DNA from: Undaria pinnatifida
Taxonomy: Eukaryota; Sar; Phaeophyceae; Laminariales; Alariaceae
Direction: 5' to 3'
Assembly (NCBI GenBank): GCA_012845835.1
Contig: JABAKD010000016.1
Coordinates: forward strand, 2,846,359 to 2,910,358
DNA: 64,000 bases
Every line of letters starts with the position of its first letter. The first letter of the stretch is position 1. The notes below the pieces were generated by a model. That model made no database searches and was not told the DNA's origin. It saw only the letters and a list, made by a program, of their open reading frames with translations. The position numbers and the translations under genes are program-made. This document shows positions 1-64,000 of the stretch, one piece after another.

Positions 1-7
1 TGCACTA

Positions 8-30
8 GGGGGGACTCGAACTCACGAAAC
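8..30 (-). other. tRNA-like T-arm (B-box) fragment
   Basis: Read on the minus strand this stretch contains GTGAGTTCGAGTCC, which fits a Pol III B-box or tRNA T-loop. The rest of a tRNA cloverleaf cannot be folded around it: the T stem does not pair and no matching acceptor strand lies about 72 nt away. It may be the tail of a tRNA-derived SINE or chance. Confidence 0.25.
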
Positions 31-358
31 TGATCTATTATACCAGGCTCGAGGATAATGGTACGCCACCGAGGCGACCTGTCTGTGACATATCGCATCA
101 TCCACCAGCTGCTGTACACAATGGCATAATACATCGCATTTTTAATAGGAGTTGTTCCTGAACAACCCCGCGGTTGAAATTTGAAATGGAATCGAATTCA
201 TACAGCAAAAAGTCTGCTAATAACAACGTAAAAAAAAAGAAACGTTTTACCCATGTTCGATGATGTCATGGCCGAAAAAAAATATTAAGTCAAAGCAAGT
301 CAAAGTAATTTTGTCAACTTGTAGAATCCAGTGTTTGTTGCGTGTAGCCACAACTACC

Positions 359-1850
359 TCGCTAGCAGCGTGGGGTGGACACAGCCCACGCTGGTGGTGC
401 GAAGCCCGCCCGCGGCGCGCTCTCTCGCCATCGCGGGGGGGTGGCAAGTGTTTCGAACTCGAGTGGTATTTTACAACAAACGGTTTGTCCGCGTAATTCA
501 GAATTTACACGGCATTTACTTGTTAATAGAGGCACGACAACAAAAGCACCACTATTGCTGTTTGTACGGCTCCCGAAAATGACTCGGGTCGTTACTGGGC
601 GGACAGCCTCCGAATTCAGTCCATTTTTTCGCTAGCAGCGTGTGGCGGGCAAAGCCCACCCCGGCGGGGCGGTGGCCGCCCGCGGCGCGCTCTCTCGCCA
701 TCGCGGGGGGGTGGCAAGTGTTTCGAACTCGAGTGGTATTTTACAACAAACGGTTTGTCCGCGTAATTCAGAATTTATACGGCATTTACTTGTTAATAGA
801 GGCATGACAACAGAAGCACTGCTGTTTGTACGGCTCTCGAAAATGTATCAAGATTTCAACAGCCTCGTTACTGGGCAGGCGGCCACCGATTGAGCCCGTT
901 TTTTCGCTAGCAGCTTGGGGGGAGCACTGTACACGCTGGCGATGCGTTGCCGGCCCGATGCGCGCCCTCTAGCGCGCGCTTCGGGGAGGCAAGTATTTCG
1001 CTCTGGACTGACAATCTGCAAATAGCGGTTTGTCCGCGGAATTCGGGATTCATACGGCATTTACTTGTTAATAGAGGCATGACAACAGAAGCACTGCTGT
1101 TTGTACGGCTCTCGAAATTGTATCGAGATTTCAACAGCCTCGTTACTGGGCAGGCGGCCACCGATTGAGCCCGTTTTTTCGCTAGCAGCTAGGGGGGAGC
1201 ACTGTACACGCTGGCGATGCGTTGCCGGCCCGCTGCGCGCCCTCTAGCGCGCGCTCGCGGGTGGCAAGTATTTCGCTCTGGACTGACAATCTGCAAATAG
1301 CGGTTTGTCCGCCGAATTCGGAGTTCATCCCACATAATTAGAGGCCCCAGGAGACAAATACTCGTGTGGGCGACTCCGTAAATATCTACAGTTCTTTAAC
1401 ACGCTCGTATTCCGGCAGGCGGCCACCGATTGAGCCCGTTTGTTCGCTAGCAGCTTGGGGGGAGCACTGTACACGCTGGCGATGCGTTGCCGGCCCGCTG
1501 CGCGCCCTCTAGCGCGCGCTCGCGGGTGGAAAGTATTTCGCTCTGGACTGACAATCTGCAAATAGCGATTGGTCCGCCGGATTCGGGATTCATACGGCAT
1601 TTACTTGTTAATAGAGGCATGACAACAGAAGCACTGCTGTTTGTACGGCTCTCGAAATTGTATCGAGATTTCAACAGCCTCGTTACTGGGCAGGCGGCCA
1701 CCGATTGAGCCCGTTTTTTCGCTAGCAGCTAGGGGGGAGCACTGTACACGCTGGCGATGCGTTGCCGGCCCGCTGCGCACCCTCTAGCGCGCGCGGGGGG
1801 GCGACAAGTATTTCGATCTGGAGTGACAATCTGCAAAAAATACTTTTAGG
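359..1850. repeat. Tandem satellite, about 270-bp unit, six copies
   Basis: The start motif GCTAGCAGC recurs at 361, 631, 906, 1181, 1446 and 1721, giving periods of 265 to 275 bp. Each unit holds a GC-rich head (CGCGCCCTCTAGCGCGCGC type) and an AT-richer tail (CGGCATTTACTTGTTAATAGAGG). Units from 906 and 1446 are nearly identical, whereas the first two form a different subtype. The last unit is cut off near 1850. No coding function is supported; the short open frames here are repeat artefacts. Confidence 0.85.
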
Positions 1851-1949
1851 GAGGAAATCGGAATTTATAAGACAAAATGGTTGAGAAAACAGTCGCGGCC
1901 AATAGCCCGCCGATTGGAAAACGACCTTGTTGCAGGTTGTCTATACCCA

Positions 1950-2616
<667 letters not shown>

Positions 2617-3040
2617 GACTTACCAGGGTATGCAATTATTACTGCCCGCAAGCACCCTTCCACAACGCCAAGCAAGGAAGTCACCAAGGGTTAAGGCCTC
2701 GCTGTGGTCTGCCAGTGGATTTGCCAGGGGGTACATGTCTCTCATTGGCATTTTCCACAACGAACGGGCTGCATGGTTACCCCAGGCGAAAAAATACCGA
2801 GTCCTTTTTTCCCTTCCCTGTCTATTCACGGTGGCATCACGGCGAGCTAGGCGAACGTATTTCCACGCACATGTACAATACGTGCGAGCGACCGCGTATT
2901 ATTATGTTTTTAAGGCTTACCCTGGGTTGGGTAATCGATTGATGTTTTACACCCCGGTAGCTCAGAATGAACCAAGGCTACGGCGTTGTAGTATCATATG
3001 ATACCCACCCCCATTTCCACTATCAATAGAGCGTTTGAGC
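2617..3040. other. Unassigned spacer
   Basis: Between the ACT tract and the 31-bp direct repeats I see no recognisable domain, terminal repeat or RNA gene. Confidence 0.5.
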
Positions 3041-3044
3041 CACT

Positions 3045-3135
3045 CGCACGAGTGACTCTACCTCACGAAAAAAATCGCACGAGTGACTCTACCTCACGAA
3101 CAAAATCGCACGAGTGACTCTACCTCAACGAACGA
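3045..3135. repeat. 31-bp direct repeat, three copies
   Basis: The core CGCACGAGTGACTCTACCTC starts at 3045, 3076 and 3107, an exact 31-bp period. A related copy occurs at about 33142. It seems to mark one edge of a dispersed repeat whose other edge carries a CACTCGCGCGAGTG palindrome (3261 and 33670). Confidence 0.8.
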
Positions 3136-3335
3136 AAAAAAGTACTTTCTTGTAGTAGTAGGCGATTTTGTTTTTGGCGCAGGGAAGCCTTACCGTTCCA
3201 TTGCGGGTTCTTGTATCCCCAAATAAAACAGCACGGTACAAGAACGAACAGGGGGGTCACTCGCGCGAGTGGCCCAGAGCCACTGCAACCCCCCCCCCAA
3301 AAAATTACCCCCCCGATAGTAGCCGCGGTCGAGTC

Positions 3336-3587
3336 GTTCTACGGCAGTACTCCCTCCGACTTTTCTTTAACGAAATCGCCGGTTTTGAAATCAGCCCCCG
3401 GCCTTATCTCCTGAAATACGATGCTCCTTGCCACCCCGACGTCATCGTTCTCGATAGTTTTATGCGACCCCTGAAAATACACGAGGGTATATTTTTCATA
3501 ATCGGCCTTGCTCGTGTCGTGCAGCCATGAAACGTTCGTTAAAGAAAAACGCTGGGTTTTTTCCGGGGGGGGGGGCTATCGTAGAAT
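3336..3587. mobile_element. MITE, TIR family ATTCTACGAT (older copy)
   Basis: This 252-bp block is homologous along its length to the element at 22832-23076. Both share AACGAAATCGCC..GTTTTGAAA, a middle with CTCCTGAAATACG, and an end running from a G-tract into ATCGTAGAAT. The right terminus is intact (CTATCGTAGAAT). The left one has diverged to GTTCTACGG. It has no coding capacity. Target duplication is not clear for this copy. Confidence 0.7.
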
Positions 3588-4062
3588 CAATCGGTCTGTG
3601 ATAGGTACAATATAACAGCGTCGCATTTGGCGTCGACGAGGTCATGGGTTCGAGTGCCGCTTGGCTCAAACGTTTATGTTAGTTAGAAATCGAACCTATG
3701 GGGTTACTATTCTGTGACTGCAGTAGAGTGGCCCAGCAGGTTAGGTTTCAAACCAACAAAACATACCTGGAACACTTTTTCGAACTTCGTCGAGTCTCGC
3801 CAGCTTAACATGGATGCCCAAGGACATCCCATCAACATGGACTTTTGAGCCCCTTTTTTTTGCAACGCAGAAAAAAAAAAAAAACTTTCATCATGCCGGG
3901 AGTGTCGAACCCACGAAGAATGGCATGCTCAGAAACGAACGTTTTCTTTTACAGGAACATTTGTTTGCGTTTGTTTTGCCCTTTAAACACGACTGTCCTT
4001 GGCTCCACAGGAATAAGAACGAAATTAGGGTAAAAGCATGTACGATATAGGTCGTAGCACTT

Positions 4063-4370
4063 GAGCCATCCGACGGTAAGGGTTGCAGTTGTTGGATTAA
4101 CTAATGATGTAGCCATCCCACGGTAGGGGTTGCAGCTGAAAGTCCCTGAGCTCTCCTCACACGAGGAACTCAATATCTCACCCGATACTACATGAATTCG
4201 AAGGCATTCGTTCGCGCAACCCGACCAAGCGCCTACGCCTTAGTCCAAAAATATAATGTACTCGTGAAATTACTTCATTGACCGGCCGTTCCTCTCACAC
4301 GAGGAACTCAATCGCCCAGGGACTTTTTCGCGCAATCCTACAACTGCAACCCCTACCGTGGGATGGCTCA
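4063..4370. mobile_element. MITE with CCATCCCACGGTAGGGG inverted ends (hAT-like)
   Basis: The sequence AGCCATCCCACGGTAGGGGT at 4111 is matched by its reverse complement ending at 4368. An outer, slightly diverged left copy (GAGCCATCCGACGGTAAGGG) starts at 4063, so the left end looks duplicated. The interior shares the blocks CACACGAGGAACTCAAT and CAGGGACTTTTT with the copy at 20135-20387, which has an 8-bp target duplication. It is non-coding. Confidence 0.75.
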
Positions 4371-4483
4371 CTTTCCGTCCGAAATAGCTTCAGAGTGACG
4401 GGACTCCTTATTAATTATCAACAAAATTCGTCGGAAATGGGTTTTTATTTTTTTTGGATGATTCGTGTTGCATACTTATGACC

Positions 4484-4920
4484 GTGCGATTTTCCATCCT
4501 GTGGCAGTTGTTACTGTTGACGCTTTTGCTACGATGGAGGCACACCCTTTTTTTGTTGGCTATTTTGTCTCTGAATGACCCGGCTTCTTTACCCAAAATA
4601 GTCGGGGAAAAAATTAAATAATACCCTGGCAGACCCTTTTTTTTGCAATGATTATCGTTATATATACACCTAGGCCATGGGATTTTTCATCCGGTGGTGG
4701 CAGCTTCTTATTTTTTCTTGAAATCAGTTTTTGGGTTTTTGGGAGGGACATGTCTTGAGCCCCCAAATTGAGGAAACCTCAGGAAAAAAGTGGTGCACCT
4801 CCGTCGTAGCAGTTTTTTTTTTTTTTTCCAAATCAGTTTTTCGGTTAAGAAGGACATGTCTTAACCTCCTGAAGTGAGGGACCTCACAAAAAAAAAACGG
4901 TGCACCTCGATCGTCGCACG
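4484..4920 (+). repeat. Dispersed T-rich repeat, about three partial copies
   Basis: Related blocks (GATTTTTCATCC..GTGGCAGC, then AAATCAGTTTTT..GGACATGTCTT..GTGGTGCACCTC) occur in tandem here. A further copy lies in inverse orientation at about 32840-33000. No terminal inverted repeat or coding frame is evident, so the class is unknown. Confidence 0.55.
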
Positions 4921-5405
4921 CGTAATGTGTGGCAGAATTATTCATCAACTAGCTCAGGAGGTGACACCTCCGCATTCACCAGCAGCAGCAGCGGCGGCAG
5001 CAGCAGCAGCAGTCAGCCTTCTTCGGATAACTCGATCCTCAGGAGCCCGCACAGCCAAACATGGTCCGCAGAAGCCACAGCCGCTTTATTTTACCCGTCG
5101 ATACACAAAAATCTAGTAATAACTCACCACCTTCTACGATGTCCCTCTTTGGGGGTTGTCAAGAGCTGTTAGAGGTATGCACCGTAACCACTGAGTGAGC
5201 TACAGTCGGCGTTGGCTGTGGGTCAGTGGGTTTAGTGCACATTGAACATGAAAACACAATCCGAGGCCCGCCGGGTTGTTAAAGCCTGAACCTCGGATAT
5301 ACCCAAGGGTCGCAGTCCCGTCAGACAGCACTGACTGGCTTTTGGCTCGGTGGTCATGGGGTATATCTAACATCGGTCTTCCAAAATGGGTAGTTATTTA
5401 ATGAC

Positions 5406-5520
5406 TTGGGTGGGCCCATACCTGCCAGCTGGAATGTCAGTTTGAGTGGCCTCCCGCCTTCTACCTCCGACTTCCGGAATTTTCGCGCGCGTAGGCTACA
5501 TGCATGGGTTGACCATCTCC
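5406..5520 (+). pseudogene. Possible gypsy polyprotein linker fragment
   Basis: The plus frame reads GLPPSTSDFRNFRARRLH. This resembles the linker expected between RNase H and integrase in the gypsy family found elsewhere in this window (minus-strand copy, about 26.6-26.8 kb). The match is short and based on pattern only; the flanks (4920-6780) are otherwise unassigned. Confidence 0.25.
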
Positions 5521-6782
5521 ACGCTCGGTACTGCGAATTCACCGATGGTGCGCCCCTCAACCACCCCCACACAGCTCCTGCCGTCCTCCCACGAGATATG
5601 ATCCTATTCCTCGGGGGCCAACTCATGTGAAGACGGCAGTATCGTCATTTCCGGTTCAATACACCCCCCTTATGAAAACGTTCATACAAGCAGAAGGCAT
5701 TCATTCACTGTTACATGATTAATATTATGGTTGCGCTCCGAGCAAAGTAGCGAAGATGCCGTTTTCCGACAGAAACCGAGTACACTCCCGTGAAGCAATA
5801 GTTCCTCTCCTTTGACTTTCTCCGCCAACAATTTTCCGAGTTTCCTCTTGCCCATATATAAAAAATATATTTCTTATCTCTATAACTTATCCTGTTTCTC
5901 ATCAAACGTTCCATCTCCAGGTAGCCGCAGTATTCTGGCGTCTTCCTCTCTCCGCCTGCATGCGTCGCACATTCGAGGAGACGATCAGGGGCATGGGCAA
6001 TGCCGACGTCGGTCCAAACGCTTATCCCCCCAGATAAATCACCCCTCTTTTCCCTGTTTCGCGACAAGGTCGCAATGGAATCCTCTGTGCCCACGACATA
6101 ACCTGGCCGACGTTGGTTTGGGGCAAGGTTCCTCCTGCACCCGCCGCTCCGGTCATTCTATACTCCCCTGTGGTACTGCTTCGAACCAAACTTACAGCCA
6201 ACCCCTCCGTCATTCGACCACCATTTTCAGGCACAGCTGCGTTAGGTGATAGGTACTCCTGCTCCCCTTACCCCTGCCGCCGCCGCGGTTGTGAAAAAAA
6301 AAAAACGACTTGAGGACGAAGGCTGCGGCAGGGGAAGCACGTTTCGTACCTTCCATTCCAGTGACTTAAGGGCCACTCGTGTGAGTGGCTAGCGTTGAAA
6401 GTGTCAAACCGCGGTCTCTTGTTTCGCATAATGCACCGCAGTTACCGGAGTGGTTGCTAGGCTGCGATGAATGGAAAAGAGGGGTAGTAGGGCCACGAGG
6501 TCCTGGACGCACATCTACTCCGTAGCGTTCGTAGATTTGTTGGTTGTTGGATACATTTTTTTGCGCTTTTACTTTCCATGGTCTGGACTTTCGGTTATTT
6601 CGTCATCCTTTCTACTGTTGACAATATTAATACCACTGCACATTGTCCGATGGCAAGTTAAATACTCATATTCGAAATGGGGGTAAGGCCAGGGGGACAT
6701 GGCTTTGTTCTGAGATTTTCTTCCCCCTGCCCTCACTGTCCTTTCGCCCTTTTAACTCAGAAGGACGCGCAACGAACTTTGG

Positions 6783-8458
6783 TCCTTGGGGGTGGCAGGG
6801 GGATCTGAGCTACTTCTGATGCACGATAGATATGTGAATCATCCGCCGGTTGACGGGCGTGGAGTTTAGCGAATTTGACGGAGGCGCGGATTCGTCACGG
6901 GCTCGACGGGCCGTGTCAGGCGTTGTTGTTGTACCGGAGTCGTGGCGGCTGTAGCGAGATACACGTGGCGTAGCATGCACGAAGATAAACGTGGACCGGC
7001 TTGCTCAACAGTCTAATTCAAGAACGGTTCTCGGGCGGGCGAACCCTTTAAGACACGCCTGAGAATGTCCACGACTTGGCCTGCCCCCCCGACATAAATT
7101 TGATAGGAAAATAAGTAAAACACTTATCGCTTGGAAAAATCTGCCGCTGGAGGAATTCCCTTTCCCCTCTCACCCTCACCCCCCGCCGCCCATACATGTA
7201 TAGACATACTCATAAGTACATGTTATTATTGGCCGTTAGTATGGACATAGCTACGAATATGTTTGTGTCGCTGAACATAGACGTTTTTACAATATGTTCT
7301 GGTCGCTAAGCCTTTAGAAGGGCCACCGCCAAGAGGCCGGCGTCAGTTCACACTGCAGCTACCCAACGACCACAATTCGAAAGTCACATGCGCGGTGCAG
7401 CTCCACCCGACAGGAGTCTTCGAGGGCGCCGCTTGGAAGCCTAAAAGCTACCAAGTTCGCCCGCAAGGCCATGCAGACCCTTGGGTCAATTGTAACTGCT
7501 GTGGCCCATTGGACTGGCGAAGAAAACCCTGCATAGCACGCCGGCAGGGGCGGCGACCCGAGGCGTGGGCGATGCCACACACGTGCGATCGAATCTTGCT
7601 CTAACCATCCACGGGTGATTTTGCGGGGCTTTCCCATTGACAAGGACAGAATGGAGGACAGAATGGTCGAGCCGACGCTCGACGATGCCGAGCACGGGGG
7701 CGGGTTGTCCGATGCAAAAAGCTAGACGCACGCCGGCGACCACGGGCAAAAAAATCTGCCTTCGAACCGGACATGCTCTTACAGTCGCGACTAAAAGCAA
7801 TGCAGTGGCACAGGCATCGATTCCACGTTAAGACAATGCGTCGCATACGAGTAACGTCTAGAGAGTGCCATTGCCCTTGCTTACCGACGTTGAGTCTGAC
7901 TCGTAACAAGCTCCGAAGGATCGAGGTTGAGCGGGTGCGCCCGAGGGGCAAAGGAACCAAAGAATTAGAGCTGTAGAGACCACAAAAAATAGAGCACATG
8001 GGTTCGGGCGACCAGAAAAAAAAACCCTGAGACCAAGACGGCAAGTCTATAGAGTATGAGCGGCAGGCAGGAGGCGGGGGTGGGAGGGGTGCGGGAGATC
8101 CTCCAGCGACAATTTTTCGCCAACGGTAAGCGTTTTGCCTAACAATACTGCGGCGGGCCTAGCCAACTCGTGCACATTCGCAGAAATGTCTAAAAGGGCT
8201 CGCCCGCCCGAGAACTGCTCTTGAATTGGACTGTTGAGCTAGCCGGTCCACACTCGCCTTCGTGCATACTACCCCGCGTGCATCTCGTTACAGCCGTCAC
8301 GACTCCAGTGGAACGACAACGATCGACACGGCCCGTCGAGCCCGTGATGATTCCATGCCTTCGCCAAATCCGCTACATTCCATGCCCACCATACGGCGGA
8401 TGATGCACACCTCTCTCGTGCAGCAAAAAGTAGCTCGGAGCCCCCTGCCTCCCCAGGC
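6783..8458. mobile_element. Element with ~310-bp terminal inverted repeats
   Basis: The block 6783-7090 is matched in reverse complement by about 8130-8458. Clear anchors are CACGGGCTCGACGGGCCGTG, GTGGACCGGCT and CAGTTCTCGGGCGGGCGA or their slightly changed partners. The internal 1 kb (7100-8130) shows no transposase that I can recognise. Long inverted repeats with a short unique centre are typical of non-autonomous Mutator-like or foldback elements (established pattern). The family call is inference because I could not fix a target duplication. Confidence 0.75.
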
Positions 8459-8564
8459 TGTCGGCTAACAGGCGCAGTACCCGCACCTTTCGTTTACTAT
8501 GCTTGTCAGCAGGGAACGGAGACGGCGGATCTATCTCTTGAAAGGTCGGCGTTTCAGCGCTCCC

Positions 8565-9610
8565 TCACGGCTACGCTGCACGCTTCCCACGTTTCGCTGA
8601 CTTGCAATGTATCTGTTGGATTGGGCTTGCCACATTTGCCGGCGGCTCAGTTTCCCCAGAGGGCTACGCTGCACGCCCCTACTTTGGCTACATTCGTCGA
8701 TATCTCTCACCAGGGCACCGTGAACTCGGAACATTGTCAAGAGTAAGCATTCCAGTGATTCCGGAGGACTCGTGCGCTGCACCCCCCCCGCTATTCGCTA
8801 GCTTGTGAGAGAGTGCCAAGACCAGGACCCATGGAATTGGACATTTTGCGCGCTATACCGTCGGCCCAGTGTCCCCGGACGGCCACGTTGCGCACTCCTA
8901 TTTTCGCGACATTGCGAAAACTCCTCGCAGAAGGAAACCGTGTCACTCGACCTCTATCATGCGTCGGCGTTTCAGCGCCCCCGGAGGGCTACGCTGCACG
9001 CCCTCCGCCTTTCACGCTTGCTTGCAGTAGTTGCAATAGCACTCATCCCACGGTAGGGATTTGTTGCACTTTTCCGGCTGACTACTGTTTATGGCCAGTT
9101 GAGCTCTTCAAGTGTGGCACTATCGATTAGTTTGACCATTTTTACGAGTACAATGGTTGTTTTTTCAGATAGCGCACACAACTGTTGGCCGGGTTGCGCC
9201 AACAATGAATGCCTTCGAAGTCATGGTTCGGGTGATGTTGATATCGAGCTAGCTCCTCATGGTAGGAGACCAGAAAATCCTCAGAATCTGCTGCGCCCCC
9301 TAGCGTGTGATGACTCATGGCTCGTCCGGGCCGGGATCCGCGGGGTTCGGATTTTGCCTCATTTGCGCTTGCTCAGTTTCTACAGAGGGCTACCCTGCAC
9401 GCTCCCGGGCATATTTTCGATTTTCGCCTACTTGCGGCAACGCCTCGCAGCATAAAACCGTGGGGTCGGACCTCTGTCAAGAGTCGGTGTTTCAGCGTCT
9501 CCGGAGAGCTACGCTGCACGCCCCCTGCTGTTCGCATCTTGCGATAGCGTTTCGAGGCCTGGATCCGTGGGATCAGACAAGCTTTATTCGCCTGCGGCCC
9601 AGTGTCCCCA
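8565..9610. repeat. Degenerate satellite, GGGCTACGCTGCACGCCC motif (left block)
   Basis: The motif CTACGCTGCACG or close variants recur near 8572, 8662, 8776, 8880, 8988, 9387 and 9508. Between them lie TTGCGGCAACGCCTCGCAGC, GAGTCGGCGTTTCAGCG and GGGATCCGTGGGATCGGATT. The same order of blocks appears at 18050-19200. A stray CATCCCACGGTAGGG (about 9049) resembles the hAT-like MITE terminus. Confidence 0.75.
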
Positions 9611-9639
9611 GTGTTGTGAGATTGCCCTGGGCACCGTTG

Positions 9640-10560
9640 TGGGGGGGCCTGCTACGGGCGGTGGGGCCCAATCCACCGCTACGGTCGCGGAGGCATTGAA
9701 GTATTTGGGCGCTCCCCCCTCCGCCGCGGGAGCCCCTCAGGTCAGGGTCCACCCGCCGCTGTGGCCGCGGGCACCAAACTCTTTTTTGGCGATCCTGCCG
9801 CATCAGGCGCCGGAGACAACACTATTGCTCCCGTTGTGGCAGACGGATCGCTTGGGTAATTCAAACGCAAAAGCGACTCCGCGCATGGCAGCGTAGAGTG
9901 CTTGTTGACGGAACCCCACGAGCTGTTTCCGGCGGACCAGGCGGCGGAAGTTGTGGAGGCTGCAACCACCGTGCTCCGTCACCTGCGGGAGCATCTTTTG
10001 TCGATCCGCCCCGCGACGAATCGGACTGGTTCCGCGTCGCACCTGTCGCAGAAGATCACGGTCGCCGTGAACGCTCTCTGTGACTCGCTTCAGCACGCCC
10101 ACGCGGCCGCGATAGTCACCGTGCTCTGGTCGACCTCGTAGGTCTATGACGCACAGCTACGCGCGGAAAGGGCCCACGATCGCTCTCGCGACGGCGGTGG
10201 CAGCGGTGGCGATGGCCGCGTCGTCGTAGAGGAATTGGCGGTGACGACCACGACCGACGCCGAGGCGGCGAGGACCGCGACCGCCGCGGGGGTGGTTCCG
10301 GGAGGAACAACCGTGGTGACTCCAGCCATAGCGGGGGTGGTGGTGGCACCGTGGGTCGCACGGGAACGACGCACCGCGGCAAGGGAGGGGGGAACAGCAG
10401 ATGTCCTGGGAAATTCGGACCGCCAGCATTCGGGGAGACATCTGAAATCTCCACCTCGGGCCCACCCTCCGACTCTTTCGGAAGGAGAGGGCATTGGTGC
10501 GCCTCCCCGGACGTCAAAATGGTGCTGCCTTCTAAGAATCAAGTTCCGTCTGTTCTCGGT
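9640..10560 (+). pseudogene. Gag-like region of gypsy element (plus copy)
   Basis: An alpha-helical stretch (AAEVVEAATTVL, SQKITVAVNALCDSL) is followed by an Arg/Gly-rich region (RSRDGGGSGGDGR). The order, helical then RGG-rich, parallels the minus-strand copy (31.1-31.9 kb), in which EFSSELATAVVKTASALL precedes a Gly-rich tail. Frames change at least twice. I cannot see a complete CCHC knuckle here. The gag role is inferred from position and composition. Confidence 0.4.
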
Positions 10561-12440
10561 GTAGCCTCTTCCACGGATAGTTATAACAACTGACGCTTTC
10601 TGATAACCGCATAGCGCAGCCGTTGCATTCCGCTCTCGCCCGTGATCGGCAGGCCTCTGTAGACGCCATCGCCGCCGCCTAGATCGAAGCCGATCATATA
10701 GCCATTGTTAAGGTTGCTTACGTCAATACCGATACGCGCAAGGTCGAGCGCATCACATTTTGCCCCCCACGAACCCCAATCAAGCTCTCGATTTCCAGTA
10801 ACTTAAGCGCTCGGTCAAACAAGCCCAAACCGACATCCTGATGGTTTGCGATAAGCGTCGCAGCCAAGACGGCTTATAAACAGTGGTTTGGATCTCCGGG
10901 TAGGAACGCCCCCTTCGCAAAGCTTTTGGGAGTGCTATCGCCCCTGTTAAACCGTCAACCCCCACCCTCACCACCGTCAGTGATAATGTTTTTGGCCAGA
11001 TCTCACGCGCTCTTGGCCGGGGAGATTCAGGGCCGGCGGCTTTCGACCTTCTTCTCCAAGTGCTGAGCCGGCAATTTGACCACGGAAACGCGGCGTCTGC
11101 TCTTAGTGAGTTGAATGAATTTTGGTGTCCCACCCCTTGTGCAGCTTACTATCGTGCTTTCCCGATCGTAGTTTCGGGGGTGACAGGCAAGGAGCGAGCG
11201 GGCGTTGGCGGCGGGGTTGGGGTTGGCACTAGAGTTAGTCTGTTCGAGTGTAAATGAGCAGTTCCCGCAGCTCAGGTCTAGCCTGTGCATATATTTCACA
11301 AGATGCTCGTGTCCCATACCCGCCATCCGCCCAACGCCAACCAGCCTCGACAGCTGCACCCGAGCCCCGAACGTTGCCCATTGGTACCGGCAACCTTCCT
11401 CGGCTTTCCGATATAGCACCTTTTGGTACCTCGACGAGTTCTCATGCTTTTTCGCTCCCGGACGCCGCCGAAAAACGCCGCGCAATTTCCGTTTTTTCCT
11501 GTGGCACAGACTTAAGAATCATGTACCGGCCGCTGCTTGGGTTTAGCCCCGGCTGCAACTATACCCCGCGTCTTGCCCACGCGTGTTCCCACGTCTGCTG
11601 ACAATTCTTATAATGGCACCATTGCCGCGGCTGGAGCTCTTGCCCCGAGGGATACCCCCCTTCGCGCAACGCGTGCCCCGGGCTTTTTCCCCGCCGTGCC
11701 ACATTGACTCTTCCCTAGGGCGTCACCCCTCGCCTCGCTCCTACACATCCCGCTCCCCCTGGTTCCGACCGTACGACGACGATTGGTTAGAGGTGCGGAA
11801 TGGCCGGCACCGGAACCTCGGACCCCTTTTTTGCGTTCGTCTCGGCGTTTTCTCGCATGAGCGGCGGGTATTCTAGCCTGCTCCCTATCGCAGAGGATTC
11901 AGCGGGTTTAGCTACCCCGTCAACATTCTCAGGCGTAGGCACAGGGCAGGAACCACCTGCGGCGGGAACTAACGGGCCTCCCACCCGAAAGCCGTTTATT
12001 AATTCGTCTGAAGTGTCTACAGGCTCTATATCGTCTTGCGCGCCCACGTGCACCCTCTTGGGGCTTCCACGGTGTCTTAGGAACAGGAGCTCCCGACACT
12101 GCCCGTCTAACCCATGGTGACTCCATAACCTCCGTTCAACGTAACCGGATTGCTTACCCGCCGTCGCGCGGATAATCCGCTCCTCTCGCCAAGCTGAAGC
12201 AGTTCTGAGACCGCTGCTCTCGTTGACGTTTGGCCGACAAGCGCAGAGGGAGGCTATGCTGGCAATTTTTAGCCTACGTGCAATGACGACTCCCAGCCGG
12301 GCTGGGGACCCGTGGCCCGGCCCCGCGTCTCGCGCCGGCGACCCAGTGCCCCCGGAGGTCTGCACTGCGCACCCCTCCCATATCCTCCAACGGCTCGGTC
12401 CCCCGCACGCGAGTATTCCTCGGGAAACGTCGTGTTGTTT
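10560..12440 (+). pseudogene. Decayed gag to NADAR spacer of plus copy
   Basis: Only short broken frames are readable. One frame runs VKVAYVNTDTRKVERI, then SVIMFLARSHALLAGEIQ, with stops. By position this is the remainder of the gag-like region, but no family motif is secure. Confidence 0.3.
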
Positions 12441-12445
12441 TGGCG

Positions 12446-12905
12446 ACCCCTCTCCATTTTTTGCAATGGGTACCGTCGGCATTTCTCGTCGACGACGGTT
12501 CGTATTCCTGCGCAGAGTAGTACCTGGTGGCGGAAAAGACGCGCCCGCCTCTCCCATGACCACCATGCACTGGAACTCATACTGTGCTCGTCGGACTTCC
12601 AATCGCACAAACGTATCCGCCGCAGCGTTCGTGGTTTTGATCACGCCGTTTGAGAGCGTGAACGCAAAAAAATCGTTCTCGAAGGGGCTTTCGCCAAGTT
12701 CAGCAAAACCCGGTGATGAAACGTAATCTTTTGGACACTGATAGTAAGATTTTAGCAGAGGCTAGCCGTTTTGAGCAGGTGTGGGGCATTGGCCTCCGGG
12801 CGGACGACCCCGACGCCCATGACCCTCGCTTGTGGCGAGGAAATAACTTGCTCGGGCAGGCTCTTTCTACCGTCCGCGACCTCCTTCGCCACAATACGGA
12901 CGGGT
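12446..12905 (+). pseudogene. NADAR (YbiA/DUF1768-like) domain, frameshifted
   Basis: NADAR domains hydrolyse N-glycosidic bonds of ADP-ribose-type compounds and ADP-ribosylated nucleobases (family knowledge). The N-terminal part reads SAFLVDDGSYSCAE, then a TAG stop at 12518-12520 where the relative has Gln, then YLVAEK. A second frame gives QSHKRI..VRGFD and GAFAKFSKTR. A third, from 12713, gives LLDTDSKILAEAS, VWGIGLRADDPDAHDP and WRGNNLLGQALSTVR. These follow the family order: an EH..A.KA helix, KR.GR.V.NFD, AKF..NP, LL.TG..L.EAS, WGIGL..DDP and WRG.N.LG.AL..VR. At least two frameshifts plus the stop make this copy non-functional. The Trp of WGIGL is retained. Confidence 0.85.
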
Positions 12906-13378
12906 CGGCACACCCCTCCTCTTTCCCGCAATTATGCACTCCGACCTTATCCGAGGGAATTTATGAGATGAACCCCGCGCCACTGCTGCACCTTCGGGTC
13001 TCGTCACGCGCTTGTCCCGGTCCTCCTTCGGAGATTTCGACCCATTCTTCTGACGCTCCAGGTGACCACAGCCCCGATGTGCTGGCTGTCGCCCCATGCG
13101 CCGTCCCCGCCCTCGCGGACACGCTCTCGCCCGCCGAGCACGGCCCAAGCCTTGTAGAGGGCACGGCCACGTTTGACGACGCCTCTTCTATCACCAAAAT
13201 CGCCGTTCATAGTGGGACCACCAACACCACGGCTTTTGGTGGTGTCGCGCTCTTAGATACTGGCTCCCCTCAGACTTTCATCAATCGACACGTCTTGGAG
13301 CGGATGATTTCGGCTGGCGCGGACACCGCCCGTTGCGAGCAGGACTCTGCTCCTCGTTCATGGGCGGGGTTCGGCTAA
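12713..13378 (+). CDS. NADAR C-terminus fused to aspartic protease (open fragment)
   Basis: One uninterrupted frame of 221 codons begins inside NADAR (LLDTDSKILAEAS; VWGIGLRADDP; LLGQALSTVR). It passes through about 110 residues of Pro/Ser/Ala-rich linker and reaches a retropepsin active site, GGVALLDTGSPQTFI, at about 13246-13275. It is therefore direct evidence that NADAR and protease belong to one polyprotein. In LTR elements the protease matures Gag-Pol. The frame breaks at 13376 before the flap and the second protease motif, so this is a relic and not an intact gene. The ATG at 13-14 codons before the NADAR match is arbitrary. Confidence 0.75.
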   Translation: MMKRNLLDTDSKILAEASRFEQVWGIGLRADDPDAHDPRLWRGNNLLGQALSTVRDLLRHNTDGSAHPSSFPQLCTPTLSEGIYEMNPAPLLHLRVSSRACPGPPSEISTHSSDAPGDHSPDVLAVAPCAVPALADTLSPAEHGPSLVEGTATFDDASSITKIAVHSGTTNTTAFGGVALLDTGSPQTFINRHVLERMISAGADTARCEQDSAPRSWAGFG

Positions 13379-14254
13379 TCCGCTCCCCTGCGAATTTCAA
13401 CGAGTGTCCGCTTAAACGTCCAACTATTCCTGGCCCATCAGTTAACGAGCCCCCTCACCGTGTGGGCCTGCGTCGTTCCCCCCTCGGATATGCAACACGC
13501 GGTGTTCTTGGGACGCGATAGCTGGATGCGTTTTAAAACGCGCTCCTACCGCTCCCCCCCTCCCCGTCCGTCTGACGGGAGAATGGTTTTGGGAGCTGAC
13601 GCTATCACACCATGCCCCCACGGGTGCATCGGCTTTAGTGTCCGACCCCCTCGCCTCTGGCGGTGGTTTTCACCTCCATTACGATGTCGCCGATAGCGCC
13701 ACCTTGTCAGACGAGCCTCAGCTGTTCGCGGTTAATTCGGTCCACAGCAACGGCTCACCAGCCCTAACATGCCACCATTTCGTTGTAATACTGCCCCAGG
13801 TGGACCTTCTTTTTGATGAAGAATACTTTGTCGCCTTAGGGTGACAGGTCCTTCCCATGGTTGGCGCGGCCGACCTTGAGCCCGGTGAACTACTAGGAAT
13901 CGCCCACACCCCATTAATGCACGCACCCATTGACTTTTTCCAGCGTACGGACAGCGCCCCCGCCTTCTCCCCGTCCACGGACGTGTCTGAGGTTGCGGCC
14001 GTTTCGGAGCTCTCCCTCACAGCAGCTGCAGCCACGGCCTCGCCCTCGTCTGCCCTGCTCGAGCGTTTCTCTCCCGCACAACGTGTTTCGTTTCTAGGCA
14101 TCTGGGACCGTTTGCCGACGCATTTGCGCGACACAGATTTCGATTCACATAGCCCCGAGTGGGCCAATATGGCCATCGAACAACTAGACAACGTTCTCTG
14201 TGAATTTCCGGACGTTTGTTCCAGATCTAGACGGATTTTGGCTCTTGCTCTCTG

Positions 14255-14830
14255 GTGCCTTTCGAGACTTCGGTGCCGGAGGGTAGCGGGCCTGTCACCT
14301 CCCGGCCTCATCGCATCAATCCGATTTTAGCCAAAGTGGTGGGCGCCATCCTCAACCAGTATTTCGCTGCCGGTCTGGTCCAACTTTCAACTGCGCTGCA
14401 CTCGAGCCCGCTTGTGGTCGTCCTAACACCATCTGGGGGTGCTCGGATCACTGTTAACTACAAGAAGCTCAACGACATCATCAGACTCAGTCGGCTGCTG
14501 ATCCCGCGTGTGGATGAGGTCCTGGACTCTTTGGGCAAAGGACGTGTTTTTTCCCTTTTCGACCTCGTGTCGTCGTTCCATCAGATAACCACGCACAAGG
14601 ACGCGGTTCCGCCCCAACGGGTCTTTATGATAGGCTGGTTGTGCCTCAGCGCAGCAGCGCATCGCCTGGTTGGTTTGTCAAGGTCATTAACGAGGTTACC
14701 AAAGGCTTGAAACAAGTTGCGGCGTACTTGGACGGCGTGGTCGTGTTTGATTCAGACCCGTCGGCCCGCGTCAAGACCATTCGTGCCATCTTCGAGCGCC
14801 TACCACAATCGAAGCTTTGCCGTGTTTCCC
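14255..14830 (+). pseudogene. Gypsy reverse transcriptase domain, broken
   Basis: Frame one reads ARITVNYKKLNDIIRLSR, then RVDEVLDSLGKGRVFSLFDL and VSSFHQITTHKDAVP, the fingers and motif A region of Ty3/gypsy RTs. After a frameshift near 14640, a second frame reads VPQRSSASPGWFVKVINEV and AAYLDGVVVFDSDPSARV. The catalytic box normally reads Y-x-D-D; here it is YLDG, so the second Asp is lost. RT copies the genomic RNA. This copy is dead by both frameshift and active-site change. Confidence 0.85.
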
Positions 14831-15019
14831 CTTGCACGAGCACTCCTCCTTCTCGAAGATTCAGGGGCTCGCTGGCAAAGGCGGCCTCCATACTACCGAC
14901 GAAGGCATTTCTCTCCTCGTCCGTGATCCAACCCCGGCCCCCTATTCCCTACGACGGGCGGGACGCGTGGCTTGCCTTTTTGGTGACGAGCCCATTCATA
15001 TTTATGTGCCGTTACTGAT

Positions 15020-15870
15020 GCGCCCTTGAATCATGCAACCCTTCATTCGAATGCGTCCTGCCATCTCGGCACGGCACGTACACTTCGCATGCTCGAACGT
15101 TTCTATTGGTGGATAAGAATTAGCATTTACATCCGCTGGTGGCTGCACCACCGCCTGAAATTCCAAGCGCGGACGACAACGCGATTGGCGGTATTAACGG
15201 TTCATTGACCTGTCATCTCAATCCCCCCCCCTCCGGAACCAGGCATTGCAGTCAGCTTGGACTCTTTTGGGCCACTGCCCGCCCACACACACGCCCCGGG
15301 GTATCACCTACATCTTGCTTTTCACCGACCGTGTTAACCGCCGCGCGGACATGTTCGCTGTCACCGCTGCAAAATGTAGAGCTGAGGGTACGGGCAACGT
15401 CCTTATCAACCGGTACCTTCCCCTTTGGGGGTACCGCAAAATATCCTCTCGGACAACGGGTTCAATTGCTGCTCCAAGCTTTCGCACGTCGTCTGCGAAC
15501 TTCTTGGTGTTCGAAACATCTCCATCAGCTCCTACCACCCGAGCGGTAACGGTGGTGTGGAGCGTGTCAACCCCACAATGGCCCAAATGCTGGCTCTGGT
15601 CGTCAACGAGCGTCAAGACGTTTGGAATGCGCAACTACCTCACGTGGAGTTTGCCGACTACAACTCGGTAAGCGCCCCCACTGGTGTGGCCCCCAACGAT
15701 GCTCACACGGGCGGGCTCCAACGCCTCCCGCTTACTATTTTCGACCCCTGCGGGGTCGCCAGTCACCAGAGCCTTGCCCGCGACGACCTCGCATATTGCG
15801 ATCTGGCGTCGGAACGCCAACAGCGCGCCAACGGTATTGTTCGCGAAAAGCATGCCTTGATAGTTTCCCG
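15020..15870 (+). pseudogene. Gypsy integrase, HHCC to DDE core, broken
   Basis: The HHCC-type start (ATLHSNASCHLGTARTLRML, then ERFYWW) is at 15030-15115. The core appears as ILSDNGFNCCSKLSHVV (DNG Asp), SSYHPSGNGGVERVN (catalytic Glu) and ERQDVWNAQLPHVEFADYNS, then TGVAPNDAHTG. This order is that of gypsy/chromovirus integrases (rve fold). The central Asp region (about 15.25-15.40 kb) is split between frames, with TYILLFTDRVNRRADMF readable in one of them. It would insert the cDNA, but this copy is interrupted. Confidence 0.88.
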
Positions 15871-16500
15871 TGTGGAGCGGCGAAACTCAGCCTTTTCGGA
15901 CGCTTTGCGCCAGATCTCCAACTTTCGTTGTGGGTTATTGGGTTTGGCTGTATTATACGGCCTCCACCATTCGCCAAGGCGCAAAGGCCAGCACGGATGC
16001 CAAGATGCTCAAGGCCAAATTTGCGCTCGATCGGACGGGCCCTTACAAGACTCTCGCGGTCGGCCCCTGTCCCTCTAGCGATACACCGGACGCTTTCTTC
16101 CTCAGGGATAAACTCCTCTATTTGGATCTCCCCACAGACATGCCCGGCGCAGACGCGCACCGCCTTGTCTCCGTGGAGCGCTGGAAGCCCTGAGCCAACC
16201 CCCACGACCCCGACGACATGGTTAAGTATCTTCGGAATGGACTGACGCAATTCGTGATCAACAATTTCGCACAAAAATTCCCCATATCACGTCCCTCAAG
16301 ACAACGTGTCAGCGCCCCTCCAGCGGCTAGAGAGAGGTGAAAAAGATGCCCGGCATGGACATCAATGGCCACCAATCGCTCCGTGGTAGGGGTGGAGTCA
16401 TCGCGGTGATGTGATGTACGAGACGCGTTGGACTGGATTCTCTCGCTCATCATGAGAACGGGAGATGGACCATCCAGCTCTCACGACAACATATCTTACT
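15870..16500 (+). pseudogene. Integrase C-terminus and chromodomain-like end
   Basis: The frame reads YYTASTIRQGAKASTDAKML, KAKFALDRTGPYKTLAVGP and LLYLDLPTDMPGADAHRLVS, ending ERWKP. This is the GPY/F-type tail seen after the gypsy integrase core (G-P-Y-K-x-L). Further frames give MYETRWTGFSRSS and LSRQHILLYWAGT, resembling a chromodomain (Y.T.W.G....SWE...YW). Such domains guide integration to chromatin marks in chromoviruses. Frames are interrupted. Confidence 0.65.
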
Positions 16501-16509
16501 CTACTGGGC

Positions 16510-17105
16510 TGGCACTACATCACGAACAGACATCAGAACGGGATCGAACTTAACTGGCTGAATGAGGAAGAGGCACAGGAAAGCTTCACGCCACTACAGC
16601 TGGACGTGCTTCACGCTTTGTGGGAGCAGTATCAAGGGAGCTGATAACCGGACTCGACCGCCAGGAACATGCACGAGGGGGGAAAGGGAAGTGACTCCCA
16701 GATAATAATCACTTAAGGCATTTCCAAAAGGAACACACATCAGGAGGGAGTTTGCCGACATTCGTGGCTGGAGAAAAGTATTTGTGGGAGAGGTGTACGA
16801 CTTCAGAAAGTCGTGCTGACGTGTAAGGTATCAAGATGGTGATTGGGAGGAAATGAATCGTCAAGAAGTTAGGCGAGGGAGGGATTTGGCGACATAATCA
16901 GTTTCAACCGTGTGTCCCAGATAAATCCAGCGAGGAGCCGGATGAAACCTGGGAAAGTGAATCACCAGGAGATGCAACGGGAAAAGGTGTCGGCGACCTC
17001 AGCCCAAACCATGTTTAGACGGTGGGTCTGGCTGAGAAGGGTGGAACCTCCGTTGACTGAGGCGACATTCTTCAAAGATCCGGAAGAAACCAGGCTTGGG
17101 GGAGT
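16510..17105 (+). pseudogene. Fragment of a second LTR-retroelement polyprotein
   Basis: Reading resumes in a different style: LNWLNEEEAQESFTPLQLDV, then WRKVFVGEVYDFRKS and VRYQDGDWEEMNRQEVRRG. The last block has the shape of the Tudor/chromo-like end of some Ty3/gypsy polyproteins (GEVYDF..WRV.Y.DGDWEE). A purine run (GGCTTGGGGGAG at 17093-17104) is followed directly by TGTTGTGTAGGGG, as expected for a polypurine tract and 3' LTR start at 17105. It appears to be a different family joined to the gypsy copy. Confidence 0.45.
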
Positions 17106-17620
17106 GTTGTGTAGGGGACGTGGGAGCACGAAAAGCGTACGAGTGTGTCGTAGACGTATAGTTTCGGTGCACTAGGCGCAGAGCGCACGGAGAAGTAAAA
17201 TCTGTGGGTGTGAGGTGGACGTTTCTGTGACAGCCGTCAGACTGCTGAATAATGATAACGCCGTTCCCAGGTGGCCGTGCAAACTGCAAGCTTCACCCCT
17301 CTTAGTACATAGTGTTATTCAAAAACGCTTCCCATGTGAAAGAAGAAGAGTGAAAAATGAAAAGGCAAACAACTGTGCACACCCGTGCATAAACGCTGCT
17401 CGCTCGTCATGCATACGTCGTCACCCGTGCTTGCGAGACCCAACTGCTTGATCACGCTGCCGGTAACTTGGAAACTTGGACAATCACTCGTTGAGCTTGG
17501 TGGAAATCTTGGAGGAACGAAAAGTACTGTTGGGTCTCGCTAAAGTTCTACGTACGAACTCTCAAGGAAGCAAGTGAGAGGAAGTAGAATGACAGAGGTC
17601 TGAAAACACTGCCGTAACAT
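17105..17620 (+). other. Possible LTR-derived and unassigned sequence
   Basis: If 17105 is an LTR start (TGTTGTG after a purine tract), this stretch contains its body. I found no second copy in the window and therefore no LTR end. Confidence 0.25.
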
Positions 17621-17737
17621 AGAGGCGTGGGAGTGGGTTTTGAAGAGCCGCATCTTCGAGTTTATTCTAGACCGTGGAGCCGGTGCTTTCCCAAATCTTC
17701 CATGTTTCTACAAATGCGGCTCATCAGGGTGGGCTAG

Positions 17738-18039
17738 TGTTATGGTATCTCCCTGGGAGCCTAACAAGACGTAGGATCTAGAATGCGGATACGATATAAA
17801 AAGAGTTTCACATGCCTTTGAAGCCATGTGCTCGTAGGAAAAAGGGGATGATGCAATTGTTTCACGGGTTTGCAGTGCGATTAACGCTCAGAAAGGTCCG
17901 TACCTAGTGGGATTAACACAAGCGCACCTGTCAGACAAGTGAGTGACCAACCTGGAACCCGCCTAGTAGAAAGACCTGCAATAGGGTGGCCTGTATTTTA
18001 TTATCAGGGCCCTATTCTATAGTTCTAGACCAGGCTGCA
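17738..18039 (+). repeat. Putative 3' LTR of the plus gypsy copy
   Basis: It starts TGTTATGG directly after a segment (GAAGAGCCGCATCTTCGA, TCATCAGGGTGGGCTAG) that is homologous to the minus-strand copy just before its LTR. It ends GGCTGCA where satellite sequence resumes. The start is supported by the cross-copy comparison; the end is inferred from the TG..CA rule. Confidence 0.4.
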
Positions 18040-18046
18040 AGCTCTT

Positions 18047-19200
18047 GTGTTGTATTTTTGCCTGCTTGCGGCAACGCCTCTCAGCATGAAACCGTTGATT
18101 CGGACCTCTGTAAAGAGTCAGCGTTTCACCGTCCCCGGAGGGCCGCACTTCTGACGACCCCCGCTTTTCACTTTTGCTTGCGATAGCTTGTCCGGGCCGG
18201 GATCCCTAGGATCGGATTTTGCCTCTTTTGCGGCGGCTCAGTGTCCCCCGAGGACTGCGCTGCACGACCCCTCCATAGTTCCGTCTACTTGCGGCAGCAT
18301 GAAACTGTAGGCTCGGATCTCCGTCAAGAGTCGGCGTTGCAGCGTCTCCGGAGAGCGATCGCACGCGCTGCACGCCCCTCGCCCTTCGCTTACTCGCGAT
18401 AGCGTGTCCGGTCCAGGATCCGTGGGATCGCATTCTGACTCACGTGCCCGTGGCTCATGTCCCTACGTATACTTCTTAACCCCCAGTTTTTCGCTTTACG
18501 TCTACTTGCGGCAACACCTAGCATCACGAAACGGTGGGATAGGACTTCTCTCAAAGGTGAACATTTCAGCCTCCCGGAGAGCTATTATACGCTCCACGCA
18601 TCCCGCTTTTCGCTAAAGTGCGATGACGTGTCCGGGCCACTATCCGTGGGATCGGATTTTACCACATTTTCCGGCAGCTCTGTGTCTCCAGAGGGCTACG
18701 CCGCACGCCCCTTCTGTATACTTTTACTTTTCTTGCGGCAATGCTTGGCGGCATGAAACCGTGGGCTCGGATCATCAAGAGTGGGTGTTTTGGTGTCCAC
18801 GGAGGGCTGAGGCGCAGAACTACGCTCGGTGTCCTCGGAGGGCTAAGCTGCACGCTCCCCACTGTTTGTTCACTTGCGATGGCGTATTCAGGCCAAGATC
18901 CCCGGGATTAATTTGCCTCATTCGCTGTAGGTTCAGTGTTCCTCGAGGGCTGCGCTGCACGCCCCCGTTTTCGCTCGCTTGCTTGCGACAACGCCTCGCA
19001 GCAAGACGTCGCTGTGGACTCGGATCTCCCTCAAGAGTCGGCGTTTTAGCACCTCTGGAAGCCTACGCTGCACGCTCTCCGCTCTCCGCTTTTCGCTTTA
19101 CTTGCGATACGTGCATAACGTGGCGTTTCGAGGCCAGCATTCGTTTGTGAGATCGGATTTACTCTATTCGCCACCGGCTCACTCAGCGTTCCCGAAAGGC
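18047..19200. repeat. Degenerate satellite, GGGCTACGCTGCACGCCC motif (right block)
   Basis: It has the same blocks as 8565-9610 in the same orientation. Variants of GGGCTACGCTGCACG occur near 18140, 18250, 18366, 18590, 18700, 18845, 18945 and 19061, a spacing of roughly 105-145 bp (possibly a dimeric unit). Its presence on both sides of the gypsy element suggests insertion into a pre-existing array. Confidence 0.75.
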
Positions 19201-19845
19201 TACCAGCATGCTGCAGGGGCCTTGCTTCTCGCCTACCGCCGTCACGACAGGTCATGGCCACTCATCATGCACCCGCATCTTCGATGTACTTGTACAACTT
19301 CTAGAATCAAAAGCGCGTGGACTTATCTACCAACTGTTCCTCTTTGTATATTTCGAAGTGTAGTCTAGGGAGAGCGATCTACAGCTATTAATGGCTACAT
19401 CATGGAGGATATGCGATTTATGATTGTATGACGAGTAATGTCCGTTGCGACGTGATGTGAAAAAAGGCACAACAAGCAGTATGGACTTAGGGACCGGTTA
19501 TATTGCTATGATGTCTTTGGCTCTGCACTGGTTACTCACTACGCGGTGGTTGCTTTGGATGTTGCATATCTTGTATTGTTAGTTATTGCTGCCCACCTGA
19601 TGCCTTTTTTGACAAGACGGGGGCGCGTCCATCTCATTCAGGCAGGCGATAACGCCTGCCAGAAAATGAGGGGACACTTGCTACAAATCATAACGCCGCA
19701 ACGGGCGAGAGGGGATAGCATGCATAGCACATATATATGTACCAGGTACAGCATGTTGTTGTTAATAGTATAATACCAAGTGTGAACGTTGCGTGTCCAT
19801 CGATCCGTTTTTCTTTTTTCGTCGGTCCGTTTTATATACACGCTC
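19200..19845. other. Unassigned spacer
   Basis: I see no protein domain, terminal repeat or RNA gene between the satellite and the LINE. Confidence 0.5.
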
Positions 19846-20134
19846 CCCTCGGCTTCTCCCCGGCCGGGGTGGTGCTCGGGCCTGAGGCTTCCCCAACACG
19901 TGCCAAAGCCCTTGAGGGGCAGTGTGGCGTCGACCGTACTCGTGCGCTGAACTAGCGCTCGGGCATGGCCGGGCCGGCGGTGAAAGCCAGCGACAATGCG
20001 AAAGAGTTCCTCGCGGAATTGTTAAACGCGGCTGTCTTGCCTGCGGACACAGTGTCGCGTCACCGCCGCAGAAATCGTGGGGCTCGTATCGAACAAGGAA
20101 GAGAGGATCGAACCCACGCGAGTAAACACCAAAG

Positions 20135-20387
20135 AGTCATTCCACGGCAAGGGTTCAGCATGAGTCCCTGAGATCTTCACATGAGGAACTCAAGGTCTCA
20201 CCCGAAAAATGACTTTCGAAGGCGTTCGATCACACAACCCGACCAAGCTTCTATGCCTCAGCCTCAAACAAATATGTACTCGTAAAATTGCTTCACTAAC
20301 CGGTAGCTCCTCACACGAGGAGCTCAATTCTCTTGGCCAGGGACTTTTTGGCGCAATCATACAACTGCAGCCCCTACCGCGTGTGAG
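20135..20387. mobile_element. hAT-like MITE with 8-bp target duplication
   Basis: This 253-bp element is homologous to 4063-4370. It is flanked by the exact 8-bp duplication CACCAAAG at 20127-20134 and 20388-20395. Eight-base duplications are typical of hAT transposases (family knowledge). It is inserted in the 5' coding region of the LINE and carries no ORF. Confidence 0.85.
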
Positions 20388-20399
20388 CACCAAAGTCGG

Positions 20400-21420
20400 G
20401 AAGGAGATGGACGTGGCGTGTCGGGACTGCTGCCCCCTTCACGTTGGCACTTAGGCAAGAACCGGGCTGGGCGAAGGGAGACGGAGAGGGGGAAACACTC
20501 TGCCTGGGAAAAACGGAGGGTGGAAGGGAGGAGATCGGACGCTCGGAAGAAGAGGAGGAGACGCAGGAGGATTCAGAGGGCTGCTCAGAAAATTCGCACA
20601 GGTGCAAGGGCTAGGTCGAGAGCAGGGGAACTCGTCCTGGGTGCGTTCAACGTTCACACACTCGCTTTCAAGGGCACGAACGGCATAGGCCACGCCGAGG
20701 TGATACTGAAGACTTGCGAGGACGCAGGTTGTGACTTCACAGGATTGTAGGAGGTGAGGCGCGATGGACAAAGCGCTTTCACGGCGGCGGGGGTATGTTG
20801 TGTTTTGCTCGGGGGCAAACGGAGGAAAGCGCGGGAAGAAGGGGAATGCCGCGGTTGAGTGCATCAGTGCTAGCTTGATGGAGGTTCGTATCCAACTCAA
20901 AGGGAAATCTAACGGTGTGTCTTTTGTTGTAGGCTATGCTCCCACTCTCGATAAGAGCACTAGCGAAAAATACCACTTTTGGAGTTGACTCGACGAGGTG
21001 GTCAAGGGGGTACCCGGTAGGGACCATCTCCTTGTCCTGATGGATGCGAATGCTCGTACCGTCATGGGAGGGATCGGGTGTACCGACAGTAAGGTAATGA
21101 GTGCATACGGACGTGATGAACTGAACGACAACGGAGAGCGACTATTGATTCGCGCAACAGACAACAAACTCGCCCTCTTCAACACGTACTATGCTACACC
21201 CGCTCGTGGTGTATCGTACACGTTTAAGAGTCCTAACCGAGAAAAAGTCCAGTACAGGCTTGACTACATACTGACACGGCAAGTGGATAGACGATTGGAA
21301 CGTAACATCACTGTGCGGACCCCACCCAAGGAGAATGCTGATTCGGCCCACAATCTCGTGTTCGGAAAAAAAAAACTCGCCTTTTGGGTCGCATCGCACC
21401 AAATCGCCCAAAGAGAGTAA
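20400..21420 (+). pseudogene. LINE leader and AP-endonuclease domain, interrupted
   Basis: A strongly basic stretch (DARKKRRRRRRIQRAAQK) precedes the endonuclease start ELVLGAFNVHTLAFKG (family N-motif). After a TAG stop at 20748, frames continue with NGVSFVVGYAPTLDKSTSEK, HLLVLMDANARTVMGG and YRLDYILTRQVDRR. These match the endonuclease/exonuclease/phosphatase fold: FVVGYAP, then L..GDFNA-type (here LMDANA), then DYIL. It would nick target DNA for target-primed reverse transcription. In-frame stops inactivate it. Confidence 0.85.
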
Positions 21421-21553
21421 TAAAAAACCGGCGGGCTGTTGATCTATCAAGGTTGATGGCGGACCAGCATCTCCGGATGAATCTCCAAGAAGCGATCTAG
21501 CCACTAAGTTTTCCTCCCCGATACCCGGTACTATTGCCGGAAGCGTTGACGAC

Positions 21554-22827
21554 ATGACCTCAGTACTATCCGAGACTCTAGTGTCGAATGCCGCCGACAT
21601 AGCGCCCCCTATTCGGCGCAAGCAACTACCGAGGGGTTGGTGTGCGCCCGAGGAAATAAAAGCGGAGTTGGATGCACGATGGCAGGGTGGGGAAGACGCG
21701 AGGAAACGGCTTCGTTCTGCTCCAAATGATCATGGTCTACGGCGAGCCTTGAAGGCGACCAGCAAGCAGCTCAAACGCACGTGGGCGGAAGCTGTACAGA
21801 GATTCTTCGAAGATTACGTCAGCCACCTCGAAGGGCGTATCCGAGAAGGTGATCAGTTTGTTCTCTAGAAGCATTTAAAGGGGATGGTTGTGTAAGGGAA
21901 GAGGACGTTTAACCCGCAGTACATCAAGGACGAGGAAGGTCGATTGCTGCGGGATAGTGCCCTGATTCGGGAGCGGTGGGTGAGGTGGTTTCATAAATTG
22001 CTTAGCACCAAGTCGCCGACCCTTGATCCGAGCATTGTGGGCGAGCTTAAGCAGTGATCCCCATGCAGACCACTGGACGATGTCCCGTCAAGGTACGAAG
22101 TAGATGAGGCAATCCGTGCGCTGGTGAACCGAAAGGCGGTAGGGCCCGATGGCCTTCCGGCCGAGCTCCTGAAGGTTTTGGCCGACGAAGTAGAATTGGA
22201 TTCTCTCGGAAAGTTTCACGATATCATCGTCGCTGTGTGGAGGGGGGGTGGCGTGCCGCAGCAATGGAAATATGAAATGATTAAGATGCCGCACAAGAAG
22301 AGAGATCGGACGGAGTGTGGCAACTATCGTAACATCTCCCTCGTGGCTCACGCAGGCAAAGTACTCCTCAAAGTCATTGCGGGTCGCCTTAGTGACTACT
22401 GCGAACGCGAGAACATTTTGCCGGAGGAACAGTGTGGGTTCAGACCCCAACGCTCGACGGTTGACATGATGTTCGTAGTACGACGACTGCAGGAACTGGC
22501 GCGGAAGAAGGACACCCCCTTGTACAGGTGCTTTATTGGCCTCACCAAAGCACATGACTCCGTCGACCGAACCCTTCTGTGGGATGTCCTTGCTCGTTTT
22601 GGCGTGCCACCGAGTATCCTCGCCGTCATCCGCCAATTCCACGACGGCATGCAAGCATGCGTGTGGTTGAATGATGGAGAGTGCTCGGATAAGTTCGACG
22701 TGGGGCAAGGTCTCAGGCAAAGGTGCATGCTCGCGCCACTGCTGTTGAACATGTTTTCACGGCGGTACTGCGTGTGGCCGATAAACACTTTATCTCTGGT
22801 GCAGCCGTTACGGACAACATGATGCAG
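21554..22827 (+). pseudogene. LINE reverse transcriptase, N-terminal part (to motif B)
   Basis: Readable blocks are [67 protein letters not shown], then [17 protein letters not shown] (motif A) and [16 protein letters not shown] (motif B). In motif A the usual Asp before L-T-K-A is Gly, which would abolish catalysis. Stops lie near 21867 and 22056. Motif C lies beyond the MITE insertion. Confidence 0.9.
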
Positions 22828-22831
22828 AGTC

Positions 22832-23076
22832 ATTCTACGATAGCCCCCCCCAACGTAATTTCAACGAAATCGCCTGTTTTGAAACCAGCTCCCGGCCGTA
22901 CCTCCTGAAATACGGCGCCCCTTGCCACCCCCCGACTTCATTGTTCGATAGTCCTTTGCAAACAAGAAAGCACACGAAGAAATATTCTTCATAGCATCCT
23001 TCCTCGAGTCGAGCAGCCATCAAACATTTGTTAAAGAAAACCGCTGTTTTTTTTTGGGGGGGGGCATCGTAGAATT
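22832..23076. mobile_element. MITE, TIR family ATTCTACGAT, inside LINE RT
   Basis: Termini ATTCTACGATAGCCCC and its inverse (GGGGCATCGTAGAAT) bound 245 bp without coding capacity. The flanks carry AGTC at 22828-22831 and 23077-23080. Removing the element plus one AGTC restores the LINE reading frame across the site (..DNMMQS then LQLQRKKKK), a strong check on the boundaries. The homologous older copy is at 3336-3587. Confidence 0.9.
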
Positions 23077-23080
23077 AGTC

Positions 23081-24118
23081 TGCAGCTCCAACGAAAGAAG
23101 AAGAAAGGGGAGAAGAAGGGCACATCACGCGCAGGCAAAGTCGACGGGCGGGGGGGGAAGGAGGAGAAAGAGGTGCAGAGGTTGTGGGGTATGCTGTACG
23201 CTGACGATGCGGGCATCGTATCGCGATCATCATCAGAAGGGTTGGAGAGGATGATTAGGGTGGTCGTGACTACGTGCTCGGCGTTCGGTCTTACGGTCTC
23301 CGAGGCCAAAACGAAGATCATGTGCCTGCAGACTAAAGGTGGGGGGAAGGTGTCGTTTACCATCAATGCAGCCGGCCAGGCATACAAACAAACGATCGAA
23401 TTTGTGCACTTGGGCGGGGGTATCAGCGCAGACAGAGACCTCAGCATCGAGATAACGCGGCGTCTTCAGAGGGCCTGGGCGTGCTTCCAGTGGTACAAGA
23501 TGGAAATCTATGATTGCCCGAGTGTGCTCTTACGGTTGAAGGTGCGGTTGCTGAAAGCCGGGGTGATCGAGACACTATTTGACGATTGCATGACGTGGAG
23601 TCCGAGTAAGCCTGACTATGACAGGCTACGACGGGTTCACCACTCCATGCTCTTCCGATGCCTCGGATGGCGTAAACGGAAGCGCGACGACCACACCCTA
23701 TCGTACGCCGACCCGCTTGGCAAGACAGCTTCCGGGAGCATAGATGCGATAGTGCGCAAATAGAGGGTATTGTTTGCGGGATTCGTAGCACCTGTGAGGG
23801 AGGAGCGTCTGCCACAGAGGGTGATGTTTGGGGAGCTCGTTGGGGGTAAGGGCTACTCAGGGGGGCAAGAGAAGGACTGAATGGTGCACCCTGAAGGAGG
23901 ATATATCGGCCTTTGGAATGAAGTTCGAAGGGTGGCCAAAGGCTGAACAGAAGGCCGGTCGATATTTTCGATGGGTAGAGGAGGGAGCAGGGTCATTCAT
24001 GCGGAAATGGTATGACGCGGAGAGATGCAAAGATGCAGAGCGACAGCAAAGACCGCGGCAGCGCCAACCATCGTCGGCCACTTTAAGCGGCCGGGAAGAG
24101 GGGGGCGGGGGCGGGTAG
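23081..24118 (+). pseudogene. LINE reverse transcriptase, C-terminal part
   Basis: After a Lys-rich segment the frame reads VQRLWGMLYADDAGIVSR, with an intact YADD catalytic motif C. It continues with FGLTVSEAKTKIMCLQ and FVHLGGGISADRDLSIEI. Next come LRLKVRLLKAGVIETL, DDCMTWSPSKPDYDRLRRVH and LGWRKRKRDDHTLSYAD, the thumb and C-terminal region of LINE RTs. A stop occurs at 23761. A shifted frame resumes with WPKAEQKAGRYFRWVEEGAG up to about 24118. Confidence 0.9.
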
Positions 24119-24119
24119 G

Positions 24120-24508
24120 GGGGAAGGGGGAAGGGTGGAGGGTCGGGGGGGAGGGGGAAGGGGGGGCGTCCTGCCCAAGCGACTGAAATTTGGGTCTGGC
24201 CAACATCGTCTTGAATTTTGTGGGCCTTCCAATGGCCGTCACAACTGGGCATAAGGCCGCCATGTCTTGTCCGCCTTGTTGCGTTCTTCCCCTAGAGCCA
24301 TTGATGCACTTGATATCCTCTATGAGCCCAATGCCGTCTTTAGTCAGCTCCTACGGTCTGCTAGTATGGTGTTTTTTTTCGTTTCTTTTCTTGCTTCCTG
24401 TTGTCTTTTCTTTCTTTTCTTTTCTTCTCCTTTCCTTATTCGATTTTTTTTCTTTCGTTTCTTTCTTTCGTTGCTTTTCTTCGTTTTTTTTTCCAACTGA
24501 CTTAAGTC
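24120..24508 (+). repeat. LINE 3' untranslated region with T-rich tract
   Basis: A G-rich run (24112-24170) is followed by non-coding sequence and a T-rich tract (TTTC/TTCTT mix, 24365-24500). It abuts the reverse-oriented LTR of the next element at 24509. Confidence 0.5.
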
Positions 24509-24889
24509 TGACGTGCATATGCGTAGTGATAGCTACTACGTGATATAAACGTGGTAGTCTTTTCTGGGTAGCAAACGGTGTAATCGGTTTTTCAGGCGGG
24601 AGTAGTGAGACGTATGCACCAGTGTGAACCTATGCGAAGCGGTTAGCGGTGAGACACAGAGTATCCCTACAGGCATGTCCCCGGGTGCTACTCACTTTCG
24701 TAGCCCAGAGTGGGAGAGAAGCAGCTTGTATTGTTTCCTCGAACCGGTGGTGACAACTGGGACGGGAGGCACGAGTCTTAACGTCTCTTGACTACCCCGA
24801 ATGTAAAGCGCCATCCTATCATACGAGAACGGCCAATTATCTATCTAAGTCAGGTAATTGCCGGCCTTTTTCAAGGCCGTACCTTAACA
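24509..24889 (-). repeat. 3' LTR of the minus-strand gypsy copy
   Basis: On the minus strand it starts TGTTAAGGTACGG, right after the family-specific GGGTGGGCTAG. It ends ..TATGCACGTCA, giving about 381 bp with TG..CA ends. Its terminal 130 bp (CACACTGGTGCATACGTCTC and ACTACCACGTTTATAT) recur in plus orientation at 34675-34808 as an LTR fragment. No 5' partner LTR was seen near 32-33 kb. Confidence 0.55.
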
Positions 24890-25089
24890 CTAGCCCACCC
24901 TGATGAGTCGCGTACGAAGAATTGTGGTAGATTCGGGTACAGTCCGGTTCTACGAAGTAGACCATGAGTCGAAGATGCGGCTCCTCAAAACCCACTCCCA
25001 CACCTCTAAACGGCCTGGCCATGAAGCCAGGAAAACGCGAAGAAAAACAATTGAAGGAAACACAGACCCTATAAGAAGGTAAGCCACCG

Positions 25090-25390
25090 ATTGGAACCCT
25101 GCTTGCGTACCGCCGGTGTGGCGGGGGGGGGGGGGGCGAAACGGAAAAGGCACCACGGCAAAACAAACCCCAGACTAAGGCGCTACGGGAAGGAAAACCA
25201 TCTTCGAAAGCCTCCCGCGTACCGTCAGAGTGGTGGAGAGGGCGAGACGATGAAATACAAATTGAAGGGAAACGCTGGCGCTAAGACAAGGGAAAGTCAT
25301 GCCAGAAACCTTCCACAGCCCCACCGGCACAGCAGGGGGGGAGATGGGGAAACGACAAATATCGTGAACGTAAGGCGCCAATACCTATAG
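25090..25390. repeat. Minisatellite, about 110-bp unit
   Basis: The start CGTACCGYCRGWGTGG recurs at 25106 and 25219, with a weaker copy at about 25320. Each is followed by a G-run, then ACGAYRAA..CAA. It lies in the 3' untranslated part of the minus gypsy copy. Confidence 0.5.
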
Positions 25391-25775
25391 CCCCGCGAGG
25401 GGGAGAAGTGTCGAGCCGGAAAAACTAGAGCAAATACAACACAAAAAAGATAGCACACAGTCTCGTGCCACAATATGCATGAACATGGTACCCTGGTCGC
25501 CCCCCCGGCTTTGGGCTGAGGAGGGCGTCGGCAGGGCGAATATGAACAAACACGAAATATCGATAGTCCTGTGCATCTAGTAACCACCTGATTGTCCAGA
25601 CCCTGGCCCGACACTGAGCGGGGGGGTCGGCAGGACTACAAAAACATGAACCGCCCCACATCCAGTCAAAACGCTCGAAACACCACAAACAGCCTAAGGA
25701 CAAGAACTCCAAAACTCAAAATCTAGAAAAAACAAAACAATGAAAAGCTATCGAGCAGCGGCGGCGGCTTGAAAC

Positions 25776-26073
25776 TCAACCAGCCGCGGTCGCGCCTCGA
25801 GATTCCTCTACGTTGCGTTGGATCTCCCGCGGGAAGGCGCTATCGACGTAGACGGGAAGATACCAAAGAGCTTTATACGGTCGCCGTCGAAGTCGTGTAG
25901 CGCGCCGGATGGAGAGGAAGTTTAATCGGCCCCGGATCGTCCAAAGAATTATTGCGGGGGTTCATTGTCGATTGTTGTCGCTGTTCGTCGGTGCGTCTGA
26001 GTTGAGATGCGGTCCGAAGGTGGCGCGTCGCCGACGGAGGTGCTGGAGTGCCAAGCGAGGCAGAGGCAGACAC
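25776..26073 (-). pseudogene. C-terminus of gypsy polyprotein (minus copy)
   Basis: Minus frames read LDDPGPIKLPLHPARYTTST. After a frameshift comes YLPVYVDSAFPREIQRNVEE, then SRGATAAG and a TGA stop at 25776-25778. This looks like the end of the polyprotein, downstream of where the chromodomain-like part would be. I know no named domain for it. Confidence 0.45.
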
Positions 26074-26649
26074 GGTTGAACCGGTGGTCGCGGTGAAGTC
26101 TGTCTCTTGTGTAGAACTCCTTGATAGAGAAGTCGACTGTGCGATGATCGTCGCCGCAGCCAGGGCTTCCGCGGAGCCCGTGCCACCCTCAATGGGTATG
26201 GCAAAAACCGAAGCGAAAACGATGTCAGCGGCAGGCGAAATCGACCCGCGGCCTGTACAGCTTTCGGCAGTGGCGACGGGGGCAGAAAGACGAGCGACGA
26301 ATCCCCCTGGGGGGGCAGAAAGGCCGTCAACCCTTATACGTGGCTCGTGTGTGCAAAATCGTGAACATCGGTAGAGGTGAGGAGGAGTCCACCCAAGACA
26401 GCATGCTCAGCGCGGGGCACGACCCCACCCAAAGCATTACGTTCAGCGCGGGGCGCGGGGCACGAGCCCACTCAAGGCAGTGCTTTCGGTGCGGGGCACG
26501 AGCCCACCCAAGGCAGTGCTTTCGGTGCGGGCCACGAGCCCACCCAAACCAACCCCTGGGATTGGCGGGGAGGGAGTGCGTAGGCCGCCGGTCCGTAGGA
26601 GGTAGATACCGCTATTTCCAACGGGGTTGGGTCTTGTCAACCCCGCGGG

Positions 26650-27094
26650 GTTAAAGGTTGTCAAGCCACTGTGGTCGTAATCCGTAGCAGGCTCTGACAA
26701 GCGGGCTAGAAAAATCGGCGTTGCCGTTGGCGCTGCCTTTGCGGTACTCGAGGGTGCAATCGAACGCGGTGACGAACTCAAGCGACCGCTGGACTCGTGC
26801 ATTGAGGGTCCCCACATTGCCAATTCTCTCCTGTGCCTTGTGGCCGGAGGATATGCAAAGAATTGTTCCCCAAATCACCCTCGGAGGCGTTTGGGAGCCC
26901 AAACAAATGCTGCCGGTCTCCAAATCTAGAGGAATCCAGTGCCTTTCCGAGTCGAGCGTTGCTCGACTGATATACGCGAATTTGATGGTGATCGAAACGT
27001 CGTCCAACGTCACAGCACCCCCGGCGAAACAGGGGCCGTGTTCTGACAGCGCAAGGTCAGGGGCCGACGCCAGAAGCTTTCTCCAAAACTTCAC
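26650..27094 (-). pseudogene. Pre-protease linker joined to RNase H (minus copy)
   Basis: The frame starts LALSEHGPCFAGGAVTLDDV, which matches the plus copy just upstream of its protease (SPAEHGPSLVEGTATFDDAS). It then jumps to ISRATLDSERHWIPLDLE and TAFDCTLEYRKGSANGNADF, the RT-associated RNase H signature of gypsy elements. The switch point, about 27.0 kb, marks a deletion of protease plus RT. RNase H would remove RNA from RNA:DNA hybrids. The resulting chimera is not functional. Confidence 0.7.
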
Positions 27095-27281
27095 GGCTTT
27101 TAGTCGCCAAGGCGTCCGAGAAATAGGTCAGAAACTCCGGAGGAGGACCTTTGCGAGCGCTGGCCGCTGCTATTGGCATGGCCGCGGCGCGGACCAAATT
27201 TGTTGGTTTCTGCATACGCACTTCAGGTGCGAAACCGACTAGGGGAGGCCGGATGCGCCGACCCGGTCTCACTGTCGCGAA

Positions 27282-28532
27282 TTACTTCTCGAACGGTAGG
27301 AAGTGCCTCACCGAGCAAATGTTTCCTCTCCACTGGCACGGGTCGTCGGCCCTGGGATCGTCCGCCTGGAGCCCAATGCCCGACGCTGGGTCCAGAGGAT
27401 TGGCTTCAGCCAGAAGCTGGTTGCCCGTGCTCAAAAAGTGATTTTTCATGGCTGGATTATGCGTGAATTTGGCGTAGGTGGCAGATAACACGGCGTTTTG
27501 TTTCTCCCTGTGACAAGCAGCGGGGTCAAAGTTGTGAACGCCTCGACCGATGCGTTTGTGTGAGCTTGGTTCAGGCGACAACATGATGAGTTTCACTGCT
27601 CGATGATCTTTAAAAAGCCTGGCCTTTTCGGCCATCATATGCTGCTCCGCGCAAGAATGTGACACGTCGTCCACGACAAACGACGAAGGGGACCACGGTG
27701 AAAAATAGAATGGGGGCTGCCAGAACAAAAATATTTTGTATGTGGAGTATTCGAGAGAAGGGTCAAAAACCGTGTTGGAATTTCGGGCCTGCAATGTCCC
27801 CATCCGGGAACACCAGGCCTCGGCACTTTGGACCTGTGGTGTCTCCTTGCGGGAACACCAGGCCTCGGGAGCACGACGCGAATCCGAACCCACGGTTTCT
27901 CGACCCGGGTCGTCTTCGCTCGTTGGCGGAAAAACCCAAGAATCCGTTCTGACTGCGCCCGAAAAATAGTCAAAAACCGACGGTGCCAAGCCCTTGGTAG
28001 CTTCGTTGGACACTTGGGTCTGCAATGTCCCCTTCTGGAAACACCAGTCCTCGGCTCTGTGGGCCTGTAGTGTCCCTTTATGGGAACACCAGGCCTCGGG
28101 AGCATGGTGCGAGCCCGAACCCGCGGTTTCTCGCCTCGGGTCCTCCTCACTCACTGGCGAAAGTTCGTAAGAAGCCGTCCTTATTGCACCCGAAAAAGAG
28201 TCCAACACCAATCTTGCCAACCCATCGGTAGCCTCGTTGAGCACTTGGGTCTGCAATGGCCCCCTCTGGGAACACCAGTCCTCGGCATTTTGGGCCTGTA
28301 ATCTTCCCGTCTGGGAACACCAGGCCTCGGGAGCACGACACGGATCCGAACCCACGGTTTCTCGCGTCGTGGCCTCTTCGCTCTTTGGCGCAAAAATCGC
28401 AAGAAACTGCTCTAACTGTGCCCGAAGGGGCAGGGACTCTGAGGTGTTTCTGCTTGATGAGAGGCGCGATTCTTCAGTAAATTTACGGGAAAAGCGTCCA
28501 GCTGACCAGACTGGAGGCCGTGGCTTCACCAC
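27282..28532 (-). CDS. Open frame: 77-residue tandem repeats plus NADAR domain
   Basis: This 416-codon frame has two parts. Residues about 30-255 hold three tandem copies of a 77-residue unit (APEAWCS..GTLQ, AEDWCS..GTLQTQV, NEATKGLA, RETVGSDS). Residues about 270-416 are a NADAR domain with FYFSPWSPSSFVVDD, SCAEQHMMAEKARLF, SHKRIGRGVHNFD, ATYAKFTHNPAMK, LSTGNQLLAEANPLD and GIGLQADDPRADDPCQWRG. Family function: hydrolysis of ADP-ribose-linked N-glycosides. Two changes suggest decay. The Trp of WGIGL is Ser, and a 1-nt loss relative to the plus copy after WRGN shifts the last helix. It is part of a retroelement polyprotein, and the start codon is not meaningful. Confidence 0.85.
   Translation of the reverse strand: MVKPRPPVWSAGRFSRKFTEESRLSSSRNTSESLPLRAQLEQFLAIFAPKSEEATTRETVGSDPCRAPEAWCSQTGRLQAQNAEDWCSQRGPLQTQVLNEATDGLARLVLDSFSGAIRTASYELSPVSEEDPRRETAGSGSHHAPEAWCSHKGTLQAHRAEDWCFQKGTLQTQVSNEATKGLAPSVFDYFSGAVRTDSWVFPPTSEDDPGRETVGSDSRRAPEAWCSRKETPQVQSAEAWCSRMGTLQARNSNTVFDPSLEYSTYKIFLFWQPPFYFSPWSPSSFVVDDVSHSCAEQHMMAEKARLFKDHRAVKLIMLSPEPSSHKRIGRGVHNFDPAACHREKQNAVLSATYAKFTHNPAMKNHFLSTGNQLLAEANPLDPASGIGLQADDPRADDPCQWRGNICSVRHFLPFEK
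27780..28440 (-). repeat. 231-bp in-frame tandem repeat, three copies
   Basis: The motif GCAATGKCCCC begins at 27791, 28022 and 28253, an exact 231-bp period, which is 77 codons. Within each unit a shorter internal duplication (APEAWCS../AEDWCS..) is visible. Keeping an exact multiple of three over 230 bp suggests selection for an open frame while the repeat expanded. Confidence 0.85.
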
Positions 28533-28562
28533 TGGCTCGTTGTGCAGTGTCGAATCCTCTTC

Positions 28563-29515
28563 CTATACCACTGGGGCAAACGTAGCCTGAAGCACGTGGG
28601 TTAGCGTGCTGGAAGACAAAGTAGGGCCCGTAGACCCTGTGGATGTCTTCAGGAACGGGGCTCGGGGAGATGGCAACACAATTCCACCCGACAAAGCTCT
28701 ATTCCGGTAGGTCTGTTGCAGGAAGGAGACGAGGTAGCTAATCTTGCCGATTCTTCCTTGATGGAAAAAAAGGATAGAGCGCCCGCTGCTATCGCGAACA
28801 AACACCGGATCGAGCCTCACAAAAGATCTCGGTGTTTTAGTGTTGGCCTTCCCATACCCCGAACCGACCACCACCTCGAGATCAAAAAAGTTTTTGAGGG
28901 TCGGCCGTCCCACACGTCAAACCGACCGCCACCGCATGGTCAGGGAGAGGGAGGGGGTGAACACGTTCGCCTAAAAAGGCGACGCGCCGTCACCGCAGCT
29001 ACATTCCTGCGAGGCGCGTGCCTGGGTGGAGCGCGCAAAGCGCAGGCTCCCGTGCCATGGTTGATGGGGGCGGCGTTTGGAGTGTGTACCCCCAATGCCG
29101 CGTTTATGCCGCGGCTGAGGGGAACGGCGCTGGAAGCGCGGGTTCCCGTCGCCGAACAGACCATGACCGAGGAGACTGTCGCTGGACGTGCGCGTTCTCG
29201 CAATCGAAAAACATCACCTGGCTGAGGGAACCACGCTCGAAGCGCTAGTTCCCGCCGACGGTACTGCGCCGTGAGAATCGTCAACACACGGCGTAGAAGC
29301 CCGTGGGCTTTTGACAGAGGCAATTTGTGCTGAATTATTGGAGAGGCTAACCACAGATACACGAGCATCTTGTGAAACCAAAAGAGGTGTCCCCGGCAGT
29401 GCCGTCGATAGACAGGCCGGGTGTGCCGTACCGCCGTCGAGCTGTCAAATGCCGGTACGGAATGCGCCAGGCTGGCGCGCGTTAGGATTTCCGCCCCGGT
29501 TATGGGCGGCCCCAA
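28563..29515 (-). pseudogene. Gag-NADAR spacer of minus copy
   Basis: Fragments such as RSFVRLDPVFVRDSSG followed by LPSPRAPFLKTSTGS are readable in shifted frames. No domain is recognised. By position it corresponds to 10.6-12.4 kb of the plus copy. Confidence 0.3.
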
Positions 29516-30111
29516 AGCGCATTCCAGGAGCAGGAGCGGGGGGAGGCGGGCGGGGGCGGGATACCACCATGGTGATCCGACGTCTTTGTGTTATCGTTGT
29601 GACCGTTTACCTGGCCCTGACCCTGGTGGTACTCTCGCGATTGGCCTGAATGATGGCGACGATTTTTCTTGTGGTTGTTCGGACGAGAAGGTTTGCCGTC
29701 TCGGCGGTAGCAGATCATGCGTGCTTGCTGACGTCGATATTCGTCATCGTCGCCAAGTTCGCCAAGTTTAGGGTTCAAACAGCCGCTCGCATCAATGAAA
29801 GGATGCCTACAATGCTTGAAGGAGTGGTTGTCTTCGTGGCCATTGAGGCAAGGCCCCCGGTTTTCTCGGAGGGCATTAGCGTGAGCCGAGGGTGAAAGAA
29901 GGCCGCTCCAAAGGGGAGGGTCGTCGGTCTTAAACGAGACACTAACGGCGAAAAATTCTGTATAATGATGTTTTTCTAGTGGCCAGTAGTTCGATATCTG
30001 GTCAAGCCAAGGGTCAGATGAATAATCGATGGGCATGTCAGTTGGACGATAGCTCATATCCCGTCTGCCACGAAAGCGACTGGGACGGTACTCGGCCCTG
30101 GCCGCGCCCAT
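29500..30111 (-). pseudogene. Gag C-terminal, Cys/His-containing segment (minus copy)
   Basis: The 203-codon frame reads RRDMSYRPTDMPIDYSSDPW, then ENRGPCLNGHEDNHSFKHC followed by FIDASGCLNPKLGELGDDDE, and a basic His/Asn/Gln-rich tail. The Cys, His and Cys spacing (C..NGHEDNHSFKHC) looks like a modified nucleocapsid zinc knuckle, which in gag binds genomic RNA. It has no perfect CCHC box, so the knuckle call is inference. Confidence 0.5.
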
Positions 30112-30488
30112 GATCGGCGGGCCGGGGCCCCGACGGGGTGGATGACCGCGCTCCCGTCGAAGAAACAGGTAGATAAAATATTATTCGCCGTTGACGGCAG
30201 GTGTCTCATTGCGCGCTACATCACTAAAGGTCCGCCACATAGCATCCAACGAGGCGAATGGCCGCGGGTCCGTTGCCTTCGAACCAGGGTACAACGGGCA
30301 TGAGAGTCGGAAATTGCTCATTCACCGCCATCCGAACCACCTCCAACACCACATCCGTCCCCGGAGAAAAAACAGACTCACTCCCCGTCAAGGTCGACAC
30401 AAGTACGCGAAAATCCCGACTGATATCGCAGAAAGGTGTGTCGTTACACACTCCAAAAGTAAGCAACTTGGTGCAGCCCTCCCCCGTG

Positions 30489-31076
30489 TCAACCCGGTCG
30501 AAGTGTGTCATCAGCAGGCGTAACAGGAGGGTGAAGGCCACAGGCCCAGATGCCCGCCCCTGCCATGGCTCGCGACACCTGCCCAAAAAATTCATCGATC
30601 AAGGTCGTCATGCGGGCGGTAGTGGGCATGTCAGGCGTTATAGCACGTGTGAACGCCATGTGGAGCGGGTGGTCCCAACTGGTTACCCACGTGGGCGATT
30701 GTACGCCCTCTGAGCAACGGTCGTTGGAGCGCATGAATTTGTTGGACATTGCAGATCTAATCGAACGTGTGAGTTGCTGCGCGCCGTCAGACTTGCTAAA
30801 ACAGGTGGGGAAAGGCAGCAAAGAAATGCGGGCTACGTCCTTGTGAGGGAGCTTGACATCCGGCTTATCCGATTCATCAAGCGTGGTTTTGGCTGTAGCA
30901 GCGGCAGTGGCAATCGCGGAGGTACGAGCGCGGACCAAATCCGAAGAAACAGGTTTAGTGTGATCACCTGACACAGTCAGTTTACTCAGGCGCTCGGCGG
31001 AGACAACATACACCAGGGAAGGAGCCACTCGCCTGTTGACTGCTGCCACGGTTACCTCGTCGTGGTCCGTGCTCAA
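30489..31076 (-). pseudogene. Gag middle, helical segment (minus copy)
   Basis: The 195-codon frame contains SAIATAAATAKTTLDESDKP, then RISLLPFPTCFSKSD and HPLHMAFTRAITPDMPTTAR. It is alpha-helical in character and lies between the Gly-rich part and the Cys/His part. The capsid-like role is inferred from position only. Confidence 0.4.
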
Positions 31077-31142
31077 AGTCGAAGATAAGCGGGAGGAGGT
31101 AGACGAGCCGTCCCACGCTGAACGTCCTCTCGCGCCATTCCT

Positions 31143-31943
31143 TCACCCTCCGTTGCCTCCGAGAGAACTGCGGCCACCGCCCCGGTTGTTGCGACCACGG
31201 TTGCTCCCTTGGCGACGTCCTGAGCCACCACCAGCACCCGACGCACCTCCCCCGCCTCCACCACCACTGCCACCCCCGCGGCGGCGGTAGTGGTCGCCAC
31301 CCCCACTATTTTTTGCCCCACCCACGGAGCTACCACGCCCACGGTGGCGGTCCCCGCGATCACCACTGTCGCCGCATCGCTTTTTGTCACGGCGGCGTTC
31401 CCCCAACTCCTCCTCCGGAGTCGGCCATAAATCGGGGTCGTGGGCCTCGTCGTGAGCCATTCTCAGGGCCTTGACGAGGGCAAGGGTCGGGGCGGCTCTC
31501 TTCTGTCCGGCATAGGAGGTAAAATCCATGCGGGCCCGGGCCGCCTCCACTGAAAGAGCTTCCGCGTATAGGAATGCCTGCCCCTCTGACGTGAGGAGGG
31601 CGGAGGCCGTTTTCACCACCGCGGTCGCCAACTCCGAAGAGAACTCCACCCTCGGTTCAGACGCCATGCACTCGACGCCGCCCTTAAAAAGGCGTCGTCC
31701 CCGGGCCGTGGTCGCTAGGATGCGCGTCGAAGACGAAGGGGCCGCGGTAGCTTCCGCCCACGCCGACCCGACTGAATGAGCGAGGGCTTGATGCGCCCTC
31801 TCTGCCACCACGGACGCCTCCCGCTCAGTGTGTTTTGCCCGCTCGATGTCCTCATCATTTAGACGTCGGCGTGCTATACGCCGGAGCGTCATATGCCTGG
31901 CGTCCTTCAGCGCCCGCTGGGCCCGCTTCGCCTCGGATGCCAA
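31143..31943 (-). CDS. Gag-like N-terminal frame with Gly/Arg-rich tail
   Basis: This 266-codon open frame has an N-terminal charged helical half (KRAQRALKDARHMTLRRIAR, ERAHQALAHSVGSAWAEA) that may be coiled-coil. A conserved-looking middle follows (EFSSELATAVVKTASALL, FLYAEALSVEAARARMDF), then a Gly/Arg/Ser-rich tail of about 80 residues (RDKKRCGDSGDRGDRHRGRG). RGG-type tails bind RNA, which suits a gag nucleoprotein. It heads the minus gypsy copy. I know no named family for the helical part. Confidence 0.5.
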   Translation of the reverse strand: MASEAKRAQRALKDARHMTLRRIARRRLNDEDIERAKHTEREASVVAERAHQALAHSVGSAWAEATAAPSSSTRILATTARGRRLFKGGVECMASEPRVEFSSELATAVVKTASALLTSEGQAFLYAEALSVEAARARMDFTSYAGQKRAAPTLALVKALRMAHDEAHDPDLWPTPEEELGERRRDKKRCGDSGDRGDRHRGRGSSVGGAKNSGGGDHYRRRGGGSGGGGGGGASGAGGGSGRRQGSNRGRNNRGGGRSSLGGNGG

Positions 31944-32194
31944 GTCCGAGGGGACGACATGGGCGCCCTGGTCCCGAGAGCTCTGGGGGTGGCGCTCTGT
32001 CGAGCGCGGAGAGACCAGCTGGTGACGTTCCCCCGGGGCTGGCGAGGGTTGGCGTCGAGACGCTCCCGAGTCCGGTGGAGGTTGGTCCGCCTCGTTTTCT
32101 GCGCGAACCGGCGACTCGTCCCTCCCGGGTGGTGAGCCCGGGTTGGACCAAGTCTACGATAGGGGGATCCCTTTTTTTTTTCTTGTAGTGAATC

Positions 32195-32330
32195 GGGAGT
32201 CACTCGCGCGAGTGACCCTCCTCTTCCTTTCCGGTCTTGACCATTTGTGGCTGTTAACTTCGCGCAAACATACAACCTAAGGTGTAAATGTCTGTGAGGT
32301 ATAGAATCACTCGCGCGAGTATGATATGAC
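32195..32330. repeat. CACTCGCGCGAGTG palindromes
   Basis: GTCACTCGCGCGAGTGAC (a perfect 18-bp palindrome) is at about 32200-32217 and ATCACTCGCGCGAGT at about 32307. Related forms occur at 3259 (GTCACTCGCGCGAGTGGC), 6373 (CCACTCGTGTGAGTGG) and 33670. Each seems to sit at the edge of a dispersed repeat. Confidence 0.7.
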
Positions 32331-33287
32331 ATGATACTGAAAAGAGGGGTACCCCCCCTATCGTGGCCCGTCCTCTGTCTCGTCACCGAAACCCTCCTGC
32401 GGAGGTTCCTCCCGTCTCGAGTCGCGGGATCTTTAGCGTGCTCTCCCTGCTTCACGGTCATCCCGGTTGGGGCGCGTGGAAGACCTCAGCCTGACCGAGT
32501 AGCCCGCTTCCTCACTGGTAGACATGTCGCTGCTATTGTTGGTAGGGAGGGCAGCACGAGGAGGGGGAGTGGGGGAGCGTGGCGGGACGGGAACGACGCG
32601 CGAAGGAGCGATGAAGGCGGATACATTGTTGCGGTGTCCCTGCTGCAAGCAGCGCTTAATATCTGTGTGCCAGCAAACAGCAAAGACATGGGCCGCGACC
32701 CCGTCCAGCATCAGTATGGATGATGTCAGCACCCACGCCAACTAGCAGCACAAAAGGAGGGCAGCGTCAACGCTCGCAGTATTTAAAAGGGTGGAGGGAA
32801 GGCTACGGTAGGAAGGATATCCCGACTTTCACTACCGGCACTACCGTGTTTTGAGGGAGGTGCTACGAGAGAGGTGCACCACTTTTTTGTGAGGTTTCTC
32901 GGTGTGGGAGCTCGAGACCTCTCCCAAAAAACTGATTTGGAGAAAAACAAAAGCTGCTGCTACATCGGATGAAAAGAAAGAAAAACCATGGCCTAGGTAC
33001 ACGACGAGAACCATGCGAACGAAATGGCGTTTTTTTTTCCGACGATTTTGGGTTAATGAGCCCCGTCATTCAGGAAAATGTTTCGCCAAAAAACGGTATA
33101 CCTTAATACCTCTATCGTAGCACGCGTCTTTTTTCGCCGTTCGCACGAGTGACTTCTGTACCTCACGGGCGAAGATCACACAGGATTTGTTTTGGCGCAG
33201 CGCGGCTTGCCATTCCGTTGCTCGTTTCAAGTCGCGAGATTATCACAGCACGAAAGCTCCAGGTCGCAAAGGAACAGGGGGGAATAG

Positions 33288-33666
33288 TGTTATAACGCTT
33301 AGTTTGGGTAAGCTATTGGTTAACCTTTTGCAAGTGGTCAAACGGACTAATACCCCACTAATACCTTAACAAATGGCGTCGTCGACAGACCATGGGTTTT
33401 TGGGTCGTGGGTTCAAATCGCACATCCACCATAATAAACTCTTTCAGACTTTCCCCATGTCGAACTTGGAAAATATTCTCCCCGTTATACTCCAGGAAAT
33501 GAAACAAAAACGGCTTGGATAATTGACAGGTCCGCCCGTATATCCGGCCGACCTGCTACCCCGCCGTTTCTGGGGGGAAGAGTATTGTAAGGCTTAGTTT
33601 GGGTATGCTATTGGTTAACCTTTTGCAAGTGGTCAAACGGACTAATACCCCAATAATACCTTAACA
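33288..33666 (+). mobile_element. TRIM (miniature LTR element) with tRNA-like leader, copy A
   Basis: Two direct 84-bp terminal repeats (33288-33371 and 33583-33666) start TGTTATAACG or a close variant and end CTTAACA, with short inverted ends. Just inside the left repeat is TGGCGTCGTCG, a possible primer-binding site. A purine tract TGGGGGGAAGAG (33571-33582) precedes the right repeat. The interior is 211 bp without an ORF and carries a tRNA 3'-half-like sequence (GGTCGTGGGTTCAAAT..CATCCACCA at 33404-33431). Confidence 0.8.
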
Positions 33667-33699
33667 GGGGTGGGTCACTTGTGCGGGTGACCCCAAGCC

Positions 33700-34160
33700 C
33701 CTGCGAAAACAAGCCCCTAAGATGAGACTCCCCTACCTTGCTCCTGTTTATGGCACCCACAGAAAATTCCGGATATAAGGAGCGTCCGAACCGACGGCAG
33801 CAAGAGGGGCAGCATGCACCAAAACCGCAATATAACGGCAGCGTCCAGTCCAACAGCAGGGTATATACAGACAACGCACGCACAAACCGAAGTACAAGGG
33901 GGGAAATTGGGTATGTAGCATTTGCCCCAACCGCAGTGTAGGTAGGGGGGGGGCAGCACAGTAAAGGGTCCTCATAAAACGCCCACACCCACCGCACTAA
34001 AATGGGCAGCATCTACCCTAGGCGCAGTGTAGGGGGGGGGGGGGAGCGAAGTAAAGGCTCGTACCAAAACGTCCACATTCACCGCACCAAAAAAACGGGC
34101 AGCGTCTACCCTGCTACCTAAGCGCAGTGTAGGGGGGACGGGCAGCACAGTAAAGGGTCG
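33700..34160. repeat. Minisatellite, about 90-110-bp unit
   Basis: GCGCAGTGTAGGGGGG and CAGCACAGTAAAGGGTC recur at about 33940, 34025 and 34130, with an older unit upstream (33810-33930). Several poly-G runs are included. Confidence 0.65.
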
Positions 34161-34165
34161 ACAAG

Positions 34166-34673
34166 CATCGTATGCGGACTCCCGATTTCACTTTTTTATA
34201 TTTTTCTGGCGGAGGCATGAATTGCGTCAGGTATAATATATGCGTGTACCACTTTTGGTTTGTGTTTTTTTTTCCTGGGGTATTACTCAGCTTCAGAGTT
34301 ACTGGAACCTGTCCTGTGACCATGGACTTGATTTTGCGAGGGCAACAACAACATTGTTTAATTTTTTTTATTGTGTATAGACTAGACTATATCGTACGAT
34401 TCATATATAAAATACTGTATAAACCACTCACTGGTGCTTGGGAGTACCAGTTGTTGTTGTCGTTGTTGTTGTTGCTGTTGTTGTTGTTGTTATCACATTA
34501 ACTCGCATAATCAAGTCCGTGGTCACAGGACAGGCTCCAGTCACTCTGGAGCTGAGGAATACCCAAGGGAAAAACACAAACAACCCAAGGTGGTACACGC
34601 ATATATCACAGCTGACGCAATTCATGCCTCCACCAGAAACATATAAAGTGAAATCGGGAGTCAGTCTACGATG
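34166..34673. mobile_element. Foldback element, ~175-bp inverted arms around GTT repeats
   Basis: The left arm (34166-34345) starts CATCGTA..GACTCCCGATTTCA. It is matched in inverse by 34488-34673, which ends TGAAATCGGGAGTC..TACGATG. Blocks such as CCTGTCCTGTGACCA pair with TGGTCACAGGACAGG. The centre has (GTT)n-like repeats (34450-34490). Half-elements with the same TCACATTAACTCG..GTCCGTGGTCACAGGA appear at 54088-54125 and, more diverged, at about 56757. Confidence 0.75.
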
Positions 34674-34674
34674 T

Positions 34675-34808
34675 GCCAGGTCCATACCGGTGCACACGTC
34701 TCATTACTCACCCCTGGAGAAACCGCCTATACCGCTTGCCACCCAAGAAAGACTACCACGTATATATTACACGGTGTATCTATCACTACGCATACGCACG
34801 ACAGACGT
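34675..34808 (+). repeat. Gypsy LTR fragment
   Basis: Homologous in plus orientation to the terminal 130 bp of the minus-strand LTR at 24509-24640 (shared GGTGCAYACGTCTC, AAAGACTACCACGTWTATAT and CACTACGCATACGCACG). Confidence 0.6.
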
Positions 34809-34814
34809 ATGTCA

Positions 34815-34966
34815 ATATTGAAGAAACAAAGAAATGAAAAGAAGATAAAGGAAAGGAAAGAAAAGAGAAGAAAGCGAGACTAAACGAAAGAGTAAAGGAA
34901 AGAAAAAGAAAAGGAAAAGAAAAGCAAGAAAGGACAAGACAAGGAGAGGAAGCAAGGAAAAAAAAA
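34815..34966. repeat. Purine-rich AAAGAAAAG tract
   Basis: About 150 bp of nearly pure A/G (GAAAAGAAGATAAAGG type) on the plus strand. It could form triplex DNA but has no assigned role. Confidence 0.7.
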
Positions 34967-35114
34967 GGTGGATGTTATAAGGCTTAGTTGGTAAGCTATT
35001 GGTTAACCAGTTGCAAGTGGTCAAACGGACTAATACCCCACTAATTCCTTAACAAATGGCGTCGTCGGCAGGACACGAGTTTTTGGGTCGTGGGTTCGAT
35101 CCCCACATCCACCA
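34967..35114 (+). repeat. Solo TRIM LTR plus tRNA-like segment, copy B
   Basis: LTR 34973-35054 (TGTTATAAGG..CCTTAACA) is followed by the TRIM leader. GGTGGATG at 34967-34974 pairs perfectly with CATCCACC at 35106-35113. Within this lie a D-arm-like GCTTAGTTGGTAAGC (A-box) and a T-arm GTGGGTTCGATCCCCAC (B-box). The span is 147 bp, about twice a tRNA, because LTR sequence fills the middle. I do not call it a functional tRNA gene. Confidence 0.65.
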
Positions 35115-35119
35115 TAATA

Positions 35120-35600
35120 AACTTTCCACTGCTGTATTTGTAAGATGTATCTCTGTCTTAGAATTGGCGACCTCAGAGCCCCACAGCGGCACGGTAAAAA
35201 TCATGGACGTGAAATCGCACATTTTGAGACAATAATAAGTTGAAAAGGAAGCACAAACAGACGTGATACACTGCCGACCCATCGCATACCCTCCTGAGAC
35301 GACCTCTACGAAACACAGTACCATTTACCTCACGAAGTAAAATCACCCTCGCGATCAATAGTGATGACATCGCATTATATGACATCACATACCCACCTCG
35401 CCTGATGTATTTGTAGGACGTATCTCTGACTTAAAATTGACGACCGCAGAGGCCCACATCGACAAGGTAAAATCATAGGCGTGAAATCGTACATTTTTTT
35501 GAGACAAAAATAATTTGGAAAAGGAAGCACAAGCAGATGTGTTAAAATTGCGGTAAACAACCTTACCAACCCATTACGTAGGGTATTTCGTACATACCGT
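35120..35600. repeat. ~275-bp diverged duplication
   Basis: TGTATTTGTARGAYGTATCTCT and the following 190 bp occur at 35128 and 35403. Shorter pieces are at about 35790, 35905 and 51740 (AATTAGCGATGTCAGAGCC). Confidence 0.6.
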
Positions 35601-36139
35601 GTGCATGATCGCCTCCCCACCTATGCCAAGCGAAGTATTACTAACAAGGTAACGTGATTGAGCGCGTGTATACCAAGTATGACAAATGAGGTAACGTAAT
35701 TAAGCACATGTATACCAAGCGTCGATTCGCATCCCTCCCTCTGATGCTCAATGACGGAGGCAGCACATGGCCACATACATCACCTCGCATGCTGTATTTG
35801 GCAATACGTATCTCGTGCGTATAATTAGCGATGTCGATAATAATGGTGACTGTATGATGATGGTGACAAACACAGTGCATGACCACATCACCTCGCCTGT
35901 TGCATTTGACAAAACGTATCTCTTTCTTATAATTAGCGATGTCAGAAAATAATGGTACCTACAAATATTCTATAAAATATTCTAGCTTCCGATCGCTGTA
36001 TCATACAACAACAAACTGTGAAGATTTAACACGTTATTTACTACACTTAAACACTGGGTTGCATGCTGCATCTAACATCAAACCTTCTAGAATAGTAAAC
36101 ATTACAAGCCAGATGATATAAAGGGATGTCTTATTGCTT

Positions 36140-36442
36140 CAATCGTCAGGTTTGTCCCCTTTGAGAATTTATAGTTTCCGCGCACATATGGAAATGTCTC
36201 GCCCCCCGCCCCCCCCCCCCCCCCCCCCCCTCCCCTCCCCCTCCACTGACCTCTTTTTCATAACAAACCCCAACCCTTCCCCCCCCCCGCCCCTCCGTCC
36301 CCCGATCCCCCCCCCCCCCCTTCCGCCTAGTCTGTCCAAACGCCCCACTCACAATCAAAATCGGCCTGAGTAATAAACCACCTATACGCAGTTGATACCA
36401 CGTCATTATCTTTCTGACCATCCATGACGAAGGTTTCAATTA

Positions 36443-36477
<35 letters not shown>

Positions 36478-37525
36478 AACGCCCCCTCTTTCCCGACCAC
36501 CTGCACGATCGCCTAGACCTAGCTAGCACCACGCGTATGACAAGCTGATACATATCTTTGATCTCACAGCCGAAGTGTATTTGAATATTATTTGTGACCT
36601 AAACCTTCTAAAAAATCATCCCCCCCCCCCCCCTCTTGCTCTCCCTTACTCAAACGCCCCACCAAATATCGAAATCCGCCACATTAATAAACACTTCACG
36701 CACAGGATATCACCTCATTATCTTTCGAGAGCCATCCATGCCGCTGTGTTCCCCCCCCCCCCCCCCGCCTCGAACGCCCCCTTATTCCCCATCACCCGCA
36801 CCTTCGCCTAGACCTAGCACCACACGTATAACAAACCCCTCACGTAAAGCCCTCCCCCCCCCCCCCCCCCTCTCCCCCACCCCCCACCCCCGCCCCCACC
36901 CCCCACCCTCCCCCCCCAACCCATCCCAACCCCACCCCCTCGAACACTCCACCCTCTCTTTACTCACTGATTGTACGACTTACCCCAGGATATACACGAT
37001 AAACTGATGTATTATTTCCAAAAATGTCACATTTATCCCTTCGAAATAATGTATAGTTTGCAGGCACATATCGAGCTGCCCCCCCCCCCCCCCCCGCCCC
37101 AACCCCCCCACCCCCCCCCCCCCCCCGCCCCCAATAATATACTGGTGCCAAAACCGTCAGATTTATCCCCTCGAAAGGATTTATAGCTTACATGCACAAA
37201 TTGCCCCTTCCCCCCCCCCCCCCCCCCCCCCCGCCCCCCTCCAAACCCGCTCGCTTTTGATCACAACCAGGCCCCCCCTTTCCCTTCACAGCTGTCAGAT
37301 TTTGTCCCCCTCAGAAACGGGTTTTATAGTTTCCGCGCACAGACTGACTAAAATCATCCTGTTGACCCTGATAGCTACACTGTTGCTGTAAGGGGAGTCG
37401 CCGACCTATATCCTTAATGAGGACACACAACTCGTAATGCGCGCGATCGGAGTATCACACACAGCTTGCAAAGATGAGTTTCGACGAAATCTTCGATCTC
37501 ACAGCTGGAGTGTATTTTAATTTTT
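36140..37525. repeat. Poly-C-rich repeat block, copy 1
   Basis: Units of the form GTCAGRTTTGTCCCC..TTTATAGTTTCCGCGCAC, followed by a C-homopolymer of about 10-33 nt and AACGCCCCAC..CGAAATC, repeat at least four times. The longest run is at 36442-36474. The block ends with ATCCTTAATGAGGACACACA and a copy of the CAGCTTGC hairpin. The same block recurs at 51940-53205. Pro-rich reading frames here are artefacts. Confidence 0.8.
37462..37507 (+). repeat. CAGCTTGC..CAGCTG hairpin repeat (copy 1 of 8)
   Basis: The sequence pairs CAGCT with AGCTG, GAG with CTC and TCGA with TCGA around a short loop. Other copies: 46841-46890, 51066-51111, 51155-51203 (inverse), 53142-53187, 55393-55441, 55649-55696 and 59906-59955. 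Arm sequences differ between copies but stay complementary in most. Confidence 0.7.
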
Positions 37526-37526
37526 A

Positions 37527-37751
37527 TAATAAACTTTTTCAGATTTCCCCATGGCGAACTTGAAAAATACTCTTCCTGGTATCCCCAGGGAATGAAACGG
37601 CTTGGATAATTGACAGGTCCGCCCGTATATCCGGCCGACCTGCTATCCCGCCGTTTCAGGGGGGGAGAGTGTTATAAGGCTTAGTTGGTAAGCTATTGGT
37701 TAACCAGTTGCAAGTGGTCAAACGGACTAATACCCCACTAATTCCTTAACA
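37527..37751 (+). mobile_element. TRIM, 5'-truncated (copy D)
   Basis: Starts at the TAATAAAC that follows the tRNA-like segment in copy A. It continues through the shared interior (GGCTTGGATAATTGACAGGT), the purine tract (GGGGGGGAGAG at 37659-37669) and a complete LTR (37670-37751, TGTTATAAGG..CTTAACA). Confidence 0.75.
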
Positions 37752-37784
37752 TGGACTCGTCCCCGCTGCTTCACTCCTCTGTCC

Positions 37785-37955
37785 TTTACTATATCGTACG
37801 TACTGCTGCACTGCCGTACTGCTGCCCTGTTATTATTTTGTTTTTTTAGTACTAACATACAGAGGATGATACCTTTACTACCGTACGTACTGCTGCACGG
37901 CCGTACTGCCTTGTTATTATCTTGTAATTTTAGTACTTACATACAGAGGATGATA
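37785..37955. repeat. ~85-bp tandem duplication
   Basis: CGTACGTACTGCTGCACNGCCG..AACATACAGAGGATGATAC occurs twice in a row. Confidence 0.7.
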
Positions 37956-38024
37956 CAGCACCAATTTGTTTTTGTCCGCCATACCGGCCGGCAACAGGAG
38001 TACCAACCAACTCAGTAGTAACTA

Positions 38025-38954
38025 CAGTGGGGGTTGCGGTTTAAGATAGCCTAGTTTAAGAGAATCACGTGTTTAAGAGAGTCAAAAATGGCTTGGCACA
38101 CCTTATCTTAAACCGAACATCGATTATCTTAAACCGAACGTACCCCCAACCCCGCCTGCCCGTGTAGTGCTGTAGCCTAGAAACCCTGAGGATCTACCAC
38201 CCGTAGGCATGTAGGCATGTAGGCATACAGCAGAACAAGGTAGACACACAGCTCACAGCTTTACTGGCTGTAGCACAATGCCCTGCGCCGCGGGTTCGAA
38301 GTGCGCTGTGGTTCCGGACCACACGCCGGGCCCTCCGAACTTTACGACTCACAGATGCCGTGTTTGTCAAGTCTACCTTCATGGAATCTGCGGTTTGGCG
38401 GACCCGCGTGGCGACAACGAGATGCAACGTGTTTGCCACGGATGTGTCAACCCCGACAAGTGATGCCCATGCTGCTTCACCTCTCTCTGTGTTATGTTGG
38501 CTGCTTACAGGGTATAGATGATGTTGGAATAACCCTGCCAAAGAGAACAATTCATTCGACAATATACTACTCTACGTAGCCTGGTGAGCTCATCTCACGC
38601 AGGTGTTTCTTCATTTATATTTACTTTTGTTTTAATATACTCCGCGAGTACGCAACAAGGAAGGATCGTGCTGAGTGTCGGCCCTCCAACGCACGGTAAA
38701 TATTGCGTAAACAATACGAAATGCGCTTTCAACACTTCGAATAGGCACAACGGCAACATCCTGCCCTTTAAGCGCTCTTGACCCCAGGCCCGGGCTCTCT
38801 AAAACCCATATATATGTTCTGTTATAGATAAGTTTATTTTGACCCAAAATCTCGCTTTAAGATATAACATCTTAAACCGATTTAGGAGAGCTACGTGTTC
38901 AAGATAGTTTTCGTCGGTATGGCACACCGCTATCTTAAACCGCAACCCCCACTG
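38025..38954. mobile_element. TIR DNA element carrying a Cys/His-rich ORF
   Basis: A perfect 25-bp terminal inverted repeat begins CAGTGGGGGTTGCGGTTTAA at 38025 and ends with its complement at 38930-38954. Subterminal blocks (TAAACCG, CACGTGTTTAAGA or diverged forms, GGCACACC) are also inverted between the ends. The 930-bp body is too short for a transposase. No convincing target duplication is visible. Confidence 0.75.
38278..38463 (+). CDS. Small Cys/His-rich zinc-finger-like protein
   Basis: The 61-residue frame starts MPCAAGSKC and ends in a stop. Potential ligands are C3, C9, H25, C27, C30, H35, C38, C53 and C56 (HRCRVCQVYLHGICG then CHGC). The spacing C-x2-C..H-x2-C..C-x2-C suggests a cross-brace or PHD-like zinc fold, as often found at the end of transposases. 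It lies wholly inside the inverted-repeat element, so it may be a leftover transposase C-terminal exon. The specific family is not recognised. Confidence 0.45.
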   Translation: MPCAAGSKCAVVPDHTPGPPNFTTHRCRVCQVYLHGICGLADPRGDNEMQRVCHGCVNPDK

Positions 38955-41630
38955 CTGTACCTACTCCTCCCTCGAGGCCTCGGTCTCTCCGAGACTCTCT
39001 CGCGGTCCTCGATCCTCCTCCTCAGCCATTTCTACAAAAAAAACAGGATTTTGATACTTTCTGCCGTTTTTATTACTCTCGAGTTGATTCTTTGGGCGGC
39101 GCATCGGGATCCGGCCACCAATAGCAACTTCCCAGAAAATGCTGCGCCGTCCACAGGTACGTCGGCAAGAAGGCGGACGCCTATCTTCTACGTGCCGTCA
39201 AGGCCACACTTTTGAGATATATAAAAAGAGACTGTAGCAAAAGTGGTATAATACGTCCAGACTGCCGTCCGTCCGTCACCGGTCACAGGGCCTAAAAAAT
39301 CTCCGTTTTCTGGAATCTTTACATCTTCAATGTCTGAAGTGGTGCTATCTTATGATACGCGTATGCGGTTTGGGTTTGGAGTCGGGCTTGAAAAAACAGA
39401 GCAGAAAAAATAAATTTATTTCTCCGCTTTCGAGGCAGACCACTTTGCCATAGATACACAACCCACCGCGCCAACAACCCACCACCCCGCGAAACAATTC
39501 TCGCCGACGAGTCTCCAAGCTCTGCTTTGTTCGGCCACAACACGGCCTGGAAGAAGAGGACTGCCATCTCTGCAGCAGCTTGCTTCTTGCTCCTTGCCTC
39601 TGTTTGGTGCTGCTGTGGCCTCCGTTCTTGAAGGTTGGTGGATACGAGTGTATGGGGCGTGATGGCTTCGTTTGGTTTGTTTTGCGCAACAGATGTCCAA
39701 CATAAATCTCTGGATGGAAATCTAGTGAATGTTTGTCATTAATATAATGACAACATGGTCTTTTTTTTTTCGTCCAGAGTTGGGCCATTATAGACTAAAA
39801 TATAGGGAACGATTTTGAATTAATATTAATAAAGAACGGTTATTATATTTTAACCCAAGTTTGTTGTATATCACTGTTCATGTTGAGCATTCGTCTTTTC
39901 TTTGTTCTGCTACATTTCTTCTTTTCGGGGGCCCTAACTACCCTCTGCCCTGCTCGCTGCTGAACCAGCTCAGCAGCAGCGGCAAACCTTTGCTTCTGCC
40001 TTGGGTGCAATGCGCCTTCGGGGGAAAGCATCACCGACGTGGCGCTGACACCTGGCCTTAGCCCACTGCTCTGTGCAGTCCCTACGACACACGAAAGTAC
40101 AGTAGTTTTTGGGCGCGTTTCTTTTGTTTTCAAAACTGAAAAAATTAGAGCAGTTTTTTTTTGTTTTTTTCTTTCGCGTCTCGCTTTTTTTTTTCCAACG
40201 CTAATTTCCAGTAGTTTGTGTCTTCTCTTTGTGTGATCGATCGCGTTTTCCCGCCCTTCGCATGTTTTTTTCGTGAAATCATCACATGGCCCTCGTCGTA
40301 GCGCGGGAAACTATCTGTGCAATTCTATAAGGGCAGCAGGACAGCCGTCATAAATTGTACGCAGCTCTGCTTGCCCACCAACCACCTCGCCCCCTTCGGC
40401 CGTGGGATTAATGCACAGACAGCCGTTCGTTGGTTGCGCTGAACGAAGTTGTCGTTTCGTTGCATGCAGCGTATTTTGCACTGGTACCACAGACAGGCGC
40501 AACTGTAATCCTCAATGAACGCTGAATCGATGAAGCGGATCGGTGAAACGTGCAGAGCCTTCACCGTTTGTTGCGTTTGCAGCTACTACGACTACTTGCA
40601 TTCCTACTACTGCTGCTTGATGCTGTTGTAGAACAGCTTACTATTTATGCAATCACGGCCCCGGGGTAGGATCAGGTCCCAACCCCAACGAGAAGGCTAT
40701 AAGCCCTAACCTGGACCCAAAATCATGGGTAGCTAGGGGTGGGACAACCTGTGTGGGATTAGGATTTAGGATGTGGGGCGGGATCAGGGTTGGTTGGCGA
40801 ATCAAATGGGTGGTGTGGTCCAGTGGGGTTGGTCCGACAACGCCCCCCAGCGGCCAGCGGCCCCCACCCTCCAACAACACTCGAAAAACCCTGATAATGC
40901 CATGTACCATTCACCGCCGTAATAAGGCTGCAGTTCTAGGATTGCAAGAGTGAAAAGAGGTCGCGTCCAAGTGTGCTTGTCGATTCGTTGTTGCATGTTG
41001 CTGGTGGAGAGTCTAGACAAACGATCTACTAACTGCCTGTGTATCTATCATGCTCGGTTCACTCCAGCACAGCAGCAGCAGCAAGCAGTAGACTACGAGT
41101 AGTGCGGAATTTCAATTATTTGTCTTTTCTTTTCGGATAATCACTGTAATTGATCGGCGGCGAGAAGTGAAATCCCGTTGGTTGGCCATGTGATCCGCGG
41201 ATAGTCCGCCGTGCAAGACAGAGGACGCGCGGACGTCGGTTGCCCGAGACATCTGCCGAGCATGCATGTTCTCGCCCTTTCCCGGACCATGTCGAACCGA
41301 TCGACCGATGTCGTCGGTGTTGAGAATGCCTGAGTAAGTGCAAACAGAACAACAGAAACATGGAAAAACAGGCTGAATGAAGGTATCATATCATACATCC
41401 CGTACCTGCACAGCAGTAGTCTAGAGCAGCAGCAGCAGCAGTCGGGGCTACATGTTATGTTGTCATCCGACATTTGAGGGTGATAATAATAGCGGTGCGG
41501 CTTGCAACTTACCGATCTTACTGCGACCTTGCCCATCAAGCGGCACCAGGCGTTTAATCGCACTTACGTGCAAGGTTTAAAGATTTCCACGTAAACTCAA
41601 TACAGCCCCTGCCGACCTCGAGAGCAAACC
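38955..41630. other. Unassigned region with short CAG repeats
   Basis: Several short open frames are present but none resembles a known domain. Small CAG/GCA runs occur at 41070-41095 and 41428-41445. A host gene fragment cannot be excluded, because eukaryotic exons are short. Confidence 0.4.
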
Positions 41631-41654
41631 TCGAGCCCCCCAAAGGGTTGGCTT

Positions 41655-41696
41655 GGGGTTAGGTCTAGGGTTAGAGTTAGGGTTAGGGTTAGGGTT
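41655..41696 (+). repeat. Short interstitial TTAGGG-type repeat
   Basis: The tract reads GGGTTAGAG followed by three TTAGGG units, with degenerate GGGTTAGG units upstream. TTAGGG is a common eukaryotic telomere repeat. It is too short to be a chromosome end. Confidence 0.6.
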
Positions 41697-41867
41697 TGCG
41701 GGCGCCCCGTATACTGCCGGTACTGCGGTCGGCTACCACAGCTAGTTGGGGTCAGGCCTGGGGTCGGGTTGGTCTGGGCAGGGCAATCGTCGTTTTGTGC
41801 AGACCTGCACATAGGGAGCCGCTGTACATGAATCGCTATTAAATTTTGGCGCAAATCTAAAAAACCT

Positions 41868-41891
41868 TGCACGTACAGCAGTACGTGCAAC
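41868..41891. repeat. Near-perfect palindrome TTGCACGTAC..GTACGTGCAA
   Basis: Ten-base arms flank AGCA or similar; the region otherwise (41700-42990) shows no recognisable gene. Confidence 0.5.
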
Positions 41892-42994
41892 TTCGCCGGG
41901 GCCCATCAAGCGGCGCTCCAACCATACTTGAATGGTACTAAAACAAGAACTCGAACTTCTCCGCCTGGTATGATATCCTTATCCTTATTATTTAAGGGCC
42001 CAGATTAACGAAGACCACGGAAAATCGTCATTCGATTCTTTTTTTTGTTTCATGAAAAATGCACGAACAACTCTACGTGGAAGATTGAACGAGGGAAATC
42101 TGGGGTTTGTGGAGAGGTACTGAATCGTTGGCCGGATTGAAGAGAGGGGGCGGGGAAGAGGTTTATCGAGTCAGTGAGGGACCAGTTGGTTGAATTAGGA
42201 AGACAGAGGCTGGGAAGGGTTTGAGAGAAGAAGGAAGAAGACCTGAGTACGGGACTCTACTCGTGGGTGTGTGCGAGCAGGGGTCTGGCACTTGGGGGGA
42301 AGGTGGCGAGTTGAAAGAAGAATCGGTTTTATCAAGGAACGGAGTACGACGTAGTGCGTTCTAGGAAATAAATAAATTAAAAAAAAACGCAAAAGGGTCA
42401 ACGAACACCCGTGGGCAACGACCGAGGCGAGCGATGGCTCGCGTCCTCCCCGGAGCGCCGCGGCTAGCGGCAGATTGTTTTGGCCGGCAGCGGCTTGGAG
42501 GCTATGGCTCTAGGCGTCTCTTGGATGGGCTGGCGCCACCCTGCCGCCCGACACGGGCAGCAGCGACGGGGATATGGCGATCGAACTTCTGAGCGAAGTC
42601 ATGATGTGGGAGTTGGTCGTGTAACTCTCGAGGTGCAGGGCGACGAAAACCTGGGTTTGCGGCGGTCTCGATTGTTTTCGAAGCGTCGCAGGCGGTCTAC
42701 GCTGTGCTAAGGACCTTCGGAGGCCGCGCTGCGGCTGCTCCGGTGGTCCTACCTCTCGCAATGGTGGCTTCTCGCCTCTCAATCAGCCGACGACATGGCA
42801 CCAATTCGCGTGGCCGGCTTCGGTTACACAGAACAAGCCATGTCTAGGTGGACAAATTCCCCAAATTGAATTTCGATTTTCGACTAGTTTCGACCGAGAA
42901 TCTTTTTTTACTTCTTTGTTGAATTTGATTTTTCGTAATATTTCTGAGAATGCCTGCTTGGTTATTCATTTTTGGACCAATCAGATGCAAATTA

Positions 42995-43150
42995 ATTTCA
43001 ATTCTAAAAAGCAAAATCAAAATTCGATTTGGCAAGTTCCTCGTAATTGAATTCAATTAAATTCAATTCTAAAAAACAAAATCGAAATTCGATTTGGCAA
43101 GTTCCTCGTGAATTTAATGACAAAATCGAAATTCGATTTGGAAAGTTCGT
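42995..43150. repeat. AT-rich minisatellite, ~55-65-bp unit, three copies
   Basis: AAAATCGAAATTCGATTTGG, then CAAGTTCCTCGT, repeats at about 43010, 43078 and 43123. The array of structured units starts immediately downstream. Confidence 0.75.
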
Positions 43151-43156
43151 CGTAAT

Positions 43157-45365
43157 ATGGGTACCTAGGATGACGTTTTAGGCTGAGGGCTAACGAGAGA
43201 GCAGAACGCGGCTGACCAGAGCGAAGCGGCGCAACTTAGCCTACTCTGAAAATAGTATAGTAAAGGAACCCTTCACCTCTACGCGCCCTTACAAGTTGAA
43301 AGAACTTGAAAGGGCTGGGCGTGCTCTACAAAGTTTTTCCATCACGGCACGGTGTTCAGGCACGCCGACGAGTCCCAACTCCGCGAGCGCGGGGCATGAG
43401 AAGTCTCTCCCGGGGACGGCTAGCGATCTTCCCCGAAAGGTAGAGAATCGTAAAAAAAGTGCAAATCCCACCCAGCTCCTGGCGTACCACAGGACCACAG
43501 GTGTATCGCTGCACTGCCGTATTGATACTCTGTATGCTGCCGTTATAGATTGGTCTGTACGTGCTGCTCCACTGCTGTTGTACTGCTGTTGTATGTACTG
43601 CTGTGATGATGGGGTGCGACCGTCCAATTCGCTCCGTACCGTCTCTTTCCGATAGACATGTGCCTGCATTTTTATCTCACCGAGTTTGTGTAATCGTACT
43701 CGTTGTCTTACCGAGTTCGGGTCCGAGTCCAACCCGTCGCCTAGCGACACCTTCTTCTTTTTCAGTCAACAGGAGTTGCCTAGCGACACCTCCTTCCTAC
43801 GGGCACTGCAGCTTGCAGCAAAAGTTTTCTTCATCGTACTCCTGTACCGTATGAGTCTCAGTTACGGTATAAGTACCCGTCGACTCGCGGCCGCTATGGA
43901 TTGGTCGGTACGTGCTGCTCCACTGCTGCTGTTGTACTGCTGTTGTACTACTGCTGTGATGGTGGGGTGCGACCGTCCAAGTGGCTCCGTACTGTCTTTT
44001 TGCCCGTAGACATGTGCCTTCATTTTTGTCCTACCGAGTTCGTGTCGTACTCATTGTCTTTCCGAGGTCGGGTCCAAGTCCAACCCCTCGCCTAGCGACA
44101 CCTTCTTTTTTTCCAGTCAACAGGAGTTGCCTAGCGACACCTCCTTCTTACGGGCACTGCAGTTTGCAGCAAAAAAAGTTCTCTCCACCGTACTCCTATT
44201 ACCGTAAGAGTCTCAGTTGCGTGCGGTAAAATAACCCATCGACTCGCGGCAGCTTCTCCTTTCGACTATAGTGTGCTTTTCTAATTTGGCAGTTTTGCGG
44301 TATACCCGTCGACTAGCGGCAGCTTCTTCTCCAGAGTGTTGGGCGGTTCTTCAATTTCGCACACCTCCTTCTCACGGGTACTGCAGTTTGCAGCAAAAGT
44401 TTTCTGCATCGTACTCGTGTACCGTATAAGTCTATATGTCTACGGGCAAAAAGACAGTACGGAGCCACTTGGACGGTCGCACCCCACCATCACAGCAGTA
44501 GTACAACAGCAGTACAACAGCAGTGGAGCAGCACGTACCGACCAATCCATAGCGGCCGCGAGTCGACGGGTACTTATACCGTAACTGAGACTCACACGGT
44601 ACAGGAGTACGATGAAGAAAACTTTTGCTGCAAGCTGCAGTGCCCGTAGGAAGGAGGTGTCGCTAGGCAACTCCTGTTGACTGAAAAAAAAAGAAGGTGT
44701 CGCTAGGCGACGGGTTGGACTCGGACCCGAACTCGGTAAGACAAAGAGTACGATTACACAAACTCGGTGAGATAAAAATGCAGGCACATGTCTATCGGAA
44801 AGAGACGGTACGGAGCGAATTGGACGGTCGCACCCCATCATCACAGCAGTACAACAGCAGTACAACAGCAGTGGAGCAGCACGTACAGACCAATCTATAA
44901 CGGCAGCATACAGAGTATCAATACGACAGTGCAGCGGTACACCTGTGGTCCTGACGGAGAAAGGGAAGGGAGAGAGACGGAGGGGAGGGACAGACATCTT
45001 CTTTGTGTTGCGAAGTCAAACTTTCCCTGCTGTCAACTGCTGCAGTACCAGTTCCGTTCATTTTTTCGCGTCTGCTTGCCTTCGTCTTCAATGCGGTTAA
45101 TGCAACAGAGTGCATTTATTTAATCAATGTTGTTGCCTACTAATATTTTTTTCTTTTTTCAGGAATCACACTAAATTCGGGCGTGATGACGTCCCTGTAC
45201 GTCACCATCAACCACCACAGCGCCACCCTCTTGGTATCCCCCGATACTGTTCAATACCTTACTACAACCATCTCTACTTTCATATATCTCCCACCCTCGC
45301 CCTCAGACCAGGGCGCCTCTACTTCAGGACGGGGCCGCCCTCAGGCGGCCCCGTCCGATCCTTGT
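43157..45365 (+). mobile_element. Array unit 1 (2209 bp)
   Basis: Starts ATGGGTACCTAGG and ends with the GC hairpin at 45327-45356 plus GATCCTTGT. It has a shared 5' module of about 324 bp (43157-43480). Its interior is a palindrome: left arm 43490-44013, loop of about 420 bp, right arm 44436-44957. A 3' module of about 200 bp (45162-45365) is shared with units 2 and 4. It has no coding evidence: the short frames mirror each other across the palindrome. Confidence 0.85.
43490..44957. repeat. 1.47-kb palindrome in array unit 1
   Basis: The right arm is a near-exact reverse complement of the left (for example CCGTCCAATTCGCTCCGTAC against its inverse at 44806-44830). The loop contains a diverged tandem copy of part of the arm (CAGTCAACAGGAGTTGCCTA occurs in both). 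A transcript through it would form a long double-stranded RNA. Confidence 0.9.
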
Positions 45366-46072
45366 ATGGGTACCTAGGATGACGTTTTAGGCTGAGGGCT
45401 AACGAGAGAGCAGAACGCGGCTGACCAGAGCGAAGCGGCGCAACTTAGCCTACTCTGAAAACAGTATAGTAAAGGAACCCTTCACCTCTACGCGCCCTTA
45501 CAAGTTGAAAGAACTTGAAAGGGCTGGGCGTGCTCTACAAAGTTTTTCCATCACGGCACGGTGTTCAGGCACGCCGACGAGTCCCAACTCCGCGAGCGCG
45601 GGGCATGAGAAGTCTCTCCCGGGGACGGCTAGCGATCTTCCCCGAAAGGTAGAGAATCGTAAAAAAAGTGCAAATCCCACCCAGCTCACTGCAGCTTGCA
45701 GCAAAAGTTTTCTTCATCGTACTCCTGTACCGTATGAGTCTCAGTTACGGTATAAGTACCCGTCGACTCGCGGCCGCTATGGATTGGTCGGTACGTGCTG
45801 CTCCACTGCTGTTGTACTGCTGCTGTACTACTGCTGTGATGGTGGGGTGCGACCGTCCAAGTGGCTCCGTACTGTCTTTTTGCCCGTAGAGGTACACAGT
45901 CCCCTGTACGTGACCACAAACCACTACAGCCTCACCCTCTTGGTATCCCCCGATACAGCTCAATATGTAACAACAACCACCTCTACTTTCACATATCTCC
46001 CATCCTCGCCCTCAGACCGGGGCGCCTCTACTGGATGACGGGGCCGCCGTTGAGGCGGCCCCGTCCGCTTGT
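45366..46072 (+). mobile_element. Array unit 2 (707 bp, interior deleted)
   Basis: It has the same 5' module (45366-45687), then only about 200 bp of arm sequence (CTGCAGCTTGCAGCAAAAGT onward), then the 3' module. It ends with hairpin GACGGGGCCGCC-GTTGA-GGCGGCCCCGTC (46037-46065) and CGCTTGT. Confidence 0.85.
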
Positions 46073-47782
46073 GGGTACCTAGGATGACGTTTTAGGCTGA
46101 GCGCTAACGAGAGAGCAGAACGCGGCTGACCAGAGCGAAGCGGCGCAACTTAGCCTACTCTGAAAATAGTATAGTAAAGGAACCCTTCACCTCTACGCGC
46201 CCTTACAAGTTGAAAGAACTTGAAAGGGCTGGGCGTGCTCTACAAAGTTTTTCCATCACGGCACGGTGTTCAGGCACGCCGACGAGTCCCAACTCCGCGA
46301 GCGCGGGGCATGAGAAGTCTCTCCCGGGGACGGCTCGCGCTCTCCCCTGGAAGCTGGAGAATCGTAAGAAAGTGCAAATCCCACCCAGCTCCTGCCGTAC
46401 TGCTGTGTGCTGCCGTTGTGGATTGGTCGGTACGTACTGCTCCACTGCTGTTGTACTGCTGTGGTAGTGCCGCCGCTGCTGCTGCTGCTGCTGCTGCTAC
46501 TACAGCTGCTGCTCCTGCTGCTGCTCCTGATGCTGACTACTGCGTTTGTTTCTTAAAATAAAAAATCGACTTTCTGTGGTCATGACCTCGCCTAGCCTGT
46601 GCCAGTGCTGTGTGTGCTCCTCCTCCTGCCGGATGGCCGCTGCTGTAGACAGTACTGTAGACACTACAGCTGCTGTGCCGCAATTCCTTGCTGGGCTATC
46701 GCCCGCCTCTGCGCCCGCCGCCGCCGCTGCTGCTGCTACTGCTGTGTGTTGCTGCTGCTGGTGCTGCTTTCACTCTCTTCTGTGCATGTTCCAAAACTTT
46801 TCCGCCTTTTCTTGTGTTGTTTTTATAACCATGTACCACGCAGCTTGCAAAGTTGAGTTTCAACCATTCAATCGGTCGTACTCAGAGCTGATGTTTTACA
46901 CATTCATTTATAGAATCATGTTTTTTTGTGAAGTGTAGCTGCTGTGCTGCTGCTGCCGCTGCTGTTGGTGTCTCCGGTGAGTACGTTTCGAATAATGAAA
47001 AATCAGCTGTCTGCGGTCTTGAGCTCGCGGAGCCAGTGTGTGTGCCCCCTCCCCCTTGCCAGACGACTGCTACTGTAGACACTACTGCTGCTGTGCCGCA
47101 CTTCCTCGATGGGCCATCGGCCACCTCTACCCCCGCCGCTGCTGCTGCTAAAAGAAATGAATGGTCTGCCTTCCGGCGTAGATTTGCATTTTTCGCGTAC
47201 CTTGGTGCCATGGACTTGGTCTGATTGCTCTAATGAACGTTGTGTTTCTTTCCTGCAGTTAAGTTGGTCTGATAATGAACGTTGTGTTTCTTTCCTGCAG
47301 TTGCGATAGGATTTTTCCACTTGATAAACATACGGAATTCGTCTCCCATTCTTCAGCGCTCGCGGCGCATGCCATGCCGTCCGAATCCTTCTCCGGATTC
47401 AGCCAAGGTCTGGCTACTACCTTTGCCAATTGAGCTTTCCTTATATATTACGTTTCAGCCACGGTTTATTTATTTTTTCAACCGCTGTTTTCTTTCTATT
47501 TTTTTCCCGTCTATTTCTCGCCTATCCACAACCTCCTTATTTGGGTTTTGTTTCGTATTTTCAATTCCTCTATGCAGTGCACCGACACCTACCTTCACAA
47601 ACGCTGCGCGCAAAACCACTCCCGACAAAACCCACCATTTTTAATGACATATGTTTCAAATACATGTAGCACCTCAACCTCTTGGTACCGTCCATTACCT
47701 TCCCCTTCTCTCAGTCACATCCTTTTTGCGCAACTGTTTCGGAGGGCGGGGCCGCCGATAGGCGACCCCGCCCAATCCTTGT
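46073..47782 (+). mobile_element. Array unit 3 (1710 bp, different interior)
   Basis: The 5' module (46073-46392) carries several substitutions near its end. The interior is unrelated to units 1 and 4, CTG/GCC-rich, and contains a ~400-bp internal duplication (46610-46740 against 47020-47150). A CAGCTTGC hairpin copy lies at 46841. It ends with hairpin GGGCGGGGCCGCC-GATA-GGCGACCCCGCCC (47744-47773) and AATCCTTGT. Ala- or Cys-rich frames here are repeat artefacts. Confidence 0.8.
47232..47300 (+). repeat. Tandem duplicated 3' splice-site-like sequence
   Basis: AATGAACGTTGTGTTTCTTT followed by CCTGCAG occurs at 47232-47258 and 47274-47300, a 42-bp period. Each copy looks like a pyrimidine tract plus AG acceptor. 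Confidence 0.6.
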
Positions 47783-49991
47783 ATGGGTACCTAGGATGAC
47801 GTTTTAGGCTGAGGGCTAACGAGAGAGCAGAACGCGGCTGACCAGAGCGAAGCGGCGAAACTTAGCCTACTCTGAAAATAGTATAGTAAAGGAACCCTTC
47901 ACCTCTACGCGCCCTTACAAGTTGAAAGAACTTGAAAGGGCTGGGCGTGCTCTACAAAGTTTTTCCATCACGGCACGGTGTTCAGGCACGCCGACGAGTC
48001 CCAACTCCGCGAGCGCGGGGCATGAGAAGTCTCTCCCGGGGACGGCTAGCGATCTTCCCCGAAAGGTAGAGAATCGTAAAAAAAGTGCAAATCCCACCCA
48101 GCTCCTGGCGTACCACAGGACCACAGGTGTACCGCTGCACTGCCGTATTGATACTCTGTATGCTGCCGTTATAGATTGGTCTGTACGTGCTGCTCCACTG
48201 CTGTTGTACTGCTGTTGTATGTACTGCTGTGATGATGGGGTGCGACCGTCCAATTCGCTCCGTACCGTCTCTTTCCGATAGACATGTGCCTGCATTTTTA
48301 TCTCACCGAGTTTGTGTAATCGTACTCGTTGTCTTACCGAGTTCGGGTCCGAGTCCAACCCGTCGCCTAGCGACACCTTCTTCTTTTTCAGTCAACAGGA
48401 GTTGCCTAGCGACACCTCCTTCCTACGGGCACTGCAGCTTGCAGCAAAAGTTTTCTTCATCGTACTCCTGTACCGTATGAGTCTCAGTTACGGTATAAGT
48501 ACCCGTCGACTCGCGGCCGCTATGGATTGGTCGGTACGTGCTGCTCCACTGCTGCTGTTGTACTGCTGTTGTACTACTGCTGTGATGGTGGGGTGCGACC
48601 GTCCAAGTGGCTCCGTACTGTCTTTTTGCCCGTAGACATGTGCCTTCATTTTTGTCCTACCGAGTTCGTGTCGTACTCATTGTCTTTCCGAGGTCGGGTC
48701 CAAGTCCAACCCCTCGCCTAGCGACACCTTCTTTTTTTCCAGTCAACAGGAGTTGCCTAGCGACACCTCCTTCTTACGGGCACTGCAGTTTGCAGCAAAA
48801 AAAGTTCTCTCCACCGTACTCCTATTACCGTAAGAGTCTCAGTTGCGTGCGGTAAAATAACCCATCGACTCGCGGCAGCTTCTCCTTTCGACTATAGTGT
48901 GCTTTTCTAATTTGGCAGTTTTGCGGTATACCCGTCGACTAGCGGCAGCTTCTTCTCCAGAGTGTTGGGCGGTTCTTCAATTTCGCACACCTCCTTCTCA
49001 CGGGTACTGCAGTTTGCAGCAAAAGTTTTCTGCATCGTACTCGTGTACCGTATAAGTCTATATGTCTACGGGCAAAAAGACAGTACGGAGCCACTTGGAC
49101 GGTCGCACCCCACCATCACAGCAGTAGTACAACAGCAGTACAACAGCAGTGGAGCAGCACGTACCGACCAATCCATAGCGGCCGCGAGTCGACGGGTACT
49201 TATACCGTAACTGAGACTCACACGGTACAGGAGTACGATGAAGAAAACTTTTGCTGCAAGCTGCAGTGCCCGTAGGAAGGAGGTGTCGCTAGGCAACTCC
49301 TGTTGACTGAAAAAAAAAGAAGGTGTCGCTAGGCGACGGGTTGGACTCGGACCCGAACTCGGTAAGACAAAGAGTACGATTACACAAACTCGGTGAGATA
49401 AAAATGCAGGCACATGTCTATCGGAAAGAGACGGTACGGAGCGAATTGGACGGTCGCACCCCATCATCACAGCAGTACAACAGCAGTACAACAGCAGTGG
49501 AGCAGCACGTACAGACCAATCTATAACGGCAGCATACAGAGTATCAATACGACAGTGCAGCGGTACACCTGTGGTCCTGACGGAGAAAGGGAAGGGAGAG
49601 AGACGGAGGGGAGGGACAGACATCTTCTTTGTGTTGCGAAGTCAAACTTTCCCTGCTGTCAACTGCTGCAGTACCAGTTCCGTTCATTTTTTCGCGTCTG
49701 CTTGCCTTCGTCTTCAATGCGGTTAATGCAACAGAGTGCATTTATTTAATCAATGTTGTTGCCTACTAATATTTTTTTCTTTTTTCAGGAATCACACTAA
49801 ATTCGGGCGTGATGACGTCCCTGTACGTCACCATCAACCACCACAGCGCCACCCTCTTGGTATCCCCCGATACTGTTCAATACCTTACTACAACCATCTC
49901 TACTTTCATATATCTCCCACCCTCGCCCTCAGACCAGGGCGCCTCTACTTCAGGACGGGGCCGCCCTCAGGCGGCCCCGTCCGATCCTTGT
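47783..49991 (+). mobile_element. Array unit 4 (2209 bp), near-identical to unit 1
   Basis: It has the same length as unit 1 and differs at only a few bases that I noticed (for example GCGGCGAAACTT in place of GCGGCGCAACTT). Palindrome arms are at 48116-48639 and 49062-49583. The terminal hairpin is at 49953-49982, followed by GATCCTTGT and AT-rich flank (TGAATTTAATTATT). Confidence 0.85.
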
Positions 49992-50029
49992 TGAATTTAA
50001 TTATTATATTTTTCACAGATACCATACAT

Positions 50030-50055
50030 AGCTGTCGCTAAAACGAGCGACAGCT
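50030..50055. repeat. Perfect 10-bp hairpin AGCTGTCGCT/AGCGACAGCT
   Basis: A 6-nt loop (AAAACG) separates exact arms, 40 bp beyond the end of the array. It is not followed by a T run. Confidence 0.75.
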
Positions 50056-50284
50056 GATAGATGTAACTGTCGTCAGACGTGTGCGTCCACGGGCCATAGT
50101 GTCTGACTGTCGCCCTTCTGGTGTTGGCGCACGGACCGAGTTTGGGTCAATCGCCCCCAACGGACGTCTCTCCATGATGACTTACTCTCACCACGAGACA
50201 GCAGTAGATACACTCAGCGGACACACCCCTAGCGCGCACACACTCTCCATGCCCGCTCTCCGCTGGCCACTCGTATTGTCGCCC

Positions 50285-50530
50285 GCTGCGCCCGTTGTCT
50301 GTGTGCTGCCCGCCGTGTGAGCGCTGTGTGCCGGCTGTGTGAGCGGTGTGTGCTGCTGTTTTTGCCTGTGTGGTCTGCTGTGTGTGTCGATCGAAGACAC
50401 GCACGTGCAAACTATTGGCCACTACGCCCGTTGTCTGTGTGCTGCCCGCTGTGTGAGCGCTGTGTGCCGGCTGTGTGAGCGGTGTGTGCTGCTGTTTTTT
50501 GCCCGTGTGGTCTGCTGTGTGTGTTTTGTT
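50285..50530. repeat. ~140-bp tandem duplication (GTGTG-rich)
   Basis: CCGTTGTCTGTGTGCTGCCC followed by GTGTGAGCGCTGTGTGCCGG occurs at about 50290 and 50430. Confidence 0.75.
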
Positions 50531-51474
50531 GCTCCGTTGTGGTCTGCCTCCACCTGCAGTCTAGAATCAAATGATCCCACACTAAAATCAAGTTTAGTCG
50601 AAGACACGCACGCAAACTATTTTTTTTTCATGGGAGCCTATATTGCGAGGCCCAGGTGTAGATTAGAAACTCGCTTCGCTCGAATAATATATACCAGGTA
50701 CTCTGTAGACTACATGTTTTTTTTGTTCTCCATTATAGTATTAATAGTCAATGTTGGGTATTTTTACTTTAGGTGGGGAATTTTGAGCTAGATCTAAAAT
50801 CATACTGGAGTATCTATTTTATAAATTCATTACTGTGGTTTCCACTGTAGACTACTGCTCTATCGTATGTATGGTAGGTGGTTTATTTTGTTTTTCTCTG
50901 CTTTAATTCACGCATTATATAACAATTCCGCGCACAGACTGACTAAAATCACCCTGTTGACCCTGGTAGTCTACACTGTTACAATGTAGTTGTAAGGGGA
51001 GTCGCCGACCTATATCCTTAATGAGGACACACAACTCGTAATGCGCGCGACCGGAGTATCACACACAGCTTGCAAAGATGAGTTTCGACGAAATCTTCGA
51101 TGTAACAGCTGGAGTGTATTTTCATTTTCTATGATAACAGTATTTTCAGGACGTCAGCTGTGAGTTCGACGAATTTCGGGTCAATACTCATCTTTACAAG
51201 CTGCGTTGTTGCTACTTCTTGTAATATACTATCTGGTTGAGTTTTTTATTGGGAGGGGTCCTACTTTTTAAACTATGTAGTCTATGTGTGTTTTTTTTGT
51301 TGTTCTCCATTATAATTAGTGTTGACATTTTTAGTATAGATAGGTGGGGAATTTGTACGGAGCGAATATCCGCCTTTGAATATGTTACGGAGCGGGGCGG
51401 TTTTTTTCGAGTGTGTTGCGGAGCGGATTGTTGGCTTATTATGCCTGTGCACAAGTCCGATGTATGATGTGTAT

Positions 51475-51640
51475 GACTGCATATAAATATACTGATATGA
51501 TTGGCCGTCCCAATCTTCGATATATACGATGTATATTTGATAAAGTGACTGATGAAGTAACAAATATACTGATATGATTGGCCGTCCCAATCTTCGATAT
51601 ATACGATGTACACTTGATAAAGTGACTGGTGAAGTAACGT
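51475..51640. repeat. ~83-bp tandem duplication
   Basis: AATATACTGATATGATTGGC, then CGTCCCAATCTTCGATATATAC, occurs twice, with diverged relatives near 35655-35720. Confidence 0.8.
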
Positions 51641-51939
51641 ATGTGAGCGCGGGTACACAAGGGCCCCTTTCAAAACACTGACGATTTGCGCTTCTCCCCC
51701 TCGTGCTCAAAGGTGGTGACATTGAATGACCACATCATCTTTCTTATAATTAGCGATGTCAGAGCCCCACACCGTCACGGTAAAATCGTGGTAATGACAT
51801 GGTTGTACCTATCAACTGAAATATTCTGTCTTGCGATCCATCATGTACAATAACAAATTATGAAGCTATTAATGTGTTGGAATAATAAACAATACCAGGC
51901 AGGTGATACAAAGATATGAGTTATTGCTATAACCGTCAG

Positions 51940-53205
51940 ATTTGTCCCCTACAAGGATTTATAGTTTCCGCGCACATACTTAAGTGCCCCCCCCCCCCCC
52001 CCCCCGGATCCCTCTTGTCCGAACACCCCACCTAAAATCAAAATCTGCCAGAGTAGTAAACACTACCAGCCAGCTGATTGATATCACCTCATCATCTTTC
52101 TAGCCATCCATGCCGTAGCTTCAATTCATTTCCGACCCCCCCCCCCCTTTTTTTTCCCCCGTTCCCTCTTGTTCAAACGACCCACCTAAAATCGAAATCG
52201 GCCAGAGTATTAAACACTTCTGCGCAATTGATACCACGTCATTGTCTTTCTAACCATCCATGACGCAGCTTTAATCCCCTCCCCTCCCCCCCAACACCCC
52301 CTCCTTCCCCACCACCCGCACGATCGCCTAGACCTAGCACCACGCGAACAGCTAGCCCCTACATATATGCGACCTAAACCTGTTAAAACCCCTTCTCCCC
52401 CCCCCCAAAAGCACCCCCCCCCCCTTCCCCCCCCCGCCTCCTCCCGTTTTTTTTCCCTGCTCCCTCTTGCTCAAACGCCCCACCTAACATCGAAATCACC
52501 TCCTTAACTTTCCAGAGCCATCCATGCCGCTGCTCCAATTCACCCCCCCCCCCCCCCCCCCCCAACGCCCCCTCCTTCCCCGCCATCCGCACCATCGCCT
52601 AGACCTAGCACCACGCGTATAGAAAACCCCTACATCTATGCTACCTAAAGCTGTTTAAAACCCTTTTGCCCCAACCCCCCCTTCCGCCCCGTCACCCACC
52701 CCCTCAAACACTCCGCCCTCTCCTCAGTGGTTGTACGACTTACGGGATATACATAATAAACTGGTGCTTTCCTTCCAAAACCGTCAGATTTATCCCCTTG
52801 AAGGATTTATAGTTTCCACGCACAGATTGAGTTGCCCCGCCCATCCCCCCCCCCGCCCCGCTCCCTCTTGTTAACACCCAGGCCCCCACGCCCTTAAAAA
52901 CTCCGCCCTCCCCTCACCAGATATACGACTTACAGGATACACTTGATATACTGATGCATTTCCTTCCACAGCTGTCAGATTTTGTCCCCCTCAGAAACGG
53001 GTTTTATAGTTTCCGCGCACAGACTGACTAACATCACCCTGTTGACCCTGATAGCTACACTGTAGTTCCTAGGGAAGTCGCCGACCTATATCCTTAATGA
53101 GGATACACAACCCGTAATACGCGCGATCGGAGTATCACACACAGCTTGCAAAGATGAGTTTCGACAAAATGTTCGATCTCGCAGCTGGAGTGTATTCTTA
53201 TTTTT
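51940..53205. repeat. Poly-C-rich repeat block, copy 2
   Basis: Matches 36140-37525 in content and order, including TTTATAGTTTCCGCGCAC, C homopolymers (51987-52005, 52543-52563), the leader ATCCTTAATGAGGA and the CAGCTTGC hairpin (53142-53187). A third partial copy of its right end is at 50929-51130. Confidence 0.8.
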
Positions 53206-53387
53206 GAAATCTATGTTCGAGTTGAGCCCCCTTTGGCTCAGTGCATATTCAGTGCATATTCAGCGCATATTCAGTGCGTGTTCAGTGCATGTTAAGAGTG
53301 GTCTCCGGGACTCCAGTACTTAAATACATACCGAGTATTTTCTATTTTCTTCTCTTCTCCTCCGCCTGATGGTCCCTCGTCGGATAC

Positions 53388-53765
53388 TGCTAAGGTATTA
53401 GTGGGGTATTAGTCCGCTTGACCACTTGCAAAAGGTCAACCAATAGCTTACCCACACGAAGCTTGTAACACTCTTTCCCCCCCCGGAAACGGCGGGATAC
53501 CCGGTCGGCCGGATAATGCAGGCGGACCTGTCATTATCCAAGCCGTTTCATTTCCTGGGTATACCGGGGAGAGTATTTTTTCAAGTTCGACATGGGGAAA
53601 GTCTGACAAAGTTTAGTATGGTGGATGTGGGACCCGAACCCACGTCCCAAAAAACCCGTGGTCCTGCCGACGGCGCCATTTTTTTTAGGTATTAGTAGGG
53701 TATTAGTCCGTTTGACCATTTGCAAAAGGTTAACCAATGGCTTACCCAAACTAAGCCTTATAACA
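53388..53765 (-). mobile_element. TRIM with tRNA-like leader, copy C
   Basis: On the minus strand: LTR (53765-53684), leader with TGGCGCCGTCGGCAGG, the T-arm-like GTGGGTTCGGGTCCCAC and CATCCACCA, an interior, purine tract GGGGGGGGAAAGAG, then an LTR ending TTAGCA (53470-53388). Total length (378 bp) agrees with copy A. Confidence 0.8.
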
Positions 53766-53819
53766 GTACCGAGAGCAATCTCCCCGTGATCCACCCTACG
53801 CCGGGCATAAAGATAGTCG

Positions 53820-53925
53820 ATTACGGATATCCGCTCGCGGGGAAATCAAGGATTGTCACGGAGCCGATATCCGCCGCTACAAATGTCGCGGGTTATTGTG
53901 GAGCGGATATCCGTCGCACGTTTTT
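53820..53925. repeat. GGAGCGGATATCCG palindrome cluster
   Basis: CGGATATCCG-centred copies are at about 53825, 53861 and 53904; a relative is at 51358. Confidence 0.6.
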
Positions 53926-54344
53926 TTTCACGGAGCGGTTGATCTCACTCCGTCGAGCAAACCGCACCAAATCGCGGCATTTCCCCACGGTGCACGGTAG
54001 CAAGTATCCATTGAATTGATACGGTTAACCGTAAAAATGATACGGACACCCGCGAGTAAATACCAATAAGTACGAAAGGATGTTGTTCTCACATTAACTC
54101 GCATAATCAAGTCCGTGGTCACAGGAAAGACAGGCTCCAGTCACTTTGGAGCTAAGGCCACATCTTATACAGTCGGATTCCGCCAGTCGAAAACGGCCCT
54201 TTTCGACTGGACTTTTTTTCGACTGGAGTCTTCTGGTCCTTCTTATCGTCAGCCGAGTCGATTTTATAGTTTTTGTGCTCTTCCTAGAAGCGGTTGGTGT
54301 GAAGGAGTACTGCTGTACAGCAGTCGAAATCGGTTGGCAGCTCT

Positions 54345-54944
54345 GTGCTTCGCGCTCTCTCCGCGAGCAACGGCTCGACGAACCCTCGTCCCAGCGAGTT
54401 GGTGGCTTTGGGCTTAGCCGAAGGCCGCCAAAGCTACGTTCGCGGAGTTGCACTCAGCCGAGAGCCGCCAAAGCTACAGCAGGCGCAGCCGTTCGTTGTT
54501 GGCAGCATGGGATCGATCCACGCGCTGCTGCGATCGTTTGATACACGCTGCTGGCGAGCAAAACTAGGAATGCGCCACGCTGACTTGCTGCGAGAAACAA
54601 CAGCAGTGATAGCCACGCCAGCGTCAGCGCCTTGCATGCATGTCTGTGGAAATTTTCTCACAAAAAATGGAAGACCTGACCTGCCTGTGTTCAGCATTAA
54701 GCAGAAGCTAGCGAAAAAACTTGATGCTAGACTGAAACCAAGTCGTTTGAAGGAAATAACGTATCTTCCTCATTTTCACGCACAAAATTCCAAATGTCCA
54801 CGTCGTTTTCAAGAGATAGACCCTGACATTTTGCACACGTGTTCTACATGCCCATCCCGAGGTCTGACCTCCGTTTTTTTTTTTTCTTCTTTTTCGCCGA
54901 AAATGTGTGGGCTAAGGTGGTCCACATTTTCCAAAAAATATTAA
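54345..54944 (+). CDS. Hypothetical protein, 199 codons
   Basis: I do not recognise it. The middle (MHVCGNFLTKNGRPDLPVFS, KQKLAKKLDARLKPSRLKEI, FHAQNSKCPRRFQEIDPDIL) has balanced, protein-like composition. The first 60 residues overlap a short duplicated stretch (GCCGCCAAAGCTAC twice) and the last 30 are low-complexity. It could be a host exon or an unidentified mobile-element fragment. No neighbouring gene gives context. Confidence 0.3.
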   Translation: MLRALSASNGSTNPRPSELVALGLAEGRQSYVRGVALSREPPKLQQAQPFVVGSMGSIHALLRSFDTRCWRAKLGMRHADLLRETTAVIATPASAPCMHVCGNFLTKNGRPDLPVFSIKQKLAKKLDARLKPSRLKEITYLPHFHAQNSKCPRRFQEIDPDILHTCSTCPSRGLTSVFFFSSFSPKMCGLRWSTFSKKY

Positions 54945-55958
54945 CTGGCAAAAAATCAGGCGGAAAAAAAACAAAAAAAAACGTCGGGTGGGATCTTCTC
55001 AAGGGCACATAGAAGACGTGTGCAAAAATTTCACGGCCTGAAAGAAGAAACGGCGTGGACATTCGCCGGGGAATAAATGTGGGGGTTTTAACGTGAACCA
55101 GCCTGCATCTGTCGTTCAAGGGGTGAAAGTGCTGTATCCTGGCATGTTGTGTGCTTGCCACGAGTTGCGAGTGAGTGGCATTCTCGACTACTGCCAGGGA
55201 GAGCATACGTACGCAGGTCCCGGTTTTGGGCCCTTCTTCGCTGCTATCTGTGGCCCGCGAAGATAAACTAGCATTAATTATTTGTTTACAAAAAATTATA
55301 GCGGAGTAGGAGAGTTGGCAAGCTACTACTACAGTTGTGAATACTACAGTGGTAGTGGCTGCTTCGGCTCCCACCGCAAGCTTAAGCAAACGCAGCTTGC
55401 AAAATCGAGTATCGACAGTAAATTTGTCGAACTCACAGCTGGTGTACATGTATAATAATTTTATGAAATACTCGGAAGTACTCAATATTACTAGCACATC
55501 GATATGTAGCATGGATACCATTACCGATGACGATGGCAGCGGAGATGAGAGTTGACATAGCCACTGCTCCCACCGCAAGCTTGAGCAAATAGTGCAGACT
55601 CATATATCCAAATACTACTGAGTAAAAACGCGCGACCGAAGTATGACGCAGCTTGCAAAGGTAGTATCGACCCCTGAATTAGTCGAACTCACAGCTCGCT
55701 GCCAATAAACCACGCTGGCTCTTTTGGGGTGCTATAAGTACCAGACAGATGTGCAGCAGTAGTAGTAGTGAATGTTCAACTCGTTCGCGCCTTCTCGAAA
55801 CATAATGTTGTGTGGATAAAACGTTTGTGGTCCGTCTTATATGCTGGTACCAGGCAACATTGCGTTCACGATGCTATGATAACAACAGCATAGTATATAG
55901 ACTAATGTTGTAAGATTGGGCAATATGGGCCTAGGGAGCGCGGCTCCTTCACCATTCC

Positions 55959-56444
55959 TTACGCGTCATCACTAGATAGTACCGTAAAACACGCATGATA
56001 AGACATGCTGTTGCGGTGGCACCGGTGGCTCGCCCTCGCCCGTGTCCACCTTTTCAGCCTCCAACCTCCCTTCTTCTCCCACAATTCCGTCCTCGCCAAA
56101 ACTGTATTTTCCCCTATTGTCTTTTGCATCTGCGGAAGCCGCTCGCTGCGGCGCAGCACTCTCGCTCCCGGGGCCAAGTGACGCTGCCAGCTTAGGCTGA
56201 AACTTGCCAAGATGCTCGCACCTTTTTCTTGCATCTGGGCAACAGGCTGCGATTCCTTTCGCATCTCCTCTAGCGAGAGTCTGTTGAGCCCGACGAGGAC
56301 GCTCGAATACCCTAAAATGGTACATTGTCGGGTGTCCTCGATTTGATCGTCGATTCGATAGATCGAATCCCAGCCCTCAGCCATCTGATCAAGGGTCCGA
56401 TAATGCGGAAGACTCACTACCTTCAATCTCTTCCTGGAGTGCAC
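55959..56444 (-). CDS. Hypothetical protein, 161 codons
   Basis: Not recognised. The first half is helical and charged (RTLDQMAEGWDSIYRIDDQI, LNRLSLEEMRKESQPVAQMQ). A shifted minus frame upstream is also acidic (MPDGEVEDGRMELEAWVERS). This may be one host exon set or a decayed gene on the minus strand; splice sites were not settled. Confidence 0.3.
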   Translation of the reverse strand: MHSRKRLKVVSLPHYRTLDQMAEGWDSIYRIDDQIEDTRQCTILGYSSVLVGLNRLSLEEMRKESQPVAQMQEKGASILASFSLSWQRHLAPGARVLRRSERLPQMQKTIGENTVLARTELWEKKGGWRLKRWTRARASHRCHRNSMSYHACFTVLSSDDA

Positions 56445-56599
56445 ACCTCCTTACGAGCAGCGCATCCAGCTCCAACATCCTCATCCGCTGGGGATCTCTC
56501 CGATCTCTCTACCCACGCTTCCAACTCCATCCTGCCATCTTCGACCTCGCCATCAGGCATGGTTCAAACATGAGCTTACTCCCTTCCCGGTAGCAGTTC

Positions 56600-59500
56600 T
56601 TATTGCGTAGAGCACCGTGGCTTCTTATTGAAGCCGAGAACTCTGCGATTAATCGTGTTTCCAGACCCTAGAGGCGTGGCGGGCTTACCCGTTGTACGGA
56701 CAGAGCTGAAGGTGTGGGGGTTACAGCAAATGGTAAAATGCATGATATTGTTGTTGTTTTCTCACATTAACTCTTGTAAAAAAATCCAGAGTCTGTGGTC
56801 ACACGAAGGTGCTGGAGCCCTAGGGAGATCCGAAAAACCAAAAGAAATAAAAATTCGTCCGGTAAATACTGCTGCGCTTTCTCGCCTAAAACGCACGATA
56901 CGAAGAAGGCGCACAAGTGAAAATATCCAATGTGCAAACTGAACTCACATGGCCGCGGGCATCCACTCAACTACAGCATATAGTTCCCCCGTTCCCACAA
57001 CTAACCAACTCGCGGCTACAAACTACAGCGGTTGGGCTGTCTGCACCGTACGAACCGCACGGTAATCGTGAGAACAGACGAACGCGCCTGCTGTCTGGAG
57101 TGCTGTCAGAGTGACGACCCGCGGGCATGCAGTGAAAGAAGAGCAATCGAACCGAAAACCACAATACAAATATCAATGATCGCCCCGCCTTCCTGAGGTA
57201 TTTGGCAGGTTGCAGCGCAGCTATGACGCCCGTGCCTGAAAATTGAAAATTGCGGGGGTCGTTCCCCATGAAGGGTATACAACTCTTCTACAAACTCTAC
57301 AAAATTCAGTGACGTTCGTAAAGTAACATGTTGTACTACTGCCTCGTAAAAAAACCATGAAAAAAAGACGATCGCTGATCTCATGATGATGGTGTGCGTG
57401 CGGGTCGTGGGTCTCCTTGTACCATCCTCCTGCTGCTGTGGTTCTCCATGGCCGCCTCATCGCCTCAGCTCACTTGGCCCGCTCCTTCGCACTTGCTCTC
57501 GTTGACACTCAATTCCAATCTGTTCCCCTTCTCCCCCGTCCCAAAAAAACAAAATGCTCCACGCAGCTTGCGGTGCTGATATGAAAAACAAAAATTCTTG
57601 TTCAGGGAGAGTTCAATCCGTCTCTTCCCCGCCCGTCGACGGCCAGTGGCCCTCTTCCTTCGTCGTCGAATCCAGCCTCCTGCCGGCGCAGTTCCCTCCA
57701 CGCAAACCGAGACTACGCCGTAGCGTGGCTCGTGGTGGCGTCTGCCTCCGCGCACGAGCATCCCGATTAAGCATTGCTGCTCCGCCGCTGCTGCCTAAAA
57801 AGACGCGCGAATCGTAGGTGACCATGCCTAACGCACCACGTACGACCCAACTCTACCGCCACGCCTAAGCCTCGCGGCCACACGCAGCAGCAAGAAGGTA
57901 TCACTCCTTGAGGTTGAGTCCGGCCTTACACCCCGGCAGAAAGACCCCCCCCACTCGCTACAAGCCTGCTAGGGCATCGCAGCATGCCTTACCGAGGCGG
58001 CAAGGGGAACGGAGGAAATATATACTATGTAGGCTTGCTCATCGGGCACCCATATGGACATCTACACTAACTAGCAAGTAGAGCAGCCGAGTGCGGCTAC
58101 ACCCGCAGATAGTAAGAGAATCCGTTTAACCGGGGATATTCCGTGATTTTTTTCCCACTAATCTGCTTTGGTGTTGGCACTCCCTCTCTATTAATAGTCA
58201 TCACGCCGTTGTCAGCGCTGTATTCTCGGACCAGGTACAATCAATAAGGTGTCTACTAATACAAGTATATTACACCAAAACCGACCCGTGAGATATATAT
58301 GTGTTTGGTCTCTTCCGTCGGTTATGCCGAACGTAAACCTCTTATCAAATACAGCTGATTATTATTATTTTTTTAATAGTAGTACATCTTGGTTTTGGTT
58401 CTAGATTGTCTCAGATTCCCGGTATCAGGACCTGACTTGTATATACGAGCGCCCCACGTAGTCACCCACCCAAAAAAAACTCCAGTTATTGCGTCCAAGA
58501 CGGGGATAACTCTGCCCGTAGGCGTCTCAGGCTCATTGCGAGGTGTGTGTGGTTAGCTTTGTTTTGTTCATGGTAGTAGTAGAGGACCTACGGTGGTCGG
58601 CTTTATTCAGAGGAGGATGAGCGGTGGTGTCCTTGGCGAGGGGGGCGTCGTGGTTTATCTTGCCGACGACGCCATAATGTGATAATGAGCCAGTCGTACA
58701 GAGGATGGAGGCCGTATGATGGGTCTTTGAGCAGGGAGTGATCACGCAGCAGGTGGTTCTTACCCTTTTTTTCACGTTTCTCTACCAGTATGTATTATGA
58801 CATTCCTCTTGAAGCCAAGCGGGGTGTTTGGGACTGATTTTGGTTTTGATCTTGACGGGGGGCGGTGTTTCGACCCAGAGCGAGCATCACCGGTTGAACT
58901 CAGACTAATACATCATCCCCTAATCCCCCGCACATATGTCGCGCACAGTCATCATGCCAATTGCTCCTATATGCGCATACAGTAGTAGTTATTACACTAT
59001 TAATATGTGGCAGAATCTCAAAGTGCTTCTCCGGCATGATAAATCATCCCGGCGGATTATCCAACGCTCATACAGTAGTACAGTAGTCGCTATATTCTAA
59101 TCGTGTTGCGTCGACCGTTCTATGATACGATTATGACCAACTATCCCATCCAAGTGTGGTGATCCGTATATTGCGACACTTGTGAACACCTGACGGAGTA
59201 GTCTAAATGGACTTATCTACGACCGTGCGGAATGGTTTCGTATATTCTAGCTGCTTAACCAGATAACCAGGCGTGATTGTTCGATTGCTCTGCAGGTGTA
59301 CCCAAATGGCTAGCTACGGCAACCAATGGTTGTATATAGCTAGCAGAGCATCTGACACCGTAACACAAGGCTTGTTTTTTAAGTAGGGCCTTGAAGGCTA
59401 GAGCTTAGCGGCGTTGGACGGAAATGCTGCTTTAGAAAATCTCTAAACGGGTAGGGGTCCCTGATTTTGGAGCCGTGTACATGAAGCAGAATTCGCATTC

Positions 59501-59900
59501 GCTCGTAATCGAAAGGGGCCCCGATTTTTGGCGTCGTGTGCGCTGTCCTCACATTAAGCCGTCCTTTGTATATACCCAACGACATCATCAGCACAGGCAG
59601 AGTGTCCGCCCCGCCCTACTACTGTAGGTTTTCATACTATTGAAGAGATATACCGGTACAATTTTTGAGGTCACAGACTGAAATAGAGAAGCCACATGAA
59701 TCGAGGAAATTAATCGAGGAAAGCGAATGCAACACGGCAGCGTACCGGGTGGGGTGCGAATAACACATCAAAACGAAGCCAAATATTATTACCAGGTAGG
59801 AACTAGAAGACCCTGAAAAAATCCGGGGGTGACGCCGACCTTCTGTAAATTTTTGTGCAACCACTACTGTATACTCCGTATTAGCGAAAACATAGGCGTA
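56600..59900. other. Mostly unassigned region
   Basis: Short frames such as 57554-57817 show no recognisable domain. A polypyrimidine-AG site (TTCTTGTTCAG at 57593-57603) and basic low-complexity frames hint at exons. A foldback half-copy occurs near 56757. Nothing else is supported. Confidence 0.35.
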
Positions 59901-60109
59901 CCACGCAGCTTCCACCGTTGAGTTTCGACCGTTCAATCGGTCGTACTCACGGCTGACGTTTTCAATTTTTATTAAAACACAACAGGTAACCAAGAACTCC
60001 TGAACTGAGGCACAAAAAAACGGAAAACCGCACGAAAGAAAAAGCAACGCGAAACAAACCGTGTTTTATACACTCGTAATAATATGACCCGTGATCTTCG
60101 ACTTACCAT

Positions 60110-60530
60110 GGCGGCACGCACGGGCTGACACTGGACCCGGGTGCCTCGCAGCGCTGCCTCCGTTTTTGTTTGTTCCTGCTGTCGAGGATGCTTCCATACA
60201 ACGATAACAACTTAATGGTGGTATAAATGTCGCTAGAAACTGGCGCGGCGGGGTATTCTTGTACAACCTTTAAATACGCTTCTTCGGCTGAGGATGCTTC
60301 CATACAACGATAACAACTTAATGGTGGTATAAATGTCGCTAGAAACTGGCGCGGCGGGGTATTCTCGTACAACCTTTAAATACGCTTCTTCGGCTGAGGA
60401 TGCTTCCATACAACGATAACAACTTAATGGTGGCATAAATGTCGCTAGAAACTGGCGCGGCGGGGTATTCTTGTACAAACTTTAAATACGCTTCTTCGGC
60501 TGAGATCGAGGATTTCTTCAAAGCTCATCT
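60110..60530 (-). repeat. 106-bp tandem repeat, 3.3 copies, over a protein-like frame
   Basis: GAGGATGCTTCCATACAACG begins at 60186, 60292 and 60398 (period 106). On the minus strand the unit reads SAEEAYLKFVQEYPAAPVSS, then DIYATIKLLSLYGSI. That vaguely resembles the first two helices of acyl-CoA-binding proteins, but no diagnostic motif is present. Each unit is preceded by CTCAG, so exon duplication is possible. A GTAAGT donor lies just 3' on the minus strand (about 60111). The period is not a multiple of three, so at most one copy can be read in a single frame without splicing. Confidence 0.6.
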
Positions 60531-60616
60531 TCGTAAGCTGTCCGTGCTACATGGGCCGCGCGTTTTTCTCGGGTCTATCTATTCCACGTGAAGGATAAAG
60601 GCCGGTGACTCCCCAG

Positions 60617-60724
60617 ATGGTTACTGCTACGAGGGTGCTTGTCGCGATTGTCAACACGTGTTTGCGTTTGTTGATAGTTTGGAGAGCCATAGATATCGGG
60701 TATCCGGCAGCGTATACTTGGAAG
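60617..60724 (+). CDS. Possible exon with hydrophobic segment
   Basis: ATG at 60617 opens MVTATRVLVAIVNTCLRLLI and 16 more residues, ending exactly at a consensus donor (AAG|GTAAGTA, 60724/60725). The segment would be membrane-inserting or a signal anchor. The opposite strand is also hydrophobic (LTIATSTLVAVTIWGVTGLY), so strand choice is not secure. Confidence 0.25.
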
Positions 60725-61758
60725 GTAAGTACAAGTGTAACGCAGAAGATATCGCACCCCCTCACCCCCTGGTATAGTTTCTCCGACCCGCTTTTCCCCA
60801 ACACCAGTCAGTAGCAGGGAGGCACACAAAAACGAAAATCTCGGCTTCGGAAAGGTATCGGCGAGATCTTCCGTGGACGCGCCGATCGATTGGTTTTCAT
60901 TCACACTCTCCGTGGTCGCAAACACCCAATTTCGTCCGAGGAGGTGTGCCATCTTGCGTGCTACGCGATACGACAGTATGGGGTCTCCCACCCGTTACTG
61001 GGGAATCCGCTTTACATCGATCGTTCCAGGATAGGAGTGCAATTCCCCAGTCAAGCCTAGCGATTTTGACGGTCTTGTATCAGAGTACCGCCCTACTCAA
61101 GACGACCTTATTGGAATACCCCTTCCGCTGTGTAGATGGATTTTAAGGTCAGCGGTCGCAGAACGCGGGTTAAGCTATCTCGAACGAAATCCCCATGCTG
61201 TGGCACGGAGTAAACTAGAAAATCGCGTGCTTGGAGGTTACCAGGTGACTTGAATCGGTTAGTCCTTATCCTGTTCGATCGCGAACATTTTCTGGGCCGG
61301 AATTTAGCTCTTGGAACAAACCGCTGGATAAATGATGCTCTGCGGGGTGACCTGTGACCGCACCCACTCGCCCCCCTTCCCCGCTCTCCCTCCCCCACCC
61401 CCCATTCCCGCCCGCCCGCCGCCCCCCGCCCCCCCCGTGTATGGCCATTTAGTGTCCGGCCATGTACGATAATACTGAGTACCCCCCCAACGCCCTGCCC
61501 CCTTTGCTCCATCTGGAAAGGGATGCGTGATCAATGGTCGTCAAATCACTATGGCAAGCAACCAGTAAGCGCCCCCCTTCCCCCGCCCATCCCTTTCCGC
61601 CGCCATTTGATATCGCCGACAACAAAACGCAGATGGGAAACGCACGAGCCATCAAGGCGGTTGTTACCATCGCCCCCCCGTCCCCCCCCCCCCCCCACTG
61701 CCACCCCCTCCCACCCCCCAACCCCTCCCCCTCCACCCCATCGTCCCATTTTCGACAG

Positions 61759-63985
<2,227 letters not shown>

Positions 63986-64000
63986 GTGTGTTCTCACCCC

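What the first reader, a model, noticed from the sequence alone, without database searches (positions are those of the whole stretch)
27282..27726. NADAR (YbiA/DUF1768) domain inside a Ty3/gypsy-type retroelement
Seen directly: an open minus-strand frame carries the NADAR motif series in order (SCAEQHMMAEKA, KRIGRGVHNFD, AKFTHNP, LSTG, LAEA, GIGLQADDPRADDP, WRG). A second diverged copy on the plus strand (12446-12905) continues in one frame into a retropepsin LLDTGS. Family knowledge: NADAR domains act on ADP-ribose/NAD-derived compounds and remove ADP-ribose from nucleobases. Inference: the element may use it to counter ADP-ribosylation-based or NAD-based defence, or to repair modified nucleic acid during replication. 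I do not know of a described algal LTR element with this layout.
Basis: partly seen in the sequence, partly recalled or inferred. Interest (0 to 1): 0.9.

Follow-up and report, generated by a model that had tools for sequence, protein, structure and literature searches.

The report
Algal retrotransposon carrying an ADP-ribose-removing enzyme
The window holds two broken copies of an algal jumping gene (Ty3/Gypsy type) whose polyprotein includes a NADAR enzyme domain, a kind that elsewhere removes ADP-ribose from DNA and RNA; the arrangement was published for a related alga in 2025, and here it is found abundant, with young copies and under selection, in another genome.

Summary
The minus-strand frame matches NADAR (PF08719, E=1.3e-28); its model matches the Phytophthora NADAR/ADP-ribose structure (8bau, E=2e-8). 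Both window copies are decayed relics of a Ty3/Gypsy lineage whose Pol reads NADAR-protease-RT-RNase H-integrase-chromodomain-like part. The host assembly (511 Mb) gave 150 scored NADAR matches (capped); 22 of 150 lie in unbroken frames of 2000 aa or more. In an even sample, 19 of 20 are followed by Pol domains on the same strand. One element of each of two families has identical LTRs. NADAR is under purifying selection (dN/dS about 0.2 against about 0.8 for the adjacent linker), less than RT or integrase. Residues corresponding to Glu43, Lys50 and Glu125 are kept; two ADP-ribose-contacting Trp are lost in the window copy. The layout is not new: a 2025 Ectocarpus paper (PMC12477816) describes Gypsy elements with NADAR at the N-terminus of Pol. 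This is a new member of that kind. My best mechanism, not shown: NADAR strips guanine-linked ADP-ribose from the element's own RNA or cDNA. Whether that counters defence or damage is open.

The parts
27321..27725 (-). NADAR (YbiA-family) domain of the minus-strand copy; its frame ends in a stop at 27284-27282, out of frame with the rest of Pol
   Evidence: PF08719 E=1.3e-28; fold match 8bau; equivalents of E43, K50, R79, E125, D130 kept, W89 and W133 lost; frames
27785..28405 (-). tandem 231-bp repeat (2.7 copies) in the linker upstream of NADAR
   Evidence: TRF; self-BLAST
29503..31710 (-). gag region of the minus-strand copy, broken into several frames; remnant of a CCHC knuckle
   Evidence: 75.9% DNA identity to the gag part of a family A element; knuckle CLNCHEDTHSLRNC in that gag
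33936..34160 (-). 5' untranslated repeat region of the minus-strand copy
   Evidence: about 68-79% DNA identity to the tandem-repeated 5' region of family A
26501..26979 (-). RNase H remnant of the minus-strand copy; protease core, RT and the start of RNase H are deleted between 26988 and 26979
   Evidence: DNA alignment to family A pol jumps from position 2008 to 4099; tblastn of P0039
25753..25943 (-). C-terminal end of Pol in the minus-strand copy; integrase and chromodomain-like region deleted upstream of it
   Evidence: family A pol 7312-7501 aligned; alignment stops at 4961 before it
24895..25718 (-). 3' untranslated region of the minus-strand copy, up to where the 3' LTR would be expected
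   Evidence: 68% identity to the family A region that ends at its 3' LTR
12408..12865 (+). NADAR of the plus-strand copy; frameshifted, with an in-frame stop at 12518-12520
   Evidence: tblastn of P0037, P0039 and P0046; PF08719 on the C-terminal half, E=5.8e-16
13250..13267 (+). retropepsin motif LLDTGS of the plus-strand copy
   Evidence: frame 12662-13378; aligned to P0039 273-692
14231..14844 (+). reverse transcriptase of the plus-strand copy, frameshifted; RNase H deleted downstream
   Evidence: tblastn 50-66% identity to P0037/P0039; pol alignment jumps from 3669 to 5557 apart from one weak 116-base piece
14829..16283 (+). integrase region of the plus-strand copy, frameshifted
   Evidence: tblastn of P0039 residues 1729-2206 in three pieces
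16334..16525 (+). chromodomain-like C-terminal segment of the plus-strand copy, broken
   Evidence: tblastn of P0039 2221-2277; the same segment of P0039 gives Pfam Chromo E=0.0036, below cut-off
17620..17732 (+). 3' untranslated end of the plus-strand copy
   Evidence: 81.6% identity to the family A region that ends at its 3' LTR

Best explanation
SHOWN: the window holds two dead copies of a Ty3/Gypsy lineage whose Pol polyprotein starts with a YbiA-family NADAR domain, followed by protease, RT, RNase H, integrase and a C-terminal chromodomain-like part. In the same genome NADAR usually sits in front of such Pol domains, is kept by purifying selection, and is present in unbroken young copies. 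INFERRED from the biochemistry of the family: the domain is an ADP-ribosyl hydrolase that removes ADP-ribose from guanine bases of RNA and DNA. INFERRED, weaker: made as part of Pol and so packaged with the RNA, it clears such adducts from the element's RNA and cDNA so that reverse transcriptase is not blocked. The source of the adducts (host ADP-ribosyltransferase, invader toxin, or NAD-derived damage) is unknown. My estimates: identity as NADAR in Ty3/Gypsy Pol 0.97; active guanine-ADP-ribosyl hydrolase 0.6; acts on the element's own nucleic acid 0.4.
For: PF08719 match and fold. Long polyproteins elsewhere: P0039 (2422 aa) and P0046 (1998 aa); 2473-aa and 2371-aa frames in this genome. RT-RNase H of P0039 best matches Ty3 among solved structures (7q5b, 1e-97) and its NADAR matches 8bau (1.2e-14). 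E43, K50 and R79 equivalents in 25 of 25 retroelement-labelled NADARs, E125 in 23 of 25. Selection: a family A element against the window minus copy gives NADAR dN 0.122, dS 0.606 (134 codons) and, for the adjacent linker, dN 0.282, dS 0.367 (115 codons); differences by codon position 17/15/40 against 31/27/28 (Fisher p=0.004). Other NADAR pairs give dN/dS of about 0.26-0.38 (four pairs) and 0.29 for the C-terminal part of the plus copy. Pooled over 10 copies, third-position share 0.48 for NADAR against 0.38 and 0.41 for two linkers (9 copies each; Fisher p=0.010), 0.59 RT, 0.58 IN. Families A and B: NADAR pN 0.374, pS 0.762. NADARs hydrolyse guanine-linked ADP-ribose in DNA, an oomycete YbiA-type NADAR included (PMC11543638, passages and section 12), and in RNA (PMC11833690, passages).
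Against: NADAR is less constrained than RT, RNase H or integrase (A against B: pN 0.374 against 0.142, 0.171, 0.191), and the post-RNase H linker has a similar pN (0.39) there. The 10 copies are related, so shared differences count more than once and the p-value is too favourable. W89, a phosphate-contacting residue, is lost in 8 of 25 retroelement-labelled NADARs, all 8 in the 17-row clade that holds the window copy, and the minus copy also lost W133. The window's sub-clade shares a frame break right after NADAR, so some copies spread, or decayed together, with NADAR cut off from Pol. No activity, packaging or host ADP-ribosyltransferase was shown.
Confidence: 0.4

Rival explanations
1. Counter-defence: the host (or its bacteria and viruses) ADP-ribosylates foreign or replicating nucleic acid, and the element carries NADAR to reverse it, as bacterial NADAR antitoxins reverse DarT1.
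For: NADAR is the antitoxin of DarT1 (PMC11543638, passages). Phage and giant-virus proteins have NADAR folds, and 27 loci in viral contigs encode relatives, so the domain recurs in mobile elements.
Against: No host nucleic-acid ADP-ribosyltransferase was identified; the PF14487 searches did not complete. The domain has the YbiA-type Glu, not the Asp of DarT1-linked NADARs (PMC11543638).
Confidence: 0.2
2. RNA processing or repair: the domain acts on ADP-ribose derivatives arising in RNA ligation, splicing or tRNA-primer metabolism, or helps process the element RNA.
For: The Ectocarpus authors suggest processing of the RNA intermediate (PMC12477816, passages); the NADAR protein SNA-3 is implicated in nematode trans-splicing (as told in PMC11125620, first part read); roniviruses carry NADAR (PMC11287256, passages).
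Against: The activity demonstrated so far on nucleic acid is guanine-ADP-ribose hydrolysis; NADARs tested were inactive on phosphate-end ADP-ribosylation of RNA (PMC11833690, passages).
Confidence: 0.2
3. Non-enzymatic role: the fold binds nucleic acid or Pol precursors in the particle and catalysis is not needed.
For: 8 of 25 retroelement-labelled NADARs lost W89 while the core stays conserved; NADAR is less constrained than RT or IN.
Against: E43, K50 and R79 equivalents are kept in 25 of 25 and E125 in 23 of 25; changes at the positions corresponding to E43, K50 and E125 cost E. coli C7 NADAR its protection from DarT1 in cells, although the Ala change at the first had only a minor effect in vitro (PMC11543638 section 12).
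Confidence: 0.12
4. Passenger: a host or bacterial gene captured by chance, without function in the element.
For: Both window copies are decayed.
Against: Shared with Ectocarpus elements, one group in the tree, dN/dS about 0.2, and in unbroken frames of copies elsewhere in the genome.
Confidence: 0.04

Closest known systems
NADAR-bearing Gypsy lineage of Ectocarpus (e.g. Gypsy-12_Ec32; Genome Biol 2025, PMC12477816)
   Same: [quoted passage not shown] Ectocarpus proteins P0037, P0038 and P0042 fall in the same NADAR group as the window copy.
   Different: Another genome (511 Mb, unnamed), other families, with repeat-bearing linkers in the window copy; the window copies are dead. The Gypsy-12_Ec32 sequence itself was not in hand.
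Phytophthora nicotianae NADAR (PDB 8bau) and E. coli YbiA (2b3w)
   Same: Fold; E43, K50, R79, E125 and D130 equivalents of 8bau.
   Different: Not part of a retroelement polyprotein; 25% and 22% identity in the structural alignments.
DarT1-NADAR toxin-antitoxin systems (BC4488 family)
   Same: Superfamily and presumed chemistry.
   Different: Asp instead of Glu at the E125 position and a DarT neighbour (PMC11543638, PMC11125620); the element has Glu, and no such domain was reported by Pfam in the Pol frames scanned.
NADAR in ORF1 of Tx1 LINEs of oyster (reported in PMC12477816)
   Same: NADAR in a retrotransposon protein.
   Different: Non-LTR element, different position; known to me only from the paper's passage.

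Membership tests
NADAR / YbiA family (PF08719) | profile match above the curated cut-off | tested here: met
   100.7 bits against 35.1 for the minus copy, 59.6 bits for the C-terminal half in the plus copy
NADAR / YbiA family (PF08719) | YbiA fold | tested here: met
   model pLDDT 89.9, 8bau E=2e-8
NADAR / YbiA family (PF08719) | catalytic Glu43, Lys50 and YbiA-type Glu125 (P. nicotianae numbering) | tested here: met
   all three in the window minus copy; E43 and K50 25 of 25, E125 23 of 25 retroelement-labelled rows
NADAR / YbiA family (PF08719) | phosphate-contacting Trp89 and Trp133 | tested here: not met
   window minus copy has Cys and Ser; both Trp kept in P0037-P0039 and P0043-P0046, while P0042 has Trp89 and a gap at 133
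NADAR / YbiA family (PF08719) | ADP-ribosyl hydrolase activity | not testable with these tools
   needs enzymology
Ty3/Gypsy (Metaviridae) | PR-RT-RNase H-IN order in Pol | tested here: met
   unbroken frames in this genome (protease by motif and alignment, rve just below its cut-off); 17 of 20 sampled copies with all domains in order; deleted in part in both window copies
Ty3/Gypsy (Metaviridae) | RT closest to Ty3 | tested here: met
   P0039 against PDB sequences: Ty3 7q5b 1e-97 and 4ol8 1e-66, the best of 31. By similarity, not by an RT tree, and on a relative, not on the window copies
Ty3/Gypsy (Metaviridae) | long terminal repeats and target-site duplication | tested here: inconclusive
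   Two elements elsewhere in the genome: LTRs of about 269 and 491 bp (TG...CA), identical within each pair; duplication CTAC for one, imperfect for the other. No LTR pair established for either window copy
Ectocarpus NADAR-Gypsy lineage | NADAR at N-terminus of Pol | tested here: met
Ectocarpus NADAR-Gypsy lineage | C-terminal chromodomain | tested here: inconclusive
   Pfam Chromo E=0.0036, 17.6 bits, below the 25.1 cut-off, on an 85-aa piece of P0039
Ectocarpus NADAR-Gypsy lineage | same RT lineage | not tested
   no RT tree built; the NADAR tree groups Ectocarpus and window rows
DarT1-NADAR toxin-antitoxin | DarT partner and Asp at the E125 position | tested here: not met
   Glu at that position; no ADP-ribosyltransferase domain reported in the Pol frames scanned with Pfam

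The most novel reading that the evidence does not exclude
A eukaryotic LTR retrotransposon lineage carries, inside Pol, an active guanine-ADP-ribosyl hydrolase that reverses ADP-ribosylation of its own RNA or cDNA by host or invader enzymes: a retroelement counterpart of the bacterial DarT1/NADAR conflict. This would imply that nucleic-acid ADP-ribosylation restrains transposons in brown algae.
Probability: 0.18. Interest if true: 0.85.

Novelty: new member of a known kind. Interest (0 to 1): 0.47.

Why it matters
NADAR enzymes reverse ADP-ribosylation of guanine in DNA and RNA, a modification known mainly from bacterial conflicts. A retrotransposon that keeps such a domain under selection suggests that the modification, or a related adduct, matters to retrotransposition in brown algae. 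Unbroken families in one genome make that testable. The layout itself is already published for Ectocarpus.

Tried and rejected
Rejected: chance match (E=1.3e-28); host gene inserted by chance into one copy (19 of 20 sampled NADARs followed by Pol domains); an intact element in the window (both copies decayed). The direct repeats 8572-9609 / 18053-19113 were considered as LTRs of the plus copy and not accepted: each side is internally repeated, and the 3' untranslated end aligned to family A stops at 17732. A programmed frameshift after NADAR was considered: the two long Pol frames examined run through without one, so I read the shared break in the window's sub-clade (found by motif) as loss. 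A Tudor-like second domain at the Pol C-terminus was considered: no Pfam match, and no PDB match better than E=0.56. First structure model poor, replaced.

Not answered: whether Pol copies of this lineage without NADAR exist, and whether the host has a DarT-type enzyme (genome search busy). Labels: of the 25 rows called retroelement, 11 show Pol domains, a protease motif or, for the window row, the aligned element; the other 14 are so labelled by similarity. Row P0053, grouped with other eukaryotes in that script, is named as a Bacteroidota sequence. Rows dropped: one search kept 127 domain rows with at least 125 profile columns, 121 after removing duplicates, so most partial rows among P0016-P0035 were left out; one search left out four long-branch rows including 8bau; the pooled table left out regions over 35% different (linkers of L156) and regions with few sites. 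The 10 copies were those of the 20 sampled that differ from the reference and keep all domains (L150-L157, L159, L160). The script stopped with an error and was run again, mended.

The nearest rows to the retroelement NADARs (Myxococcota/Planctomycetota; SH-aLRT 92, 81 with one viral row) are too weakly placed to name a donor.

Full report
What is there. The minus-strand frame 28562-27282 matches Pfam NADAR (PF08719) with E=1.3e-28 over residues 280-414, and the plus-strand frame 12662-13375 matches the C-terminal half with E=5.8e-16. A model of the window domain built on 45 sequences (mean pLDDT 89.9) matches, at E<=0.001 among solved structures, only the Phytophthora NADAR with ADP-ribose (8bau) and E. 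coli YbiA (2b3w).

Relatives. Searching the NADAR part of the minus-strand frame among proteins of 234-745 aa gave 36 hits, 38 to 73% identical, 35 of them without a name. P0013, P0015, P0023 and P0035 run on into a retropepsin motif LLDTGS. Searching at polyprotein length gave an Ectocarpus protein P0037 (1398 aa) with NADAR, RVT_1, two RNase H models, integrase zinc-binding and rve domains, then P0039 (2422 aa) and P0046 (1998 aa) with the same domains, among 18 hits. In the solved-structure comparison P0039 matched Ty3 best by its RT-RNase H (7q5b, 1e-97), PFV integrase by its integrase (1.7e-15), and 8bau by its NADAR (1.2e-14). The order NADAR-PR-RT-RH-IN is that of a Ty3/Gypsy Pol with NADAR in front.

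The host genome. The window is a stretch of a 511,146,479-bp assembly in 68 contigs. A PF08719 search gave 1454 first-look candidates, of which 150 were scored; all 150 exceed the curated cut-off. That is a lower bound; the two window copies are not among the 150. Of these 150, 22 lie in stop-free frames of at least 2000 aa (my count). From the list I took every seventh entry (20 of 150, one of them the family B reference) and read 7.5 kb from NADAR onwards: 19 of 20 carry at least one of PR, RT, RH or IN on the same strand, and 17 of 20 carry PR, RT, RH, IN and the C-terminal part in the same order. One shows NADAR alone (L161), one only PR (L162), and one has PR, RT and RH with the rest on the other strand (L158).

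Two families. Family A (2473-aa frame) and family B (2371-aa frame) both have NADAR, RVT_1, RNase H, integrase zinc-binding and rve matches in Pol; rve is slightly below its cut-off in both (31.1 and 30.9 bits against 32.6). One element of each was examined piece by piece. Family A: a gag frame upstream with a CLNCHEDTHSLRNC zinc knuckle, LTRs of about 269 bp (TGTTAAG...TTAACA) identical to each other, flanked by CTAC on both sides, a purine-rich stretch before the 3' LTR, and a span of about 15.7 kb; a further LTR-like stretch, 88% identical, lies about 0.8 kb outside the 5' LTR. Family B: LTRs of about 491 bp identical to each other, flanks not exactly duplicated, span about 15.8 kb. LTRs identical over this length indicate recent insertion.

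Anatomy of the window copies. Against family A, the minus-strand copy runs from 5' repeats at 34160-33936 through gag 31710-29503 and pol 29494-25753 to the 3' untranslated end at 24895, with two large deletions: protease core through RT and the start of RNase H, and integrase through the chromodomain-like part. Its NADAR frame is shifted out of the Pol frame right after the WRG motif. By motif, the same shift is seen in P0001, P0002, P0003, P0007 and P0010, which with the window row form one clade of six (SH-aLRT 89), and also in P0004, P0009 and P0032. The plus-strand copy keeps NADAR, protease, RT, integrase and part of the chromodomain-like segment in broken frames from about 12408 to 16525, lacks RNase H, and has its 3' end at 17620-17732. 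No LTR pair could be established for either window copy.

Is the domain functional in the family? Residues that contact ADP-ribose or were shown to matter in other NADARs (PMC11543638, section 12 read) were counted on 25 rows labelled retroelement (11 by Pol features, 14 by similarity): E43 25, K50 25, R79 25, Y84 replaced by Phe in all 25, K75 23, E125 23, D130 22, W133 20, W89 17. In seven longer proteins (P0037-P0039, P0043-P0046) all of E43, K50, R79, W89, E125, D130 and W133 are kept; P0042 has gaps at the last three. The W89 losses are all in the 17-row clade that holds the window copy. At codon level, family A against the window minus copy gives dN 0.122 and dS 0.606 for NADAR (134 codons) and dN 0.282 and dS 0.367 for the adjacent linker (115 codons); differences by codon position are 17/15/40 and 31/27/28, a difference of shares with Fisher p=0.004. 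Four other NADAR pairs give dN/dS between about 0.26 and 0.38, and the C-terminal part of the plus copy 0.29. Pooled over 10 diverged copies, the third-position share is 0.48 for NADAR, 0.38 and 0.41 for two linkers, 0.43 for the post-RNase H linker, 0.55 PR, 0.59 RT, 0.63 RH and 0.58 IN (9 copies for the three linkers); NADAR against the first two linkers gives p=0.010, too favourable because the copies are related. Between families A and B synonymous sites are near saturation, while pN is 0.374 for NADAR, 0.327 PR, 0.142 RT, 0.171 RH, 0.191 IN and 0.596 for the NADAR-PR linker, but also 0.39 for the post-RNase H linker. The domain is thus selected, but less strictly than the core enzymes.

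Origin. With 80 bacterial and 21 viral rows, 18 retroelement-labelled NADARs fall on one side of a branch (SH-aLRT 94). With longer proteins added and four long branches removed, 25 do (SH-aLRT 86), next to a few Myxococcota and Planctomycetota sequences with weak support. The bacterial rows come from the 79 distinct loci kept of 169 confirmed, chosen by closeness to the query, so donors are not sampled evenly, and few other eukaryotic NADARs were included. One capture in the ancestor of the lineage, from a bacterial or viral source, is the simplest reading.

What is known. [quoted passage not shown] In the library searched, it is the only paper holding NADAR, Gypsy and transposable element as whole words; of 104 papers with NADAR and retrotransposon only 20 were listed. 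The kind of element is therefore known. What is added here: a second, larger genome with young unbroken copies, a count of context, grouping with Ectocarpus, codon-level selection against a neighbouring control, and the catalytic residues.

How it probably works. Among the hydrolase families tested, NADARs were the only ones to remove ADP-ribose from guanosine bases in RNA (PMC11833690, passages), and they do so in DNA (PMC11543638, passages). A copy in Pol would be made in proportion to RT and carried with the RNA into particles, where it could clear adducts that stop reverse transcription. That chain is inference. Counter-defence, RNA processing and a non-enzymatic role remain open, and no host ADP-ribosyltransferase was identified here.

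Host identity. This is inference from recall, not a test.

Noticed in passing
22058-22822 and 23035-23763 (+): A reverse transcriptase frame (RVT_1 E=3.2e-16) and a following frame, probably an unrelated non-LTR retroelement (my reading) between the two NADAR copies.
   Followed up: no
43156-45365 and 47782-49991: A 2210-bp direct duplication at 99.9% identity, itself built of inverted and direct sub-repeats.
   Followed up: no
359-2620: A 275-bp tandem repeat (359-1837, 5.4 copies) followed by a 223-copy ACT trinucleotide array (1952-2620).
   Followed up: no
L135 (family A Pol, about the last 90 residues); also P0037, P0039: A conserved C-terminal segment after the chromodomain-like part (FWYK..DG.WWLGKI...Y.VRFLD.PGP); the P0039 piece has no Pfam match and no good PDB match. 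Perhaps a second chromatin-reader domain.
   Followed up: partly
P0001, P0002, P0003, P0007, P0010 and the window minus copy: A sub-clade sharing a frame break right after NADAR and loss of Trp89, suggesting decay or spread as a non-autonomous subfamily.
   Followed up: partly
P0040, P0041 (Patella), P0049 (Oopsacas minuta), P0047, P0050-P0052 (no organism given): Long proteins with four (P0040, P0041) or one NADAR stretch and no other Pfam domain over its cut-off; they lie outside the retroelement group in the tree.
   Followed up: no
PMC7922944 (Esi0017_0056): A stress-induced Ectocarpus DUF1768 protein improves stress tolerance in Arabidopsis (passages); the word retrotransposon does not occur in its main text, so a link to NADAR retroelements seems not to have been considered there.
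   Followed up: no
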